From assembly GCF_017873415.1 (NCBI RefSeq), contig NZ_JAGGKD010000011.1:1-60429 (forward strand): a stretch of 60,429 nt of DNA, read 5' to 3'. Under the pieces are notes generated by a model that searched no databases, was not told the DNA's origin, and saw only the letters and a list, made by a program, of their open reading frames with translations. Position numbers and translations under genes: made by a program. Position 1 is the stretch's first letter, and every line of letters starts with the position of its first letter. Of this stretch, positions 1 through 60,429 are shown piece after piece. This DNA is from Methanolobus bombayensis. GTDB lineage: Archaea > Halobacteriota > Methanosarcinia > Methanosarcinales > Methanosarcinaceae.

Positions 1-94
1 AATCATTCCCAACAGAATGATAACGAAATGAGACTTACACTCGTAGGAAGCTCCTTCCTCGACAGCCGAAGGCTGGCAGGGAGGAGGAGTTCAC
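1..94 (+). mobile_element. 3' end of a TnpB element (family 1), cut by the window edge
   Basis: Bases 2-31 encode the last nine residues and stop of a TnpB-like protein (ending IIPNRMITK), matching the C-terminus of the complete copy at 11480-12814 except for one base that leaves the protein unchanged. Bases 32-94 are the right end, with a GC-rich hairpin (CAGCC-GAA-GGCTG core) and the terminal AGTTCAC. The same block occurs at 11417-11479 and 60248-60310, both on the other strand. In TnpB systems this end is the scaffold of the guide RNA, and the guide is the flanking host DNA, here starting at 95. The rest of the gene lies outside the window. Confidence 0.85.
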
Positions 95-278
95 CATATT
101 CCATAGTGAAAGAATGAGATAGAAAAACAAGCATTGTTAGAGATTAGAAAATCATTTCCATATTGCACAAGTGTTGCATTATACATTTCAACGCCTCCAA
201 TAAGAACGGATCTTTGAGATCATTCCGGAGAAATGAAAAAACAGGAGATTCCAAAGGCCCTAGTAAAACATTAAGCGT

Positions 279-551
279 TCATTCATCCAGGATCAGCTCT
301 GGAGATGAGAACTTATTTTTTATTTTGCTGATAGTGTTTTGTAAGAATGATCTTTCAGGTTTGCAATCGTTTGGATCCACACCGAGTTTATCAGCCCAGT
401 TCAGTATTTCAGGGAACATAAGACTCTTCTTTTCTAAAGAAGTGTGTGTCATAGGCATTGCCAACCCTTTTAGAGAAAAAAGTATGATAAGAATCAATAG
501 TCTCTTCTGCATAACTAAAACAACACAACTATCCTGCCAAAGGCGGCACAT
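279..551 (-). CDS. hypothetical small protein, doubtful
   Basis: A 90-codon open frame. If translation starts at the internal Met (residue 15) the product has a hydrophobic N-terminus (MQKRLLILIILFSL) like a signal or anchor segment, followed by a mixed polar tail. I recognise no family. Its first codons overlap the duplicated pth2-flanking segment and no clear ribosome site precedes it, so it may be a chance frame or the remains of a gene broken by the rearrangements here. Confidence 0.2.
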   Translation of the reverse strand: MCRLWQDSCVVLVMQKRLLILIILFSLKGLAMPMTHTSLEKKSLMFPEILNWADKLGVDPNDCKPERSFLQNTISKIKNKFSSPELILDE

Positions 552-829
552 CCCATAACAATTACCGCAAACAGAATTAACTGCTCATGAGAATAAACTC
601 AGTTTCTTTGTTAATTTATCGATGTCTTCACTTTTCATAGGAAAGAAACCCAATGCTGTAATTGTCCCTGGTTCGACTTCTGTCCTTCCAGCATCGCGTA
701 TAAGTTCACAGATATATCCTTCATCAATGGCTTTGTCTCTGAAATTCAATAATTTGGTTCGATTCTTGATCTTCAGAACAACTTTCTTTTGTTGTTTTCC
801 ATCATCGAACCATTCTTTAATATCATCAT
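541..829. repeat. left copy of a ~290-bp direct duplication (pth2 3' part plus flank)
   Basis: This stretch is nearly identical, in the same orientation, to 4963-5264. The match runs from the GCAGGCGGCAC-like segment downstream of pth2 to codon 46-47 of pth2 and stops abruptly at TATCATCA. The right copy has about 17 extra bases just before the stop codon. The two copies bracket the ATPase, RHS fragment and Fic genes. Confidence 0.9.
585..829 (-). pseudogene. 3' fragment of peptidyl-tRNA hydrolase pth2
   Basis: Minus-strand translation gives the last ~80 residues of Pth2, including the IRDAGRTEVEPGT motif region and the same C-terminus (KKLSLFS). The N-terminal part with the SPGKLGVQVAHAS motif is missing. 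The fragment stays in frame with few substitutions, which points to a recent duplication. The break point is 2 bp from the stop codon of the ATPase gene. The intact gene is at 5021-5398. Confidence 0.88.
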
Positions 830-830
830 T

Positions 831-2129
831 TCAAAGACTGGAAGTCTCTTCTTCAAGTAACCATTTCCATACAGGTTTGATCAAAATCTTCCTTCCATCT
901 ATCTCAATCATATCTGAAATATCCCTTGTGAGTATGAGTCCTTCCTGCAGGTCATGAGCTTTCATTGCTTCAAGTAATCCTTCAAGCTCACGTTTTCTGT
1001 TATCAGGGTTCAACTCTTTTGTAACCTGGATGGCACCGGTTATCCTTTGCTTCGTCTTTATCAGGAAATCACATTCATACGTTCCTTTGTGATAATATAC
1101 TTCACTCTGTCTTCTCACAAGTTCTATGAACACCAGGTTCTCAAGCAGCCTGCCATAGTTCTCTGAGAACCTGAATGATACAGCATTTATCATACCTGTA
1201 TCAAGGCAGTAGATCTTCTTTGGGTTTGCAAGTTGTTTCCTGAGAGAATAATCGAACTTATTGATGGAATATAAAAGATATGAGTCCTCTGCATAACCCA
1301 GGTACTCTTTAACAGTGTCTGCCGATATTTCAAGGGCATTTGCCATGCTGTTATAGGAAAAAGGTTTTCCTACATTTGAGATGATGAAATACAGCAGGTT
1401 AATTACATCCCTGTTGTTCCTCAGCTTATGAGGAAAGATGATGTCCTTCAGGTATATGGTCTCATAATAGTTCTTCAGAAGCTCTTCTTTTATGTCTGTA
1501 TCCTCTTCCAGAGATATCCTGGGGAAAGAGCCATGCCTGAGATATTCCTCAAACTCAAGTCTTTTCTCTGCAGATGTCGGCCTTTTGAGCCCCTTGAAAT
1601 CCAGTTGCTCCCTAAAGGTTAATGGATAGACCGTTAATGCAAGGTATCTTCCTGAGAGGCGTGTGATGGTCTTCTTTTCAAGCAGGGATGATGTGGAACC
1701 TGTCAATATAAACTTCAGGCGCTTGTCAGTATCATACAACGTTTTAAGTGTCTGGGTCCAGTACTTGAAGTTCTGGACCTCATCAAGGAAGATGAAGTAT
1801 CTTTCTTTTTTCGTAGCTGCAATGTGGTCTTCAATAATGCCTGAAAGCAGATCTGCACGTTCTGCCTGGCTCTGGAAAACAGGCTCATCAAGGTTCATGT
1901 ACAGTACCGATTCCATTTCATCTTCAGGCAGTTCAAGACTGCGTATGAGCTGGTATATGAGAGTCGATTTGCCGGTTCTTCTTGCACCGAGTATGAGTAA
2001 TATCTCTTCCGTATTCAAATATTTGGATAAGCGTGGATAGTACTGAAGGCGGGGTATACCTGTACTGTAAGTTTTTCCGAACCACCATGGATTCTGCTTT
2101 TCCAGTACGTCTTCTATCAGCTGTTCCAT
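831..2129 (-). CDS. AAA ATPase with DUF4143 domain
   Basis: A 432-residue P-loop ATPase of the archaeal AAA_14/DUF4143 group. Walker A is GARRTGKS (about residues 48-55) and Walker B is FIFLDEV (about 113-119). The middle carries the winged-helix-like DUF4143 core (GSFPRISLEED, YLKDII), and a C-terminal stretch with EVYYHKGTYECDFLI resembles the nuclease-like fold often found in the family. The biological role of these ATPases is not settled, and they are common in mobile or defence-linked regions. Length is normal. The 3' end abuts the duplicated pth2 fragment, so the gene is probably part of the inserted cargo. A TATA-rich stretch precedes it at about 2135-2200. Confidence 0.85.
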   Translation of the reverse strand: MEQLIEDVLEKQNPWWFGKTYSTGIPRLQYYPRLSKYLNTEEILLILGARRTGKSTLIYQLIRSLELPEDEMESVLYMNLDEPVFQSQAERADLLSGIIEDHIAATKKERYFIFLDEVQNFKYWTQTLKTLYDTDKRLKFILTGSTSSLLEKKTITRLSGRYLALTVYPLTFREQLDFKGLKRPTSAEKRLEFEEYLRHGSFPRISLEEDTDIKEELLKNYYETIYLKDIIFPHKLRNNRDVINLLYFIISNVGKPFSYNSMANALEISADTVKEYLGYAEDSYLLYSINKFDYSLRKQLANPKKIYCLDTGMINAVSFRFSENYGRLLENLVFIELVRRQSEVYYHKGTYECDFLIKTKQRITGAIQVTKELNPDNRKRELEGLLEAMKAHDLQEGLILTRDISDMIEIDGRKILIKPVWKWLLEEETSSL

Positions 2130-2214
2130 GATTACATACTTGCTTTCAAATTAAATAAAATTACCGATTATAATCGACAATTCTACTTAATATCCTCTAT
2201 TATACTCGATGATC

Positions 2215-3195
2215 TTGAGTACAATGGCACTCTTTCACAAGTCACTAAAGGGAACATTTCATCGGCTTACGACTACGACCAGCGCTATAGGGTTCTGAGT
2301 GAAACGGTGATATTTGGTACAACCGACTACACAACGTCCTACGAGTACGACAGCAAGGACAGGCCGACAGGTATCACCTATCCCGATGGCAACAGTGCCA
2401 ACCTGAGCTACAATACCCAGACCCTGCTGGAGAGTGTTGAGGGCGTAGTGGACAACCTTGACTACAATGCAAGGAACCAGATCACCACAAAGGAGCTTTC
2501 AAATGGAGTGAACACCAGCTATAGCTATGATTCTGAAAAGCTTTTGCTGAACAGGATATACACTGCAACCCTGCAGGACCTTAACTATGATTTCGACAAT
2601 GTAGGAAACATCCTTGAGATCGAAGATAATGTGCTCAATTCCGTGAAGACATACGGATACGATGACCTTGACAGGTTGACCAGCGCGGATGTATCGATCA
2701 ACAGCACCCCGACATACCAAAGAGACTTTATCTATGACCAGTATGGTTCGATAAGGCAAGTTAACGGGAACTATGTCACGATCTCTTCATACAGCTATAA
2801 CCTGACACCTTTCCATGCCCCTGACACGTATAACGGAAACATTCTGGATTACGATGCCAACGGGAATTTGGTTGAGGATGAAGATTTCATTTACACTTAC
2901 AACGATGCTAACCAACTATCTGAGGTTCGCTATTCTGGAAATAATTCTCTTGTAGAGAAATACTGATACGATACCAACGGCCAGAGAGTCAAGAAACAGA
3001 ACTCTAATGGTGAGTTTAGCTACTATGTAAATCATTTCTATGAGATTGAGAAGGGCACTGCCACCAGTTACTTCTTCCGCGACGACGAGCGCATAGCCAA
3101 GCAGACGGATGAAGGCATGGAGTGGTATCTGTCAGATCATCTGGGTAGTACAACTCTCCTGATTAACGAAAGTGGTCTTCAGGTTGAAAGTGCTC
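2215..3195 (+). pseudogene. RHS/YD-repeat protein fragment with in-frame stop
   Basis: The plus-strand frame reads YD-repeat units (YDYDQRYRVLS, YEYDSKDRPTGITYPDG, YDYDANGNLVEDEDF) from about 2215. A TGA at 2965-2967 interrupts it, and the same frame continues as YDTNGQRVKKQNS and then the RHS-core signature YLSDHLGSTTLL until about 3195. RHS/YD proteins are large secreted shells that carry a variable C-terminal toxin. The N-terminal part, the signal peptide and everything after DHLGST are missing. An initiator such as the GTG at 2307 is therefore unlikely to be used. I call it a decayed internal fragment. Confidence 0.85.
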
Positions 3196-3346
3196 TGTTT
3201 TCAACCTTATTTCTAATTTGTATTTTGAAATTATTCTGACATAAAATGTGGAATACAGAAGAAAACAAAAGGTCTATAGAATAATCAAAAGAAAAACAAT
3301 AAGATAAAACAGTAATAGCTTCGACATCTACTAAGCAAATATTAAT

Positions 3347-3436
3347 TATTGGTATCTGTTAATATCTATCAAATTAATAGTTTTTTCACATACATACTGA
3401 ACTATTGGTATCTGTTAAAAACTATCAAATTAATAG
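3347..3436 (+). repeat. two 34-bp direct repeats upstream of the fic gene
   Basis: The units lie at 3347-3380 and 3403-3436 (period 56 bp, 32 of 34 bases equal). Each starts TATTGGTATCTGTTAA and ends with the near-palindrome CTATCAAATTAATAG. They sit 56-145 bp before the Fic start codon in very AT-rich DNA. This layout fits a double operator, possibly for the winged-helix domain at the Fic C-terminus, but that is inference. Confidence 0.75.
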
Positions 3437-3491
3437 ATATCATTATTAAGTATTAAGTCATAGAATATGAAAAAATATAAATATTGATAAT

Positions 3492-4808
3492 ATGAAGAAA
3501 ATCTCTGATGTGCCCATACTAGGTTCTGAAGAAAGAAATGAAGCTATGAAGTATTTCCACGATTCCGAAGTAATAAAATTCGTTGTTGACTATAACAGAC
3601 GTTATCTTCATTGGGAAGAGGTTAAAAATAGAAAAAAAAAGATTCCAATAAAACCACTTTATTTATGGTATTTAATGAAGTTTTTTAGAACTATAGAAAG
3701 CCCTTTAATTGTTAATTTTGGCCCATATTCTTTTTCTTATACAATACTTGAAGATTTTCAAGAGAAATTACATATCCTTGACAAAGGTGCAGCAGGAAAT
3801 CTTTCAAGCACCATAGATGCCATATCCGACACTCGTGATAAATATATACTGAATTCCCTTATGGAAGAAGCCATTGCGTCCAGTCAAATAGAAGGAGCAA
3901 CTCCCTCACGTAGAGTTGCCAAAGAAATGTTAAGGCAAAAAAGAAAGCCAACAAATAAAGATGAAAAGATGATCCTCAATAATTATAACACTATGAGATA
4001 CGTGTTAGAAATAAAAAATGAGGAAATGACACCTGAACTCCTTCTCAAAATTCAAAAGATGATGACTGAAGACACCCTCGAAAATCCTGATGATGAAGGG
4101 GTTTATAGGGACAATGATGATATTAGAGTTTTCGATAATGATGGCGAAGTATTGCATATTCCGCCAAAGAAAGAAGAAATATCTGCACTAATAAACGAAT
4201 TATGTAACTTTGCAAATGAAGACAGCAAAACATTTATCCATCCTGTAATTAAAGGAATTTTCCTTCACTATTTACTGAATTACATTCACCCATTTAATGA
4301 TGGAAATGGAAGGACAGGTAGAAGTCTTTTTTATTGGTATGTACTAAAGAACGATTATTGGCTTTTTGAATATATGTCAGTGTCACGCCTTATTTACAAA
4401 AAGAGAAGACAATACAAATTGGCTTATCAATACTCTGAATCTGATTTTTTTTGGGATAAAGAAAAAGAGATTGGCGACTTGACATATTTTATCAAATTCA
4501 ACTTAACTGCTATAATAGAATCATTACATGAAATTCAAAACTATCTTGATAAGAAACAAAAAGAGCAGTATCAAGCATTGAAAGGCATAAAAGAGTCAGA
4601 TAAACTGAACATCAGGCAACGCGATATAATGAAACAATTTATCAAGTACCCACAAAAAACTCTGACAATAAAAGAGGTAATGAACACACAAGGTGTATCT
4701 TATGCTACTGCACGGAGCGATTTATTTAATTTAGAAGAAATTGGTCACCTTCAAAAACAAAAACTTGGGAAAGAGTTTGTCTTCATTTTAATGCACAATG
4801 ATGTCTAA
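3492..4808 (+). CDS. Fic family protein (putative AMP-transferase) with C-terminal winged helix
   Basis: A 438-residue protein. The Fic core is HPFNDGNGRTGR at residues 266-277, matching HPFx(D/E)GNGRxxR, so the catalytic His is intact. SSQIEG at 130-135 fits the inhibitory (S/T)xxxE(G/N) helix placed N-terminal to the Fic domain (class II, self-inhibited). The last ~60 residues (RQRDIMKQF to EIGHLQKQ) look like a winged-helix DNA-binding domain. Fic proteins usually transfer AMP from ATP to target Ser/Thr/Tyr hydroxyls, and this Fic-plus-HTH layout is common in toxin-like or self-regulating genes. The target is unknown and no separate antitoxin gene is visible. Base composition is clearly more AT-rich than the neighbours, suggesting transfer. 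Confidence 0.9.
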   Translation: MKKISDVPILGSEERNEAMKYFHDSEVIKFVVDYNRRYLHWEEVKNRKKKIPIKPLYLWYLMKFFRTIESPLIVNFGPYSFSYTILEDFQEKLHILDKGAAGNLSSTIDAISDTRDKYILNSLMEEAIASSQIEGATPSRRVAKEMLRQKRKPTNKDEKMILNNYNTMRYVLEIKNEEMTPELLLKIQKMMTEDTLENPDDEGVYRDNDDIRVFDNDGEVLHIPPKKEEISALINELCNFANEDSKTFIHPVIKGIFLHYLLNYIHPFNDGNGRTGRSLFYWYVLKNDYWLFEYMSVSRLIYKKRRQYKLAYQYSESDFFWDKEKEIGDLTYFIKFNLTAIIESLHEIQNYLDKKQKEQYQALKGIKESDKLNIRQRDIMKQFIKYPQKTLTIKEVMNTQGVSYATARSDLFNLEEIGHLQKQKLGKEFVFILMHNDV

Positions 4809-4962
4809 AGCTGACACAGGTAAATATAACGAAGCAATATATCTTACTCTTTTATTATGTGTCTTTATTTCCAGTCGAGCATTGTAAGTTTAGTAGTTTT
4901 TTGTTTTTATTGGAAACCTATAAAGCTCTTTGCTAATTAAAACAGTACAGCCACCCGCCGCA

Positions 4963-5264
4963 GGCGGCACTATCCATAATAATTACCGCAAACAGAACTG
5001 ACTACTTTCAAGTAGAATTTTCATGAGAATAAACTCAGTTTCTTTGTTAATTTATCGATATCTTCACTTTTCATAGGGAAAAAACCCAATGCTGTAATTG
5101 TCCCGGGTTCCACTTCCGTCCTTCCAGCATCGCGTATAAGTTCACAGATATATCCTTCATCAATGGCTTTGTCTCTGAAGTTCAATAATTTGTTTCGGTT
5201 CTTGATCTTCAGAACAACTTTCTTTTGTTGTTTTCCATCATCGAACCATTCTTTAATATCATCA
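4963..5264. repeat. right copy of the pth2-flank duplication
   Basis: Partner of 541-829. It contains the 3' two thirds of the intact pth2 gene and about 55 bp downstream, beginning at GGCGGCAC. The pair forms direct repeats around a ~4.1-kb cargo. Confidence 0.9.
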
Positions 5265-5398
5265 AGAAGGTCCAGATTTTTGAGGATCGGAGTTATGGAT
5301 GCATGAGCAACCTGAACTCCAAGCTTTCCTGGAGACATTTCAACATCTTCAGGTATTACTATTACTTGTTTATATTCCCACATATTCTCAACTTTCAT
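5021..5398 (-). CDS. pth2: archaeal/eukaryotic-type peptidyl-tRNA hydrolase
   Basis: A 125-residue Pth2 enzyme, which cleaves peptidyl-tRNA released by stalled ribosomes. The family motifs SPGKLGVQVAHAS (residues ~22-34), KVVLKIKN and IRDAGRTEVEPGTIT are all present, and the length is typical. An internal Met at residue 6 (MWEYKQVIVIPED) is an alternative start and gives the more usual N-terminus. The gene follows top6A by 15 bp in the same direction and may be co-transcribed with it. A truncated second copy lies at 585-829. Confidence 0.95.
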   Translation of the reverse strand: MKVENMWEYKQVIVIPEDVEMSPGKLGVQVAHASITPILKNLDLLDDIKEWFDDGKQQKKVVLKIKNRNKLLNFRDKAIDEGYICELIRDAGRTEVEPGTITALGFFPMKSEDIDKLTKKLSLFS

Positions 5399-5413
5399 TT
5401 CTAAATAGAGTAA

Positions 5414-6532
5414 TTATATTACTCCCAATTCTGTCAGTCTATCAGGCAAATATACATCTGTCACATAATCCAAACCTTTTCCTGCAAAAGCCTGTTGTTC
5501 TGCTTTTTTATTAATCTCAAGCTGCAATCTTATTTGTTTTTCCCAGTAATTGCTTTGAAACCGGGGATCTATTAGTTCACTTCTCAAAGCTTCTATGTCT
5601 TTTTCTTTTAACTTATCAGTAGAAAGATCATAATCTACAATATCCGATGGTTGAACACCAACAAACTTGCTACCCGGAATTGCTAGATCTTCTGACAAAT
5701 GAGCAGTTTTAATCGCTCCATAAGCAATCGTGGAAAAAATACGATAAGACCATGGATCGGCATCTGTAAAAACGGCAATCGGCAGATCAAACCTCTCGTT
5801 CATCTTTTTCATAAGGACACGTGTTGAACGTGAAGGTTGACCTTTGAGATGTACAAGAACGGCATCATATTTTTGGTCAAAACCATTCTCTATGAGTCTG
5901 GCATACATGCCACCAGTTTCAACAGCTAGTATAAACTTTGCATCGGACTCTAATAACTCGAGATTCTCCACATTAAAAGGTATTGTATAACCACTTTGTC
6001 CGATATCTTCCTGACAATGAACTATATGATCTCCTCGCCTTGTTGTTTCTCGTAAACGAATCGGTCCTAACATGGTAGCACCATCTTCCTCTGGACGTAC
6101 ATGGAAATATTCTCTTTGCAAACCACATATTATCTCAAAATCCTCTATCGCACGGTCACTTTCATGTTGATCCTTGAATTTTGCTATATCCCATCCCTCT
6201 GAGATATAATATAATTCCCTCAAAGTCGAACCTTTGTTTTGTTTCAAATGATTATTTTGGAGAAAATTCGCAAGCTCAGATCTCTGCAGCAACTTTAAAG
6301 CACCCTTTTTAGATTTTGCACTGGTTTTAGTTTTTCTGTCACCGTAAGTCCAAACGTCGGTGTCCTCATTGTGTATTATATTATTCCTAGAGCGACTTGG
6401 GAGTGTTAAACTTGGCTCATATCCATTTTCCATCTGTTCATAGAGTTTATTTGCAAAATCTAACAGGCGGTCTGTTGCAACTTTATCGTCCTCTTTTCTA
6501 TAATTATTAAATTTATTGTTCATGAATTTCAC
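5414..6532 (-). CDS. top6A: DNA topoisomerase VI subunit A
   Basis: A 372-residue Spo11-like subunit that makes the transient double-strand break during ATP-dependent relaxation and decatenation. The winged-helix catalytic motif RELYY is at residues 105-109 (one of Tyr108/109 is the nucleophile). The Toprim acids are in ILAVETGG (Glu) and [12 protein letters not shown] (Asp-x-Asp). The start overlaps the top6B stop by 4 bp (ATGA), implying translational coupling. A second Met at residue 4 is an alternative start. Together with top6B it is a standard archaeal pair. Confidence 0.96.
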
Positions 6533-8394
6533 CCGTGTATAGCTATTGCTCCATTAAAAAAACTTTCATCAAGACCTTCTACAATTATTTCTGGTAATGA
6601 TTCAATCTCTACTTCGTCTAAAGTTTCAACAAAATAGCTAATGACTTTCGACGAGCCTGCTGAAACACTTATGTCCCATGTATAGTCATATTCTAGTCCA
6701 ATATCTTTAACCAGAGGCTCTGGATCAGCATTTAATATCTCAAAAGGAACTACATCATGTATGCTAAATTGTTGCTTTTTATGTGAAAAATTACTGATAT
6801 TGATAGAAATATTAGCAAAACCATTTTCCTTCAATTCCACAACTCTCTCAAACAACAAGTTTTCCATGACTCTTGCAACTACAGGAGTTATATTGGGAAC
6901 TTCTTTATCGACCATCTGTGACACATTCTTTGCTATTCGAGGAAGAATTTTAGAGACTATAATCTTCTTCTCATTTTTTGTTTTTATTTTATCTAGAGTT
7001 TTTTTATGATCAGCCACTTTCTTCGCAACCTCTTTTATTGCCCTTTGAATCTCGGCCCTAATTTCAGGAATATCCGCGATAGCATCTTTTGATTCTGAAG
7101 TGAAGGGTATATTCGTTGAAGCAACATGCACTAGTATCACTAGTGGACCGGTTGGTAGATATCCAATACGATGACTGATACCATAATATGTCCAGTTGAC
7201 AGACTTTATTGCTTCTGTTATCAAACATCCACCCTGTTGATACAAAAGAGGGACTTTGTTCGCAAAGCGCATGACACTGATTGTGTCATCATTTTTCAAA
7301 TCACCACCATATCCAATACCAACCTCAATAAGGAAAGTATTCCCAGAATGTACTTGAGGGGGCCTGGTGGTGGTAGCTATGTGATCAACATTAAACTCCT
7401 TTTTGAGACCTTCTTTCATAAGGTCTTGACCAATAGGGGACAAGCAATAAGTCGGTGCGGACATCAGTTTTACTTTTGAAAAGGCATCGAGAAGTCTATT
7501 TGTTTGATCCCTGTCAATTATATGGGGATCCAGTTCAGGATTGACATCAGCTTTTTCACAAATCTCTTCAGCAGCAAGACGTCCAATCTTTGCAAAAGAA
7601 TCAATCAGAAATGTTAATATTTTTTGTCTGCAGGTACTTTTAGCCATTTTCATGAGAGTACCAATTTCGATTCCATGGGGATGAGGTAATACCTCTTTTG
7701 CAGGAATTGGAAGTATTTCAGTTGCTCTTTCGAATACGACTGTTTCACCACTTGGTTCAGTGAGTGATATTCGAGCATGGGGATTAACAATTGCAGACGC
7801 TTTTAGATATTCATAGACGGACTGTTTTCTACCACTTACGTAGGAGGCTTTCATTTCCATTTCGATACCTGTTCCATGTGGACGATACCAATCAATTTCT
7901 TCGTGCTTGAGAATTTCTGGTTCGTTTGTGTTGGTATTTATCATCAATTCAAAATAGTGTGCAGGTTTTCCAGGGCCGGTTTTTGATATTATTTTCGTAC
8001 TGGCACCAGAGCTAAGCTGCGAATAGAGAACAGCTGCAGATATCCCAATTCCTTGTTGTCCACGACTCTGTTTTAAATGATGGAACTTTGAACCATACAA
8101 TAATATAGCAAATACTTTAGGAATTTGTTCTTTGGTAATACCTGGTCCATTATCCTCAATAGTAATGATGACATTATATTTACTAGACTTTTTAACCATT
8201 ATACTTATTTCAGGAAGTATCCCTGCATCTTCACAAGCATCAAGCGAGTTATCCACGCCTTCTTTAATGGTTGTGTTCAAACATCTTGGTTTAGAGTCAA
8301 AACCTAATATATGTCTGTTTTTTTCAAAGAACTCTGCTACACTTATTGCCTTTTGTTCTTTGGCAAGTTCTTCTGCGATTTCGTTTTGTTTCAT
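6529..8394 (-). CDS. top6B: DNA topoisomerase VI subunit B
   Basis: A 621-residue GHKL ATPase subunit that dimerises on ATP binding and gates DNA passage. The N-box is [13 protein letters not shown], the G1 box EDNGPGI, and the lid/G2 segment [13 protein letters not shown]. An H2TH segment, a transducer domain and a C-terminal beta domain follow, consistent with the length. It is the first gene of top6B-top6A(-pth2). Upstream (8395-8520) is AT-rich and holds the likely promoter. Confidence 0.96.
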
Positions 8395-8786
8395 GTTTTC
8401 ACTTAGGTGTTTTATTTATAATGATTCCATTGATGGTACTTTTCTCTGCAATATTTTACAGTAGAATTTGCCACGCCCAACTACTATATAATATTATTGT
8501 ATATTATGCACAAAATATTTTATATTCAATGAGAAGCTTCTCATTGAAAAACTAAAATAATTCTCTTGAATGTGATATTGCATCATTTACTAAGTTTGTT
8601 AAAAAATATATTAAGTTGTAAAAAATCAATAAAATAACATAATACTTTGTCCATTTGACATAATTAAGCGGGCAAGTGTAGTTAGAAAACTAGGCATTTT
8701 ATCACATTTACTGAAAGAATTCATACACCTTTTCCAGTTCGAAGAACTAGAACTCCCATTAAATCTTTGATTTAATATGAGTTTGA

Positions 8787-8818
8787 AAACGGCGGTCTTC
8801 TTACTCCAACGCAATAAA
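8787..8818 (-). mobile_element. solo left-end remnant of a family-2 TnpB element
   Basis: GGCGGTCTTCTTACTCC at 8791-8807 resembles the complete left ends at 14502 and 55131 (GGTGGTCTTCTTGCTCT). As at both complete left ends, exactly six bases separate the block from ATAAA (8814-8818). The inner arm of the hairpin is lost. The associated right end or tnpB is not adjacent, so this is a relic. Confidence 0.6.
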
Positions 8819-8898
8819 GGCTATGTGATGCACCAAAAACATAACTATTGTATACTTACTATGCAGTAAGTTACTGTATGGTAACATTTTATGGCCGC

Positions 8899-8934
8899 GT
8901 CAACTACCACCCTATTTATAGGTTGGTAGTTGAC
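8899..8934. repeat. 36-bp near-perfect palindrome
   Basis: GTCAACTACCA (8899-8909) pairs with TGGTAGTTGAC (8924-8934), and inner CCTA/TAGG pairs extend the stem across one mismatch to a TTTA loop. The outer arm differs by one base from the GAACTACCAC end of family-2 TnpB elements. It may be a degenerate element end or an independent hairpin. The rest of 8395-9016 holds only element relics and AT-rich DNA, with no gene I can support. Confidence 0.7.
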
Positions 8935-9016
8935 TAGAATTAGTTCATTAATGATTAAAGTCGATTGTTCATAGAGCATACAAAAGCGTACACTTTTTTC
9001 GTGTATATATCTCCTA

Positions 9017-9219
9017 GTGAACTACCACTGGTTAAAACCAGTGGCTTCTTGCTTCATTCCTCTGACCAACGCCAGTAAGTCCACAAGCTCTTTCCATAGT
9101 TCCTACGGTGTTTAAGTTATTCAAAGCAATTATTTTAATGTTGATAGCAGCATTTAAATCCCTATCATGTAATGTCTTGCATGTTGGACATTCCCATTCT
9201 CTTGTCTTAAGAGTTAAAT
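9017..9219 (-). pseudogene. truncated family-2 TnpB with intact right end
   Basis: Minus-strand frame 9032-9219 encodes the last ~62 residues of a TnpB closely related to 13131-14393 (LTLKTREWECPTCKTLHDRDLNAAINIK). It keeps the second zinc-ribbon CxxC and the last RuvC Asp but nothing upstream. The right end (9017-9044) carries the hairpin CCACTGGTTAAAACCAGTGG and terminal GTTCAC. The break is at the left TIR of the small element at 9220-9351. No nuclease can be made, but the RNA scaffold region is preserved. Confidence 0.85.
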
Positions 9220-9351
9220 GGTTTTGTAGAAATCCTATTGAAATCAATAGCAATAGGTTGAAATTAGGAAATATATTCAATAGCATATAGTACTTTATGA
9301 ATTATTGTTAATTTCGACTTCCATTAGAATACCAAGGATTTCTACAGAGCC
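9220..9351. mobile_element. 132-bp MITE-like element with terminal inverted repeats
   Basis: GGTTTTGTAGAAATCCT (9220-9236) and AGGATTTCTACAGAGCC (9335-9351) are inverted repeats with 15 of 17 positions paired. The interior is AT-rich and has no transposase. It sits exactly at the break of the TnpB relic. The same terminal sequence occurs at 40819-40857 (both ends abutting) and 45405-45422 (one end). No target-site duplication is obvious. Confidence 0.7.
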
Positions 9352-9391
9352 GGGGTTTTAAAGTTTCTGTCTGCACATTCCGGTTTCAATA

Positions 9392-11110
9392 TTATGCTGA
9401 ACTTCCTTTTATATAAGGCCCGAGAATCATATCCTTGTAAGCCCCACCTGCCGGAACCTTTGGATAAAGAACTTCTTCCCTGTCAGTGCAAATCTCAAGG
9501 AAACATGGTCCTTCTGAGTGCAGGAAAGCCTCCATTCCGTCTTTCAAATCTGCTCTTTTAATAATTCTTTCTGCAAAAGCAAAACCGAAGGACTCTGCAA
9601 TTTCTGCAAAATGAACATCCTTTGGCCTCTGAGTTCCTGTTCTGATACCTTCATATGCAACATCCTGCAGGTTCATGACCATTCCATCACTCCTGTTATT
9701 CAGCATGAGTATCTTGATCGGCAGGTTGAAAGATGCGATTGTATGCAGTTCTCCAAGGTTCATCCGCAGACTACCGTCTCCGTCTATGGCTATAACTCTT
9801 GCATCGGGATTTGCAAAGTGAACGCCAATAGATGTTGGCACAGAAAAACCCATTGTGCCAAAGGAACCTGATGTCATGAAGGATTTTGGCTTTTGCATTG
9901 GCATATATTGCGCTGCAAGCATCTGATGGTTGCCGACACCTGTGGTTATTCTGGTATTGCTATCAACATAGTTTGACAACAGGGACATAACCTCAGCAGA
10001 CTGGATATGTTTGGACTGCCGGTTATAATCCAGTGGCCAGGACCTCTTCAGGAATCTGGCACGTTCCTGCCATTCATGGATATTCAATTCGATGTTGTGC
10101 TTTTTAGCATAGTTCAGCAGGTCCATAATAGCCGTTGCAGCATCTCCTATAAAGGAGAATTTAGGTCCTCTTTCGATCTTTATCTGGTGCATTTTCTCGG
10201 GATTGATATCAATATAGGCAATATCTGTGCCTATGGCAAACCCGACCTTCTCCGCAACCCTGTCATCCCAGCGAACACCGATAGCAAAGAAAAAATCATT
10301 TTCCTGTATCAGCATGTTGGCATAGGGTGTACCGAACATCCCCAGCATTCCGAGGTTGAGGTCATCTCGGCTGTCCAGAACACCTTTTGCCATGAGAGTG
10401 TTGACCGAGGGTATCCTGAAGTAGTTATTGAACTCCCTGATAGCATGACTTCCGGCTTCAGAATTGAGACCGCCTCCAAGATAAAGAAGTGGTCTTTTTG
10501 AGTTAAGGAACAGTCGGAAGAATTCCTCGCATTGTTCCTCACAGAGATGCCTGTCGTCGTGGTAACTTTCCTCGAATCTCATTACATTCATGCCCTGGTA
10601 TTCATGCATCTTCTGCTGTTTATCCAGCGGGATATCTATGACAACAGGCCCGGGTTTTCCGGATTTTGCAAAGTAGTAGGCATCCTTGATCATTGCTTCA
10701 AGGTCATCATCGTTTGAAACCAGCATGACCTTCTTGGCAGCTTCCCCGAAGATGCCCTGTACATTGACATGCTGGAATGAGTCGGTACCTATCTTATGCT
10801 CAGGGACCTGCCCTGCAAAGACAAGCAGAGGAATGCTGTCACCATAGGCATCCGCGACACTTGTGAGTGTGTTGGTTATCGCAGGTCCAGATGTGACTAT
10901 GGCAACACCGACCTCGCCTGATGACCGGGAATAACCGGCGGCACTGAAGGCTGCCGACTGCTCGTTGGAGTTGATGACTATCTCGATATCACTCTTTTCG
11001 AGGGCATGGAATACCGGGAGTATTGCAGCTCCTGTGTAACCGAATATTTGTTTGACCCCGAGGTCTTCCAGACTTTTAACTAATATTTCTGCTCCATTCA
11101 TTTCTTCCAT
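9392..11110 (-). CDS. acetolactate synthase large-subunit-like TPP enzyme
   Basis: About 572 residues from the Met at residue 15 of the longest frame, which follows a GGAG site (CGGAGAATTACA-ATG). Three-domain TPP-dependent fold: the N-terminal pyrimidine-binding domain with catalytic Glu in INSNEQSAAFSAAGYSR, the middle domain, and the PP domain with the TPP motif GDGSLRMNLGELHTIASFN. Closest to IlvB, which condenses two pyruvates to acetolactate (or pyruvate with 2-ketobutyrate) in branched-chain amino acid synthesis. No regulatory subunit ilvN or other ilv gene is nearby. The post-TPP segment NRSDGMVMNLQD differs from the usual LGMVxQWQ, so this may be a paralogue with another 2-oxo acid substrate. 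Confidence 0.75.
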   Translation of the reverse strand: MEEMNGAEILVKSLEDLGVKQIFGYTGAAILPVFHALEKSDIEIVINSNEQSAAFSAAGYSRSSGEVGVAIVTSGPAITNTLTSVADAYGDSIPLLVFAGQVPEHKIGTDSFQHVNVQGIFGEAAKKVMLVSNDDDLEAMIKDAYYFAKSGKPGPVVIDIPLDKQQKMHEYQGMNVMRFEESYHDDRHLCEEQCEEFFRLFLNSKRPLLYLGGGLNSEAGSHAIREFNNYFRIPSVNTLMAKGVLDSRDDLNLGMLGMFGTPYANMLIQENDFFFAIGVRWDDRVAEKVGFAIGTDIAYIDINPEKMHQIKIERGPKFSFIGDAATAIMDLLNYAKKHNIELNIHEWQERARFLKRSWPLDYNRQSKHIQSAEVMSLLSNYVDSNTRITTGVGNHQMLAAQYMPMQKPKSFMTSGSFGTMGFSVPTSIGVHFANPDARVIAIDGDGSLRMNLGELHTIASFNLPIKILMLNNRSDGMVMNLQDVAYEGIRTGTQRPKDVHFAEIAESFGFAFAERIIKRADLKDGMEAFLHSEGPCFLEICTDREEVLYPKVPAGGAYKDMILGPYIKGSSA

Positions 11111-11416
11111 TGTAATTCTCCGTGAAAGAAACGATTCCGGCACAGGATACACTAATCAGTAAAGTAACCAAAAAACAGCGCACTTGAGCCAGAAAAGTTT
11201 CAATTGTCATGCTCAAGCGTTTAGCACTACCACTACTACAGACACGGATACTAAGCTCACAGTCTGAATTGTGGTAGGATTTTGCATTAAATTAGGATTG
11301 GATTAGGTGATATTTAAGAGTATTGTTTAAGTTGATCAACAGCATCAATAATAGAAATATCCATGCAGACAAGGTTAAGTTCCAGCAAATCCTGTATAAC
11401 CTTCTTAGCAATGCTA

Positions 11417-11479
11417 GTGAACTACCCCTCCCTGCCAGCCTTCGGCTGTCGAGGAAGGAGCTTCCTACGAGTGTAAGTC
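11417..11479 (-). ncRNA. right end / guide-RNA scaffold of TnpB element 1
   Basis: Directly 3' of the tnpB stop codon: GC-rich hairpin (CTTCCTCGACAGCC-GAA-GGCTG core) ending AGTTCAC at 11417. Conserved with 1-94 and 60248-60310. From TnpB biology the scaffold would also include the 3' end of the ORF, and the guide would be the flanking DNA read as TAGCATTGCTAAGAAGGTTA. No transcript evidence here. A chance frame across 11292-11483 is not a gene. Confidence 0.65.
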
Positions 11480-12814
11480 TCATTTCGTAATCATTCTGTT
11501 GGGAATGATTCCGATCAACAAACCTGTTTGTCGTAGATTATCAATCATTGATTGATAGCTTGTCCACAAAGCATTATGTTTGAAATACCTTAAGAGAATG
11601 TTCACGCTACTATTCATATCTCTGTCAAGAATATTACCACAATAATCACATTCATAAGTTCTGTCATTAAGTGACATATTCTTGATAGCTCCACAAATAC
11701 AACATTTCTTCGAGGTATAAGATTCATCAATTCTTATTACTCTCTTACCTAAACTTTCAGCTTTGTAGGTTAAGAATTGAGCAAATCGTCCTATATATCC
11801 TGAATTATGAGTACCACGATTGGTACTCCTATCTTTTTTACTTGCTTTAGGCTTCTTTGAAGCCATTTGTTTGACATCAAGTTTACCAATAATGATGGTA
11901 TTGGCATTCGTACTATCAACTATATTTCGAGTAATTTTATGCTGGTTATCTTTCAACTGATTAGATGATTTCCTTTTCATTCTGACTAAATTCTTATTCA
12001 GTTGTTTCCATTTCCTGCTTTTATTCTTACAATGATCTCTTCGAGATTGGATTGACTGGATCTTAGGTTCCCAATACTTTTCTGGTCTTCTATTCTTCAA
12101 TTCCTTGAATTTGCCATCAGAATCAACCATTGTTTGTTTTGAACTACCAATATCAATCGCAAGATAACTATTATTATCATAATGTTTTACTGCAGGAACT
12201 TCATAAGTAATTGAGATGTAAAATTCTTTGTCTTTCTGATAGATATTTACCTGATCAATATCAGTAGCTTTACTAAATATTTGTTTTTCAAGCAGAATAG
12301 CTGGAAGTTCAAATCTCAAAGGTATTCCAGAAGGATGTTTGTGTGAGAGATCAATGTAGATTTTGTCTTGTTGCGAATACTTAATTTCTGGTTTATGAAT
12401 TCGAGTATCCATTGATTTACTTACAAGAACATTATCATTGGAAGCAGTGATACTAAATCCGGATTGATTGTAGATCATCGTAGTGAAATACTTTTTACCT
12501 TTGAATCCAGGAGGTCTTGCGTTAATATCTTTGTTCTTTCTCAAGTTGAAAAAAGACTTATAATCGTTGTCAAGACATTTCAAACATCCTTGTAGTACTT
12601 TGGAATATACTATATTATAATCAGGAAACCTTTGCTTAATTTCAGGCAACTTATTTTGTTGCATGATATAATTGATTTTAGTTTTATTTCGATATGCATC
12701 CTGACGTTCTTTCAAACTAAAATTGTAAATAAGCCTACATTTCTCCGATAGATCCCATAGAACAGATTCCTGTTCTGGAGTAGACTGTATTTTAATTGGT
12801 AATGTCAATTGCAT
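11480..12814 (-). CDS. tnpB: TnpB-family RNA-guided nuclease, family 1 (IS1341-type)
   Basis: A 444-residue protein. N-terminal TnpB domain (LPIKIQSTPEQE), RuvC-I Asp221 in LAIDIG, zinc ribbon CCxCG (C372/C374 region) with C389-x2-C392, and RuvC-III Asp399 in DRDMNSSVN. The canonical RuvC-II Glu position reads IIIGKLDVKQM, so Gly310 stands where most TnpBs have Glu. Glu364, just before TSKKC, may substitute, as reported for TnpBs with rearranged catalytic sites. No TnpA is nearby, so transposition would need help in trans. Two further copies of its 3' end mark the window edges. Confidence 0.92.
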   Translation of the reverse strand: MQLTLPIKIQSTPEQESVLWDLSEKCRLIYNFSLKERQDAYRNKTKINYIMQQNKLPEIKQRFPDYNIVYSKVLQGCLKCLDNDYKSFFNLRKNKDINARPPGFKGKKYFTTMIYNQSGFSITASNDNVLVSKSMDTRIHKPEIKYSQQDKIYIDLSHKHPSGIPLRFELPAILLEKQIFSKATDIDQVNIYQKDKEFYISITYEVPAVKHYDNNSYLAIDIGSSKQTMVDSDGKFKELKNRRPEKYWEPKIQSIQSRRDHCKNKSRKWKQLNKNLVRMKRKSSNQLKDNQHKITRNIVDSTNANTIIIGKLDVKQMASKKPKASKKDRSTNRGTHNSGYIGRFAQFLTYKAESLGKRVIRIDESYTSKKCCICGAIKNMSLNDRTYECDYCGNILDRDMNSSVNILLRYFKHNALWTSYQSMIDNLRQTGLLIGIIPNRMITK

Positions 12815-12955
12815 AAAAAATACCTGATTTATATTATGATTTAAGATTATTTAATTGTTAGTGTTTGATACTGTTTTTTGATTGGTTTATGACGCTTTCA
12901 TCCCCTACCTGTCGCTACGTTCCGAGGAAGGGGACTTCTCGCTTTTGAGTTAAAA
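12815..12955 (-). mobile_element. left end of TnpB element 1
   Basis: AT-rich leader of tnpB followed by a hairpin (TCCCCT at 12901 pairing with AGGGGA at 12929) and CTTCTCGCTTTTGAG. The segment CGAGGAAGGGGACTTCTCG resembles the right-end segment CGAGGAAGGAGCTTCCTACG, as expected for subterminal palindromes of IS200/IS605-type ends. The outer edge is about 12945-12955. From there to 13118 I see only AT-rich DNA with an 8-bp inverted repeat (GATGCATA, 13063/13083). Confidence 0.6.
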
Positions 12956-13118
12956 TTTTCCAAATTGTTGATCAAATTATCTAATTCTGGATTTCAGGTC
13001 AGCGATATTTGAGTGATTTGGTTAAAAAAAGCTATTAATACTTTGAAATTAGAATTTTATATGATGCATAGATGGCATTCTTTATGCATCTTACTTATTA
13101 AGTGGGGGTAAGTAAATG

Positions 13119-13146
13119 GTGAACTACCACTCAATAAATTGAGTGG
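13119..13146 (-). ncRNA. right end / guide-RNA 3' hairpin of TnpB element 2a
   Basis: The hairpin CCACTCAATAAATTGAGTGG (13127-13146) overlaps the last tnpB codons and is followed outward by GTAGTTCAC ending at 13119. Identical to 53747-53774. The homologous relic at 9025-9044 keeps the stem with different paired bases. Candidate guide (read outward): CATTTACTTACCCCCACTTA. Confidence 0.7.
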
Positions 13147-14393
13147 CTTCTTGCTTCATACCTCTGACTAATGTCAGTAAGTCCACAAGCTCTTTCCGTA
13201 GTTCCTACGGTGTTTAAGTTATTCAAAGCAATGTTTTTGATGTTGATAGCTGCATTAACATCCCTGTCATGAAATGTTTTGCATGAAGGACATTCCCATT
13301 CTCTTGTCTTAAGAGTAAGATCATCTTTTTTATATCCACAAACATTACACAACTTTGATGACGCAGCAAATCTACCAATTCTTAGAATGGTTTTTCCATA
13401 CCATTCTGCTTTATAAGTTAATTTCCTGATGAATTCAGACCATCCAACATCACTGATGGCTTGAGCAAGTTTATGATTCTTGATCATTCCAGATACATTA
13501 AGGTCTTCAAGACAAATTGCTTGGCTTTCACTGATTATCTTTATGGAAACCTTATGCTGAAAATCATTTCTTTGATTAGCTACTAACTGATGTTGTTTTG
13601 CTAATTTTAATATTGCTTTTTTCCGATTTTTAGAACCTTTTTGTTTTTTGCTAACTGCTCTTTGTAGTTTCTTCAATTTCTTAAGAGATTTTAGCAAATA
13701 TTTAGGATTATCAATGACCTCTCCAGATGAAAGAATAGCAAATGACTTTATTCCTACATCAATTCCTATTGTTGTTGTTTCATGGAATTCAACTGATATT
13801 GGTTCAGGAACATGATCATTAATAAGTATGCTTACATGATATCTTCCAGCTGATGTCCTGGAAACAGTCAGAGTTTTAAGGATATCAAATTCCTTGTTAA
13901 GTTTCTGATCAAGAATAAGTTCACCATTAACTTGTTTTATAAGAAGTTTGTTCTCAATGAATTCTTTATCAAGAAAATCTCTATGAAGAACTATCTTAAT
14001 CCACCCTACTTTTGGCAAATATATCTTTGATGTGGTTAGATTTATTTGATAATTTTGAGGAACCTGAAACGAGAAATTATTGTCTCTCTTACTCTTTCTT
14101 GTAGGATAATCCCCATTTCCTTCAAAGAAATTCTTAAATCCAGTTAACAAGTTCCTGTTGGCCTGTTGTAAGGATTGTGAATTTAGATCTTTCAACCATG
14201 GATGAAATTCTTTGAGAGAAGTTAGATTGTTATTCAAATCAATTTCAGTAACATTGATCTTGAACTTGGAATACATAGTATTCTTTATGAAAAGTGACCG
14301 GTTGTAAACGAATCGAATACTACCAAAATGTTGTTCTAACAAAATTCTTTGTTCTTTGTTAGGGTATATTCGATATTGATAACCTCGTTTCAT
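13131..14393 (-). CDS. tnpB: TnpB-family RNA-guided nuclease, family 2, copy a
   Basis: A 420-residue protein with a complete catalytic set: Asp212 (IGIDVGIKS), Glu296 (ICLEDLNVSGM) and Asp378 (DRDVNAAIN). The zinc ribbon is C349-x2-C352 and C368-x2-C371. It is about 90% or more identical to the copy at 53759-55021, so this family has moved recently in this genome. No TnpA accompanies it. The left end interrupts a plus-strand gene whose C-terminal part remains at 14521-14691. Confidence 0.95.
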   Translation of the reverse strand: MKRGYQYRIYPNKEQRILLEQHFGSIRFVYNRSLFIKNTMYSKFKINVTEIDLNNNLTSLKEFHPWLKDLNSQSLQQANRNLLTGFKNFFEGNGDYPTRKSKRDNNFSFQVPQNYQINLTTSKIYLPKVGWIKIVLHRDFLDKEFIENKLLIKQVNGELILDQKLNKEFDILKTLTVSRTSAGRYHVSILINDHVPEPISVEFHETTTIGIDVGIKSFAILSSGEVIDNPKYLLKSLKKLKKLQRAVSKKQKGSKNRKKAILKLAKQHQLVANQRNDFQHKVSIKIISESQAICLEDLNVSGMIKNHKLAQAISDVGWSEFIRKLTYKAEWYGKTILRIGRFAASSKLCNVCGYKKDDLTLKTREWECPSCKTFHDRDVNAAINIKNIALNNLNTVGTTERACGLTDISQRYEARSHSIY

Positions 14394-14529
14394 CTAAACC
14401 ACTCAATGTAAAAAAGCAAACATTTTATACAAATATCCATACATTAAAGTAATATTTAATTGTTTGCTATATTTGACGCAATTTATCCACCATTTGAAAA
14501 TGGTGGTCTTCTTGCTCTAAACTGATAAA
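14394..14529 (-). mobile_element. left end and target flank of TnpB element 2a
   Basis: AT-rich leader, then the hairpin CCACCATTTGAAAATGGTGG (14487-14506) and TCTTCTTGCTCT. This hairpin-plus-block mirrors the right end (GTGG-CTTCTTGCTTC), as in IS200/IS605 ends. Six bases further out is ATAAA (14525-14529; TTTAT on the element strand), at the same distance as at 55154-55158 and 8814-8818. TTTAT is the candidate target/TAM motif. Confidence 0.65.
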
Positions 14530-14691
14530 GCCATCAAGAAACTGGAAGATTTCATCAGTTTTGTCAATAAGATGGAAATGGCAGGAAAACTGAGTTCTTC
14601 CCAGGCTGATGATCTGAGAGATGAAGCTGAGATTATAATCCAGTTAATACAGAATTCAGAAGGGGATATGCCCTTCTGCAGTATTTTTTGA
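14521..14691 (+). pseudogene. C-terminal fragment of a surface protein (FIMAH-like domain)
   Basis: An open plus-strand frame enters from the TnpB left end and reads TDKAIKKLEDFISFVNKMEM, then AGKLSSSQADDLRDEAEIII, to the stop at 14689-14691. The pattern (A-x-x-K-L-x-x-FI, then GKLS-x-x-QAD-x-L) resembles the FIMAH domain found at the C-terminus of secreted archaeal and bacterial proteins. The upstream part is absent, and the DNA beyond the other end of the element does not obviously continue it. I infer that the gene was cut by element 2a. Confidence 0.6.
14657..14689 (+). terminator. hairpin plus T-run
   Basis: CAGAAGGG-GATATG-CCCTTCTG (14657-14678) followed by a run of six T (14684-14689). 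It lies over the last codons of the truncated surface-protein frame and fits an intrinsic-type terminator. Confidence 0.55.
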
Positions 14692-14819
14692 TATATTTTC
14701 AACTATAACATGCATAATATCAAAATCCTGAATCTTTTTTCATGTGAGGATTTTTATAAACTATCTGTTTAGCTTTAATTTGCTTTGAACAATATATTTA
14801 AATATCTGACAAGTCATTA

Positions 14820-14852
14820 TTGTTGTCATAACAACAGTTGTACAGACAACTG
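14820..14852 (+). promoter_or_regulatory. two palindromes at the marR start: likely MarR operator
   Basis: TTGTT-GTCAT-AACAA (14820-14834) is immediately followed by the perfect palindrome CAGTTGT-ACAG-ACAACTG (14835-14852), 16 bp before the GTG start. A TATA-like ATATATTTAAATA lies at 14792-14804, so the palindromes overlap the expected transcription start. MarR proteins bind such palindromes and often repress their own operon. Confidence 0.7.
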
Positions 14853-14868
14853 AAAATATGGTGTAAAA

Positions 14869-15342
14869 GTGGACGACATACCCCTCGGAGCTTTCATTTC
14901 AATGACTTATCGAAGTCATTTCGTGAAGATAAATCACAGAATGAAAGAACTTGGCCTATCAGCTGGTCAGTTCTTCGTACTCATGACACTTTCAATCGAA
15001 CAGGGAATTACACAGGATTCACTTGCTGGAAAGTTGCTGATAGATAAAGGAAGCATAGCCCGGGCGATCAATGTGCTTGAAGAAAAAGGTTTTGTCAAAC
15101 GCACAATTGATGAGAATAATCGCCGGGCTGTACGGCTTTATTTTACTGAGACCGGTGAAGAACTAATTCCTGATGTCCTACAAATAGACAGAGAATGGGA
15201 AAAAGCCGCATTCTTAGGATTTACAGAAGAAGAAAAAATACAGGCAAAGACGTTGCTTCGTAAAATAGCAAAGAACAGTTATGAAAACGCTTACGAAAAA
15301 GGTGACAGAAAATGGAAGGAATTTCCCCTGAAAGACCAGTAA
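14869..15342 (+). CDS. MarR-family transcriptional regulator
   Basis: 157 residues starting with GTG (GTGGACGACATA). Winged helix: QFFVLMTLSIEQGITQDSLAGKLLIDKGSIARAI is helix-turn-helix, followed by the wing VKRTIDENNRRAVRLYFTE with the Asp-x-x-x-Arg/Arg pattern typical of MarR wings, flanked by dimerisation helices. Such regulators usually repress a neighbouring exporter until a small ligand binds. The gene overlaps the MFS gene by 31 bp, so the two form one operon. An earlier ATG frame at 14838 is out of frame and spurious. Confidence 0.9.
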   Translation: MDDIPLGAFISMTYRSHFVKINHRMKELGLSAGQFFVLMTLSIEQGITQDSLAGKLLIDKGSIARAINVLEEKGFVKRTIDENNRRAVRLYFTETGEELIPDVLQIDREWEKAAFLGFTEEEKIQAKTLLRKIAKNSYENAYEKGDRKWKEFPLKDQ

Positions 15343-16610
15343 CAGGTCAAAATTCAAAGCAAAAAAATGAGACTTTAAAGCTCATAGTCATCCTCAGTGC
15401 ATCCATGCTCACAATCATGGGTTCAGCCGCTGTTGCACCAGCACTTCCGGAGATGTTGGAATTCTTTGCTAACGTACCTGACGCAGGTCTTCTGGTTTCC
15501 ATGGTAGTAACCCTTCCAGCACTGGGAATTATTATCAGTTCACCTTTCATAGGAATACTTGCTGACAAATACAGCAGAAAGAATCTGCTCATGATAGGTC
15601 TTGCAATATTTGCACTTGTAGGTTCTACCGGTGCAGTTCTAAATTCACTCTACCTGATTCTTGCCTTCAGAGTCTTGCTCGGGATTGGCATTGCTGGAAT
15701 GACCATCTGTGCCACCGCCCTTTTAGCAGACAACTATTCCGGCGCTGAGCTTAAGAAAAAAATAGGGCTCCAATCCGCATGTATGGGTTTTGGAGCCGTG
15801 GTACTTGAAGTTGCAGGCGGTGCTCTTGCAGATATAAGCTGGCACGCTCCATTTTACATTTATCTCATAGCACTCCTGGTAATTCCTGGAGCTATGATAT
15901 CACTCAGCGGATCAAAAAACAGCAATGAAAATAGTCAAAATGGTGAAAATAAACATCACAATGTAAGCAATAATGTTGAGAAGCATTTTAAAGAAAAGAA
16001 ACTGCCACTCAAAAGTATTGCTCTTATCTACGTTGCTACATTCACACTAATGGTTCTGTTCTTCTCAGTACCGACAAAGCTTCCCTTCGTACTGGATGAG
16101 AGAGGCATCACATCAGCATTACTCATTGGTGTTCTAATATCAATACCAGGTCTCTTAGGTACTGTCGGAGCACTTGGACAGGTAAAGGTATCCGGATACC
16201 TTACAGAAATGAAGACGAATCTCTTCTTCTTTATCATGCTAGGAGTCGGAGTTTTCATCCTTTCAATTGCACCTGACATGATCTCACTCATAGGTGGACT
16301 AATAATCACAGGAATTGCTTTTGGTATCATCAATGCTACAAATCTCAGCTGGCTTGGAAGGATCGCACCGGAAGAATCCCGTGGAAAGATATTTTCAGGG
16401 TTTACAACAGTGCTTTTCCTGGGACAACTGGTCAGTCCGATAATAATTCAGCCAATCCTGAAGACCGGAACACTCTACGATGCCTATGCCTTCCTTGGAA
16501 TCGGAGGCATAACTCTTGGAATTGTGTTTGGAATTGTAAATACAATGGGAGTTATCGAACAACCTTCACTGGTGACTGAGCACCCCATCGGAACAGAATC
16601 AAGAGAATAA
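15312..16610 (+). CDS. MFS transporter (drug/solute exporter type)
   Basis: 432 residues with about 12 hydrophobic segments split by a polar loop (about 200-235, rich in Asn/Lys/Glu). The MFS signature between TM2 and TM3 is GILADKYSRKNL, matching GxLaDrxGrkxx. It begins inside the marR 3' end, so translation is probably coupled. Pairing with MarR suggests export of a toxic compound. The substrate cannot be read from the sequence. Confidence 0.88.
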   Translation: MEGISPERPVTGQNSKQKNETLKLIVILSASMLTIMGSAAVAPALPEMLEFFANVPDAGLLVSMVVTLPALGIIISSPFIGILADKYSRKNLLMIGLAIFALVGSTGAVLNSLYLILAFRVLLGIGIAGMTICATALLADNYSGAELKKKIGLQSACMGFGAVVLEVAGGALADISWHAPFYIYLIALLVIPGAMISLSGSKNSNENSQNGENKHHNVSNNVEKHFKEKKLPLKSIALIYVATFTLMVLFFSVPTKLPFVLDERGITSALLIGVLISIPGLLGTVGALGQVKVSGYLTEMKTNLFFFIMLGVGVFILSIAPDMISLIGGLIITGIAFGIINATNLSWLGRIAPEESRGKIFSGFTTVLFLGQLVSPIIIQPILKTGTLYDAYAFLGIGGITLGIVFGIVNTMGVIEQPSLVTEHPIGTESRE

Positions 16611-16660
16611 AGTATTCTAGTGCCATCGAGGAAATATGAGACTGAGGATCGGATCATGAA

Positions 16661-17347
16661 CTAACGATCCTCTATCCACTCATCACTGACCAGAACACCA
16701 TCCTGGAATGTGATGACACGGTCCACATACCTGACATGCCATGGTTCGTGTGTTACCATCACAATAGTCTGACCATAATTGTCGTTCAGGTCTTTGAACA
16801 CATCCAGCACCTGTTCTGAGTTTCTGGTATCCAGGTTTGCACAGGGCTCATCGGCAAACATAATGTCAGGTTTTTTGGCTATGGCCCTTGCAATGGCTAC
16901 CCTTTGTTTTTCTCCTCCTGATAACTCATCGGGGACCCTGTCATGTTTATCTTTCAGGCCAACCTTGTCCAGTGCTTCAAGGGCAACCTTATAGGATTCC
17001 TTCTTAGACTTACCTTCCATCATGGAAAGAATGTACACATTCTCGGCGGCAGTCATTTCGTTGATAAGGGCATAGTCCTGGAACACATAACCCACCTGGG
17101 TCAGTCGATAGTAACTCCTCTCTGCTTCAGGGAGACTGGAAACCTTCAGGCCCCGGATGGTGTATTTTCCTTCTGTGGCGTCATCAAGTAATGCAAGAAT
17201 CCTCAAAAGAGTTGTTTTCCCACTTCCTGAAGCTCCCATTATAGCTACAAACTCCCCTTTTTTTATCTCAAAGGAAACACCATCAAGAGCCTTCACTGTT
17301 GTGCTACCTGAACCATAATACCTTTTTAGATCCTGTATCAGTATCAT
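16661..17347 (-). CDS. ABC transporter ATPase (LolD/MacB type)
   Basis: About 228 residues from MILIQDLKRYYG, whose ATG lies next to the permease stop; a longer frame to 17392 would overlap the permease. Walker A GASGSGKT, Q-loop FQDYALIN, signature LSGGEKQR, Walker B IMFADEP, H-switch VTHE. Pairs with the FtsX/MacB-like permease upstream. This class usually drives mechanotransmission or extrusion of lipids and peptides, not import. Confidence 0.92.
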   Translation of the reverse strand: MILIQDLKRYYGSGSTTVKALDGVSFEIKKGEFVAIMGASGSGKTTLLRILALLDDATEGKYTIRGLKVSSLPEAERSYYRLTQVGYVFQDYALINEMTAAENVYILSMMEGKSKKESYKVALEALDKVGLKDKHDRVPDELSGGEKQRVAIARAIAKKPDIMFADEPCANLDTRNSEQVLDVFKDLNDNYGQTIVMVTHEPWHVRYVDRVITFQDGVLVSDEWIEDR

Positions 17348-17348
17348 T

Positions 17349-18560
17349 TCAACGTCCCCATATGGCTTTGAGTATACTTTCCTTTGATACACTCCATGCA
17401 GGAAGTGTTCCGGCTATAACTGATAATGTAAGCATGGTGAATACACTTTGAATGAGCAACATTGGGTCAATCACCGGTCTTATTTTCATGGTCTCATAGA
17501 ATACAACCGGATTTGCCTGGAAATAGAGCATAAGTGACAGGTATAGTATCAATCCCGCAAAAATTCCAAGGGATACATAGAACATACTGAGGAATGCATA
17601 GGACAATACTATTGACCTTGGAGTGATGCCCACAGCTTTCAATATTCCTATCTCCTTTTTCCTGTTTAATATATTGATGTAGATTATTATCAGTATTAAT
17701 GCTGCACCCACGATGAGACCTACAAATTTTGACATGACATCTATTGCACCCAGACTCTGCATTGCTTGCCTGATAAGAGTCTCAGATTTGTCAGCCCATG
17801 AAAATATCTGCTCGTTCACACCGGCTTCCCTGATCTTATCCTTCATCTGCTCTTCAGTTCCTGCTTCATCGATCCTGACCACAACACTGGTGGCTTTACC
17901 ATTATCAAGTCCATATACATCCTCTATTTCCTTATAGTGAACCAGAGCATTCAGGTCTACAAGTTCGAAGTTCCCCTCCATGATCCCCTTTACCTTGTAG
18001 GTCCTTTTCACACCATTACTATATGTCACTTCAACAAGTGATCCAACTCTGGTTTCACCAAGATCATCATATATTTCACCAAATGTAGTGCTTGTGCCTG
18101 AAATAATAGAGCCGATTATGATTTCATCTCTGGAAAGTTCTCCCAGAAAATCTCCTTCTTTGATAATGTGCGGATATTGCGATATATCATATTCTTCTGT
18201 AGGAACAACACCCGTCACGGTCACCCCCACAATATTCTGTTTATGCTCGATGGATGCCCCCACATCCAATCGCTTTGTTGCTGCTCTGACGCCTTCAACG
18301 GCTCGTACCTTCTGCAGCACATTATCGGCATTGTTGATGTATGTGTTATCCCCTGTCGGTTCGATCACAATATCCCCATAAGGATAATCCTGCATGAAAC
18401 CGGTAAACAGGACTGTCATTCCTCCTATCATTGATGGAAGGAAGACCAGGTTCATGAAAATAAGGGAAAGGACAAATACGATGAACACAAGTGTTTTTTT
18501 GTTCCCTCGTTTTATGCTGCTTCCTGCAATGAGAGCTCCAACCCTGATATCATCTATCAT
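17349..18560 (-). CDS. FtsX/MacB-like ABC permease
   Basis: 403 residues: one N-terminal TM (LVFIVFVLSLIFMNLVFLPS), a ~220-residue extracytoplasmic domain, then three C-terminal TMs with the FtsX motif NRKKEIGILKAVGITPRSI. This four-TM plan is typical of the MacB/LolCE superfamily. The stop lies one base before the ATPase ATG and the start is 12 bp after the CARDB protein, so the three genes form one operon. Confidence 0.9.
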   Translation of the reverse strand: MIDDIRVGALIAGSSIKRGNKKTLVFIVFVLSLIFMNLVFLPSMIGGMTVLFTGFMQDYPYGDIVIEPTGDNTYINNADNVLQKVRAVEGVRAATKRLDVGASIEHKQNIVGVTVTGVVPTEEYDISQYPHIIKEGDFLGELSRDEIIIGSIISGTSTTFGEIYDDLGETRVGSLVEVTYSNGVKRTYKVKGIMEGNFELVDLNALVHYKEIEDVYGLDNGKATSVVVRIDEAGTEEQMKDKIREAGVNEQIFSWADKSETLIRQAMQSLGAIDVMSKFVGLIVGAALILIIIYINILNRKKEIGILKAVGITPRSIVLSYAFLSMFYVSLGIFAGLILYLSLMLYFQANPVVFYETMKIRPVIDPMLLIQSVFTMLTLSVIAGTLPAWSVSKESILKAIWGR

Positions 18561-18571
18561 AACGAAGACCT

Positions 18572-19801
18572 CTATTCTTCCTTTTCCTCAACCGGAGCAC
18601 TACCACCTTCCATTAACTGCTTTATGATCTTATCCTTTGACTTTTTAGTCCTGTAATTATTGTAGACAAGTCCACCGATAATCGCCAGGAACAGCGCTAC
18701 AAGCAATATTGTTCCTGCTCCTCCATTTTGTTTCATTACAATAACATTGATCTTTGTTTCGATCTGCTCCTCTCCGAAATCATCAATGTATGTAATGGTG
18801 ACAGGAATCTCGAACTCCCCTGCCTGATCTGCCACAAAAGTGATAACTGCAGGACCATCCTCATCCGGATCAAGGGTTCCGATAAAGGATTCTTTAAGTC
18901 CCTGGAAAGGGTGATCTGCGTAGACACGTATAGAATTAATTGTCCTGTCACCGGAGTTCTCGATCCTCATTGTCAGTTCAACTGTATCGTCCACTTGAGG
19001 AAGGACCGGATCAACTTTTACGGATGCAAGGTTCAGGCTGCCTTTACTATCAAGAATAGTTATCTGAATATCATATTCATCCTTCTGGACGCCATAGTCA
19101 TCTTCATATTCGATGATAACAGGAATTTCAAATGTTCCTGAACTGTTAGCCTTGAACTTGAAGGATGCTATTTGAGTGTCACCTGAAGCAAGTGCACCGA
19201 TGGTAGAACCTGTAATACCTTTAAAATCATGTTCCAGGTAAACCTCTACGGATTTTGCTATTGAATCCCCGAAATTTTCTATCTCCAGATCAAGGTCAAC
19301 CGTATCACCTGAATTAATGTACTTCGGATTGGTATTGACAGAAGATATACGTGGCTCGGCGTGTTCACCTGTAACTATAACTTCGACTTCATAATATGTT
19401 GTCCTTTGTACATTTCCGGTCCCATATGTTAGTTTCATTTTAATAATATGAGGACCAGGAGTGGCATCGGGAGTTGTTCGCATATGGTATCTCAACTGCC
19501 TCTCACTATCCTTGTATACAAATTGTGGAATGTAGGCAACAAGGTCTTCTGTAATTATGATATCAGGTGGAACACTGATTATCTCAAACGTGATATCCTC
19601 AGGAACCTGAGTACCACAGTTCTCAAGACTTATACCCAGTGTGAATTCCTCATCCCTACCGACCGAACTGGGACTAATATCCTCTACCACTGCCCTTAAA
19701 CATTCATCTCCGGAAGATTCTGCCTGAACGACAGTAACTCCTGCAAATATAATTAACAGTGTTAACAAAAAAGAACACATTGACCTGGAATTTAATATCA
19801 T
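18572..19801 (-). CDS. secreted, membrane-anchored CARDB/COG1361-like protein
   Basis: 409 residues: signal peptide (MCSFLLTLLIIFAGVTVVQA), then three Ig-like beta domains with repeated patterns (VDLDLEIENFGDSIAKSVEV, VELTMRIENSGDRTINSIRV), then a C-terminal TM (ILLVALFLAIIGGLVYNNY) and a charged tail (KKSKDKIIKQ, EEKEE). COG1361-type proteins are often found beside FtsX-like ABC transporters in methanogens, probably as surface or envelope adaptors. First gene of the operon, preceded by AGGGAGATG. Function is inferred from architecture only. Confidence 0.8.
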   Translation of the reverse strand: MILNSRSMCSFLLTLLIIFAGVTVVQAESSGDECLRAVVEDISPSSVGRDEEFTLGISLENCGTQVPEDITFEIISVPPDIIITEDLVAYIPQFVYKDSERQLRYHMRTTPDATPGPHIIKMKLTYGTGNVQRTTYYEVEVIVTGEHAEPRISSVNTNPKYINSGDTVDLDLEIENFGDSIAKSVEVYLEHDFKGITGSTIGALASGDTQIASFKFKANSSGTFEIPVIIEYEDDYGVQKDEYDIQITILDSKGSLNLASVKVDPVLPQVDDTVELTMRIENSGDRTINSIRVYADHPFQGLKESFIGTLDPDEDGPAVITFVADQAGEFEIPVTITYIDDFGEEQIETKINVIVMKQNGGAGTILLVALFLAIIGGLVYNNYRTKKSKDKIIKQLMEGGSAPVEEKEE

Positions 19802-20088
19802 AATTTGCTCATCTCCCTTTGAACCTTCTCTGTAAATTCAATAAAAATTTTTGAAGATATTATTCAATTCAAATATTTGCTGAGAATACTGCGCGATGAT
19901 CCAGAGCGTTGTTACGGAATTCTCATACTTACTGCTTTTACATTTTTCAATCTTTACAGGAAGACTTTTCAGTGCAAAAAGAAAGCTCCTCTGGTCATTA
20001 GCATCTGATTTCCTGATATGCAAAATCATCAAATTCTTTCCTGACAGTTTCCATATTGAAACCTCATTTATACAATTTACAGTTATTA

Positions 20089-20259
20089 ATGGAAGTTCTA
20101 TTAATTATTATATGTATACTTATCGTCCTGATGGAACAGAAAGAAGAGACTAAAAAACAATCCAGAAAAGTACAAAATCCTTTTAAATACCCATGTTATT
20201 ATATGCACAGAATCTTCCATAAAGTGTACTTAGACCACTTTGATCAGGTGCTAAAATGA
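20089..20259 (+). CDS. possible small single-TM protein ahead of the GGR-like gene
   Basis: From Met at 20089 the frame gives MEVLLIIICILIVLMEQKEE, then a basic, Tyr/His-rich tail to the TGA at 20257, overlapping the next ATG by 4 bp (ATGA). One hydrophobic segment plus coupling to an oxidoreductase is plausible for a real small membrane protein, but I recognise no family and codon evidence is weak. The rest of 19802-20255 is AT-rich divergent promoter DNA. Confidence 0.3.
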   Translation: MEVLLIIICILIVLMEQKEETKKQSRKVQNPFKYPCYYMHRIFHKVYLDHFDQVLK

Positions 20260-21254
20260 ATAAGGAAATAAACATTCTCGGTGGAGGAATAAGCGGTCTG
20301 ACCTGTGCCATCATCCTTCTAAAAAATGGTTATAATGTCAATATCTATGAAAAAAGAAAGGCAACGGGTACCAGATTTAACAGCGACTGGCAGGGAATAG
20401 AGAACTGGTCTGAAGAAACTGATGTACTTAGTGAGCTCAGATCCTTTGGAATTGACCTGTCCTTTGATTACGTTCCTGTCTGCGAACTTAACCTTCACTA
20501 TTCTGATAAGATACGCACCCTCAGAGGTGATAAAGCTTGTTATCTGGTAAAACGCGGCACTGCTATTGATTGTCTTGATACATGCCTTTTAGAACAGGCA
20601 AAAGAACTTGGAGTAAACATATATTGCGGAACAAAACCTGATAACAACAAACAGATTCATGTGATTGCAACAGGTCCCGAAAAAGGGAATATCCTTGCCA
20701 AAGGAATCAAATTCAACACAAAAAGACCTGATAGCTATCACATGGCTTTTGGCGATGATATCGCAAAAGGATTCTACTCATATCTGCTGATCAAAAATGG
20801 TGAAGCCACCATTGCAACGGTCTTTGACAACAGGAATGTCCGTGATTCCGAAAACTACCTGCAGAACACCATAGGCTATTTCTCAGAATACTTTGACCCG
20901 GAAGAGGTTGAAGCCGGTAATAAATTTGGAGGGTACGGGTATTTTGAGATCAGAAAAACCCTTTACAACGATGACGGTGCAATGCTCATAGGCGAGGCAG
21001 GAGGACTTCAGGACTATCTCTGGGGATTTGGGATGAGATATGCATTCCAGAGCGCAAATTTCGCTGCACGGAGTATTATGACCGGAGAGTCCTATGATAA
21101 ATTGATAAAAGAGAATCTGCACAAGAAGCTCAAACACTCAAAGAGAAACAGGAAGCTCTTTGAGATATTGGGACCACTTGCATATCCGCTGGCATATCGT
21201 TTGTTTAAGAAAAGTAAGGACCCTCTGAAGCTTTTGAATGTTGTGTATAGATAA
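20256..21254 (+). CDS. FAD-dependent oxidoreductase, geranylgeranyl-reductase-like
   Basis: 332 residues. The N-terminal dinucleotide fold is ILGGGISGLTCAIILLKNGYNVNIYEK, and the C-terminal FAD contact GEAGGLQDYLWGFGMRYAF is typical of the GGR/digeranylgeranylglycerophospholipid reductase family that saturates archaeal lipid chains. It is somewhat short (family ~390-410), so it is a divergent paralogue. It could act on isoprenoid lipids or quinones; the substrate is not evident. Convergent with the FGE-like gene, 4 bp apart. Confidence 0.75.
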   Translation: MNKEINILGGGISGLTCAIILLKNGYNVNIYEKRKATGTRFNSDWQGIENWSEETDVLSELRSFGIDLSFDYVPVCELNLHYSDKIRTLRGDKACYLVKRGTAIDCLDTCLLEQAKELGVNIYCGTKPDNNKQIHVIATGPEKGNILAKGIKFNTKRPDSYHMAFGDDIAKGFYSYLLIKNGEATIATVFDNRNVRDSENYLQNTIGYFSEYFDPEEVEAGNKFGGYGYFEIRKTLYNDDGAMLIGEAGGLQDYLWGFGMRYAFQSANFAARSIMTGESYDKLIKENLHKKLKHSKRNRKLFEILGPLAYPLAYRLFKKSKDPLKLLNVVYR

Positions 21255-21258
21255 ACAT

Positions 21259-22005
21259 TCATATTTCCCTGAGAACACGTAAACCAATGCGACTGCTATT
21301 GCGCTTTACAACCTGAGGATAATAATAACGACTTGTAGAACGGCATCCTGCAGCAGATGTCTGCCAGCTTCCTCCACGCAGTACTCTCATAACCCAGGAA
21401 GAGATATCAGCAATATCAGTAGTTTCCCGGGCACTACCATCTGCAGGAGCACCTTCATAACTATCAAAATACATATCCTGTACCCATTCCCACGAATTTC
21501 CGTGCATGTCATACAATCCGAAAGGATTGGGTTTTTTCTGACCAACAGGATGGGAGCCAATATCCAAATTACCGTAATAACAATATTCATTCAGTTCCGA
21601 CTCATCATCACCAAATGAATATCTTGTAGCCGTTCCAGCTCTGCAGGCATATTCCCATTCCGCTTCAGATGGCAGACGGTACTTTTCAGTATCCTCATTC
21701 TCATTCAGTCTATTAATGAATTCCTGTGCATTATTCCATGAAACTCTGTCAACAGGTCTGCTTTCCCTTACAAACTTGGAAGGATTGCTGCCCATTATTT
21801 CCAGCCATTGTTCCTGCGTAACTAAAAATTTACCAAGATAGAATGGATTTTCTATGCTAACCTTATGAACTGGTTTTTCGTTATTATACCAGTTCCTTTC
21901 CTTTGCATCAGAACCCATTTCGAATTCGCCTGATGGAATTAGAATGAATTCTATACCAATAGAATTCATGTAAGTATCCTGGAACTCTGACACCTCTGAT
22001 CCCAT
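21259..22005 (-). CDS. formylglycine-generating-enzyme (SUMF1)-like protein
   Basis: 248 residues covering the whole FGE-sulfatase fold: FILIPSGEFEMGS, PVHKVSIENPFYLGKFLVTQEQW, RLPSEAEWEYACRAGT, PNPFGLYDMHGNSWEWVQD and VLRGGSW, closing with SRIGLRVLRE. The C-terminal region has one Cys (SAAGCRST) instead of the two Cys of true FGE, so sulfatase Cys oxidation is doubtful. Many such proteins are EgtB/PvdO-like or have unknown roles. No sulfatase gene is nearby. It follows the sensor kinase in the same direction. Confidence 0.85.
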   Translation of the reverse strand: MGSEVSEFQDTYMNSIGIEFILIPSGEFEMGSDAKERNWYNNEKPVHKVSIENPFYLGKFLVTQEQWLEIMGSNPSKFVRESRPVDRVSWNNAQEFINRLNENEDTEKYRLPSEAEWEYACRAGTATRYSFGDDESELNEYCYYGNLDIGSHPVGQKKPNPFGLYDMHGNSWEWVQDMYFDSYEGAPADGSARETTDIADISSWVMRVLRGGSWQTSAAGCRSTSRYYYPQVVKRNSSRIGLRVLREI

Positions 22006-22065
22006 ATAATATCCTTCAGCCTGGATGATTCCTGCTTTTTCAAGATGAATTACACAGGCTTGGCT

Positions 22066-24576
22066 TTAGTTCCCTTCTACCCATTTAGGGATTTTCACGT
22101 GGAATGAACTACCAAGTCCTTTCTCACTCTCTATCCATATATTTCCATTATGAGCTGCCACAGTATCCTTGCAAATATAAAGACTGGATTCAAAACCCTG
22201 GAACATCCTTGCTATAGAATCATCTGCCTGATACATCTTGTAGAACAAACGCGGGATAAGGCTCTTGTCTATACCTTCACCTGTATCAGTTATGGTCACA
22301 TGCAAATAACTGCTTTCATCGGAAACGTCAACTCCTATGCTGTTTCCTTTAGGTGTGAGATTAATTGCATTGTGGATAAGGTAGACAAACATTTCCTTCA
22401 GTTTTTCCTTATCAGCTTTCACTGGCGGAAGGCCATTAGGAATCTCTTTTTCAAGTAAAAGTCCTTTTTCGTCTATAAGCAATATCTGGTTTAGCAGTAC
22501 ATCAGAGAGAACATTCTCGATACTTACCGGTTCAAATGAATAAGTAATCCGGCCTGACTGCTGCAGATCACTATATAGAACCGCATCTATCAACAGCTTT
22601 AACCTCTCAGAGTTATTCAGCATTATGGAAATAGCCTCTTTCTGAGAGTCATCCAGAAGGTTCAGTGTTTCATCATCCAATATATCGAAGCTATGCAAAA
22701 GTTCATGTCCGTTGTTCATGTATTCTTCGATGAATTCAGCTTTTATCATATTAACAGATCGAAGCTTAGTATTGGCTTTAAGCAATTCCTCGGAGTACTT
22801 GCTCAATGCACCTATTAACTGCTTTCTCTGAATAAGTTTCCACATACCCTGCATAAGAAGAGTTAGCTGGCGAACATCGGATTCATCGTAGTCTTCTTCC
22901 TTGTTTGCAACACCTACGACAGCAACAATATGCTCTCCATCAAATATGGGGACATTCATATGCCTTGTCAATTTAACATGTCCTTCAGGATAACCTTTTT
23001 TCAGTGGACTCGAAGCTTCATAATCATTTGTTATGATAGATTTTCTTTGTCGTATGGCTTCTCCCCACAACCCGGTATCCTTTACGGGATAAATAAACTC
23101 TTTATCTTTTATGGCACATTCACCCATTGCTGTCTTAGACCAGGAATGCATTATCAGGTCTGTCTCATCAGCATTCATGAATGCAAGATAGCCAAGTTTG
23201 CTGTCTGTAAGTCGAACAGCTTCTTCTTTGACGAATTCTGCTATTTCATCCAGGGAAGCACCTGTCATCTCATTGAGCTTTATCAATGCTTCAAGACGCG
23301 ATTCATTGAGCTCCTTTGCTTTTTCAGCCTTTTTACGTTCTGTAATGTCACGTGCAACAGACAGGATGGTCTTCTTTCCATTATAGTTTATCATCCTTGC
23401 ATTTATTTCCAGAGGGATAATACTTCCATCCCTGCATATGGCTGCAGCTTCATACATTGCCTTATGATCCCTTTCTATAATTTTGATGAGCTCAGAAGCA
23501 CGCTGCACGTACCATGAAGGAACAATATCCATAGGAGATGACTTTAAAATTAATTCTTTTGAATAACCAAGATCATCAACAACAACCTTATTAACATCTA
23601 TCAGATTGCCATTCAATTCACTGACATAGATCTGATCATTAATATTATTGAAAATTGTCTTGAATTTATGATCGGATTCCCTGAAAGTCTCATTGACTAC
23701 ACGGTGCTCTATCTCTATTGCTGCCAGATCAGCATTTGCCTTGAGATATTCGTAACATGTTTTCTTAGGTGCATTTGGAAAATTAAAGTACATTAAGAAA
23801 ACACCAAGTATCTCACCTGTAGATGATTTTATCAGTTCTGCCCAGCTGGCTTTGAGGCCTGCTTTTTTAGCAATATCCCTGTGCAGTGCCCAGTATGGAT
23901 GGACCTCTATATTTTCAACAATAACACGCTCACCCATATAGAGTGCAGTACCACCTGAACAAACACCGTATCCAATATCAAGACCTTCCATTGCTTCTTT
24001 GTAAAAGGCAGGAAGATTCGGTGAAATAACACGACAAATATGTTTTTTCTCTTTATCAAGAAGCATAACAGCACATGTAAGACCGTCACGTATCCGTTCA
24101 GCATTGGTAACAAGCAGTCCCAGAACATCATCAAGTGATATTTCCGTATAAGGTTTCCCATTGTGTTTTTTTTGTTGATGAGTTATCATTTCATTGTGCT
24201 TTCGCTCTGTAATGTCAATGATCGTACCTTCAAGGTGTAAATCGTCATCATCATACCTCTTTATACGAACCCTGTCCTCAACATATCGAACCTCTCCAAA
24301 ACGGCTGACTATTCTGTACTCCTGAATGAATTCTGGCAGTTGTCTGTTCAGGTACTTTAAAGCTTTTAAAACGACTTTTCTGTCATCCGGATGAACAAGA
24401 TCAGCATATTTGATCTCACCCGAATAGAAATCCTCTGGAGTATATCCGAATTGCCTTATGTTATTCGAGATGTACTTTACAGGAAAATCTTTCTCTATCC
24501 TTCTGGAAATCACAATAATAGGACTATTATTGATTATTGATTCCATACTAATTTTCATATCTGCTTGTCCAATCAT
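22066..24576 (-). CDS. PAS-GAF-PAS-GAF sensor histidine kinase (MsmS-like architecture)
   Basis: 836 residues, no TM: PAS/PAC (~15-130, VHPDDRKVVL and EGTIIDITERK), GAF (~150-295), PAS (~305-415, IVPSWYVQRA, ILSVARDITERKK), GAF (~430-590), then a kinase core. The putative phospho-acceptor is His624 in GHELLHSF, a degenerate H-box without the usual RTP. The N-box is LIHNAINLTPKG, G1 is DTGEGI, and the end is LGSSFHVKIPKW. The same domain order occurs in M. acetivorans MsmS/RdmS, soluble heme sensors linked to Msr regulators. Heme binding is not shown here, though GAF2 has a Cys in GECAIKD. No response regulator is adjacent. Confidence 0.85.
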   Translation of the reverse strand: MIGQADMKISMESIINNSPIIVISRRIEKDFPVKYISNNIRQFGYTPEDFYSGEIKYADLVHPDDRKVVLKALKYLNRQLPEFIQEYRIVSRFGEVRYVEDRVRIKRYDDDDLHLEGTIIDITERKHNEMITHQQKKHNGKPYTEISLDDVLGLLVTNAERIRDGLTCAVMLLDKEKKHICRVISPNLPAFYKEAMEGLDIGYGVCSGGTALYMGERVIVENIEVHPYWALHRDIAKKAGLKASWAELIKSSTGEILGVFLMYFNFPNAPKKTCYEYLKANADLAAIEIEHRVVNETFRESDHKFKTIFNNINDQIYVSELNGNLIDVNKVVVDDLGYSKELILKSSPMDIVPSWYVQRASELIKIIERDHKAMYEAAAICRDGSIIPLEINARMINYNGKKTILSVARDITERKKAEKAKELNESRLEALIKLNEMTGASLDEIAEFVKEEAVRLTDSKLGYLAFMNADETDLIMHSWSKTAMGECAIKDKEFIYPVKDTGLWGEAIRQRKSIITNDYEASSPLKKGYPEGHVKLTRHMNVPIFDGEHIVAVVGVANKEEDYDESDVRQLTLLMQGMWKLIQRKQLIGALSKYSEELLKANTKLRSVNMIKAEFIEEYMNNGHELLHSFDILDDETLNLLDDSQKEAISIMLNNSERLKLLIDAVLYSDLQQSGRITYSFEPVSIENVLSDVLLNQILLIDEKGLLLEKEIPNGLPPVKADKEKLKEMFVYLIHNAINLTPKGNSIGVDVSDESSYLHVTITDTGEGIDKSLIPRLFYKMYQADDSIARMFQGFESSLYICKDTVAAHNGNIWIESEKGLGSSFHVKIPKWVEGN

Positions 24577-24648
24577 GTTTTGACCGGTGATACTTTACAT
24601 TCTTTAATTGTTCGTACAACTAACCCATATTCAATAAAATTGAAGAGA

Positions 24649-26292
24649 TCATACTGCAGTAAGGTCACCAGGAGATATTGCTTTTATTTCCCTGTAATTG
24701 ATGGCTTTTACAGGACAAACCCCTATACACCTTTTACAACTCATACCAAGACACAGATGTGCAGTATAATCCACATACACATGTCCATCCTTTGGAACAA
24801 CATGTATGGCCTTTTCAGGACATTCGCGCTCACACATCCTGCACTGCATACATCCGCTGGATTCCTCTTCAATAAGCATGTCAAGATCCCTGATGATCTT
24901 GAGTCCCTGATAACCTGAGTCTTCAATATCCCTGTTAACTCTCTTTTCTACCGTTGGAATCATGTTAATATCCGGAAGAGCAGGCATACCATAGGATTCA
25001 AGGAACATGTTGTACATTTCATAGGGCATTCCTTCTGTCCAGTAAGCCAGTTCACATGCGTAGATGTTCTTAAAAACATCATTAGAAGCCAGCATAATGT
25101 GGTCCGCCTTGATCCTGTCAGCAAGACTTACTATCTCGTCCAGTTCATAATTACCAAGAATGACATCCTTTGCAAGTTCAAGTGAGGTGTTGCCGAATTG
25201 TACTATATTATTACAGAAAGCAGGTGCCAAGCCTATCTTACGTCCTTTCTCAGCATCAACGTAAGTTCCAGATGCACCTGACATATACATGTACTTAAGA
25301 TCCTCATACTTCACCCCGGATTCAATAAGTAATGTCAGATGAGCTGCCCTGATAGCCCCTATTGCTTTTCCTGCCTCTGCAAAATCCTCATCTGTAAGTG
25401 TAACTCTTTCACCAAGAATAAGTCTTCCTTTTGGCAACTCAGGTAATTTGGCTACCATACCGGAATTAATTGCCAGTGAAATTGCAGAAATTACGCCAGT
25501 GCCGGTGATTCCTTTTGACTGTAGTTCACCATCCTCTACGATAACTCCTGTCTCAGGATCTATAAGATCACCTTTTCCTGGTTGCATATTTTCATCCAGT
25601 ACGGTTATTCTCCAGAACCCGTTCTCTTCATTCACATCAGAAATGGCACCTGGACTGGCAAGCATTCCACATTTAATTCCCTGTCCTTCTATGGAAGGAC
25701 CTGCTGCAGCACTACAGGTGATTATACGGTCACCTACTTTAAGTGCCATCTCTGCATTGGTACCATAATCAGTAACAATAGCTACTTCATCCTGTTCAAC
25801 AAAATCGGTCTTTACCATCATTGCAAGGGCATCAGCCCCGATCTCATGTTCTATTGAAGGTAAAACAATTATCTCACATTCATCCAGACCTGAATCGGGA
25901 CCAAAGATATCCCTGCCGGTGTATATTTTCAGACCTCTCTCCACAGTTTCGATACCCAGTCTTCTTTGCATGTTCTTTCCGGCATATGCAAGATCCCTTA
26001 TTTCGATGTTCTGGAAAAGTGAGAGTTGTATAGGATTGCCACAGACAGCTATTTTTGTTATTGCATCAAAGGGAATGTGTAATTCATTGAACATTTTGAG
26101 AATAGTATGGACCATTATCTTGTTTGCATTTTTTTCTCCAACCTGAATAGCAAAACCCAGATGATCAATTACATTTCCTCCTGGCAAGGGATGTCGCATT
26201 GTCATTACTGTTTTGATAGCATTTTTGTTTATCAGGTTTATGAGCTGTAATCTAAATCCACTTGTTCCAAGATCTAATGCAATTCCATACAA
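24649..26292 (-). CDS. ramA: RamA-type reductive activase of corrinoid proteins
   Basis: 547 residues. An ASKHA-like ATPase domain (MYGIALDLGTSGFRL, VTDYGTNAEMAL, GITGTGVISAI) is followed by two C-terminal [4Fe-4S] motifs, CMQCRMCERECP (481-492) and CLGMSCKRCIGVCP (514-527). RamA uses ATP and electrons to reduce Co(II) corrinoid proteins to active Co(I) in methylamine methanogenesis. Placed near an MtbC/MttC-like corrinoid protein, MtbA and an Msr regulator, this is a good fit. The leader is long (~460 nt) and starts at the shared regulatory module at 26759-26803. Confidence 0.93.
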   Translation of the reverse strand: MYGIALDLGTSGFRLQLINLINKNAIKTVMTMRHPLPGGNVIDHLGFAIQVGEKNANKIMVHTILKMFNELHIPFDAITKIAVCGNPIQLSLFQNIEIRDLAYAGKNMQRRLGIETVERGLKIYTGRDIFGPDSGLDECEIIVLPSIEHEIGADALAMMVKTDFVEQDEVAIVTDYGTNAEMALKVGDRIITCSAAAGPSIEGQGIKCGMLASPGAISDVNEENGFWRITVLDENMQPGKGDLIDPETGVIVEDGELQSKGITGTGVISAISLAINSGMVAKLPELPKGRLILGERVTLTDEDFAEAGKAIGAIRAAHLTLLIESGVKYEDLKYMYMSGASGTYVDAEKGRKIGLAPAFCNNIVQFGNTSLELAKDVILGNYELDEIVSLADRIKADHIMLASNDVFKNIYACELAYWTEGMPYEMYNMFLESYGMPALPDINMIPTVEKRVNRDIEDSGYQGLKIIRDLDMLIEEESSGCMQCRMCERECPEKAIHVVPKDGHVYVDYTAHLCLGMSCKRCIGVCPVKAINYREIKAISPGDLTAV

Positions 26293-26737
26293 ACAAAATC
26301 CTCCTTTTTATTTTAAGCGTGAAAGCCTGGCATGCAATTCAATTGTATATGCAATTGGTTTATCAGAGAACTATAAATAACGAATTCGAGGAAAAAATAA
26401 GAGGCTGCGATATTATCGATGCTTAAGGTAAGAATAATATTGTTGATAAAAAAAATACCGGAATTAAAAATAACATGATTGATTTTATCAAAACCATATT
26501 TTTACTAAAATAGCAGAAACATTAAACCCGATTTTAAATTTCAGTATGAAATTGATAATTGTTTGCAGGGCCATTTTAGGATGTGGAGAGACCCTGCAAA
26601 ATAAGTGGATATACAATATGCACAGTCTTCAAGAAATAATATAACTTAATTTTTGAATTGTATTTCAGCAGATCGGAAGTAGAATTACAGACCCTTGAAA
26701 TGTGCATTTATGTTCTTTATCCACTCACGGACAATTC
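26293..26737. other. 445-bp leader of ramA without a gene
   Basis: AT-rich, with no open frame that looks coding. If transcription of ramA starts near the TATA-like element at ~26750, this is a long 5' untranslated leader. No riboswitch or strong hairpin is recognisable by eye. Confidence 0.5.
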
Positions 26738-26803
26738 ATGCTATCCGGTAATAGCATATATAATAACTTGAAGTAATTAATCAATTGATAGAATATTATC
26801 AAT
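26738..26803 (-). promoter_or_regulatory. ramA promoter: proximal module block (copy 1) and hairpin
   Basis: 26759-26803 is the 45-bp block shared with 30854-30898 and 53547-53591. Read toward ramA it begins ATTGATAATATT, contains ATTGATTAATTACT, and ends in AGTTATTATA, running into a TATA-like element. The palindrome ATGCTAT-CCGGTA-ATAGCAT (26738-26757) follows where transcription would start. 38 of 45 bases match copy 2. ATTGAT occurs twice, 20 bp apart, as for a dimeric regulator. Confidence 0.75.
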
Positions 26804-26877
26804 ACCGTGTTTTCAATTCAAACAATGAATTTTACGACTTGTTAATTCAGAATTAGAATATTCAAAATAACAGGAAT

Positions 26878-26946
26878 ATGAGGACAATTAAAGCCTTTGA
26901 CAATATCAAAAGCATGAATGCTTATTTGAGAAAAGAACTAAAATAA
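26878..26946 (+). CDS. conserved mini-ORF / distal module motif (copy 1)
   Basis: ATG-started frame of 22 codons (MRTIKAFDNIKSMNAYLRKELK) divergent from ramA and convergent with msr1. Codons 26863-26919 align without gaps with the same segment at 30737-30793 and 53652-53708 (core FD-x-I-x-x-M-N). Several differences are at third codon positions, but the DNA core TTTGAYNATATCAA is also palindromic. It could be a mini-protein or a regulatory DNA element. It lies 92 bp from the proximal block. Confidence 0.45.
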   Translation: MRTIKAFDNIKSMNAYLRKELK

Positions 26947-26968
26947 AGATAATATATTGTTTTATATT

Positions 26969-27751
26969 TCATATAACACGTTCTGCAATTTCTCTGTAAT
27001 GCAAAAAGAAATCCTGTCCCCATTCCCTTGCACTATCCTCAAAGCTTATGACTTTTTTATGATCGAAGAATCCCTTCTTATTGAAGAATGATAACAGAAG
27101 AAGATTATCAGTAACAGATATTGCACCTGGTTTCATTATGTTCTCTTCACACACATAAAGATGTGAAGTGGGAGATTCAATAATTGCATTATATTGTTCT
27201 GTATATTCATCCCGTAGTCTTTCATATACAGGCCTTGTAAGAATAAGATTATAATTCACTTCTTTTTTTGCCAGCTCTGCATAGTTATTGGGACATGTGG
27301 GACAGAAATATGAGTAGAATGTACAGACATTCTTTGTCTGCTTAAGACTCACAAGCAGTTCCCGGGGGGGTTCGAATAGATGGTTAAGATCAGGCTCATG
27401 TATCAGAACATCTCCCAGGTCACCAATCCTGTCAAGCAAAGGGTCCGGTACTGCACCAAGGTCCCTGCTTGCCCAAAACTCCTTATTCCCTTCAACAACA
27501 TTGAGAGCCTCTATTAGCGGTTTTATTTTTTTAAGGATTATGTGACCAACATGTGTCAATCTGTATTCATCATTCTCCTGTTCTATTAGACCCTGCTCCA
27601 GAAGAATTTTGATCTGAGCCATGATCGCACTGGTTGTACCATTTATGGATTTCTTTATCTCATCAATAGTAGCTGGTCCATCCATTAACATTAGCAAAGT
27701 GTTTTTTCTTTTTTCCGATAGAAACACCGTACTTATCAATTCAGTTTTCAT
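26969..27751 (-). CDS. Msr/FilR1-type methyltransferase regulator, copy 1
   Basis: 260 residues: N-terminal winged helix (NTLLMLMDGPATIDEIKKSI, SAIMAQIKILLEQGLIEQE) and the FilR1 (DUF1724) domain with HEPDLNHLFEPPRELL, a CPTC motif (SYFCPTCPNNY) and a C-terminal SFEDSAREWG. Methanosarcina Msr proteins of this type control methyltransferase genes. Clearly paralogous to 55229-56011. Located next to ramA and the zinc protein. It is a candidate binder of the module in front of ramA, by context only. Confidence 0.88.
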   Translation of the reverse strand: MKTELISTVFLSEKRKNTLLMLMDGPATIDEIKKSINGTTSAIMAQIKILLEQGLIEQENDEYRLTHVGHIILKKIKPLIEALNVVEGNKEFWASRDLGAVPDPLLDRIGDLGDVLIHEPDLNHLFEPPRELLVSLKQTKNVCTFYSYFCPTCPNNYAELAKKEVNYNLILTRPVYERLRDEYTEQYNAIIESPTSHLYVCEENIMKPGAISVTDNLLLLSFFNKKGFFDHKKVISFEDSAREWGQDFFLHYREIAERVI

Positions 27752-27868
27752 GGTCTATCACTCGCCTTTTCCTGAAAGAAGTAATTTAATTGTGAAACAC
27801 TGTCAATTTCTAAACAGTATAATAATGACATTTTTGCCCCCGACTTTCACTTAATCAGGCTGAACGTA

Positions 27869-28210
27869 TTATTGCCCTGGTCTTTCTCCAAAAGTATGAT
27901 GATATCGTTTTATTACTGATTCAATGTAGTTAGCTGTCATTCTTGTGGATCTTTTGGACATGAAGTTCCTTAACGGAAATTCTGTATGACAGTGTGTACA
28001 TCTGGCAAGTTCACAACCCCTGACAAGGCTTGGACATCCTGTACATAATTTTGCTCTTGAGTAGAACAGATTGAATGATCTGCCACATTCAGGACAAAGA
28101 AGCATTCTGTTGGCATCATAGAAGTTCTTGTTAACCCCTTTTCTCTGCAGCTCAAAAGAATACCGTTCATCGCGTCTCAGATCATCAATATATTTTTTCT
28201 CATCAGACAT
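27869..28210 (-). CDS. small multi-cysteine zinc-binding protein
   Basis: 113 residues from MSDEKKYIDDL, whose ATG follows AGGTGA by 5 nt; the longer frame to 28246 lacks a site. Cysteines: CPEC (39-42), CTGCPSLVRGCELARCTHC (56-74), then a basic C-terminus (SKRSTRM, VIKRYHHTFGERPG). Two or three treble CxxC pairs suggest one or two Zn (or Fe-S) sites. I do not recognise the family. Its place between the Msr1 gene and the OYE-type gene suggests a role in the methyl-transfer locus. Confidence 0.7.
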   Translation of the reverse strand: MSDEKKYIDDLRRDERYSFELQRKGVNKNFYDANRMLLCPECGRSFNLFYSRAKLCTGCPSLVRGCELARCTHCHTEFPLRNFMSKRSTRMTANYIESVIKRYHHTFGERPGQ

Positions 28211-28523
28211 TATTTCACCTTTTTGACAGTTATACATGATTTTCATTTCATACCTATATATAACGAATTATAGTTTCAAATCAAAAAGTCATAAGAAATC
28301 TTTAATCAACAAAATAACAACGATGTCGATAAAATCAAAGGCTTGAATTTAGCATTTACATAAGATATAATAGACAGGTAGAGATATATTTTTACACAAC
28401 AAGGCACATATCATTTGCCTGTTATTGATAATTATGTATTATCCGGATACCTCTTTTATCAAATCAAAGGAAGATAAAAAAATGTTTTTATGTAGCTAAT
28501 ATCAGAGATGATGTGAGGGATAT
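28211..28523. promoter_or_regulatory. divergent intergenic region upstream of the OYE-type gene
   Basis: AT-rich. It contains a half-copy of the proximal block (ATTGATAAT, 28424-28432) and a TATA-like AAGATATAATAG near 28363, but not the full 45-bp module. GAGGGA at 28515-28520 is the only good ribosome-binding site before the gene. Confidence 0.4.
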
Positions 28524-30692
28524 ATTATATTTCAAAAATTGTTCGAGCCGGAATACATTGGTAAGTGCAAACTTAAGAACAGGATAATAATGTCTCCCAT
28601 TGGCAACATCAATATGGCAGATCCTGTCGGCCGCCCCCTCAATAAAATGATCCAATATTTTATTGAAAGGGCAAAAGGAGGGACCGGTCTGCTAATCACC
28701 GGTCTCGTACCTGTGTCATATGGGATTGACCCAACTCTTTCTGAAGAGAATAATACTACTTATTTTCCGCGTATCGATGGTTCTTCACGAACACGACTTA
28801 GTGGCTGGAGAGACCTGACTGCCGGTGTAAAACCTTACGGAGCAAAGATATTCATACAATTATCCGCAGGCCTTGGAAGAGTCGGCTCACCTGAACCTGC
28901 ACTAAGCGGAAAGATACTGAAGTCTGCTTCATGGAACAAAAACTATTACATTCCCCAGGTTCCTCATCTGCCACTCTCGGACCGCAAGATCAAAAAAATT
29001 GTAAAAATGATGGGACAGAGTGCAGCCAATGCGAAAATGTCCGGATTTGACGGTGTGCACCTTCATGGTCACGAAGGTTACCTGATGGACCAGTTGACAT
29101 CTGCACCATGGAACCGGCGGAAACTTGGCAGGTACAGGAACAAATTCCAGTTCGGCATTGATGTTGTGAGAGAAATTAAGAACCGTTGTGGAGAGGATTT
29201 CCCGATAATTTATAGAATAGACCTGACACAGGCATTACAGGAAAGTTATGGTGACGAGATCTTCAGGAAGCGCTTTCATGGGAAAGAAAGGACAATAGAT
29301 GAAGGATTACAATTCTGCAAGGCTCTTTATGAAGCCGGAGTGAATGCATTTGATGTTGACAAAGGTTGCTATGATAACTGGTTCTGGCCTCATCCGCCAT
29401 CCTATTTCGGCGATGCAATCTATGTTGAGGAAATGGCTGGCAGGCTTAAAGATTTCTTTAGAGAAGAAAGTATAGATGCAAAGGTCATAGCCGTGGGCAA
29501 GCTTGGAAAACCTGAAGTTGCAGAGACTGTATTATCAGACCAGCAGGCTGATTTTGTAATGCTTGGACGACCTCTGCTGGCAGACCCGTACTGGCCGATC
29601 AAGGTTAAAGAGAACAGGACTAAAGAGATAATACACTGCATAGGTGATCATGAAGGATGTATTGAATCATTCAAAAAAGGAGGACATCCCTGCTGTTCAG
29701 TGAACCCGTACACCGGATTTGAGGATACGAAGAGACTTGCTAAAACAGAAAAGAGAAAGAAGGTCGCCATAATAGGTGCCGGTCCTGCTGGCTGTGAAGC
29801 AGCAATTACATCTCATATAAGAGGACATGAGGTGATACTTTTTGAAAAGACCGGACGTATTGGAGGACAATTGCTCACAGCCAGTAAAATGCTGATAAAA
29901 CATGATATCAGGCGATATCTTGAGAATCTTGAATACCGGATAGAACTGCTCAAAAAAGACGGGCTTTCCATCAAGTTCAACACAGAGGTCAACGCATCCG
30001 ATATTACTGATGATTTTGATGTCATTATTTGTTGCAGTGGACTTAAAACCACTTTACCTGCAATTGAAGGTATGGAAGATATAGTATCTTTAGAGGGCAG
30101 AGATCTTCTGAACAGGAATATGGAACTTCCCGAAAATGTGGAGAATATACTGGTTGTTGGTGGTGGCGTACTTGGATGTGAAATAGCTTATTCCCTTTCC
30201 TATGAAAAAGGAAAGAATGTGACCCTTGTAGGCAGGAACAAGGAATTGATGCCTGAAACAGTACAGGCCAACAGGGCTCAGATGTTATGGATGATGATGG
30301 GGAAAGGTTCCCCCTCCGGAAAGAAAGAGGAAAACTTAAAACAACCTGTTAAAGTCTGTAATGCTTCTGAGGTTGTCAGATTCTCAAATGGTAAAGCCTA
30401 TGTTAAAGCGAACAGAGGCAGAAAAGACCCTTACACTCCCTGGAAAGCTTTGATACCTGAGAATGTCAGAAATCCCTTTGAAAAGAAAACTGACCCTGAT
30501 AATGTGGAAGAAATTATCATTGATACTGATCTGGTTATTTTTGCCACCGGCGGGAAAGCTGATGACAGTCTTTACTATGAACTGCTGAAAAGAAAAACTG
30601 ACACAGAAGTCTATTCAGCAGGCGATTCAACAAAGCCCGGAAGAGTCTGGGAAGCAATCACAGGTGCAAATGAAATAGCCAGGAATATCTGA
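28524..30692 (+). CDS. OYE-type FMN / Fe-S / FAD oxidoreductase (2,4-dienoyl-CoA reductase / TMADH family)
   Basis: About 717-722 residues. An N-terminal TIM barrel (KLFEPEYIGKCKLKNRIIMSPIG, GVHLHGHEGYLMDQLTSAPWNRR) is followed by an Fe-S region (~367-390) and two dinucleotide folds (IIGAGPAGCEAA ~411, VVGGGVLGCEIA ~543). The cluster motif is CIGDHEGC...HPCCSVNP: the second Cys of the usual CxxCxxxC is Asp. The first plausible start codon is TTG 28539, but it is 18 nt from the GAGGGA site. The in-frame ATT 28524 or ATA 28527 are well spaced and restore the usual FxKLFEP N-terminus. It may reduce an enoate, or dehydrogenate or demethylate an amine in the adjacent pathway. Confidence 0.85.
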   Translation: MIFQKLFEPEYIGKCKLKNRIIMSPIGNINMADPVGRPLNKMIQYFIERAKGGTGLLITGLVPVSYGIDPTLSEENNTTYFPRIDGSSRTRLSGWRDLTAGVKPYGAKIFIQLSAGLGRVGSPEPALSGKILKSASWNKNYYIPQVPHLPLSDRKIKKIVKMMGQSAANAKMSGFDGVHLHGHEGYLMDQLTSAPWNRRKLGRYRNKFQFGIDVVREIKNRCGEDFPIIYRIDLTQALQESYGDEIFRKRFHGKERTIDEGLQFCKALYEAGVNAFDVDKGCYDNWFWPHPPSYFGDAIYVEEMAGRLKDFFREESIDAKVIAVGKLGKPEVAETVLSDQQADFVMLGRPLLADPYWPIKVKENRTKEIIHCIGDHEGCIESFKKGGHPCCSVNPYTGFEDTKRLAKTEKRKKVAIIGAGPAGCEAAITSHIRGHEVILFEKTGRIGGQLLTASKMLIKHDIRRYLENLEYRIELLKKDGLSIKFNTEVNASDITDDFDVIICCSGLKTTLPAIEGMEDIVSLEGRDLLNRNMELPENVENILVVGGGVLGCEIAYSLSYEKGKNVTLVGRNKELMPETVQANRAQMLWMMMGKGSPSGKKEENLKQPVKVCNASEVVRFSNGKAYVKANRGRKDPYTPWKALIPENVRNPFEKKTDPDNVEEIIIDTDLVIFATGGKADDSLYYELLKRKTDTEVYSAGDSTKPGRVWEAITGANEIARNI

Positions 30693-30853
30693 GCTTTTTT
30701 AGCTTACTAAAAAATTTCCTATTTGATAGTGATTATATTCATGCTATTGATATAATCAAAGTCATTCTTTTTTTTCTTATTGATGTTTTCCTGAAAGCTG
30801 TAAATCCGGAATACTGTATTTGCAAAATCCATATTTTGAATATAGAATGCTGT
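30693..30853 (-). promoter_or_regulatory. distal module motif and mini-ORF, copy 3
   Basis: Minus-strand frame 30832-30719 (ATG to TAG) encodes 37 residues: MDFANTVFRIYSFQENINKK, then KKNDFDYINSMNIITIK. Codons 30793-30737 align without gaps with 53652-53708 and 26863-26919. The core TTTGATTATATCAA at 30760-30747 lies 93 bp from the proximal block. As in the other two loci it diverges from a methyl-transfer gene. No ribosome site is clear. Confidence 0.45.
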
Positions 30854-30900
30854 ATTGATAATAATATATTCATTGATTAATTACTATAAGTTATTATTTA
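30854..30900 (+). promoter_or_regulatory. promoter of the corrinoid-protein gene: proximal module block (copy 3)
   Basis: ATTGATAATAATATATTC, then ATTGATTAATTACT, then AGTTATTATTTATA: the 45-bp block reading toward the gene, with a TATA-like TTATTTATAT at its end. Predicted leader of about 115 nt to the ATG at 31041. Confidence 0.75.
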
Positions 30901-31040
30901 TATCTATTATTGGATATGGTAAATTGTCAGCAATTGCAGGTTCTGACCTTTTGCTGTCATGAGAAATTATTCGTGGAACAAATGATCAGAAATGTAAAAA
31001 AACTCCATTTCTGGAATTTAATAAGATCAGGAGGTATCCT

Positions 31041-31706
31041 ATGGAAGAAAATGAGATTATTAATGGACTTACAGATGCCGTTGTCAACGGAAAGAAAGAT
31101 CAGGCAGTTGAATTAGCACAAAAAGCACTGGACGAGGGTATTGACCCATATATTGCAGTGATCAATGGTCTTGCAAAGGGTATGGAGATAATGAGTGAAA
31201 AGTACGAGAACAAGCAGGCTTTCATGCCACATCTGCTCATGGCCTCAAATGCAATGTACGGAGGTATGGACGTTCTTATACCTCATATCAAGTCAGAAGG
31301 AGATGGTGCAAGAAAGGTCCTTGTCATTGGCAGTGTAGAAGGAGATGTTCACGACATTGGAAAGAACCTTGTTAAAACAATGATGAGTGCTGTAGGCTTT
31401 GAAGCAATAGATCTTGGAAAAGACGTACCAGTGGAACAATTTGCAGAGGCTGCTGCTGAACATAAAGCAGACATCGTATCAATGAGCACACTCATGACCT
31501 CAACAATGGACAATATGCAGAGGGTCATGGACAGCATCCAGAGCAAAGGAATCAGAGATAACCTTAAGGTGATCATTGGCGGTGCACCCATAACCGCAGA
31601 CTTTGCTGATGAAATCGGAGCAGATGCTACAAAGACCGATGCCATGGAAGCTGCAAGATGGGCACAGGAAGCAGCTGCTTCGCTTGCACCTGAAAGATGG
31701 GGTTAG
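31041..31706 (+). CDS. methyltransferase corrinoid protein (MtbC/MttC/MtgC type)
   Basis: 221 residues. An N-terminal helical cap domain is followed by a cobalamin-binding Rossmann domain with DVHDIG at 102-107 (His104 is the lower cobalt ligand) and GGAPIT later. Such proteins carry the methyl group from a substrate-specific methyltransferase to MtbA/MtaA, and RamA reactivates them. Start follows AGGAGG by 7 nt. The usual partner (MtbB/MttB/MtmB or MtgB) is not adjacent or anywhere in the window. Sequence details (SVEGDVHDIGKN, C-terminal APERWG) look nearer to MttC/MtgC-type than to MtmC. Confidence 0.9.
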   Translation: MEENEIINGLTDAVVNGKKDQAVELAQKALDEGIDPYIAVINGLAKGMEIMSEKYENKQAFMPHLLMASNAMYGGMDVLIPHIKSEGDGARKVLVIGSVEGDVHDIGKNLVKTMMSAVGFEAIDLGKDVPVEQFAEAAAEHKADIVSMSTLMTSTMDNMQRVMDSIQSKGIRDNLKVIIGGAPITADFADEIGADATKTDAMEAARWAQEAAASLAPERWG

Positions 31707-31906
31707 AGATTAAACAACTGCAAAAAAACCGAAGCATAAACCTGTTTGAAATATCATCCGGGAATGTAAACAAAGTCTAAGTTCATTAAGCGGATGATCA
31801 GCATGAATCAACCAACTTTCCACCCTGGCTGTTTAAATATAAACCATATGACTCGCCTGACAGTCAGATCAAAAGCAGAACATTAGGTTTCTTTGCAGGT
31901 TGATGA

Positions 31907-31955
31907 CGGGGTTCACAGAATGCACAGAAGGATATTTTCAGTATCTGTGACCCCG
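31907..31955 (+). terminator. large hairpin after the corrinoid-protein gene
   Basis: CGGGGTTCACAGA (31907-31919) pairs with TCTGTGACCCCG (31944-31955) with one bulged T, then A/T-rich DNA (TATTTAAAAAAATT). Probably a 3' stability element or terminator. Between it and mtbA there is AT-rich DNA that can hold a separate mtbA promoter. Confidence 0.6.
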
Positions 31956-32044
31956 CATTCTATTTAAAAAAATTATCAAACAATAATATTAGATTCATAA
32001 TAATTTCAGTTCATAATTTCAAATAATTACAGGAGATCATCACA

Positions 32045-33064
32045 ATGGATGAGTATACACCTAAAGAGAGGCTGGCCCGTGCATTAAGAGGAGAATCTGT
32101 TGACAGGATGCCAGCGATATCCGTTACACAAACAGGAACTGTAGAACAAATGGAAGCCTGTGGCTCATTCTGGCCTGAAGCTAATGAGGATGCAGGAAAA
32201 ATGGCTGCTCTTGCAGAAGCCGGTCACACTGTCATTGGATTTGAGGCTGTACGTGTCCCTTTCGACATCACTGCAGAAGCTGAGTTCTTTGGATGTGACA
32301 TCAAAGCAGGCACAAAGGAGCAGCAACCATCTGTTGTAGGACATGTTGTAAGATCAAGCGATGACATTGACAAACTCAAAGATTATGATATCAGCCAAGG
32401 ACGTGTTGGTGTTGTCTGTGAAGCTATCAGAATACTCACAGAGAAATATGGTGATGAACTGCCAATAATGGGCAGTATGCTGGGTCCTTTCTCACTGGCA
32501 CAGCATATGAATGGCGACGACTGGTTCATGGCCATCATGACAGATGAGGAATTTGGCCATGCACTCATGGAGCTCACAACAGAGTTCAATATCGCTTATG
32601 CAAAGAAAATGGTAGATAACGGAGCAGATACAATGGTCATCATTGACCCTACTGCAAGTGCTATGCTTATCGGTGACGAATTCTACCAGAAGTTTGTGGT
32701 GCCTGCTCACAAAAAGATCGTTGACGCAATGCATGAACTGAATGTTGCCACTGTACTCCACATCTGTGGCGATACCACACCAAGTCTGGGTCTTATGGAA
32801 TCATCAGGAGTAGATGCCATCAGCGTGGATCAGAATGTGGATGTTGAAACTGCCTGTAAAATGGTCAATAATGCAGTGATCATAGGAAATCTTGACCCTG
32901 TGAGTGCCCTGTGGAAAAAGAAACCTGAAGAGATCCAGAAAATATCAAAGGATGTGCTGGATGCAGGTGCTGGTTTGCTTGCCCCAGGATGTGGTATTGT
33001 CAGCAAGACTCCGAACGCAAACCTTCAGGCAATGGTCGAGGCGGCAAAGAACCATAAATATTAA
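32045..33064 (+). CDS. mtbA: methylcobamide:CoM methyltransferase, MtbA-like
   Basis: 339 residues of the UroD-fold methyltransferase family, moving a methyl group from the corrinoid protein to coenzyme M. Zn ligands: LHICGD (His239, Cys241) and PGCGI (Cys316). The N-terminus [20 protein letters not shown] and the run [18 protein letters not shown] agree well with MtbA of methylamine metabolism. Start follows AGGAGATCATCACA. Works with the corrinoid protein 338 bp upstream and RamA. The 45-bp module is absent directly upstream. Confidence 0.88.
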
Positions 33065-33072
33065 GATAAAAG

Positions 33073-33130
33073 ATAATTTCTCCGGCTCCCGTCTTTCATG
33101 TTCGTCTGACCTTCCATCCGGAGAAATTAT
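33073..33130 (+). terminator. 13-bp-stem hairpin in the mtbA 3' region
   Basis: ATAATTTCTCCGG (33073-33085) and CCGGAGAAATTAT (33118-33130) pair perfectly across a 32-nt loop, 9 bp after the mtbA stop. It fits an mRNA 3' end or stability element. Confidence 0.6.
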
Positions 33131-33302
33131 TCCTTTGTTACGGTGAAAACTGGAACATAAAGAACATAAAATCAGGTTTTATCCTGAAATCTACCTCCAA
33201 ACTTCCCTGGCCAGTGTTCATTCACTGGCATCTTTTATTTTTTAGGGAATTTCCCCATTCCAAAACACTACAAAAACTTTGCATCAAATGTAAAAAATAG
33301 TG

Positions 33303-34169
33303 ATGAAAATGATATCCCAATTAAGCGCATTTATTAGCAAGCGGAGTCGTCAGGATACTCTTTCATACGATGAACCAAAAGCTGTACTAAAAAAGTTACT
33401 GGATACAAAAAGCAGTGTTCTTCTCAACACCCCACATTATTTCTTCATTTTCATGCTTTCTGTGATATTCGGAGTTCTCGTTTACTACACAAATACTGTT
33501 GATGAGATAATACCAACGATGGTGCTCTCAGTCCTGTGGATTTTCTTCTGGAAGAACAGTGACAGCCAGGGCAGGATATTCCTTATCATTGCATCCGTTT
33601 TCGGATACATACATGAACTTCTTGGTGTCAGATACGGATATTTTACTTACCTGGGAGGATTCATAGGCGGGTCTCCCATCTGGCTGATACCGGGCTATGG
33701 AACCATATTCTGGTCATCCCATAACCTGTGGAAGATATTTGAGGATAAGTATTCAGACAGGAAATGGTTCGGTTTTACAGGAGCTGTTGTTGTCCTTAGT
33801 TTTGTTGTATTGGCAACTGCTGATTACATTTTGTTCGACCTTTCTGAGAACATGGTTGGAATACTGGTCAAATTTGCCCTTGCGTTCATGCTTTTCAGCA
33901 CGATACAGAATATGAGACTCGCATATTTCGTGGCATTCTTCACAGTGCTCACGGAATTCACAGGGGAGATGCTTGGAACATGGTATCATCCGGATTTCTC
34001 ATTGCTTTCCCTGATGGCAGGGTATGTATTCATGTTGTGGCTATGCCTTGCACTGAATAGTCTTTCAAAAGGCACATATTTTAAGAACCTAAAGGGAACA
34101 GAATCCATTGCTGCTGTTGTTCTAACTGCTTTCTACTTACTATCATTATCAGGAATTGTATCTGTATAA
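33303..34169 (+). CDS. polytopic membrane protein of unknown function
   Basis: 288 residues from ATG 33303 (a GTG lies just before). About seven hydrophobic segments. A conserved-looking loop is ELLGVRYGYFTYLGGFIGGS followed by PIWLIPGYGTIFW, recalling integral membrane carotenoid/isoprenoid enzymes, but I cannot assign it. It leads an apparent operon with the ALDH and SDR genes (18-bp gap). Confidence 0.55.
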   Translation: MKMISQLSAFISKRSRQDTLSYDEPKAVLKKLLDTKSSVLLNTPHYFFIFMLSVIFGVLVYYTNTVDEIIPTMVLSVLWIFFWKNSDSQGRIFLIIASVFGYIHELLGVRYGYFTYLGGFIGGSPIWLIPGYGTIFWSSHNLWKIFEDKYSDRKWFGFTGAVVVLSFVVLATADYILFDLSENMVGILVKFALAFMLFSTIQNMRLAYFVAFFTVLTEFTGEMLGTWYHPDFSLLSLMAGYVFMLWLCLALNSLSKGTYFKNLKGTESIAAVVLTAFYLLSLSGIVSV

Positions 34170-34187
34170 AAAAATAGATCAAAAGAA

Positions 34188-35609
34188 GTGATGCTATCAA
34201 TGGAACAGGATATTCAAATAATATTCAGATCACAGAAGGAAAATTCATCCAAAATTACACAAATGAGTGTAAAGGAAAGAATGGAACGTGTGATGCGAAT
34301 TGATAGTTACCTCAAGAACGAAAAGAATCTATCAAGATTACATGAAGCACTTTACAATGATCTGCGAAAGCCAGAGGTCGAGGTTATAGCAACAGAAGTG
34401 GGCATTGTTCAGGCCCAGATAAACCACCTCAAGAAAAATCTACACAAATGGAACCGGGATCACAGAGTTGCTACTCCGCTACCATTACTTGGTACCCGTT
34501 CCTATATTCGCTATGAACCAAAGGGAGTGGTTCTAATTCTTTCACCCTGGAATTTCCCTCTGAACCTCTCCCTTGTACCTCTGGTATATGCACTTGCTGC
34601 AGGTAATACTATCATACTAAAACCTAGTGAGATATCATCACACACCTCAGCCTATCTGAAAAAGATGATCAGCGAGCTTTTCAGATGGGACGAGGTGGCT
34701 GTTGTTGAAGGCGATGTATCGGTGGCAACCAGACTTCTTGAGATGCCATTCGATCATATATTTTTTACAGGCAGTCCCCGTGTTGGAAAGATAGTCATGG
34801 GAAAAGCTGCGGATCATCTTAGCAGTGTGACCCTGGAGCTAGGAGGAAAGTCACCTGCTATCATAGATGAGACAGCAAATATTCCGCAAATAACAAGACG
34901 ACTGGCATGGGCAAAATCGGTCAACTGTGGTCAGACATGTGTAACTCCTGACTATGTTATAATCCATGAATCGAAAAAAAGAGAGTTCATTGAAGAGTTC
35001 AGGTCAGCTATCACAGAACTATACAACAGATACGGCAGTGGTACAGAAAACTCACCGGATTACTGCAGGATCATCAGCAAATATCACTTCATGAGACTCA
35101 ATTCCCTGTATAAGGATGCACTCGAAAAAGGCGCTTCTTTGATTACAGGAGGGAATTTTGAAGAAGAGGACCTTTTCATTTCTCCCACTTTACTGGACGG
35201 TATATCTGAAGAGATGGATATTATGCAGGAGGAGATATTCGGTCCATTGCTTCCGGTAATTACCTACAATGAGCGCTTAGAGGTCAGTGATATAATTAGC
35301 AAAAATCCGAATCCTCTGATGTTATACATTGCCAGTAGTAAAAAGAAGAACATCAAGTTTTTCATGGATGGAAATCCGGCAGGTGGTACAGTGATCAACG
35401 ACTACATGCTCGGTTATAGTAATCCCAATCTTCCCTTTGGAGGTGTCAGCAATAGTGGTATTGGTAAGTCACTTGGTTTCCATTGTTTTATGGAATTCTC
35501 CAACAAACGGAGTGTAATTCATCGAAGGTGGGGATCACTGGGCATGATCTATCCTCCCTATAACAGCCATGTACTATGGCTGGTAAAAACACTATATAAG
35601 TGGATGTGA
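34188..35609 (+). CDS. NAD(P)-dependent aldehyde dehydrogenase
   Basis: About 469-473 residues. NAD fold LILSPWNFPLNLSLVPLVYALAAGN, GSPRVGKIVMGKAA, catalytic Glu in VTLELGGKSPAI and catalytic Cys in NCGQTCVTPDYV, C-terminal PFGGVSNSGIGKSLG. Short N-terminus and C-terminal hydrophobic end (SHVLWLVKTLYKWM) resemble ALDH3/fatty-aldehyde or coniferyl-aldehyde types, possibly membrane-associated. Start could be GTG 34188, ATG 34191 or ATG 34200. Overlaps the SDR frame by 10 bp. Substrate unknown. Confidence 0.88.
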   Translation: MMLSMEQDIQIIFRSQKENSSKITQMSVKERMERVMRIDSYLKNEKNLSRLHEALYNDLRKPEVEVIATEVGIVQAQINHLKKNLHKWNRDHRVATPLPLLGTRSYIRYEPKGVVLILSPWNFPLNLSLVPLVYALAAGNTIILKPSEISSHTSAYLKKMISELFRWDEVAVVEGDVSVATRLLEMPFDHIFFTGSPRVGKIVMGKAADHLSSVTLELGGKSPAIIDETANIPQITRRLAWAKSVNCGQTCVTPDYVIIHESKKREFIEEFRSAITELYNRYGSGTENSPDYCRIISKYHFMRLNSLYKDALEKGASLITGGNFEEEDLFISPTLLDGISEEMDIMQEEIFGPLLPVITYNERLEVSDIISKNPNPLMLYIASSKKKNIKFFMDGNPAGGTVINDYMLGYSNPNLPFGGVSNSGIGKSLGFHCFMEFSNKRSVIHRRWGSLGMIYPPYNSHVLWLVKTLYKWM

Positions 35610-35611
35610 TC

Positions 35612-36502
35612 ATGATGAAGTCAAATGACATTACAAGTTTAGACATCGATGGTCGCAGAAAGACTGTCCTGATTACCGGTGGAGCAGGTGGTATTGGTAA
35701 GGAACTTGCAAAATTGTTCGCCCGGGATGGTTATGACCTGCTGCTTGTGGATAGGACTAAAGAAGAACTGAAGCAGGCAAAAGATACGTTGCAGGTCATA
35801 AACCTGAATATGCAGGTATGGCTGCTGGCACAGGACCTTACAGAACATGATGCATTCAGGAAAATATCTGAATTTACACGTAATCATTGTTTGAATATCG
35901 ATGTGCTGGTGAACTGTGCAGGTTTTGGAAGCTACGGTTTTGTCAATGAGGTTGACGATGAAAAGGAACTGGATATGCTTCAACTGCATATTATTACGCT
36001 CTATAAATTGACACGGCTCTACCTGAAGGAAATGGTGGAACGCAATGAAGGAAGGATCATAAATATTTCATCGATATCGGCATTCCAGCCAAGTCCTTTT
36101 TTTGCTACGTATGGCGCCAGCAAAAGTTTTGTGCTGAACTTCAGCAGGGCACTGAATTACGAATTGAAGGAGAAGGGACTGAATGTTAAGGTGCTGGCTG
36201 TGTGTCCAACTGCTGTGAAAGATACGGGATTTAAGACAGCTGCAGGGATGGAGCATACAAGAGCTTTCCATTCATGGATGTCTGTGAATTCGAAAGTTGT
36301 AGCACGTGACACGTACAATGCACTTTGGTCAGACAAGGATGTGGTCATACCTGGCAGATATCTTGGTCTGCTGCATCATGTAGTCAGCCTTCTGCCAGTT
36401 AAATGGCTGATGAGGATATCACGTTCGGAATTGAGGGACAACGGTAGTATCCGTTCAAAAGAGACGTTCATCTGCTCTCATGAAAAAGGAGCTGATCAAT
36501 GA
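35612..36502 (+). CDS. short-chain dehydrogenase/reductase
   Basis: About 296 residues from ATG 35612. Cofactor motif TGGAGGIG (TGxxxGxG), NAG motif as NCAGFGSYG, Ser in NISSISAF, and YGASKSF as the YxxxK catalytic pair. A family member of the DltE/YqjQ-like classical SDRs. With the ALDH and membrane protein, it suggests interconversion of an alcohol, aldehyde and acid, perhaps of lipid or isoprenoid type. It starts just after the ALDH stop and overlaps the next long frame. Confidence 0.85.
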   Translation: MMKSNDITSLDIDGRRKTVLITGGAGGIGKELAKLFARDGYDLLLVDRTKEELKQAKDTLQVINLNMQVWLLAQDLTEHDAFRKISEFTRNHCLNIDVLVNCAGFGSYGFVNEVDDEKELDMLQLHIITLYKLTRLYLKEMVERNEGRIINISSISAFQPSPFFATYGASKSFVLNFSRALNYELKEKGLNVKVLAVCPTAVKDTGFKTAAGMEHTRAFHSWMSVNSKVVARDTYNALWSDKDVVIPGRYLGLLHHVVSLLPVKWLMRISRSELRDNGSIRSKETFICSHEKGADQ

Positions 36503-36521
36503 TGAGTCAGAGGTGATTAAA

Positions 36522-37319
36522 ATGGAGATTGGATATAAGGAAAATACAAAGAATGAGGTTTGCGGAATTAAGGATGAGCATATTTCCATGATCCCGGTTT
36601 TGAGTGCCAGTACCAGGAACATCTGCAAGACAGATTGTCTTGTTTGTGGCACAGAGGTAGATTATCTGAGCGAACCGGTGAATGCAACATGTCACTACTG
36701 CGGAGTTGAGGAGAGAACGTACTTCGTGTGCAAGGATGGTCATTACGTGTGCAACAGTTGTCATTCCAAAGATGCCATCGCTGTCATTGAGAATATCTGC
36801 AAGAATACGGATATTGCAGACCCACTGTCCATTGCAGAGAACATCATGAAACATCCCGGCATTCATATGCATGGACCTGAACATCATGCTCTTGTCCCTG
36901 CAGTTCTTGTTGCCGCCTATCAGAACTACGTTGGCAATACGGATAAGGGACCAATCCTTGAAGCTCTCAAAAGGGGCAGCCTGGTTCCTGGTGGCTATTG
37001 TGGTCTTTACGGAGCATGCGGGGCAGGAGTAGGTGTAGGTATTGCAATGTGCGTTCTGCTGGAAGCCACTCCCCTGACACCAGAAGAAAGAGCACATGCC
37101 AACTGGGCTACTGCCTGTACCCTGAGGTCCATAGCAGATGCCGGAGGAGCCAGATGCTGTAAGAAAGCAACCCGCATCTCACTTGAAGAAGGAATGAAGT
37201 ACCTGTCCGATATGTTTGACCTCTGCTGGCACGAAAAAGCAGACTTCAATGTTAAGTGTGAATATACGCAGTATAACAAGGAATGTGATGAGAGTTGCAG
37301 ATACAGGAGCGATTCCTGA
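36522..37319 (+). CDS. DUF5714 protein (Cys-rich, unknown function)
   Basis: About 265 residues from ATG 36522, which follows GAGGTGATTAAA. N-terminal zinc-like cysteines CLVCGTE, CHYCGVEE, CKDGHYVCNSCHS; then a Gly/His/Cys-rich core (HMHGPEHHALVPAVLVAAY, GGYCGLYGACGAGVGVGI, RCCKKATR) and C-terminal Cys (CDESCRY). The pattern matches the domain named DUF5714, seen mostly in methanogens and other anaerobes. Many conserved Cys and His suggest metal or redox chemistry. Last gene of the 33.3-37.3 kb run. Confidence 0.65.
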   Translation: MEIGYKENTKNEVCGIKDEHISMIPVLSASTRNICKTDCLVCGTEVDYLSEPVNATCHYCGVEERTYFVCKDGHYVCNSCHSKDAIAVIENICKNTDIADPLSIAENIMKHPGIHMHGPEHHALVPAVLVAAYQNYVGNTDKGPILEALKRGSLVPGGYCGLYGACGAGVGVGIAMCVLLEATPLTPEERAHANWATACTLRSIADAGGARCCKKATRISLEEGMKYLSDMFDLCWHEKADFNVKCEYTQYNKECDESCRYRSDS

Positions 37320-37563
37320 ATCCTGTTTTGTTTTCTTTAATTCATTTTTGTGATTTTAGCTTTTTTAGAAACTTTTATCAGATTATAGCAGTTTTTTGGT
37401 TTGGATTTAGTCTTTAGAAAAGTCGTTTTGGGTAATAGGTAACTCAGAAAAACCAAATTTCTGTTTTAATTTAAATAATTAATAAGAACTAGATTTAAGT
37501 ATAATTAAACTAAAACAAAAAAATTTAAGTAGTTTTAACATTTATAGTTAGTAGTCTATCTTA

Positions 37564-37588
37564 GATGGAAATGAGAAATAAATTTATT
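37564..37588 (+). repeat. 25-bp inverted repeat, left arm
   Basis: GATGGAAATGAGAAATAAAT (first 20 bases) matches the reverse complement of 37988-38012 at 24 of 25 positions. The two arms flank one small gene and the right arm covers its stop codon. 37320-37563 is otherwise AT-rich with nothing recognisable. Confidence 0.85.
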
Positions 37589-37635
37589 GAAACGTAACGA
37601 TTTCAAAAATTTTTATGCATTATAGGAGTTTTAGA

Positions 37636-37989
37636 ATGAACGATTCAATAAAGATATACAAAAACCATTCTGAAATATTGTTTTCAGACGAACAGACAAA
37701 GAAAAAAGTAGGGCGCGCAATGCATGACCTTTTTGAAAACACTCTAAATGGGTTTCTGTTTGGGGCAATCCAAGCAACAACAGTATACTATCATGATGGA
37801 TGTTATCCAGTTGAAGAATGCGGCGGGCTAGAATATGATATGGAGCTTATGGAAGCGATTCGCATAAGCGAAAGACACCCTGAATCCCTTAAAATTAATT
37901 TCAAAGGGCTTCCTGACTACGTTGTTGACGAGTTTGAAATAAAAGCAGAAGAGACTCTTGATCAACTGAAAAAGGAAGGTGTATTTTAA
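37636..37989 (+). CDS. unknown small acidic protein flanked by inverted repeats
   Basis: 117 residues from MNDSIKIYKN, whose ATG follows AGGAG by 7 nt; the longer frame from 37615 lacks a site. Acidic, with one Cys in GCYPVEECGG (two in total) and a C-terminal amphipathic Glu/Lys helix (FEIKAEETLDQLKKEG). No TM or signal. I recognise no family. Its position between 25-bp inverted repeats, in AT-rich DNA next to an Mrr nuclease, suggests an accessory gene. Confidence 0.6.
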   Translation: MNDSIKIYKNHSEILFSDEQTKKKVGRAMHDLFENTLNGFLFGAIQATTVYYHDGCYPVEECGGLEYDMELMEAIRISERHPESLKINFKGLPDYVVDEFEIKAEETLDQLKKEGVF

Positions 37990-38012
37990 TAAATTTATCT
38001 CTCATTTCCATC
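37988..38012 (-). repeat. 25-bp inverted repeat, right arm
   Basis: AATAAATTTATCTCTCATTT (first 20 bases), partner of 37564-37588 with one mismatch. Overlaps the last base pairs of the small gene. From here to 38184 there is only AT-rich DNA. Confidence 0.85.
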
Positions 38013-38184
38013 AATTTAGATATTAATGCTTTTATATTTTTGGCATTTTTCTAGTTTTAGATTGTTATATTTTATCTGGATATATCAAAGAAATAATGTG
38101 CGATATAGCAAGCACAAAAAACCAAAATTTGAAATTTAATTATCTATGTTTGTGTAATTATTAAAATAAAAATTGTTGCTTAAA

Positions 38185-39069
38185 TCATTCTGTAATGAAG
38201 TAGTCACTATCGATTCTTTTAACAATATATGCTTTTGATTTACTGACACCAATATCATGATCAATCATCAATTGTGCAAGTTTAAATCCATCAATAAGGC
38301 TAATGTGTTTTGGGGTTCTTTTAAGAATATCAACAGTATCCCTTGGAAAATGAGATGTTGTTATAAAAACACCTTTATTAACTCCATGCAAATCCAATGT
38401 GCCAACAAAATCTCTTATATCTCTCGCAGTAACAGGGTTTCCGTCAGCATACCTCTTAGCTTGGAAAAATATCTTATCTAATCCTAATTTATCCTGATAT
38501 ACAATTCCATCAATACCCTCATCTCCAGAACCAGGTGTTGGTTTAAATTTGCCATAATTCATTGAGATTAGTAATTCACCAACTATTTGTTCAAAGAAAT
38601 ATGGATCAACTGTTCTTAATTTATCAAGTAAATCCTGTGCCAAACTATCAATAATTAAGTTAAAACCTTTTTCCATTAATTCATCAGGTGTTATATCTTC
38701 ATCTTCTGAATCTTCATCTTCTCTCCGCAGATTCTTAAATTCAATAAACTCAGGAAATTGTTCTAAATATTTAACATCTATCTTTTCAGGTTTGGTTTTA
38801 AGTACATCTAATCCTTTATCAGTTATTTTTACATAACCTCTACTTGGAGAGAATAATAATCCTGATTTTACTAGGTAAGTTTTTGCCCATCCAACTCTAT
38901 TATTGATAACCGATTGATTTCCAGAAGGCAATAATTTTTTTATCTCATCTTCAGTTAAATTAAATTCACTAGATAAATGTTCATAGCAGTCTTTAGTACT
39001 GTGTTCTTGAGAATCAGAACAAAATGTTAACAAAGGAAGCATTAAGGTTTGATAATCTGGGATTGACAT
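38185..39069 (-). CDS. Mrr-type (type IV) restriction endonuclease
   Basis: 294 residues. N-terminal Mrr_N winged-helix-like domain (LPLLTFCSDSQEHS, WAKTYLVKSGLLFSPSRGYVKIT), an acidic linker (EDEDSEDEDIT), and a C-terminal PD-(D/E)xK nuclease with SGDEGIDG (181-188) and QAK (203-205). Mrr enzymes cut methylated or otherwise foreign DNA. No methylase partner is nearby, as expected for type IV. Full length, very AT-rich, probably acquired. Confidence 0.9.
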   Translation of the reverse strand: MSIPDYQTLMLPLLTFCSDSQEHSTKDCYEHLSSEFNLTEDEIKKLLPSGNQSVINNRVGWAKTYLVKSGLLFSPSRGYVKITDKGLDVLKTKPEKIDVKYLEQFPEFIEFKNLRREDEDSEDEDITPDELMEKGFNLIIDSLAQDLLDKLRTVDPYFFEQIVGELLISMNYGKFKPTPGSGDEGIDGIVYQDKLGLDKIFFQAKRYADGNPVTARDIRDFVGTLDLHGVNKGVFITTSHFPRDTVDILKRTPKHISLIDGFKLAQLMIDHDIGVSKSKAYIVKRIDSDYFITE

Positions 39070-39146
39070 AGTAATAAAATTACATAAAACCTATTTAGTT
39101 GTTTTCTTATGATTTAAATAAAAAATAAGCTTTGGTTTTATATTTA

Positions 39147-39605
39147 TTACAAATTCTCCAACCTTTCCCTAACATGAGAATTCAAAGTAAATGACTTATC
39201 ATTTTTAGTATTCTTCTTCATGTAATGCAATGTTCCCTTGGAAAATCCCATTTTCTTCCATTCAGAATAAGATATGCTGAGTATCTTTTGCTTTATATCC
39301 TCTGAATCCTGCCTCTCAACAGCATAAGCAGGCTTACTGAAATCAAGAGTCTTCCTTTTTCCAATAAGATACTGAGCAAGCTCCCTAGTTTTTAGTAACA
39401 AATCATAACTCCACATAACCGACTGCTTCTCATAAGGAACTTTCTTGTTCATCCATTTATTGAACTCTTGAGCCTTCATCACATCAAGAGCCTTCTCATC
39501 AATATTGTTAGCTTCCTTGCCTATGTAAATTACAGAATCAGCATGAACATGCTTTCTTTCCGGTATTCCAATATCACCCTCAAATCTACACTCCAGATGA
39601 TGAAC
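39147..39605 (-). pseudogene. Cas1-like C-terminal fragment
   Basis: An open frame of ~152 codons that starts right after the stop of the HD gene and has no proper N-terminus. The last ~110 residues (FNKWMNKKVPYEKQSVMWSY, LLLKTRELAQYLIGKRKTLD, WKKMGFSKGTLHYMKKN, HVRERLENL) resemble the C-terminus of archaeal type I Cas1. The catalytic Glu/His/Asp regions are missing. The first ~40 residues (HHLECRFEGDIGIPERK) I cannot place. No other cas gene or CRISPR array is in the window, so this looks like a remnant. Confidence 0.5.
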
Positions 39606-39615
39606 ATATTACAAC

Positions 39616-40479
39616 TCAGAATAGCTCTTCAACACATTCCTTAAGATCATGGTAGGCGCGGGTTTCTTCTATGTTCTGCGGACCCGTAGCGAAAGCTTCT
39701 AGCATTGAGCGGTAGTACCATTCCTGTTCTTCCTTTGGTGCGTTGAAATTGTCCCAGAATCCTTCTCCCTGCATTCTTAATTCGCTGATGAGATCCCTGA
39801 TATTTGCAAGCTTGTCCGCACATGAGAGAAGTTTGATATCCCGCTCAGCACTTTTTATCTCTCTTATGGTGTGTTCCTTGCGCTGCTTCCATGTCTGTGC
39901 CTTGTCACCGGTGGCAGGTTGCCTGAGCTCTTCCGGTTCGGTAACAGCGTTCACGTAATCAGCAACTTGCTGACCGTATTTATTTGATATTGTTTCAATG
40001 TCAACATCGGTATCTTCAACAACGTCATGGAGCAATCCTGCCATAACAAGCTCAAGAGGCGCATTCTCTTTAAGAAGAATGGACGCTACATCCATTGGAT
40101 GCGAGATATATAGAGTACCGGACTTTCTGGTAGCGTTATTGTGTGCACCAACAGCAAATGCAAACGCATCAGCAAGTTCTGTCAGGTCTGCCTCCTTATG
40201 TACCTCATATTTTTCCTGAAGGCCATCCAACTGTATCCTGTAGTTTGCCATCCTCACGTGTTCGTAAACAGTTAGTTTGCCATCTATCTTAGTTGCTATC
40301 ATTCTATAAGCATCGCTGGCCCAGATCTTTCTGAAAGGTTCCTCGGACAGGAAATCCAGATAACTGAAATGTTCGGGTGTCTCTATGGATTCAGGAACAT
40401 CGAGCGTATAGATAGTGATACCGTTCCCTTTTTTCTCAGTACTGCTGCAATACTGGCTGATAAGCTCGCGTATTTTCAT
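39616..40479 (-). CDS. HD-domain protein, RelA/SpoT hydrolase (MESH1)-like
   Basis: 287 residues. The first ~95 residues are unassigned (a compact domain with Trp/Tyr). An HD hydrolase domain follows: FAVGAHNNATRKSGTLYISHP, VMAGLLHDVVEDTD, and SCADKLANIRDL, the metal-binding His/His-Asp/Asp pattern of ppGpp hydrolases. No synthetase domain. It could remove (p)ppGpp-like or NADPH-type phosphates. Alarmone use in methanogens is unclear, so treat the substrate as unknown. Confidence 0.8.
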   Translation of the reverse strand: MKIRELISQYCSSTEKKGNGITIYTLDVPESIETPEHFSYLDFLSEEPFRKIWASDAYRMIATKIDGKLTVYEHVRMANYRIQLDGLQEKYEVHKEADLTELADAFAFAVGAHNNATRKSGTLYISHPMDVASILLKENAPLELVMAGLLHDVVEDTDVDIETISNKYGQQVADYVNAVTEPEELRQPATGDKAQTWKQRKEHTIREIKSAERDIKLLSCADKLANIRDLISELRMQGEGFWDNFNAPKEEQEWYYRSMLEAFATGPQNIEETRAYHDLKECVEELF

Positions 40480-40882
40480 GATGATAACTCCCAGATCAAT
40501 TAGATGATCTTAATACTGACTTTGAAGGTCTCTGCCCATATGCTTTAAAGTTAATGGTATCCCATCCCTGACAATGGAATATAGTAGAAAATAGTAATGA
40601 ATGAAGCATTATCTACAAAAGATGATGAACAAACAGAGAAGATGAACTGTCCGGTAGCTTGCGATAATGCTCGTTAAAAATAAATAGCATATTCGTCGAG
40701 CCCCAACTCCAAAGTGTCACAAAGGTTTTTGTCTCATTTAAAAGACCCATTGAATTCCTGAGCTTTTTAATGTCTTTAGCAATGTATAGGCCATTTTTTG
40801 AGACCGTATGAAAATGCTGGCTCTGTAGAAATGGCTGGTAATCAGATTCTACAGAGCTCATGCTGGATTTCCCTATGTCGCA
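40480..40882. mobile_element. intergenic region with two abutting TIRs (40819-40857)
   Basis: GGCTCTGTAGAAAT (40819-40832) and ATTCTACAGAGC (40846-40857) are the two ends of the TIR family seen at 9220-9351, separated by only 13 bp. It looks like an element whose interior was lost. An 82-codon frame across it (40613-40861) has no coding character. Nothing else recognisable. Confidence 0.55.
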
Positions 40883-42739
40883 TTATTTTTCCGGGTTTGA
40901 GGCAGTCCAGGCTTTGTCAATCTCTTCCATGTTCAGGTTCAGATCGAGTGCCATTAATTTCTCAAGGTCTTCACTATGCTTCTGGTACATTGATATGTAA
41001 CTGTCCTCACTTTTATGACGCATTTTGTTTAATTCCGGCATCATCTCTTCATCCTTTTTACGGAAAATACGCATCAATTTGTGTGCTTCATAAGGGTCGA
41101 ACCCAAGAAGTTTCAAGGAATCCTGTCCCAGTGCCAGAGCACTTCCGAAGGTTTCCCTGCGTATATTGGTGACTCCCATATCCATGAGCTCATGAGCAGA
41201 TGTACGATCTGAAGCATTTACGGCAATTTTTAGATGCGGATAGTGCTTACCTGCTAATTCGATCAACTTTCTCGATTTATCTATATCACCTATGGTGATT
41301 ATTAAGAGTTCAGCTTCAGCAGCTCCGGCAGCTTCAAGAAGGTCAAGTCGTGTAATATCACCATAATACACCTCAAATCCGAATTTTCTCAGTACATCCA
41401 CATTGTCTGCATCATGGTCGATGATGACCGGTTTGACACCGGCAGAAATGAGGAAACGACCAAGGTCGGTTCCCAGACGACCAAATCCGGCAAGGATGAC
41501 CTTGTGTCCGGTATGATCGATGGTGTCAGAATCGCGTCTGTCTTCTTCATCCCCCTGAGCACTTGAACTGAACTTCTCATGTGCCAGGAAAAGGAGTGGA
41601 GTAAGGAACATAGATATTGCAACTGCGGAAATAAGGGGTTCTATGGTTTGATTTGGCAATACGCCATTGATCCTGGAAAACTGGAAGAGGACAAATGCGA
41701 ATTCTCCTCCCTGGGCAAGAGCAACAGCAAAGAATGAACGGTCTTTTTTCTCCATTCCAAAGATGAGGCTGGTACCTACAAGAATCAGCCATTTGAAAGC
41801 GATCAGAGCTGCAGTAAGTCCTGCGATCAGCATGATCTCCTCCCCAATCAATGTGAAATTGAGACTGGCACCAATGGAGATGAAGAAAATACCCAGTAGC
41901 AGGCCCTTAAATGGCTCTATATCACTTTCAAGCTCGTGGCGGTATTCGCTACCTGCCAGGACAACACCAGCAAGGAAGGTTCCAAGAGCAGGGGACAAAC
42001 CAACTGCGGTCATAAGTATCGAGATCCCAACTACAAGGGCCAGGGCAGCAGCAACAAAGATCTCCCTGACCCTTGTAGCTGCAATGGTCCTGAATATAGG
42101 TCTGCTTGCATATTTACCGATGAAGAAGATAGATAGGATCGCAAGCAGCGTGATAATGATCTGCATGTACTCAGGTAGTACGCTGATATCAAAGAGAGCT
42201 GCTTCATGCTGACCGCCGTCATGCATAGCGATGGTTGCCAGGAATGGTAGAACTGCAAGTATGGGAATGACTGCCAGATCCTGGAAAAGAAGAACCGAGA
42301 AAATAGACCTTCCTGAAGAGGTATTCATAAGTCCCTTTTCCCGTAGTGTCTGCAGAACTATGGCCGTAGAGGAGAGGGAAAGAGTAAGACCAACGGCTAC
42401 TGCCTGTTGCCAGGGCAGGAACATGAGAGCTATACCAGAAATGATGATACTCGACAGAACAACCTGCATTCCACCCATTCCCAATATGGGAGTACGCATC
42501 TGCCAGAGCAGTGATGGTTTGAGTTCAAGTCCGACAAGGAAAAGCATCATCACTACGCCAAACTCCGTGAAATGCATGACCTCTTCAATGTCAGCAATGA
42601 GAGAGAGACCGAAGGGTCCGATGATGATACCTGCCATAAGATATCCGAGCACTGAACCAAGACCCAGTTTCTTGGCAATAGGAACGGCAATGGCTGCTGC
42701 AGCCAGGAAAATAAAGAGCTGAAGCAGGAAACTTTCCAC
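40883..42739 (-). CDS. KefB/KefC-type K+/H+ antiporter with RCK domain
   Basis: 618 residues: ~12 TM CPA2 exchanger domain ([62 protein letters not shown]), then an RCK_N domain ([20 protein letters not shown]) and a charged C-terminal helix. In Gram-negatives Kef is gated by glutathione adducts; methanogens lack glutathione, so the ligand must differ. The start is 2 bp after the KefF-like gene stop: one operon. Likely transferred from bacteria. Confidence 0.9.
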
Positions 42740-42741
42740 TT

Positions 42742-43350
42742 TTAAGACCTCCTGATAATTGAATCCAGATCACTGTTTAGATATTGACCATGCTTTGCTT
42801 TCTCAATATCCAGCGTATCATCTCGCAAAGCAATGACTGTACGGCGATATTCTTCTGCATGAAACTTGACTTCCTCATCAGAAAGGCCCTGGTGAATACC
42901 AAGAACTGCGAATGGAGGCAGCCAGTTCATGTTACATAGATTTGCCATAGCACAATAAGGAGAGGTAAGTTCTCTGATCGTAAAAATGTTACAACCATCT
43001 TTCTTATATGTACAGTCGTCGCCGCCTGCCGTGATAGCCTGGAGGAAGATCTTTCCTTCGAGGGCCTTGCCCTTTGAACCATATGCCCAGTCATGCTCAA
43101 GTACCAGATCAAGCCATTCCTTTATAATTGAAGGTGTTGAGTACCAATAGAAAGGGTGCTGGAAAATAATAACATCATGTTCTTCACACAGACTTTGCTC
43201 CCTTTTAACATCTATCAGAAAATCCGGATAGTTTGCATAGAGGTCATTGATGGTTACGTTTTCAAGATCCTCAACAGCAGCACGAAGAGCACTATTCATT
43301 TTTGAGCGTGTTCTGGCCGGATGGGCAAAGATAATAAGGATTTTTTTCAT
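42742..43350 (-). CDS. KefF/KefG-like NAD(P)H:quinone oxidoreductase
   Basis: 202-residue flavodoxin-like protein: [19 protein letters not shown] (flavin phosphate loop), [20 protein letters not shown] and [12 protein letters not shown] are diagnostic of the Kef ancillary subunit family. It binds and activates Kef antiporters and reduces quinones/electrophiles. First gene of the pair. Confidence 0.92.
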
Positions 43351-43687
43351 ATTCTTCTCTCCTGAGCGGGCTCTATTATAACGATTTAGACCTGTTCTAA
43401 AACTTTAATATATTTTTTACTTTAATCTGATATCAGAAGATGGTCTGAAAAGCAGAACCACATAATTTCTACCCTCTTCTATCAAAATATGCCCGGTAGT
43501 ACTTATAGTCCATGCAAGCATTCTTAGCTGTCACCAATAAAAAGCATACCGGTCTAGGACTATGGAAAACTACGGAGTAGTTTTTGTCTGATATATTCTG
43601 AATAAGTCTCCTTTCAAGTACTTCCATTTCCCCATCAACCAAAGTATATAGATAGACCTGTAAAACATACATATCAATGGTGACAAA
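43351..43687. other. divergent promoter region kefF/hcp
   Basis: 337 bp, AT-rich at 43378-43430. A 67-codon minus frame (43469-43672) has no recognisable homology and no ribosome site. I see no other element. Confidence 0.5.
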
Positions 43688-45307
43688 ATGTTCTGCTACC
43701 AGTGTGAAGAAACAATGAATGGGGAAGGCTGCACAAAGAATGGTATGTGCGGTAAGAAAGGGGAAGTTGCAGACCTTCAGGACGATCTAATCTATGTGCT
43801 TAAAAGCATTGCATTCTACAACCAGAAAGCAAGAAAGGCAAACCTGGCTGAAAATAATACTGATGAATTCATGCTTGATGCGCTCTTTTCAACCATAACG
43901 AATACTGACTTCAGAGCTAGCGGAATTCAGGACCGCATTGAAAGAGGATTCTGGGTTCAGAATGAGATCAAGCAGAAACTTCTGGACAACAATTTACTGG
44001 ATGAGAACGATTTGCCCGAAGTAGCAACTTTAACACCGGATAACCTCAAAGACAGGAATACAGGAATACTTGCAACAGAGGATGAAGATATCAGGTCATT
44101 GAGAGAATTATTGATCTATGGGATAAAAGGAATTTCAGCATATGCACACCATGCCATGATGCTTGGAAATCGAAATAAGAAGGTCAATTCATTTATAGAA
44201 GAAGGTCTGGTGGCAAGCACGGATGACAGTCTTACTGATAAAGACCTCATTGCACTGGTTCTGAAATGCGGGGAAAAGGGTTTTGATGTGATGGCAGACC
44301 TTGACAGGGTAAATACTGCTGAATTTGGAAACCCAGAACCTACACACGTCAACATCGGAACAAGAGGTAATCCTGGAATTCTGGTAAGCGGTCATGATCT
44401 GAAGGACCTGAAACAGCTATTGGACCAGACTGAAGGGACCGGTGTGGATGTTTATACTCATGGAGAGATGCTGCCTGCAAATTCATATCCGGAATTTAAG
44501 AAATACGAACATCTGGTAGGCAACTATGGCGGTTCATGGTGGCAGCAGAAACAGGAATTCGAGAGTTTCAACGGACCAATATTGCTTACAAGCAACTGTA
44601 TAGTTCCCCCACGGGAAAGCTACATTGACAGATTATACACAACAGGCTCCGTAGGTTATGACGGTGCCACACATATCATAGCTAAAGAAGGTAAGAAAGA
44701 CTTCTCTGCCCTCATCAAACAGGCAAAGACATGCGAAGCTCCTGTACAACTTGAAGAAGGTACCATTATGGGCGGTTTTGCATACACATCCGTGTTATCC
44801 AATGCTGATAAGATCGTTGATGCCGTTAAAACAGGAAAGATAAAAAAGTTCATTGTCATGGCAGGTTGTGACGGACGTCATAAGAACAGGCAGTACTACA
44901 CGGATTTTGCAGAAGCATTGCCCGAAGATACTGTGATTCTTACCGCCGGATGTGCAAAATATCGCTACAACAAACTAAAGCTCGGGGAGATTGATGGGAT
45001 ACCAAGGGTACTGGATGCGGGACAGTGCAATGATTCATTCTCACTCATCGTTATTGCACAGGGACTCATGGCAAGACTTGGATTTACAGACGTTAACGAA
45101 GCACCTATCTCATACAACATAGCATGGTACGAACAAAAGGCAGTCCTTGTGCTGCTTACTCTTCTGAGACTTGAGATACAGAATATTACACTTGGTCCTA
45201 CACTTCCGGCTTTCGTCTCAGCGAATGTTCTCAAAGTATTGGAGGAGAAGTTCAATATTAAACCGAACACAACAGTGGAAGAAGATATGGTAAAACTCGT
45301 GGAATGA
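43688..45307 (+). CDS. hcp: hybrid cluster protein (hydroxylamine/NO reductase)
   Basis: 539 residues. N-terminal cluster motif C3-x2-C6-x8-C15-x5-C21 ([15 protein letters not shown]...), the class I form found in strict anaerobes. Hybrid-cluster ligands appear in GNYGGSWW region, [21 protein letters not shown], and [20 protein letters not shown]. Reduces NO or hydroxylamine and may act in nitrosative/oxidative stress or protein S-nitrosylation. Monocistronic by layout. Confidence 0.95.
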
Positions 45308-45344
45308 AATGTTACTGTTCTGGAACAGGAGACATTAAGAAGTT

Positions 45345-45371
45345 GAGGTTTGTTCTGTTGAAACTAACCTC
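45345..45371 (+). terminator. hairpin downstream of hcp
   Basis: GAGGTT-x-GTT ... AAC-x-AACCTC (45345-45371) forms a stem with one mismatch, 37 bp after the hcp stop. Candidate 3' end element. Confidence 0.4.
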
Positions 45372-45404
45372 ATCAATGCCAGAGTAATCAAAATATACAT
45401 TTTT

Positions 45405-45422
45405 AGGATTTCTACAGAGTCC
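45405..45422. mobile_element. solo TIR of the GGNTCTGTAGAAATCCT family
   Basis: AGGATTTCTACAGAGTCC matches the right TIR of the 9220-9351 element at 16 of 17 shared positions. No partner end is convincing within 100 bp, so it is a remnant or recombined end. Confidence 0.5.
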
Positions 45423-45449
45423 ATTTTTACTCATCTTTATAAAAGAGAA

Positions 45450-46214
45450 TCAGTCCAGCAATATGCTAAGTATGTGACTTTTGAGCTGAGAGAAATCGCC
45501 TGATCCTGTAAGTGATATTGGACGGGGCCACTCAAAAGGAACGGAAATCTCTTCGATGATTCTGCCTGGCCTTTTACTCATGATGCATATGCGATCGGAC
45601 AACAGAAGTGCCTCTTCCACGTCATGTGTTATAAAAACAATCGTCTGCCTGTTGCTTTCCCAGAGTCTGAGCAAGAGTTGTTGCATGCTGTAACGGGTCT
45701 GTGCATCCAATGCTGCGAAGGGCTCGTCCATCAGGAGTACCTTCGGGTTCAGTATAAGTGAGCGGGCAAGGGCAACTCTCTGTTGCATGCCTCCTGATAA
45801 CTGGCAAGGGTAATAATTCTCGAAACCCTCAAGCCCGACGGCACTGATATATTCAGCAGTGATCTTCTGTGCTTCCCCCTTCTTTTTTCCTACCTGCTTC
45901 AACCCATACATGATATTGCTCTTCACATCCATCCATGGAAAAAGGACCGGAGACTGGAACACTACTGCCCGCTCGGGGGAAGGACCTTTAATAGGTTCAC
46001 CACAGCAAAACGTTTGGCCTTGGTTTGCAGTCTCGAATCCTGCAAGGATATTTAGAAATGTAGATTTCCCACATCCACTTGGCCCCAGGATAGTGACAAA
46101 CTCACCCTCCTTAATCTCAAAATCCATATCTTCCAGTACGTACAGAAGCCTGTCTTCACCGGGTTGTAAAAAACACTTACTGATATTATTTGCTGAAAGG
46201 TCTGTTCTTTTCAC
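45450..46214 (-). CDS. ABC importer ATPase (NitT/TauT type)
   Basis: 254 residues: Walker A GPSGCGKST, Q-loop VVFQSPVLFPWMDV, signature LSGGMQQR, Walker B VLLMDEP, H-switch ITHD, the class that energises uptake of nitrate, taurine or thiamine precursors. Starts 4 bp inside the permease end. Last gene of the eight-gene operon 53391-45450. Confidence 0.92.
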   Translation of the reverse strand: MKRTDLSANNISKCFLQPGEDRLLYVLEDMDFEIKEGEFVTILGPSGCGKSTFLNILAGFETANQGQTFCCGEPIKGPSPERAVVFQSPVLFPWMDVKSNIMYGLKQVGKKKGEAQKITAEYISAVGLEGFENYYPCQLSGGMQQRVALARSLILNPKVLLMDEPFAALDAQTRYSMQQLLLRLWESNRQTIVFITHDVEEALLLSDRICIMSKRPGRIIEEISVPFEWPRPISLTGSGDFSQLKSHILSILLD

Positions 46215-47017
46215 TCTTCATAGCCCCTTTTGAGTAAATTCAGTTTTCTGAAAGAGCCTACAAGTATCAAATCACTGATGCGGCCAAAAAGTCCTATGAA
46301 AATCATGGCCACGAGGATCATCTCAACATTCCCAAGCATACGGGCATCCATCATAACAGCACCAAGTCCGTGTGTGACCCCTGTCAGCTCACCTAATACA
46401 AGATATGCCCATGAAAGTCCAAGACCTAGCCGTAGCCCGGCTACAGTGGATGGCATAGCTGCGGGTATGATGACAGTTGTGAATATCGTCAGATTATTCG
46501 CTCCCAGCATTCTTCCAGCACGAATCAACAAAGGTGACACGGATGCGGCTCCTTGGGCCGCATTTACGTATATCGGAAAAAAAGCTGCCAGGGAAATAAG
46601 AAATACTGTGGTCTTCTCTCCAACACCGAACCATACCATTGCAAGGGGAAGCCAACCTATTCCGGGAACTATACGTATCAAATGTACAGTTGGATCCAGC
46701 GAACTCTTTGCCAGAGCCAGTCGTCCTGTAAGGAAACCAAGTGGAAGCCCTATAGCTGCAGCCAACCCAAACCCTGTGAAAACCCTCTGTACGCTGGCTA
46801 TTGTGTGCACAAGTAGCGTTCCTGAGTAAGGGCCAAGTCTCTCACTGCCTGCGGTAAAATCAATTACAGCGAGTGCAAGGGCCAATGGGGAAGGAAGCAG
46901 GTATGCAGGCACACCGCCATCAAGTGTTGCAATATACCAGATGGTGAATAATGCAACAGGCAGTATGAGGCCTGTAAACCCCAATCTTCCGTTATTTTCA
47001 TGCATTCTTGCTGTCAT
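46211..47017 (-). CDS. ABC importer permease (NitT/TauT type)
   Basis: 268 residues, six TM segments and the EAA-type loop MLGANNLTIFTTVIIPAAMPST. Overlaps the binding-protein gene by 20 bp and the ATPase by 4 bp. Forms the channel of the importer. Confidence 0.9.
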   Translation of the reverse strand: MTARMHENNGRLGFTGLILPVALFTIWYIATLDGGVPAYLLPSPLALALAVIDFTAGSERLGPYSGTLLVHTIASVQRVFTGFGLAAAIGLPLGFLTGRLALAKSSLDPTVHLIRIVPGIGWLPLAMVWFGVGEKTTVFLISLAAFFPIYVNAAQGAASVSPLLIRAGRMLGANNLTIFTTVIIPAAMPSTVAGLRLGLGLSWAYLVLGELTGVTHGLGAVMMDARMLGNVEMILVAMIFIGLFGRISDLILVGSFRKLNLLKRGYEE

Positions 47018-47978
47018 CCAGATCTTTACGTGCCTGTTCCACGAAACTCAGGTCAAATAAAGTATCCATATCCGGTATTTCTTCTATCATTCCCAGATCC
47101 TTCATTCTCTCTCCGAGATTCTCAGCCTGCCGGACATAGTTCTCGTCCATGTCCCATGCAAGTTCCATATTACTTGCAGCTATCTCCAGAACCACAGAAT
47201 CTGTTCCGAAATCAGAAGACATGTTGATCCATTCTTCCTGGTTGGCTTTCAGGTATTCGGTTGACCTGGCATGGGCTGTCACGAGTCTCTGTATACCTTC
47301 TCTGTTATTCTCGATCTTATCCCTTGTTGTAAGCATGCCTGCATTGATTGTACCAACTCCTTCCCCGTAATACGGATAACTGAGCACGCGTCCGTAACCA
47401 TCTGCTACGGCAAGAGATGGATAAGGCTCACCACTGCAGAAAGCATCAACGTTGCCCTGCGAAAGAGCCTGCCCCATATCGAAGAAGTCTATCCTCTGTA
47501 GTGTCACATCCTTTTCAGGATCAAGGCCTGCCTGTTTCAGTGTTTCCAGAAGCAGGACATGATGCATGGTCCCGGGTACATAGGCTATTGTCTTGCCTTT
47601 CAGGTCTGCAGGTGTCATGATATCCGAGTCATTCATGACAACGATTGCCGAACATTTATTGCACAGGCTGCTTACAACAACAACAGGCTCGCCTCTTGAG
47701 GCAGCGGTTATTGCAAGGGCAATCGTTGTACCTGTTATATCAAGATCGCCAGCAAGCAGAGCAGCTTTCTGATCGCCAGGATTGGTGAAGGGGAGTACAT
47801 CTATAATGTAATCTTCTTCAACGAAGTCCTGATAGAGGAAGGGCTGTATGGTCTGTGCCGTTTTCCAGGTACCTACAGTTGCAACTTTGCTGTCCTGATC
47901 GGCACTACCGGTGCATCCTGAAATGGACAAAGCAATAAGAACAATGATCATCATCAGAACAGAGACTACTTTTCGCAT
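46998..47978 (-). CDS. ABC importer substrate-binding lipoprotein (NMT1/SsuA type)
   Basis: 326 residues with a lipobox (ALSISGCTG) after a hydrophobic N-terminus, then a two-lobed NMT1/SsuA-like domain: ALLAGDLDITGTTIALA, LKGKTIAYVPGTMHH, GNVDAFCSGEPYPSLAVA. Two extra Cys (SSLCNKCSA) near the ligand cleft are unusual. Members bind sulfonates, nitrate or pyrimidine/thiamine precursors; here the ligand is probably the substrate of the operon's own enzymes. Confidence 0.88.
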   Translation of the reverse strand: MRKVVSVLMMIIVLIALSISGCTGSADQDSKVATVGTWKTAQTIQPFLYQDFVEEDYIIDVLPFTNPGDQKAALLAGDLDITGTTIALAITAASRGEPVVVVSSLCNKCSAIVVMNDSDIMTPADLKGKTIAYVPGTMHHVLLLETLKQAGLDPEKDVTLQRIDFFDMGQALSQGNVDAFCSGEPYPSLAVADGYGRVLSYPYYGEGVGTINAGMLTTRDKIENNREGIQRLVTAHARSTEYLKANQEEWINMSSDFGTDSVVLEIAASNMELAWDMDENYVRQAENLGERMKDLGMIEEIPDMDTLFDLSFVEQARKDLDDSKNA

Positions 47979-49021
47979 TCATTCTCATCTCCTGAATAGA
48001 AGGCATAGCCTGCATTCTTAAAGTAGTCCCTTGCAGTGGCCATATCAAAACCGTTCCATTCACACTCGCAGTTCCCGGTATCCCTGGGAACAGCACCTGT
48101 CTCGACAACTACCACGTTGGCACCCCATTCCATTGCAACGCGGGAAGGAGGATGTACACAGATGTCAGGTGCATGATGACCGGCTGCCAGACGTGTGACC
48201 GCTACTATCTGTGCATGCCTTCTCTCGGATAACTGACCACTGCCTGAAAAAGGAGTGCCTGGAAGTGGCACCCTTGCCATTGCTCCTGAAAGGATGGCAC
48301 CATACTCCATACCTTTCAGGAAGATGTCAGCAATCTCCTCATTGCTGTGTTCCATACCTACGGGTTCCACAAGATAGGCAAGGTTGAGCGGTGACTCCCT
48401 GACGGACCTCAGGGTGTCAATTCTGTCCTCGGGTCTGAACCTTGTATCCTTACCTTCACGCAGGCGAAGAGTATGATAAACCACCTGTGCTCCCGCATTT
48501 GCAAGTCTCCTTGCTTTTTCATCATCAAATTCACCGGTGTTCACAACTATTTCATAATTGCCGGGAACCGCCAGGCGAATTTCCTTTATGAGCCGAATGA
48601 GCCTGTCGAACCCGTAGAACTGTGTCGTGCGCAAGGTGACCCATCTCGCACCCTGGGAAACGAACCTGTCTATCAGTCCGATGATCTCTTCAGTGCTCCT
48701 TTCACTTTCCTGTTCTATAAGCCCCCATTTCTTGCCGAATGAACAGAAATCGCAATTCATGGCACAATTTTTGTAATCCACCCCAATGGATGCCCACACA
48801 CTTGCCATGTTTCCGGTGACCACTTCGGCAACTTCCCTTGCGGCAATCCCGAGCATATCAGCATTAATGGAATCCGAGTCAATCTCAAGCAGGGCTATGA
48901 TACTCTCCCGGTCCAGTTTTTCACCATTCAGTGCCTTTTCTTTTGCAGCAAGAATAAGATTCGTATATGAGAATTCACTTATTGGTCTCTCTTCTCTGAC
49001 ATCAACGGATACACCACTCAT
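47966..49021 (-). CDS. radical SAM enzyme, BioB/HydE/PylB-like
   Basis: About 351 residues from MSGVSVDVREE (the ATG 2 bp after the ligase stop, preceded by GTGAAG); the frame to 49084 is too long. N-terminal helix set typical of biotin-synthase-like enzymes, then C86-x3-C90-x2-C93 (CAMNCDFC) binding the SAM cluster, with barrel motifs VNTGEF, VYHTLRLRE and a C-terminal VETGAVPRDTGNCECEW. Catalyses some 5'-deoxyadenosyl radical step. Not HmdB (which has CX5CX2C). The substrate is unknown. Overlaps the binding-protein start by 13 bp. Confidence 0.8.
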   Translation of the reverse strand: MSGVSVDVREERPISEFSYTNLILAAKEKALNGEKLDRESIIALLEIDSDSINADMLGIAAREVAEVVTGNMASVWASIGVDYKNCAMNCDFCSFGKKWGLIEQESERSTEEIIGLIDRFVSQGARWVTLRTTQFYGFDRLIRLIKEIRLAVPGNYEIVVNTGEFDDEKARRLANAGAQVVYHTLRLREGKDTRFRPEDRIDTLRSVRESPLNLAYLVEPVGMEHSNEEIADIFLKGMEYGAILSGAMARVPLPGTPFSGSGQLSERRHAQIVAVTRLAAGHHAPDICVHPPSRVAMEWGANVVVVETGAVPRDTGNCECEWNGFDMATARDYFKNAGYAFYSGDENECEK

Positions 49022-49023
49022 GC

Positions 49024-50160
49024 TTACTTCACCATCCTTTCTATATCGCTTATCCTCTGGTCCAGACAGGCACCACACATACACGGCTCATCGATAATAG
49101 ATGTGATATCACGAGTCCTGTATCGGATAAGTGGCATGCATCTCCTTCTCAGGGTAGTGACAACAAGCTCACCTTTCTCACCTGCTGGCAATACCTTCCC
49201 AGTCTTCGGGTCGATGACCTCAACAAGGAAATCAGGATTGTTCAGGTGGAAACCGTTCTGATGCTCGCACTCAATTGCGTTTGCAAGACCAAGTTCTGTC
49301 ATTCCCCACTGGCGCAGGGTCTTACAACCCCAAACATTTTCGATTATTTCTCGCATGGTCTCTGTAAGAGGTTCGGATGAACAGATTATCATTTTAATCC
49401 CAAGTTCACCTGGTTTCATAAGTCCGCGTGCCTGCATTGAAAACTTATAGAGGAAAGATGATGTCCCAATCATAAAGGTTGTACCATTCTCTTTCATTGT
49501 CTTTATCTGTTGTTTGGCATCAAGAGAATCCTCGATAACGGAGTTAAAACCTCCGAGAGTGCATGCTTTACTCAGGACAAGTCCGGGATCCCATGTTGCT
49601 GTGATGGTGGGGTACATTATCTGTAAAACATCATCCTTTGAATCCATACCTGCCATTTTCAGACCTGATATTACTGAATCCACGATCTCCAGCAGTTCAT
49701 CCTGGGTGTATGCCATCCTTTTCAGCATATTTGTCGTACCGGAACTTGTAAACTCACGGATTATGTTTTTTCTCGGAACACAAAGGAAGTGATAAGGTTT
49801 GTTTGCAAGGTCTGACTGTTCTGTGAGTGGCAGTTTTTCAAGGTCCTCATAACTCTTGAACGTGGAAATATCGATGCCTGCATTTGCATAAAGGTCCTGA
49901 TAATAGGGACTGTTATCCAGCACGTAGCCAAGAATTTCCCTGAACTTGAAGAGCTTATATTCCTTAATAGCATCCCTGTCAAGTTCAACGCCGCCAAAAT
50001 GATGACTCAGTACCTTGTTATTCTTTATGTCGTTCCTTATTTTTGTGAGACCCCACTGTTCAAGCGGGTTTCCATGATGGCTTTTTATCTTTCTGGAATC
50101 AAGTTTCCTTTTCGCCACGTTCATGCGAACAGATGTTTTTATTTTTGCCTGAAGACTCAT
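49024..50160 (-). CDS. AMP-forming acyl-CoA ligase, PaaK-like
   Basis: About 378 residues from MSLQAKIKTS, whose ATG follows AGGAGGAAGATT. Adenylation motifs FTSSGTTNMLKRMAYT, RQWGMTELGLA and LIRYRTRDIT are those of phenylacetate-CoA-ligase-like enzymes; shorter than PaaK (~430) and with a C-terminal CMCGACLD. It resembles the ligase of the DVU_1553 type seen in conserved clusters with zinc-ribbon and radical SAM genes. It would activate a carboxylic acid as an adenylate or CoA thioester. Confidence 0.8.
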   Translation of the reverse strand: MSLQAKIKTSVRMNVAKRKLDSRKIKSHHGNPLEQWGLTKIRNDIKNNKVLSHHFGGVELDRDAIKEYKLFKFREILGYVLDNSPYYQDLYANAGIDISTFKSYEDLEKLPLTEQSDLANKPYHFLCVPRKNIIREFTSSGTTNMLKRMAYTQDELLEIVDSVISGLKMAGMDSKDDVLQIMYPTITATWDPGLVLSKACTLGGFNSVIEDSLDAKQQIKTMKENGTTFMIGTSSFLYKFSMQARGLMKPGELGIKMIICSSEPLTETMREIIENVWGCKTLRQWGMTELGLANAIECEHQNGFHLNNPDFLVEVIDPKTGKVLPAGEKGELVVTTLRRRCMPLIRYRTRDITSIIDEPCMCGACLDQRISDIERMVK

Positions 50161-50258
50161 AATCTTCCTCCTGTACATGTACAACTTAAGACCATGCGGT
50201 CATTTGCCCGAAATAAAATAACCGGATAAAATGAAGTTTTAAAAATAAAATATTAGAA

Positions 50259-51722
50259 TTATATAGCATTCCTGTAAAGGAAATTACCGTTGCAATCGGT
50301 CATATTGTAATTACAGAACGGTACAAAATGCCCGTCACGTGTAACAACATGTATGCAACAGTTCTCCACACGGTCCTGCTCGTATGACCAGGCGTCCTGG
50401 AATGCCATTGTTGAAATGGTAAGATAATTGTTCTTGCTCATTTCAATGAAATCAGCCCAGCCTCCATTCTTATCCTTACCTGAACCTGAGTTCTTTGAAA
50501 CGACATCTATAAGTGGTTTCTCGCAGCATGAACCCTTCACGGTTATGTCACTGAGAGGCTTTTCACAGCATGAACTCTTTATCAGCAGATCACCACAGGA
50601 AGAACTAGAAGTTGAAGTTGAATCCTTTTCAAGACCTTTCCATCTGCCCATGATTGACTTCTTGGTCTTGCTGGCAACGTCTGATGCTGATTTGACAGCA
50701 CCCATGGAGACGTTTGTAAGTGGCAGGTATCCACCATTATCTATCAATGTGAGACATGTTGCACCGCAATGAGCATGCGGCATCAGGGCCGGTGTAAAAT
50801 TGCTGACCTTGAGCTGTCCATTGGTCTGCTTTTCAATCTCCTGTAACAGTTTCAGTATGGTGACCTTATCCTTCATGTCTGAAGGTGACCTTCCCGAATG
50901 GAACACGGGCTGGAAATGCACACCTCTAACCGCCGGGACCCTGCTTGCTGCGAAGTCAATGATCTTCCCAACTTCTTGCAGGTTGTAACCATTTGCAACC
51001 AGAGGTACCAGCACAACACCGATACCTGCTTTCTCACACCTGTTTATGACCTCGGTCTTTACGTCAAGCATCTTCCTTCCGGTTCTCTGCATGTATATGT
51101 CATCTGACACTCCATCGAATCCGAGGTAGACAGCATCCACTCCTGCGGCTGCTATTTTATCAAAATAATTCTGGTCGCTGGCTATCCTTATTCCGTTGGT
51201 GTTGAGCTCAATGTGATTGATACCTATTTCCTTACCCACCCTGATAATTTCCGGAAGGTCATTCCTTATGGTAGGTTCACCTCCGGATATCTGTATACAT
51301 GTGGGTTCATTCTGGCATTTCTTTACTGTTTCGAACATCAGCCTGATGGTATCCATATCAGGATCAAGACTCTCATCCATTGATGAGTTAGCAAAACAAT
51401 ATGTACATTTCATGTTGCACCTGTCAGTGACCTCGACCACTGCCAGGCACGTATCCTGTTTATGAGAGGGACACAGGCCACAATCAAAAGGACAGCCCCT
51501 TTTTGTATCTGTCAAAGGTGCCCTGGCCTTCGCCCTGTCCACATCAAAACATTCCTCCATCTGACGATAATGGTTCACATCTTCAGATACAAGGTTAATG
51601 AAATTGCCATGGTCAGCACAGTTCTTCATTATGTAGACCTTACCGTCCTCTACATACTTTATGCCTTCAATTTTGGCAAGGCACTGCGGACACAGACTCC
51701 GGACCTTTCCTATTTGTTCCAT
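50259..51722 (-). CDS. radical SAM enzyme, COG1964 (Tes/MJ0619-like) group
   Basis: 487 residues. N-terminal zinc/rubredoxin-like part (CPQC 11-14, C35), then C77/C81/C84/C92 and the SAM cluster motif C102-x3-C106-x2-C109 (CNMKCTYC). The order is that of the MJ0619 (pterin C-methylation) and tetraether-synthase-like family. An insert near residues 382-405 repeats SCCEKPL twice (period ~14), unusual for the family. The C-terminal half has CCIHVV and PFCNYN. Likely carries extra Fe-S clusters. Substrate unknown. Confidence 0.82.
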   Translation of the reverse strand: MEQIGKVRSLCPQCLAKIEGIKYVEDGKVYIMKNCADHGNFINLVSEDVNHYRQMEECFDVDRAKARAPLTDTKRGCPFDCGLCPSHKQDTCLAVVEVTDRCNMKCTYCFANSSMDESLDPDMDTIRLMFETVKKCQNEPTCIQISGGEPTIRNDLPEIIRVGKEIGINHIELNTNGIRIASDQNYFDKIAAAGVDAVYLGFDGVSDDIYMQRTGRKMLDVKTEVINRCEKAGIGVVLVPLVANGYNLQEVGKIIDFAASRVPAVRGVHFQPVFHSGRSPSDMKDKVTILKLLQEIEKQTNGQLKVSNFTPALMPHAHCGATCLTLIDNGGYLPLTNVSMGAVKSASDVASKTKKSIMGRWKGLEKDSTSTSSSSCGDLLIKSSCCEKPLSDITVKGSCCEKPLIDVVSKNSGSGKDKNGGWADFIEMSKNNYLTISTMAFQDAWSYEQDRVENCCIHVVTRDGHFVPFCNYNMTDCNGNFLYRNAI

Positions 51723-51773
51723 GATATCCCTCTCCAGGTGGTATATTTAAATCTCAGTGATTCTGAGATTTAT

Positions 51774-52232
51774 TTAAGCTCTCTTCTCTTCCAGAATTGC
51801 TTCTGCGGTCTTCAGTGTCTTTGCGACACCATCTGAAACGTAGTATTCATTACATTTCGGACATACAAGTCCTGGTCCGGGTCGTGTAACACCCATGTAT
51901 GTCATGTCTACGTTCCTTTCCAGTGCTATCTCACCGCATTTTGCACATGCCCATTCACTTGCATCATCATAGTCGATCTCGTTGAGTTCGCCTCCTGTAA
52001 GACCCAGAATGCTCATCTTGTGGGTATAAACATCTAAAAGCTCGGAAGGTGAGTATACAGCATAGACTGTCAGGTTTTCTGCTCCACCCTTTGCAATGGA
52101 TATATCTCCATCTCTGGCTTTGAGCTTCTGACCACTGGACTCTGCATTGGCTATAATTTCCTTGATCTCTTCCTCTTTGAAGCCGTTGTCCTTCAGTGTA
52201 TTGTTAAGTTCTTCAGTTATTTTGATATCCAT
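51774..52232 (-). CDS. zinc-ribbon/redox protein (DVU_1557-like C-terminus)
   Basis: 152 residues from MDIKITEELNN, whose ATG follows AAGGAGTG; the longer frame to 52292 overlaps the upstream gene. The N-terminal ~90 residues are an alpha/beta domain (HKMSILGLTGGE). The C-terminal ribbon is C96-x2-C99 and C124-x2-C127 (EWACAKCGE ... LVCPKCNEYYV), as in the small redox-protein family that clusters with PaaK-like ligases in anaerobes. Probably a metal site for a partner enzyme of this operon. Confidence 0.7.
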   Translation of the reverse strand: MDIKITEELNNTLKDNGFKEEEIKEIIANAESSGQKLKARDGDISIAKGGAENLTVYAVYSPSELLDVYTHKMSILGLTGGELNEIDYDDASEWACAKCGEIALERNVDMTYMGVTRPGPGLVCPKCNEYYVSDGVAKTLKTAEAILEEKRA

Positions 52233-52278
52233 GTGAAACACTCCTTGAATTTTATTTATGTTGTTGTCTCTCCTTTCC

Positions 52279-53391
52279 TTAGAACTTCTCATACTTACCG
52301 TGGTCTTTTGCAGCCTTTACCAGTGCGTGGACATTCACAGGCGGTGCGTTGGTCGGACATTCACAGGCAGTTCCCAGGATGAATCCTCTCGGACTGTCCT
52401 TTCCGGCAATGACCTGCTCTTTTGCCTGCTCATAGACCTGTGCAGGTGTTCCACGGTCTATCAGCTTAGTATCAACTGTACCAAAACAGGTGCATCTGTC
52501 ACCGAAGTGTTCCACAAGCTTGGATGTCGGGAAGATGTTCTGTCCGTCATATCCTATCTGTACAATAGTGAAAGGACTCATTGGAGCGTTCTTCCACATC
52601 TGGAAGTCATCAGTATGGTTTCCACAAAGATGGTAGTAAATACCCGGACCTGCTCCTGCATTCAGGACCTTTCTCACAGCACGGGAAACAGGCTGGAAAC
52701 TGAACCTCTTGATCTGTTCAGTGTCCATGAGATCACCGCTGGCGATAACTGAACCGGTGATCATTACGTTTGCACCGTATCTCTCAGCAGTGGCTTTACA
52801 TGCACTAACCATGTGGTCTCCTGCCTTCTGGCAGAGTTTATCGACGACCTCTGGTTCTGTTATCATCCACATGAATACATCTTCAATTGCAGCCCAGTTA
52901 GTTGCAACTTCCATTGTTCCTCCCAGCTGAGTGATAGGAGCGAACATGTTGGGGAATTCCTCTTTACATGTGTCCAGTGCCTTGTAGTGTGTTGTAAGGG
53001 TTGGACCTTTAGCAAGTTCATCACTATCCATTACTTCGAAGTTGTCAACATCTTCAGCGGTCTTTATTGGACGCTTGGTAATACCTGGCGGGGAATTTGT
53101 CTGTATCTTGATCTCTGCTCCATAGTCCTGTCCCCAATAATCGGCATACAGGTAGTGTCCTACCGGAGTGACGTCATAGAGTTCACAGGCATGGCATACC
53201 ATCCTTATCGCTTCATCGGGATTCTGGTAAAAATATCCTGCATTTTTCCTAAACAGACTTGCAGCATGGGACAAAATAATAGGGTCAACAATAACTCTTT
53301 CAGATGGCTTGTCAACCCAAGGTGTTGTCCATAAACTTCCTGCATTTTCTAGCCAATTTTCATCTATTGGTGCATAGTCTTTTGCTGGCAT
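52279..53391 (-). CDS. UroD-family methyltransferase (MtaA/CmuA-like), substrate unknown
   Basis: 370 residues with the UroD-fold Zn site His254-x-Cys256 (YYHLCGN) and a third Cys at 343 or 345 (GTACECPTNAPPVN). It is not a heme enzyme: family members with HxCG and a late Cys move methyl groups between corrinoids and thiols or demethylate ethers. Distinct from MtbA at 32045. It leads the eight-gene operon and carries the shared regulatory module 155 bp upstream, and Msr2 lies just beyond. It could be the substrate-side or the CoM-side enzyme. Confidence 0.85.
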   Translation of the reverse strand: MPAKDYAPIDENWLENAGSLWTTPWVDKPSERVIVDPIILSHAASLFRKNAGYFYQNPDEAIRMVCHACELYDVTPVGHYLYADYWGQDYGAEIKIQTNSPPGITKRPIKTAEDVDNFEVMDSDELAKGPTLTTHYKALDTCKEEFPNMFAPITQLGGTMEVATNWAAIEDVFMWMITEPEVVDKLCQKAGDHMVSACKATAERYGANVMITGSVIASGDLMDTEQIKRFSFQPVSRAVRKVLNAGAGPGIYYHLCGNHTDDFQMWKNAPMSPFTIVQIGYDGQNIFPTSKLVEHFGDRCTCFGTVDTKLIDRGTPAQVYEQAKEQVIAGKDSPRGFILGTACECPTNAPPVNVHALVKAAKDHGKYEKF

Positions 53392-53546
53392 GATTTGATC
53401 ACCTATGTTCTTATCATATCTAGCAGAAATGGAGTAGTTATACTCTCCAGTTCCTGCTATCTATGTGGTAAGTAATTATTTCAGGTCGGGAAGACTAATT
53501 CAAGTCGTAATTCCTGACCATAAACAAATAGCAGTCTGGAAATATT

Positions 53547-53591
53547 TATAATAACTCTTAGTAATTAATCAATACATATATTATTATCAAT
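53547..53591 (-). promoter_or_regulatory. promoter of the UroD operon: proximal module block (copy 2)
   Basis: 45-bp block, 38/45 equal to 26759-26803. Read toward the gene: ATTGATAATAATATATG, ATTGATTAATTACT, AGTTATTATA, then TATA-like ATAAATATT. Leader of ~125 nt to the start codon. The strand shown is that of the controlled operon. Confidence 0.75.
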
Positions 53592-53648
53592 GCAGCATCA
53601 AATGTTCAAAGAATGGTTTTAATATAAGGTGTAATCCTGAATGACAGC

Positions 53649-53751
53649 ATGCAGGAAAACTGCAATGAAGAAAAAAAGAATGCCTTTGATAATATCAAGA
53701 CCATGAATCAAATCATCTGTCAGGAAGGATTGGAGTTGCCTGAAAAGTGAA
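53649..53751 (+). CDS. conserved mini-ORF / distal module motif (copy 2), cut by TnpB 2b
   Basis: ATG-started frame: MQENCNEEKKNAFDNIKTMN, then QIICQEGLELPEK. Codons 53652-53708 align without gaps with 30737-30793 and 26863-26919. The stop TGA (53748-53750) is formed by the right end of the TnpB element (AAG-TGA-ACT), so the original end is lost. A better ribosome site (AAGGTG) serves another frame. It is 93 bp from the proximal block. Confidence 0.45.
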
Positions 53752-53774
53752 CTACCACTCAATAAATTGAGTGG
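53747..53774 (-). ncRNA. right end / guide-RNA 3' hairpin of TnpB element 2b
   Basis: Hairpin CCACTCAATAAATTGAGTGG at 53755-53774 and terminal GTTCAC ending at 53747, same as element 2a. Candidate guide read outward: TTTTCAGGCAACTCCAATCC, i.e. the conserved mini-ORF itself. Confidence 0.7.
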
Positions 53775-55021
53775 CTTCTTGCTTCATACCTCTGACCAAT
53801 GCCAGTAAGTCCACAAGCTCTTTCCGTAGTTCCTACGGTGTTTAAGTTATTCAATGCAATATTTTTGATATTGATAGCAGCATTAACATCCCTGTCATGG
53901 AATGTCTTACATGAAGGACATTCCCATTTTCTTGTCTTAAGAGTAAGATCATCCTTCCTGTATCCACAAACATTACACAACTTTGATGAAGCATCAAATC
54001 TACCAATTCTTAGAATGTTTTTTCCATACCATTCTGCTTTGTAAATTAATTTTCTGATGAACTCAGACCATCCAACATCACTGATGGCTTGAGCAAGTTT
54101 ATGATTTTTGATCATTCCAGATACATTAAGGTCTTCCAAACAAACGGCTTGGCTTTCACTGATTATCTTTATGGAAACCTTATGCTGAAAATCATTTCTT
54201 TGATTTGCTATTAACTGATGATGCTTTGCCAATTTTAATACGGCTTTTTTCCTATTCTTAGAACTAATCTTTTTCCTGCTAACTGCTCGTTGTAATTTTT
54301 TCAATTTCTTTAGAGATTTTTTCAGGAATTTAGGATTATCAATGACTTCTCCGGATGAAAGGATAGCAAATGACTTAATTCCTATATCAATTCCTATTGT
54401 TGTAGTTTCATGGAATTCAACTGGTATTGGTTCAGGAATATGATCATCAATCAGAATGCTCACATGATATCTTCCAGTTGATGTCCTGGAAACAGTCAAT
54501 GTTTTAAGGATATCAAACTCCTTGTTAAGTTTTTGGTCAAGAATAAGTTCACCATTAACTTGTTTTGTAACAAGTTCATTTTTGATGAATTCTTTGTCAA
54601 GAAAATCTCTATGAAGAACTATCTTTATCCAACCTATTTTTGGCAAATATATCTTTGATGTGGTTAGATTAATCTGATAATTTTGAGGAACCTGAAACGA
54701 GAAATTATTGTCTCTTTTACTCTTTCTTGTAGGATAATCTCCATTTCCTTCAAAAAAATTTTTAAATCCAGTCAACATGTTCCTGTTGGCCTGTTGTAAG
54801 GATTGTGAATTTAAGTCTTTCAACCACAAATATTGTTCCTTTAAAGAAGTTAGATTGTTGTTCAGATCAACTTCAGTAACATTGATCTTGAACTTAGAAT
54901 ACATAGTATTCTTTATGAAAAGTGACCGGTTGTAAATGAATCGAACACTACCGAAATGTTGTTCTAACAAATTTATTTGTTCTTTGTTAGGGTATATTCG
55001 ATATCTATAACCACGTTTCAT
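53759..55021 (-). CDS. tnpB: TnpB-family RNA-guided nuclease, family 2, copy b
   Basis: 420 residues, collinear with copy a and with all catalytic residues: Asp212 (IGIDIGIKS), Glu296 (VCLEDLNVSGM), Asp378 (DRDVNAAIN), and zinc C349/C352/C368/C371. Differences from copy a are scattered, many synonymous, so both have been kept under selection or diverged only briefly. Inserted between the UroD operon module and Msr2. Confidence 0.95.
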   Translation of the reverse strand: MKRGYRYRIYPNKEQINLLEQHFGSVRFIYNRSLFIKNTMYSKFKINVTEVDLNNNLTSLKEQYLWLKDLNSQSLQQANRNMLTGFKNFFEGNGDYPTRKSKRDNNFSFQVPQNYQINLTTSKIYLPKIGWIKIVLHRDFLDKEFIKNELVTKQVNGELILDQKLNKEFDILKTLTVSRTSTGRYHVSILIDDHIPEPIPVEFHETTTIGIDIGIKSFAILSSGEVIDNPKFLKKSLKKLKKLQRAVSRKKISSKNRKKAVLKLAKHHQLIANQRNDFQHKVSIKIISESQAVCLEDLNVSGMIKNHKLAQAISDVGWSEFIRKLIYKAEWYGKNILRIGRFDASSKLCNVCGYRKDDLTLKTRKWECPSCKTFHDRDVNAAINIKNIALNNLNTVGTTERACGLTGIGQRYEARSHSIY

Positions 55022-55158
55022 CTAAAACACTCACTGTAAAAAAAGCAAACTCTTTATACAAATTTTTGTATGTTTCGATAATATTTAAATGTTTACTACG
55101 TTTGACGCAATTCATCCACCATTTGAAAATGGTGGTCTTCTTGCTCTATGGTGATAAA
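55022..55158 (-). mobile_element. left end and target flank of TnpB element 2b
   Basis: Hairpin CCACCATTTGAAAATGGTGG (55116-55135), TCTTCTTGCTCT, six bases, then ATAAA (55154-55158). The order and distances are the same as at 14487-14529. Confidence 0.65.
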
Positions 55159-55228
55159 TCATAAAATGAAATAATCCTGATTATAGAACTATGAAAAATC
55201 CTGAATAAAAAAGTTATGACTTAAGGAA

Positions 55229-56011
55229 TCATTTTATCTTTTCAGATATATCCTTGTAATAATGGAAGAGGTCAACGCCCCATCCACGTGCACTTTCTTC
55301 AAAACTGATAACTTTTTTGTGATCAAAGATTCCATCATTATTGAAAAAAGCAATTAGCATTATGTCATCTGTAACAGAGAGTGCTCCTAGTTTCAGAGAA
55401 TCGTCATCACATATATACATACTTGAATTCTTTGAATTCATCATTGCATCATGCTGTTCTTTATATTCATCCCTTAGTCTTTCATAGACTGGCCTTGTGA
55501 GAATTAGATTGTAGTTCACTTCCTTTTTTGCCAGTTCTGAATAATTGTTGGGACAGCTAGGACAGAAATATGAATAAAAGGTACAGACATTCTCAGTCTG
55601 CTTGAGACTTGTGAGTAACGCTTTTGGTGGCTCGAATAGATGATTCAGGTCCGGTTCGTGTATCATTACCTCTCCGAGATCACCAATTCTGTCCAGTAAA
55701 AATTCAGGGATAGCACTTAGATTTCTGCTGTCCCAGTAATCCTTGTTATCCTCAAGGACATTCAGGGTTTCTATCAGAGGCTTTATTTTTTTCATTACTA
55801 TTTTTCCAATAGAGGTCAACCTGTATTTGTCCTCATTTTGCTCAATAAGTCCCTGTTCATAAAGGATCTTTACCTGAGCCATAATAGCACTGGTTGTTCC
55901 TGTAAGAGAATCTTTTATCTCATCGACGGTAGCTGAACCGTCCATTAACATCAGTAGAGTTTTCTTTCTCTTTTCTGATAGAAACACCGTACTTATCAAT
56001 TCGGCTTTCAT
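55229..56011 (-). CDS. Msr/FilR1-type methyltransferase regulator, copy 2
   Basis: 260 residues, collinear with Msr1 at 26969: winged helix (KTLLMLMDGSATVDEIKDSL), FilR1 domain (HEPDLNHLFEPPKALL, FCPSCPNNY, VISFEESARGWG). The CPSC/CPTC pair is conserved in both copies and could bind metal or sense redox state. By position it would control the UroD operon, from which it is now separated by the TnpB insertion. Confidence 0.88.
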   Translation of the reverse strand: MKAELISTVFLSEKRKKTLLMLMDGSATVDEIKDSLTGTTSAIMAQVKILYEQGLIEQNEDKYRLTSIGKIVMKKIKPLIETLNVLEDNKDYWDSRNLSAIPEFLLDRIGDLGEVMIHEPDLNHLFEPPKALLTSLKQTENVCTFYSYFCPSCPNNYSELAKKEVNYNLILTRPVYERLRDEYKEQHDAMMNSKNSSMYICDDDSLKLGALSVTDDIMLIAFFNNDGIFDHKKVISFEESARGWGVDLFHYYKDISEKIK

Positions 56012-56454
56012 TGTAACTTACCTTGTAGTTTTTTGCTTTGCTAGTATAAAATTTTGGTCCTTAATTGACTTATAGAGAGTGTTTTTTCTATTTGGGAACA
56101 ACATACATATTAGATTATAATGAGATGTTCACGCCGTTAACATTCAATTGCCAAATTTCATTGTTAATATAACAAACATGACTCCATATTAACTGGAATA
56201 TTCGGTTGTTTATAAGATTTGTTCTGTGAAGAAAAATACATATTGAACTTTTTAATAAAAAATTCTATTTTTATTATCAGTCAAAAATCAGTTCCGAAAA
56301 TTGCAGTGCTTTAGAGATAATTATAAATAGGGTAAACTTAACTACGCATTTAATCTTACACACTAAAGCAACAGATTTAGGTTTAACTATTATTAGATTG
56401 AAGACTTTTGAAATACCGGTGATTTCAATACAATTAACTTTTGATTTCTTTTCT
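56012..56454. other. 443-bp AT-rich intergenic region upstream of msr2
   Basis: Contains the msr2 promoter region. No copy of the 45-bp module, no stable hairpin and no credible ORF; a 69-codon frame at 56277-56486 overlaps the FEN1 end and is chance. Confidence 0.5.
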
Positions 56455-57480
56455 TTACCAGTCGTCCAAACATGACTGGCATTCAAAAGTGGTCCTCTCT
56501 TCCAATACCTGAATATTCCTCAAAACCTGCTTTTCAGAAAAATCCCTGTCACTTACAAGGTAATCGAATAACTTGCCATAATCAGGTTTTTTCCATTTGA
56601 AACTGTAATCATCTGTAACCGGTGGGTTCAGGAAGAAGTCTTTTATCTCTTCAACCGGAGCACATGCACGGATATCTTTCTTCTCTTCTTGAATAATAGT
56701 GGCAATGTCACCATGTTTCCTAATGAGCTTTAAGGCTGTCTTTGCACCTACACGGTGAATTCCCTCGTTGAAATCAGTACCTATGCAGATGGCAATATCA
56801 ATCAACTGCTCACGGCTTAGCTCCAGTTCACCAAGACATGAGGAAAGTGAGATATGCTCGGGATTTTTCTTAACGTACTTTTTCTGTCCCGGAACTTTTC
56901 TTTTTCCATTACTTCCAAGATTGCGAACGACATTCTCAGCTCCAAAAAGGAAGACATCATAATCCTGTGAACCTGCAAAATCCACATCTCCACGTGAAAC
57001 CATGTAGGATGCCTGTGCCTCTGCTTCTGACTCTGCCTGCATCCAGGGAATTCCCATGAGTTCAAGTAATCTTTTTGATTCATCCAGTATCTGCGGGGTT
57101 ATTCTGGAAGTTGCCTGGGCGTATTTTTTCATATCCTCAATGTTGCCTTCGTCCTTTGCGATCTCAAGCTTAAAAGCTGCGTTTTCCTTGCATTCCTTAC
57201 GTTTTTCAAGGGTATTCTTTTTCATCTCCGGTGGTTTGCCGTCAAAGATGAAAAAAGGTTTTATATTTGCATCCCTGAGCCTGCTTGTCCTTGAAAAGAT
57301 ACCTGTCAGGTGAGATACGGGATTACCTGAGGAATCTGTGAGCATTGAGCCATCACGCTGGCGAATGGCACTGAGAAACTGATAGATCGTGTTGTATGCA
57401 TCTATTGCTATTACCTTGCCTGAGAGTTCCTCGTAATTTATTGGATTTTTAGTGAGTAGGGTGCCTATTTGTGTGCCCAT
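56455..57480 (-). CDS. fen1: flap endonuclease 1
   Basis: 341 residues. Structure-specific nuclease that removes 5' flaps in lagging-strand synthesis and repair. XPG-N: MGTQIGTLL, AIDAYNTIYQFL, FIFDGKPPEMKK; XPG-I acids: QAESEAEAQASYM, FAGSQDYDVFLFG; H3TH: IGTDFNEGIHRVGAKTALKLI. C-terminal QSCLDDW is a PCNA-binding (PIP) box that stops one residue short of the usual aromatic pair. Length normal. Confidence 0.96.
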   Translation of the reverse strand: MGTQIGTLLTKNPINYEELSGKVIAIDAYNTIYQFLSAIRQRDGSMLTDSSGNPVSHLTGIFSRTSRLRDANIKPFFIFDGKPPEMKKNTLEKRKECKENAAFKLEIAKDEGNIEDMKKYAQATSRITPQILDESKRLLELMGIPWMQAESEAEAQASYMVSRGDVDFAGSQDYDVFLFGAENVVRNLGSNGKRKVPGQKKYVKKNPEHISLSSCLGELELSREQLIDIAICIGTDFNEGIHRVGAKTALKLIRKHGDIATIIQEEKKDIRACAPVEEIKDFFLNPPVTDDYSFKWKKPDYGKLFDYLVSDRDFSEKQVLRNIQVLEERTTFECQSCLDDW

Positions 57481-57664
57481 GGTGTGCTCCAGAATATGAT
57501 ATTAGTTATATGTTTTTTACAGTTCCAATTGACACTCTGGTTTATAGTATTGTTGTATAACCAGCACGAATATGGTTTTGACCATCACCTCCCACAAACC
57601 ATAATAGTATTCAAAGACAATAATACTTACACCTAAAGAAAATTAGGAATAGAGTGGGAATATA

Positions 57665-60073
57665 ATGAAAGGCAGTAAATATGTTAGCTGGTTCGAGGAA
57701 ATCAGTATAGATGACGTACCTTCTGTGGGAGGTAAGAATGCTTCTCTGGGGGAAATGTACAGAGAACTTACAAAAAAAGATATAAAGATCCCCAATGGTT
57801 TTGCCATAACTGCAGATGCATACTGGCATGTATTAGAATCAGCAGGAATTCTTGATGAACTTAAAAAGACACTTGAAGGGCTTGACACTGACGATGTAAC
57901 AGACCTTGCAAAAAGAGGAAAGAAAGCAAGGAACCTGATACTTGATGCAGATATTCCGGATGATCTCTGGAATGAGATAAAATCTGCATATGATAAGCTC
58001 TGCGAGCAATACGGAGAGGACACTGATGTGGCAGTACGCAGTTCTGCAACTGCTGAGGATCTTCCGAATGCATCTTTTGCAGGACAACAGGAAACATACC
58101 TGAACATTCATGGTTACCATTCATTGAAAGATTCCTGTAACAGGTGTTTTGCATCACTTTTCACTGACAGGGCTATTTCATACAGAGTGAACAACGGTTT
58201 TGACCACTTTAAAGTAGGTCTTTCCATTGGTGTTATGAAAATGGTGCGTTCTGACCTCGCATCCAGTGGAGTAATATTTACAATTGATACTGAAACCGGT
58301 TTTGATAATGTCGTATTTATTACCGGAGCATACGGACTTGGTGAGAATGTAGTACAGGGTCTTGTGAATCCTGACGAGTTCTATGTTTTCAAACCTACTT
58401 TAAAGGAGAACTTCAAGTCAATTATCAAAAAGCAAAAAGGAAGCAAAGAGATCAAGATGATCTACGGACGAGGAGATTCCCGTGTGCTTACACGTAACGT
58501 TGATGTTCCTGAGGCAGAAAGAAAGCAATACTGCATTAACGATGAGGAAGTGCTGAAACTGGCTAATTTTGCAGTGACCATTGAAGACCACTACTCTCAA
58601 AAAAGAGGAAAACACGTCCCAATGGACATTGAATGGGCAAAAGATGGTGAGACCGGTGAACTGTTCATAGTTCAGGCTAGACCTGAGACCGTGCAATCCC
58701 TGAAGCGAAAGGATGTATTAGAGACTTATTATCTGGATGATACTTCAGATATCATTGTTACAGGAAGAAGTGTTGGTGCCAAGATAGCAGCCGGAAAAGT
58801 GCATGTTATTGCTGATGTGTCTAAATTAAATGAATTCAATTCCGGGGAGATCCTTGTGGCTGACACAACGACTCCTGACTGGGAACCTGTTATGAAACGG
58901 GCTGCTGCAATTATTACAAACAAGGGAGGCAGGACATGTCATGCTGCTATTGTGAGTCGTGAACTTGGTATTCCTGCTGTTGTCGGTGCTGAGGATGCCA
59001 CGGAGATACTGAAAAAAGGCATGGATGTTACGGTGAGTTGCGCAGAAGGGGATGCAGGCAGGGTTTATAAAGGAATCTTGCCGTTCCATACTGAGACTGT
59101 TGAACTTGAAGGCATCGAGAAAACAAAGACTGAGATCATGATGAACCTTGGAAACCCCGAGGAAGCTTTTGCACTGTCCATGATACCGAATGATGGTATA
59201 GGACTTGCAAGGTTGGAGTTCATCATTACAAGCTACATCAAGGTGCATCCCATGGCGCTTATCCACCCTGAGAAGGTTGAGGATAAAGAAGTGCTGGGGG
59301 AGATCGATGAACTGACAGGCAGGTATGAGAATAAAGCTGATTTCTTTGTGGAGAAACTTGCTCAGGGTGTTGGAACAATTGCAGCGGCATTCTACCCGAA
59401 GCCTGTGGTTGTGCGTATGAGCGATTTCAAATCCAATGAATATGAGAGCCTGATAGGTGGAGAATATTTCGAGTTCGAGGAGAACAATCCCATGCTGGGA
59501 TTCAGGGGTGCTTCACGTTACTATGATGAACGCTACCGTGAGGGCTTCGCTCTTGAGTGTAAAGCCATGAAAAAAGTGAGAGATGAGATGGGACTGACCA
59601 ACCTGATACTCATGATCCCGTTCTGCCGCCGTATAGAAGAAGCCGAAAAGGTACTCGAGGAAATGAAAAAGAATGGTCTTGTCAGGGGAGAGAACGGCCT
59701 TCAGGTCTACATGATGACCGAGATCCCAAGCAATGTCCTGCTCATAGACGAGTTCAGCCGATACTTCGATGGTTTCTCCATCGGCTCCAACGACCTCACT
59801 CAATTAACTCTTGGAGTTGACAGAGATTCCGAGATTCTTGCTTCCTCTTTCGATGAACGGGATGAGGCTGTGAAGAGAATGGTATCAATGGCTGTGCAGG
59901 GCGCAAAGCGAAACAATAAACACAGCGGTCTCTGCGGTCAGGCTCCAAGCGATTTCCCTGAATTTGCAGAGTTCCTGGTTAAGGAAGGAATTGATTCTAT
60001 CTCGCTGAACCCGGATTCTGTTATGAAGATAGGGTTGAAGGTGTTGGAGGTTGAGAAGGGGATTGAGGAATGA
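57665..60073 (+). CDS. ppsA: phosphoenolpyruvate synthase
   Basis: 802 residues; pyruvate + ATP + water to PEP + AMP + phosphate, first step of gluconeogenesis from acetyl-CoA carbon in methanogens. N-terminal nucleotide domain (SVGGKNASLGEM, VRSSATAEDLPNASFAGQQETYLN), phospho-His domain GGRTCHAAIVSRELGIPAVVG (His ~424), C-terminal PEP-binding barrel with GSNDLTQLTLGVDRDS and catalytic Cys in SGLCGQAPSDFPEF. Start ATG follows GTGGGAATATA. Confidence 0.95.
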   Translation: MKGSKYVSWFEEISIDDVPSVGGKNASLGEMYRELTKKDIKIPNGFAITADAYWHVLESAGILDELKKTLEGLDTDDVTDLAKRGKKARNLILDADIPDDLWNEIKSAYDKLCEQYGEDTDVAVRSSATAEDLPNASFAGQQETYLNIHGYHSLKDSCNRCFASLFTDRAISYRVNNGFDHFKVGLSIGVMKMVRSDLASSGVIFTIDTETGFDNVVFITGAYGLGENVVQGLVNPDEFYVFKPTLKENFKSIIKKQKGSKEIKMIYGRGDSRVLTRNVDVPEAERKQYCINDEEVLKLANFAVTIEDHYSQKRGKHVPMDIEWAKDGETGELFIVQARPETVQSLKRKDVLETYYLDDTSDIIVTGRSVGAKIAAGKVHVIADVSKLNEFNSGEILVADTTTPDWEPVMKRAAAIITNKGGRTCHAAIVSRELGIPAVVGAEDATEILKKGMDVTVSCAEGDAGRVYKGILPFHTETVELEGIEKTKTEIMMNLGNPEEAFALSMIPNDGIGLARLEFIITSYIKVHPMALIHPEKVEDKEVLGEIDELTGRYENKADFFVEKLAQGVGTIAAAFYPKPVVVRMSDFKSNEYESLIGGEYFEFEENNPMLGFRGASRYYDERYREGFALECKAMKKVRDEMGLTNLILMIPFCRRIEEAEKVLEEMKKNGLVRGENGLQVYMMTEIPSNVLLIDEFSRYFDGFSIGSNDLTQLTLGVDRDSEILASSFDERDEAVKRMVSMAVQGAKRNNKHSGLCGQAPSDFPEFAEFLVKEGIDSISLNPDSVMKIGLKVLEVEKGIEE

Positions 60074-60247
60074 GAGGCATGGAAGCCACACCCTATGTCT
60101 CCCAGTTCAATTTCCATAATTTCTTCCGTTTCTCTTCAGAAACTCCTCAAAATGTAGATGTTAATTCCAACCGACATAACCATAAATACTTATCAAATAT
60201 AATTAAATATGTGTTAATTTATATTAATGTGAAGTTAAGAATGTGGT

Positions 60248-60429
60248 GTGAACTCCTCCTCCCTGCCAGCCTTCGGCTGGCGAGGAAGGAGCTTCCTACG
60301 AGTGTAAGTCTCATTTCGTTATCATTCTGTTGGTAATGATTCCGATCAACAAACCTGTTTGTCGTAGATTATCAATCATTGATTGATAGCTTGTCCACAA
60401 AGCATTATGTTTGAAATACCTTAAGAGAA
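60248..60429 (-). mobile_element. 3' end of a third family-1 TnpB element, cut by the window edge
   Basis: 60311-60429 encodes the last ~39 residues of TnpB family 1 (ending GIITNRMITK, one residue different from the full copy). 60248-60310 is the right end with the GC-rich hairpin (CCAGCC-TTC-GGCTGG, perfected here relative to 11417-11479) and terminal AGTTCAC. Guide read outward: ACCACATTCTTAACTTCAC. 60074-60247 upstream holds no gene. Confidence 0.85.

Follow-up and report, generated by a model that had tools for sequence, protein, structure and literature searches.

A conserved, probable promoter element of about 165 bp at corrinoid methyl-transfer units of Methanolobus bombayensis and related Methanosarcinaceae

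The methyl-transfer genes and the repeated block

The DNA analysed in this study (the window) was a stretch of 60,429 nucleotides from Methanolobus bombayensis, whose genome has a size of 3.12 Mb. It carries genes of corrinoid methyl transfer, and three copies of a 45-bp block stand before such units (copy 1 before ramA, copy 2 before the corrinoid protein gene and copy 3 before the UroD operon). The genes were as follows.

22066-24576, minus strand: PAS/GAF histidine kinase gene, after ramA
24649..26292, minus strand: ramA, corrinoid reductive activase (TIGR04270, E 1.4e-221)
26969..27751, minus strand: FilR1/Msr-family gene, directly upstream of copy 1 and co-oriented with it (PF08350, E 3.6e-32)
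27869..28246, minus strand: orf125, encoding a protein without clear family; the next gene is the FilR1 gene
31041..31706, plus strand: corrinoid protein gene, downstream of copy 2 (TIGR02370, E 5.7e-61)
32045-33064: mtbA, after the corrinoid protein gene (NF041608)
45450-52292, minus strand: remainder of the UroD operon, with DUF7479, HMPTM-type radical SAM, AMP-binding, second radical SAM and NMT1-type ABC transporter genes
52279..53391, minus strand: UroD-type methyltransferase gene, downstream of copy 3 (PF01208, E 8.4e-37)
53759-55021, minus strand: TnpB gene, between copy 3 and the FilR1 gene
55229..56011, minus strand: FilR1/Msr-family gene, upstream of copy 3 with the TnpB gene between (PF08350, E 2.3e-34)

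The UroD operon is an unusual methyl-transfer cluster, and its substrate is not evident.

An earlier note on this DNA had described the blocks at 26759-26803, 30854-30898 (opposite strand) and 53547-53591 as alignable without gaps. Direct extraction and comparison confirmed the alignment and the coordinates. Copies 1 and 2 agreed at 38 of 45 positions, the same figure as in the note; copies 1 and 3 also shared 38 and copies 2 and 3 shared 40. The strings ATTGATAATA, ATTGATTAATTACT and AGTTATTAT, named there as invariant, were identical in all three blocks, and every block had the one orientation relative to its downstream gene and a TATA-like run at its end, as had been claimed. The ATTGAT repeat had been given a period of 20 bp; it stands at offsets 0 and 18, so the period is 18 bp.

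A BLAST search of the genome with copy 2 recovered the other two blocks at E values of 9e-15 and 1.6e-11, and the next-best place had an E value of 1.8e-4. A matrix seeded from the three blocks and iterated over related loci, with a cut-off of 14 bits, found 57 sites at 24–60 bits; shuffled DNA gave none above 14 bits. The three blocks are real and far above chance.

Extent, geometry and distribution of the element

The block is the promoter-proximal slice of a rigid, gap-free element of about 165 bp that runs from a 13-bp palindrome, TTGATnnTATCAA, to the TATA box. The earlier description of a 45-bp promoter unit thus held for the existence of the block and failed for its size. The three full copies, each matched in the own genome by R1, a sequence-only profile built from 41 copies, and their parts were as follows.

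26745..26921, minus strand: full element, copy 1 (E 2.4e-29), containing block 26759-26803; palindrome 26897-26909, TATA-like run 26756-26767
30734..30911, plus strand: full element, copy 2 (E 6.1e-33), containing block 30854-30898; palindrome 30747-30759, TATA-like run 30890-30903
53535..53711, minus strand: full element, copy 3 (E 6.2e-31), containing block 53547-53591; palindrome 53686-53698, TATA-like run 53543-53555

Positions were numbered in promoter orientation, on the reverse complement of the block as written, with the block start as 0. Conservation spans -117 to +49. The distal patches were ATTCATGCTTTTGATATTATCAAAGG at -117, gTTTTCCTG near -67 and AATCC near -50, followed by AATCCAT..TTTGAA at about -29 to -14; within the block they were ATTGATAATA at 0, TTGATTAATTACC at 19 and AAGTTATTATATATA at 34. 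Two TTGAT half-sites, 18 bp apart, lie in the block and are followed by the TATA box. The palindrome started exactly at -107 in 41 of 46 copies, at -106 in four and at -108 in one. Unlike this spacing, the distance from block to start codon varied widely. The TATA-like run was nearly invariant among copies and always stood on the gene-facing side. The earlier note had suggested a dimer on one face of the helix through ATTGAT; what the alignment shows instead is a fixed array reaching back to the palindrome at -107. The conservation profile had a period of 17.75 bp that exceeded those of permuted profiles; this is no more than suggestive, since permuting takes no account of how smooth the profile is.

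On the side of the block that faces away from the methyl-transfer gene, the conserved part could be thought to be a small gene or non-coding RNA read outward, and a short FDNIKxMN frame is visible in the window copies. This frame was broken in most other copies. All frames on both strands from -170 to 0 held stops in at least 36 of 46 copies, which makes it unlikely that the region encodes a conserved small protein. For 41 aligned copies, RNAalifold gave -1.06 kcal/mol with the five pairs of the palindrome alone, so the element itself does not form a structured RNA. The outward reading is refuted as far as a conserved gene or a conserved structure is concerned, and the explanation as a whole is highly improbable.

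R1 found three strong copies in the own genome (E 6e-33 to 2e-29) and a diverged copy at C4:8279-8451 (E 7.5e-6). A decayed fourth copy was present in the window.

28184..28350, minus strand: decayed copy before orf125 (R1 E 0.0156 when the own genome was searched and 0.00029 for the window by itself); palindrome-like TTGATTTTATCGA 28326-28338, TATA-like 28255-28264

The position of the decayed copy was matched at E 1e-4 or better in several relatives. A diverged copy lay by orf125 at four loci of one clade (L071 10580, L076 11425, L074 8657 and L073 11194), whose other flank was a divergent msrA-like (methionine sulfoxide reductase) gene next to an OYE-like gene.

R1 detected the element in 31 of the 112 genomes of the family Methanosarcinaceae, representing 6 of 14 genera. 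Across 186 genomes of the order, all 30 positives were within that one family, and none was found in the other families. The training copies match R1 by construction, and held-out support comes from genus g3 and others and from the diverged loci. No R1 match at E 0.001 was found in the Methanosarcina-size genomes listed. orf125 was present in 26 of the 112 family genomes, 25 of which also carried the element. It is not the counterpart of MM2440, because it was absent from the Methanosarcina-size genomes listed.

The strong copies stood before a corrinoid protein, UroD methyltransferase or ramA gene in nearly all genomes. The exceptions included L214, with one copy before radical-SAM/transporter genes of the UroD cluster, and L069, L070 and L218, whose neighbour genes were not assigned to the usual targets. 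The C4 copy precedes the following operon.

L204 7530-15001, plus strand: C4 operon, with a B12-binding/URO-D fusion gene followed by Hydantoinase_A, Cpn60 chaperonin, URO-D and RACo-like genes

The fusion of B12-binding and URO-D parts at C4 suggests that the separate corrinoid and UroD proteins of the window work together. The FilR1 gene of the C4 operon is immediately preceded by a PAS-type sensor gene (L204 3831-6371). Genome-wide, the element fell at corrinoid methyl-transfer units instead of at many unrelated genes, the outcome that the earlier note had named as refuting its reading, and it is largely confined to such units.

Several copies per genome, and the TnpB gene beside copy 3, would also fit a spreading repeat (a mobile element or recent duplication) without regulatory function. 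Such an origin is very hard to reconcile with the same copy classes standing before the same orthologous genes in many species. The window copies were 51–78% identical pairwise inside the element and 24–31% in both flanks, which is chance identity. The close relatives L050 and L051 had no TnpB beside the UroD copy and had the FilR1 gene directly adjacent; therefore, the TnpB gene is a later insertion.

Predicted transcript starts and the interval before ramA

Stem-loops were found at the predicted 5' ends of two transcripts.

30926..30960, plus strand: corrinoid-protein transcript (stem-loop conserved across 17 leaders, with paired changes)
53484..53519, minus strand: UroD transcript (stem-loop conserved across 13 leaders, with paired changes)

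Both leaders carry the type GUCAA..ACAGAU..AUCUGU..UUGAC, with pair changes on both sides, at an equal offset from the TATA box. A comparable ACAGTG..CACTGT stem was present in C4-type leaders. Transcript starts are predicted near 26735, 30926 and 53519. These predictions agree with Methanolobus psychrophilus, in which BRE/TATA lies about 19–22 nt from the start (PMC5378194).

Copy 1 had been taken for the ramA promoter. It does precede ramA, but it lies 466 bp off, with a structured RNA and a second promoter between. The interval between copy 1 and ramA was about 450 nt in this genome and roughly 420–590 nt in relatives.

26559..26726, minus strand: conserved structured RNA of about 170 nt, read from copy 1 (covariation and R2 matches)
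26372..26491, minus strand: second, diverged promoter element immediately ahead of ramA (aligned at all 17 of the 17 ramA loci); TTGATAAAATCAA 26479-26491, ATCGATAATATCG 26408-26420, CGTTATTTATA 26372-26382

The RNA has one closing stem and two inner stems, a conserved core, and at its 3' side a hairpin whose loop is TCTCTCCACA. Among 11 sequences, 88.4% of cells were paired, compared with 34–43% with slid partners. Twelve pairs changed on both sides, compared with 6.8 in shuffles; inspection of P1 was used in aligning the sequences, a choice that favours this stem, and the structure string included one stray pair (helix 4) without a both-side change. The covariance model R2 found one copy each in 16 genomes of the genus, all at the ramA locus, with 5 of the 16 outside training. 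A single weak match lay in another genome of the family. Rfam gave no gathering-level match in the window and one chance microRNA match with an E value of 1.6. The structured RNA before ramA appears to be previously undescribed, and copy 1 appears to drive it.

A similar case is sRNA162 of Methanosarcina mazei (PMC3510493), a 191-nt structured RNA that lies beside an ArsR-type regulator gene and is linked to methyltransferase control; the window RNA likewise follows a FilR1 gene. It differs from sRNA162 in having ramA as its neighbour and in its stem arrangement. Homology to sRNA162 was judged through R2 and found no support, as the Methanosarcina-size genomes listed gave no R2 match at E 0.01.

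The second promoter-like element follows the RNA and carries TTGATnnnATCAA, TCGATnATATCG and CGTTATTTATA in the relatives' alignment. It matched R1 at 30–39 bits in one clade. Because the structured RNA and then this promoter intervene, copy 1 probably drives either the RNA or a long leader instead of ramA alone, and ramA may be served by the near promoter. A more specific model is put forward tentatively, as a serious possibility: copy 1 would mainly promote a new regulatory RNA of about 170 nt that is co-controlled with the methyl-transfer operons. The exposed pyrimidine-rich stretches of this RNA (the TCTACnTCC core and the TCTCTCCACA loop) might pair with ribosome-binding sites of the regulon or help to sense a ligand of corrinoid metabolism, and ramA would be read mostly from the second promoter.

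FilR1/Msr-family regulators and the proposed control

FilR1/Msr-family genes had been reported near copies 1 and 2. This was correct for copy 1; none adjoins copy 2, and the second gene lies upstream of copy 3, beyond the TnpB gene. For 40 of the 70 copies, a co-oriented FilR1/Msr-family gene ended upstream at a distance below 450 bp; the other 30 had no adjacent FilR1 gene. The adjacency recurred at ramA, UroD, corrinoid-protein and C4-type copies in several genera. Most Methanolobus genomes had an OYE-like gene, not a FilR1 gene, upstream of the corrinoid-protein copy, and genus g3 had a FilR1 gene at that place. The FilR1_middle family (PF08350) had 12 matches in the own genome, most of them not linked to the element. 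G036, a relative of 4.2 Mb (loci L279-L308), had 33 such matches and no R1 copy.

The linked FilR1 proteins had the common recognition-helix string [ST][ST]SA[IM][MI][AT]Q, one wrong-frame row aside. The string occurred in none of the readable unlinked FilR1 paralogues of this genome. For the two window proteins (260 aa), the common helix is weak evidence alone, because they are 72% identical overall. Diverged C4-type elements kept the same order of parts, and TTAAT often replaced TTGAT. The FilR1 proteins that accompany these TTAAT elements form a subgroup with about 40% identity to the other two, and their helix mostly has SAMMTQ where the others have SAIMAQ.

Binding to promoter DNA is documented for FilR1 of Methanosaeta (PMC3991700), and mtaCB operons are activated or repressed by Msr proteins (PMC11218639). 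The reading as an Msr operator is the best one, because a FilR1 gene lies upstream in 40 of 70 copies and the TTAAT version goes with a different FilR1 subgroup. The earlier proposal of an Msr operator joining separate loci into a regulon gained support from the methyl-transfer targets, these 40 linked copies and the TTAAT pairing, but its geometry was wrong. Judged from sequence, it is quite likely that the block belongs to a regulated promoter of about 165 bp, probably under FilR1/Msr control, and that this promoter serves a regulon of corrinoid methyl transfer in Methanolobus and related family members.

Alternatively, the array could be bound by another protein (a regulator, the orf125 product or an architectural protein), with FilR1 genes nearby through common methyl-transfer islands. 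The 30 copies without an adjacent FilR1 gene would fit this, as would the co-occurrence of orf125 with the element, which is just as tight as that of FilR1. A similar FilR1 helix also exists without the motif: FilR1 proteins with SAIMTQ in a Methanosarcina-size genome of 4.2 Mb had no TTGAT array within the 460 bp downstream. Against this stand the adjacency at four kinds of copies in several genera and the joint change of half-site and FilR1 subgroup, and binding by another protein is considered rather unlikely.

Under FilR1/Msr control, winged-helix proteins of this family would bind the repeated TTGAT sites cooperatively along the fixed array. Once bound, they may switch the methyl-transfer units together according to the methyl substrate, probably acting as activators. 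At ramA, the copy 1 promoter would first yield the structured RNA, and the second, diverged promoter, which is of the same kind, stands directly before the gene.

Related systems are known in methanogens. In Methanosarcina acetivorans, MsrA/B act on mtaCB1, and MsrD/E act on mtaCB2 and mtaCB3 (PMC11218639). As in that organism, FilR1/Msr-family genes adjoin corrinoid methyltransferase operons here, each presumably acting on its neighbour. Unlike the system described there, one element with a defined array of about 165 bp joins several separate units. The same source reports for HdrR and the hdrBCA promoter of Methanosarcina barkeri a methanogen regulator with a palindromic site conserved among species, similar to the present case; as far as the accessible text shows, HdrR has one site at one operon, whereas a long array of fixed spacing occurs here at several loci (PMC11218639). 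FilR1 of Methanosaeta harundinacea gave the FilR1_middle family its name, and its ArsR-related domain binds promoter DNA (PMC3991700). It is a two-component response regulator of about 54 kDa, compared with 260 aa for the window proteins, and the accessible text names no binding motif (PMC3991700). Neither an Msr operator of such a kind nor this Methanolobus operon was described in the open-access literature searched.

Msr-type regulators decide which methyl substrates methanogens use. Because the long fixed array has clear half-sites, exists in TTGAT and TTAAT versions linked to regulators and comes in dozens of natural variants, its binding code is open to direct testing. The element also points to genes of a methyl-transfer pathway that are probably co-regulated, namely those for the corrinoid protein, mtbA, the UroD methyltransferase, ramA and orf125. 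At ramA, the structured RNA may add a further level at which corrinoid activation is controlled.
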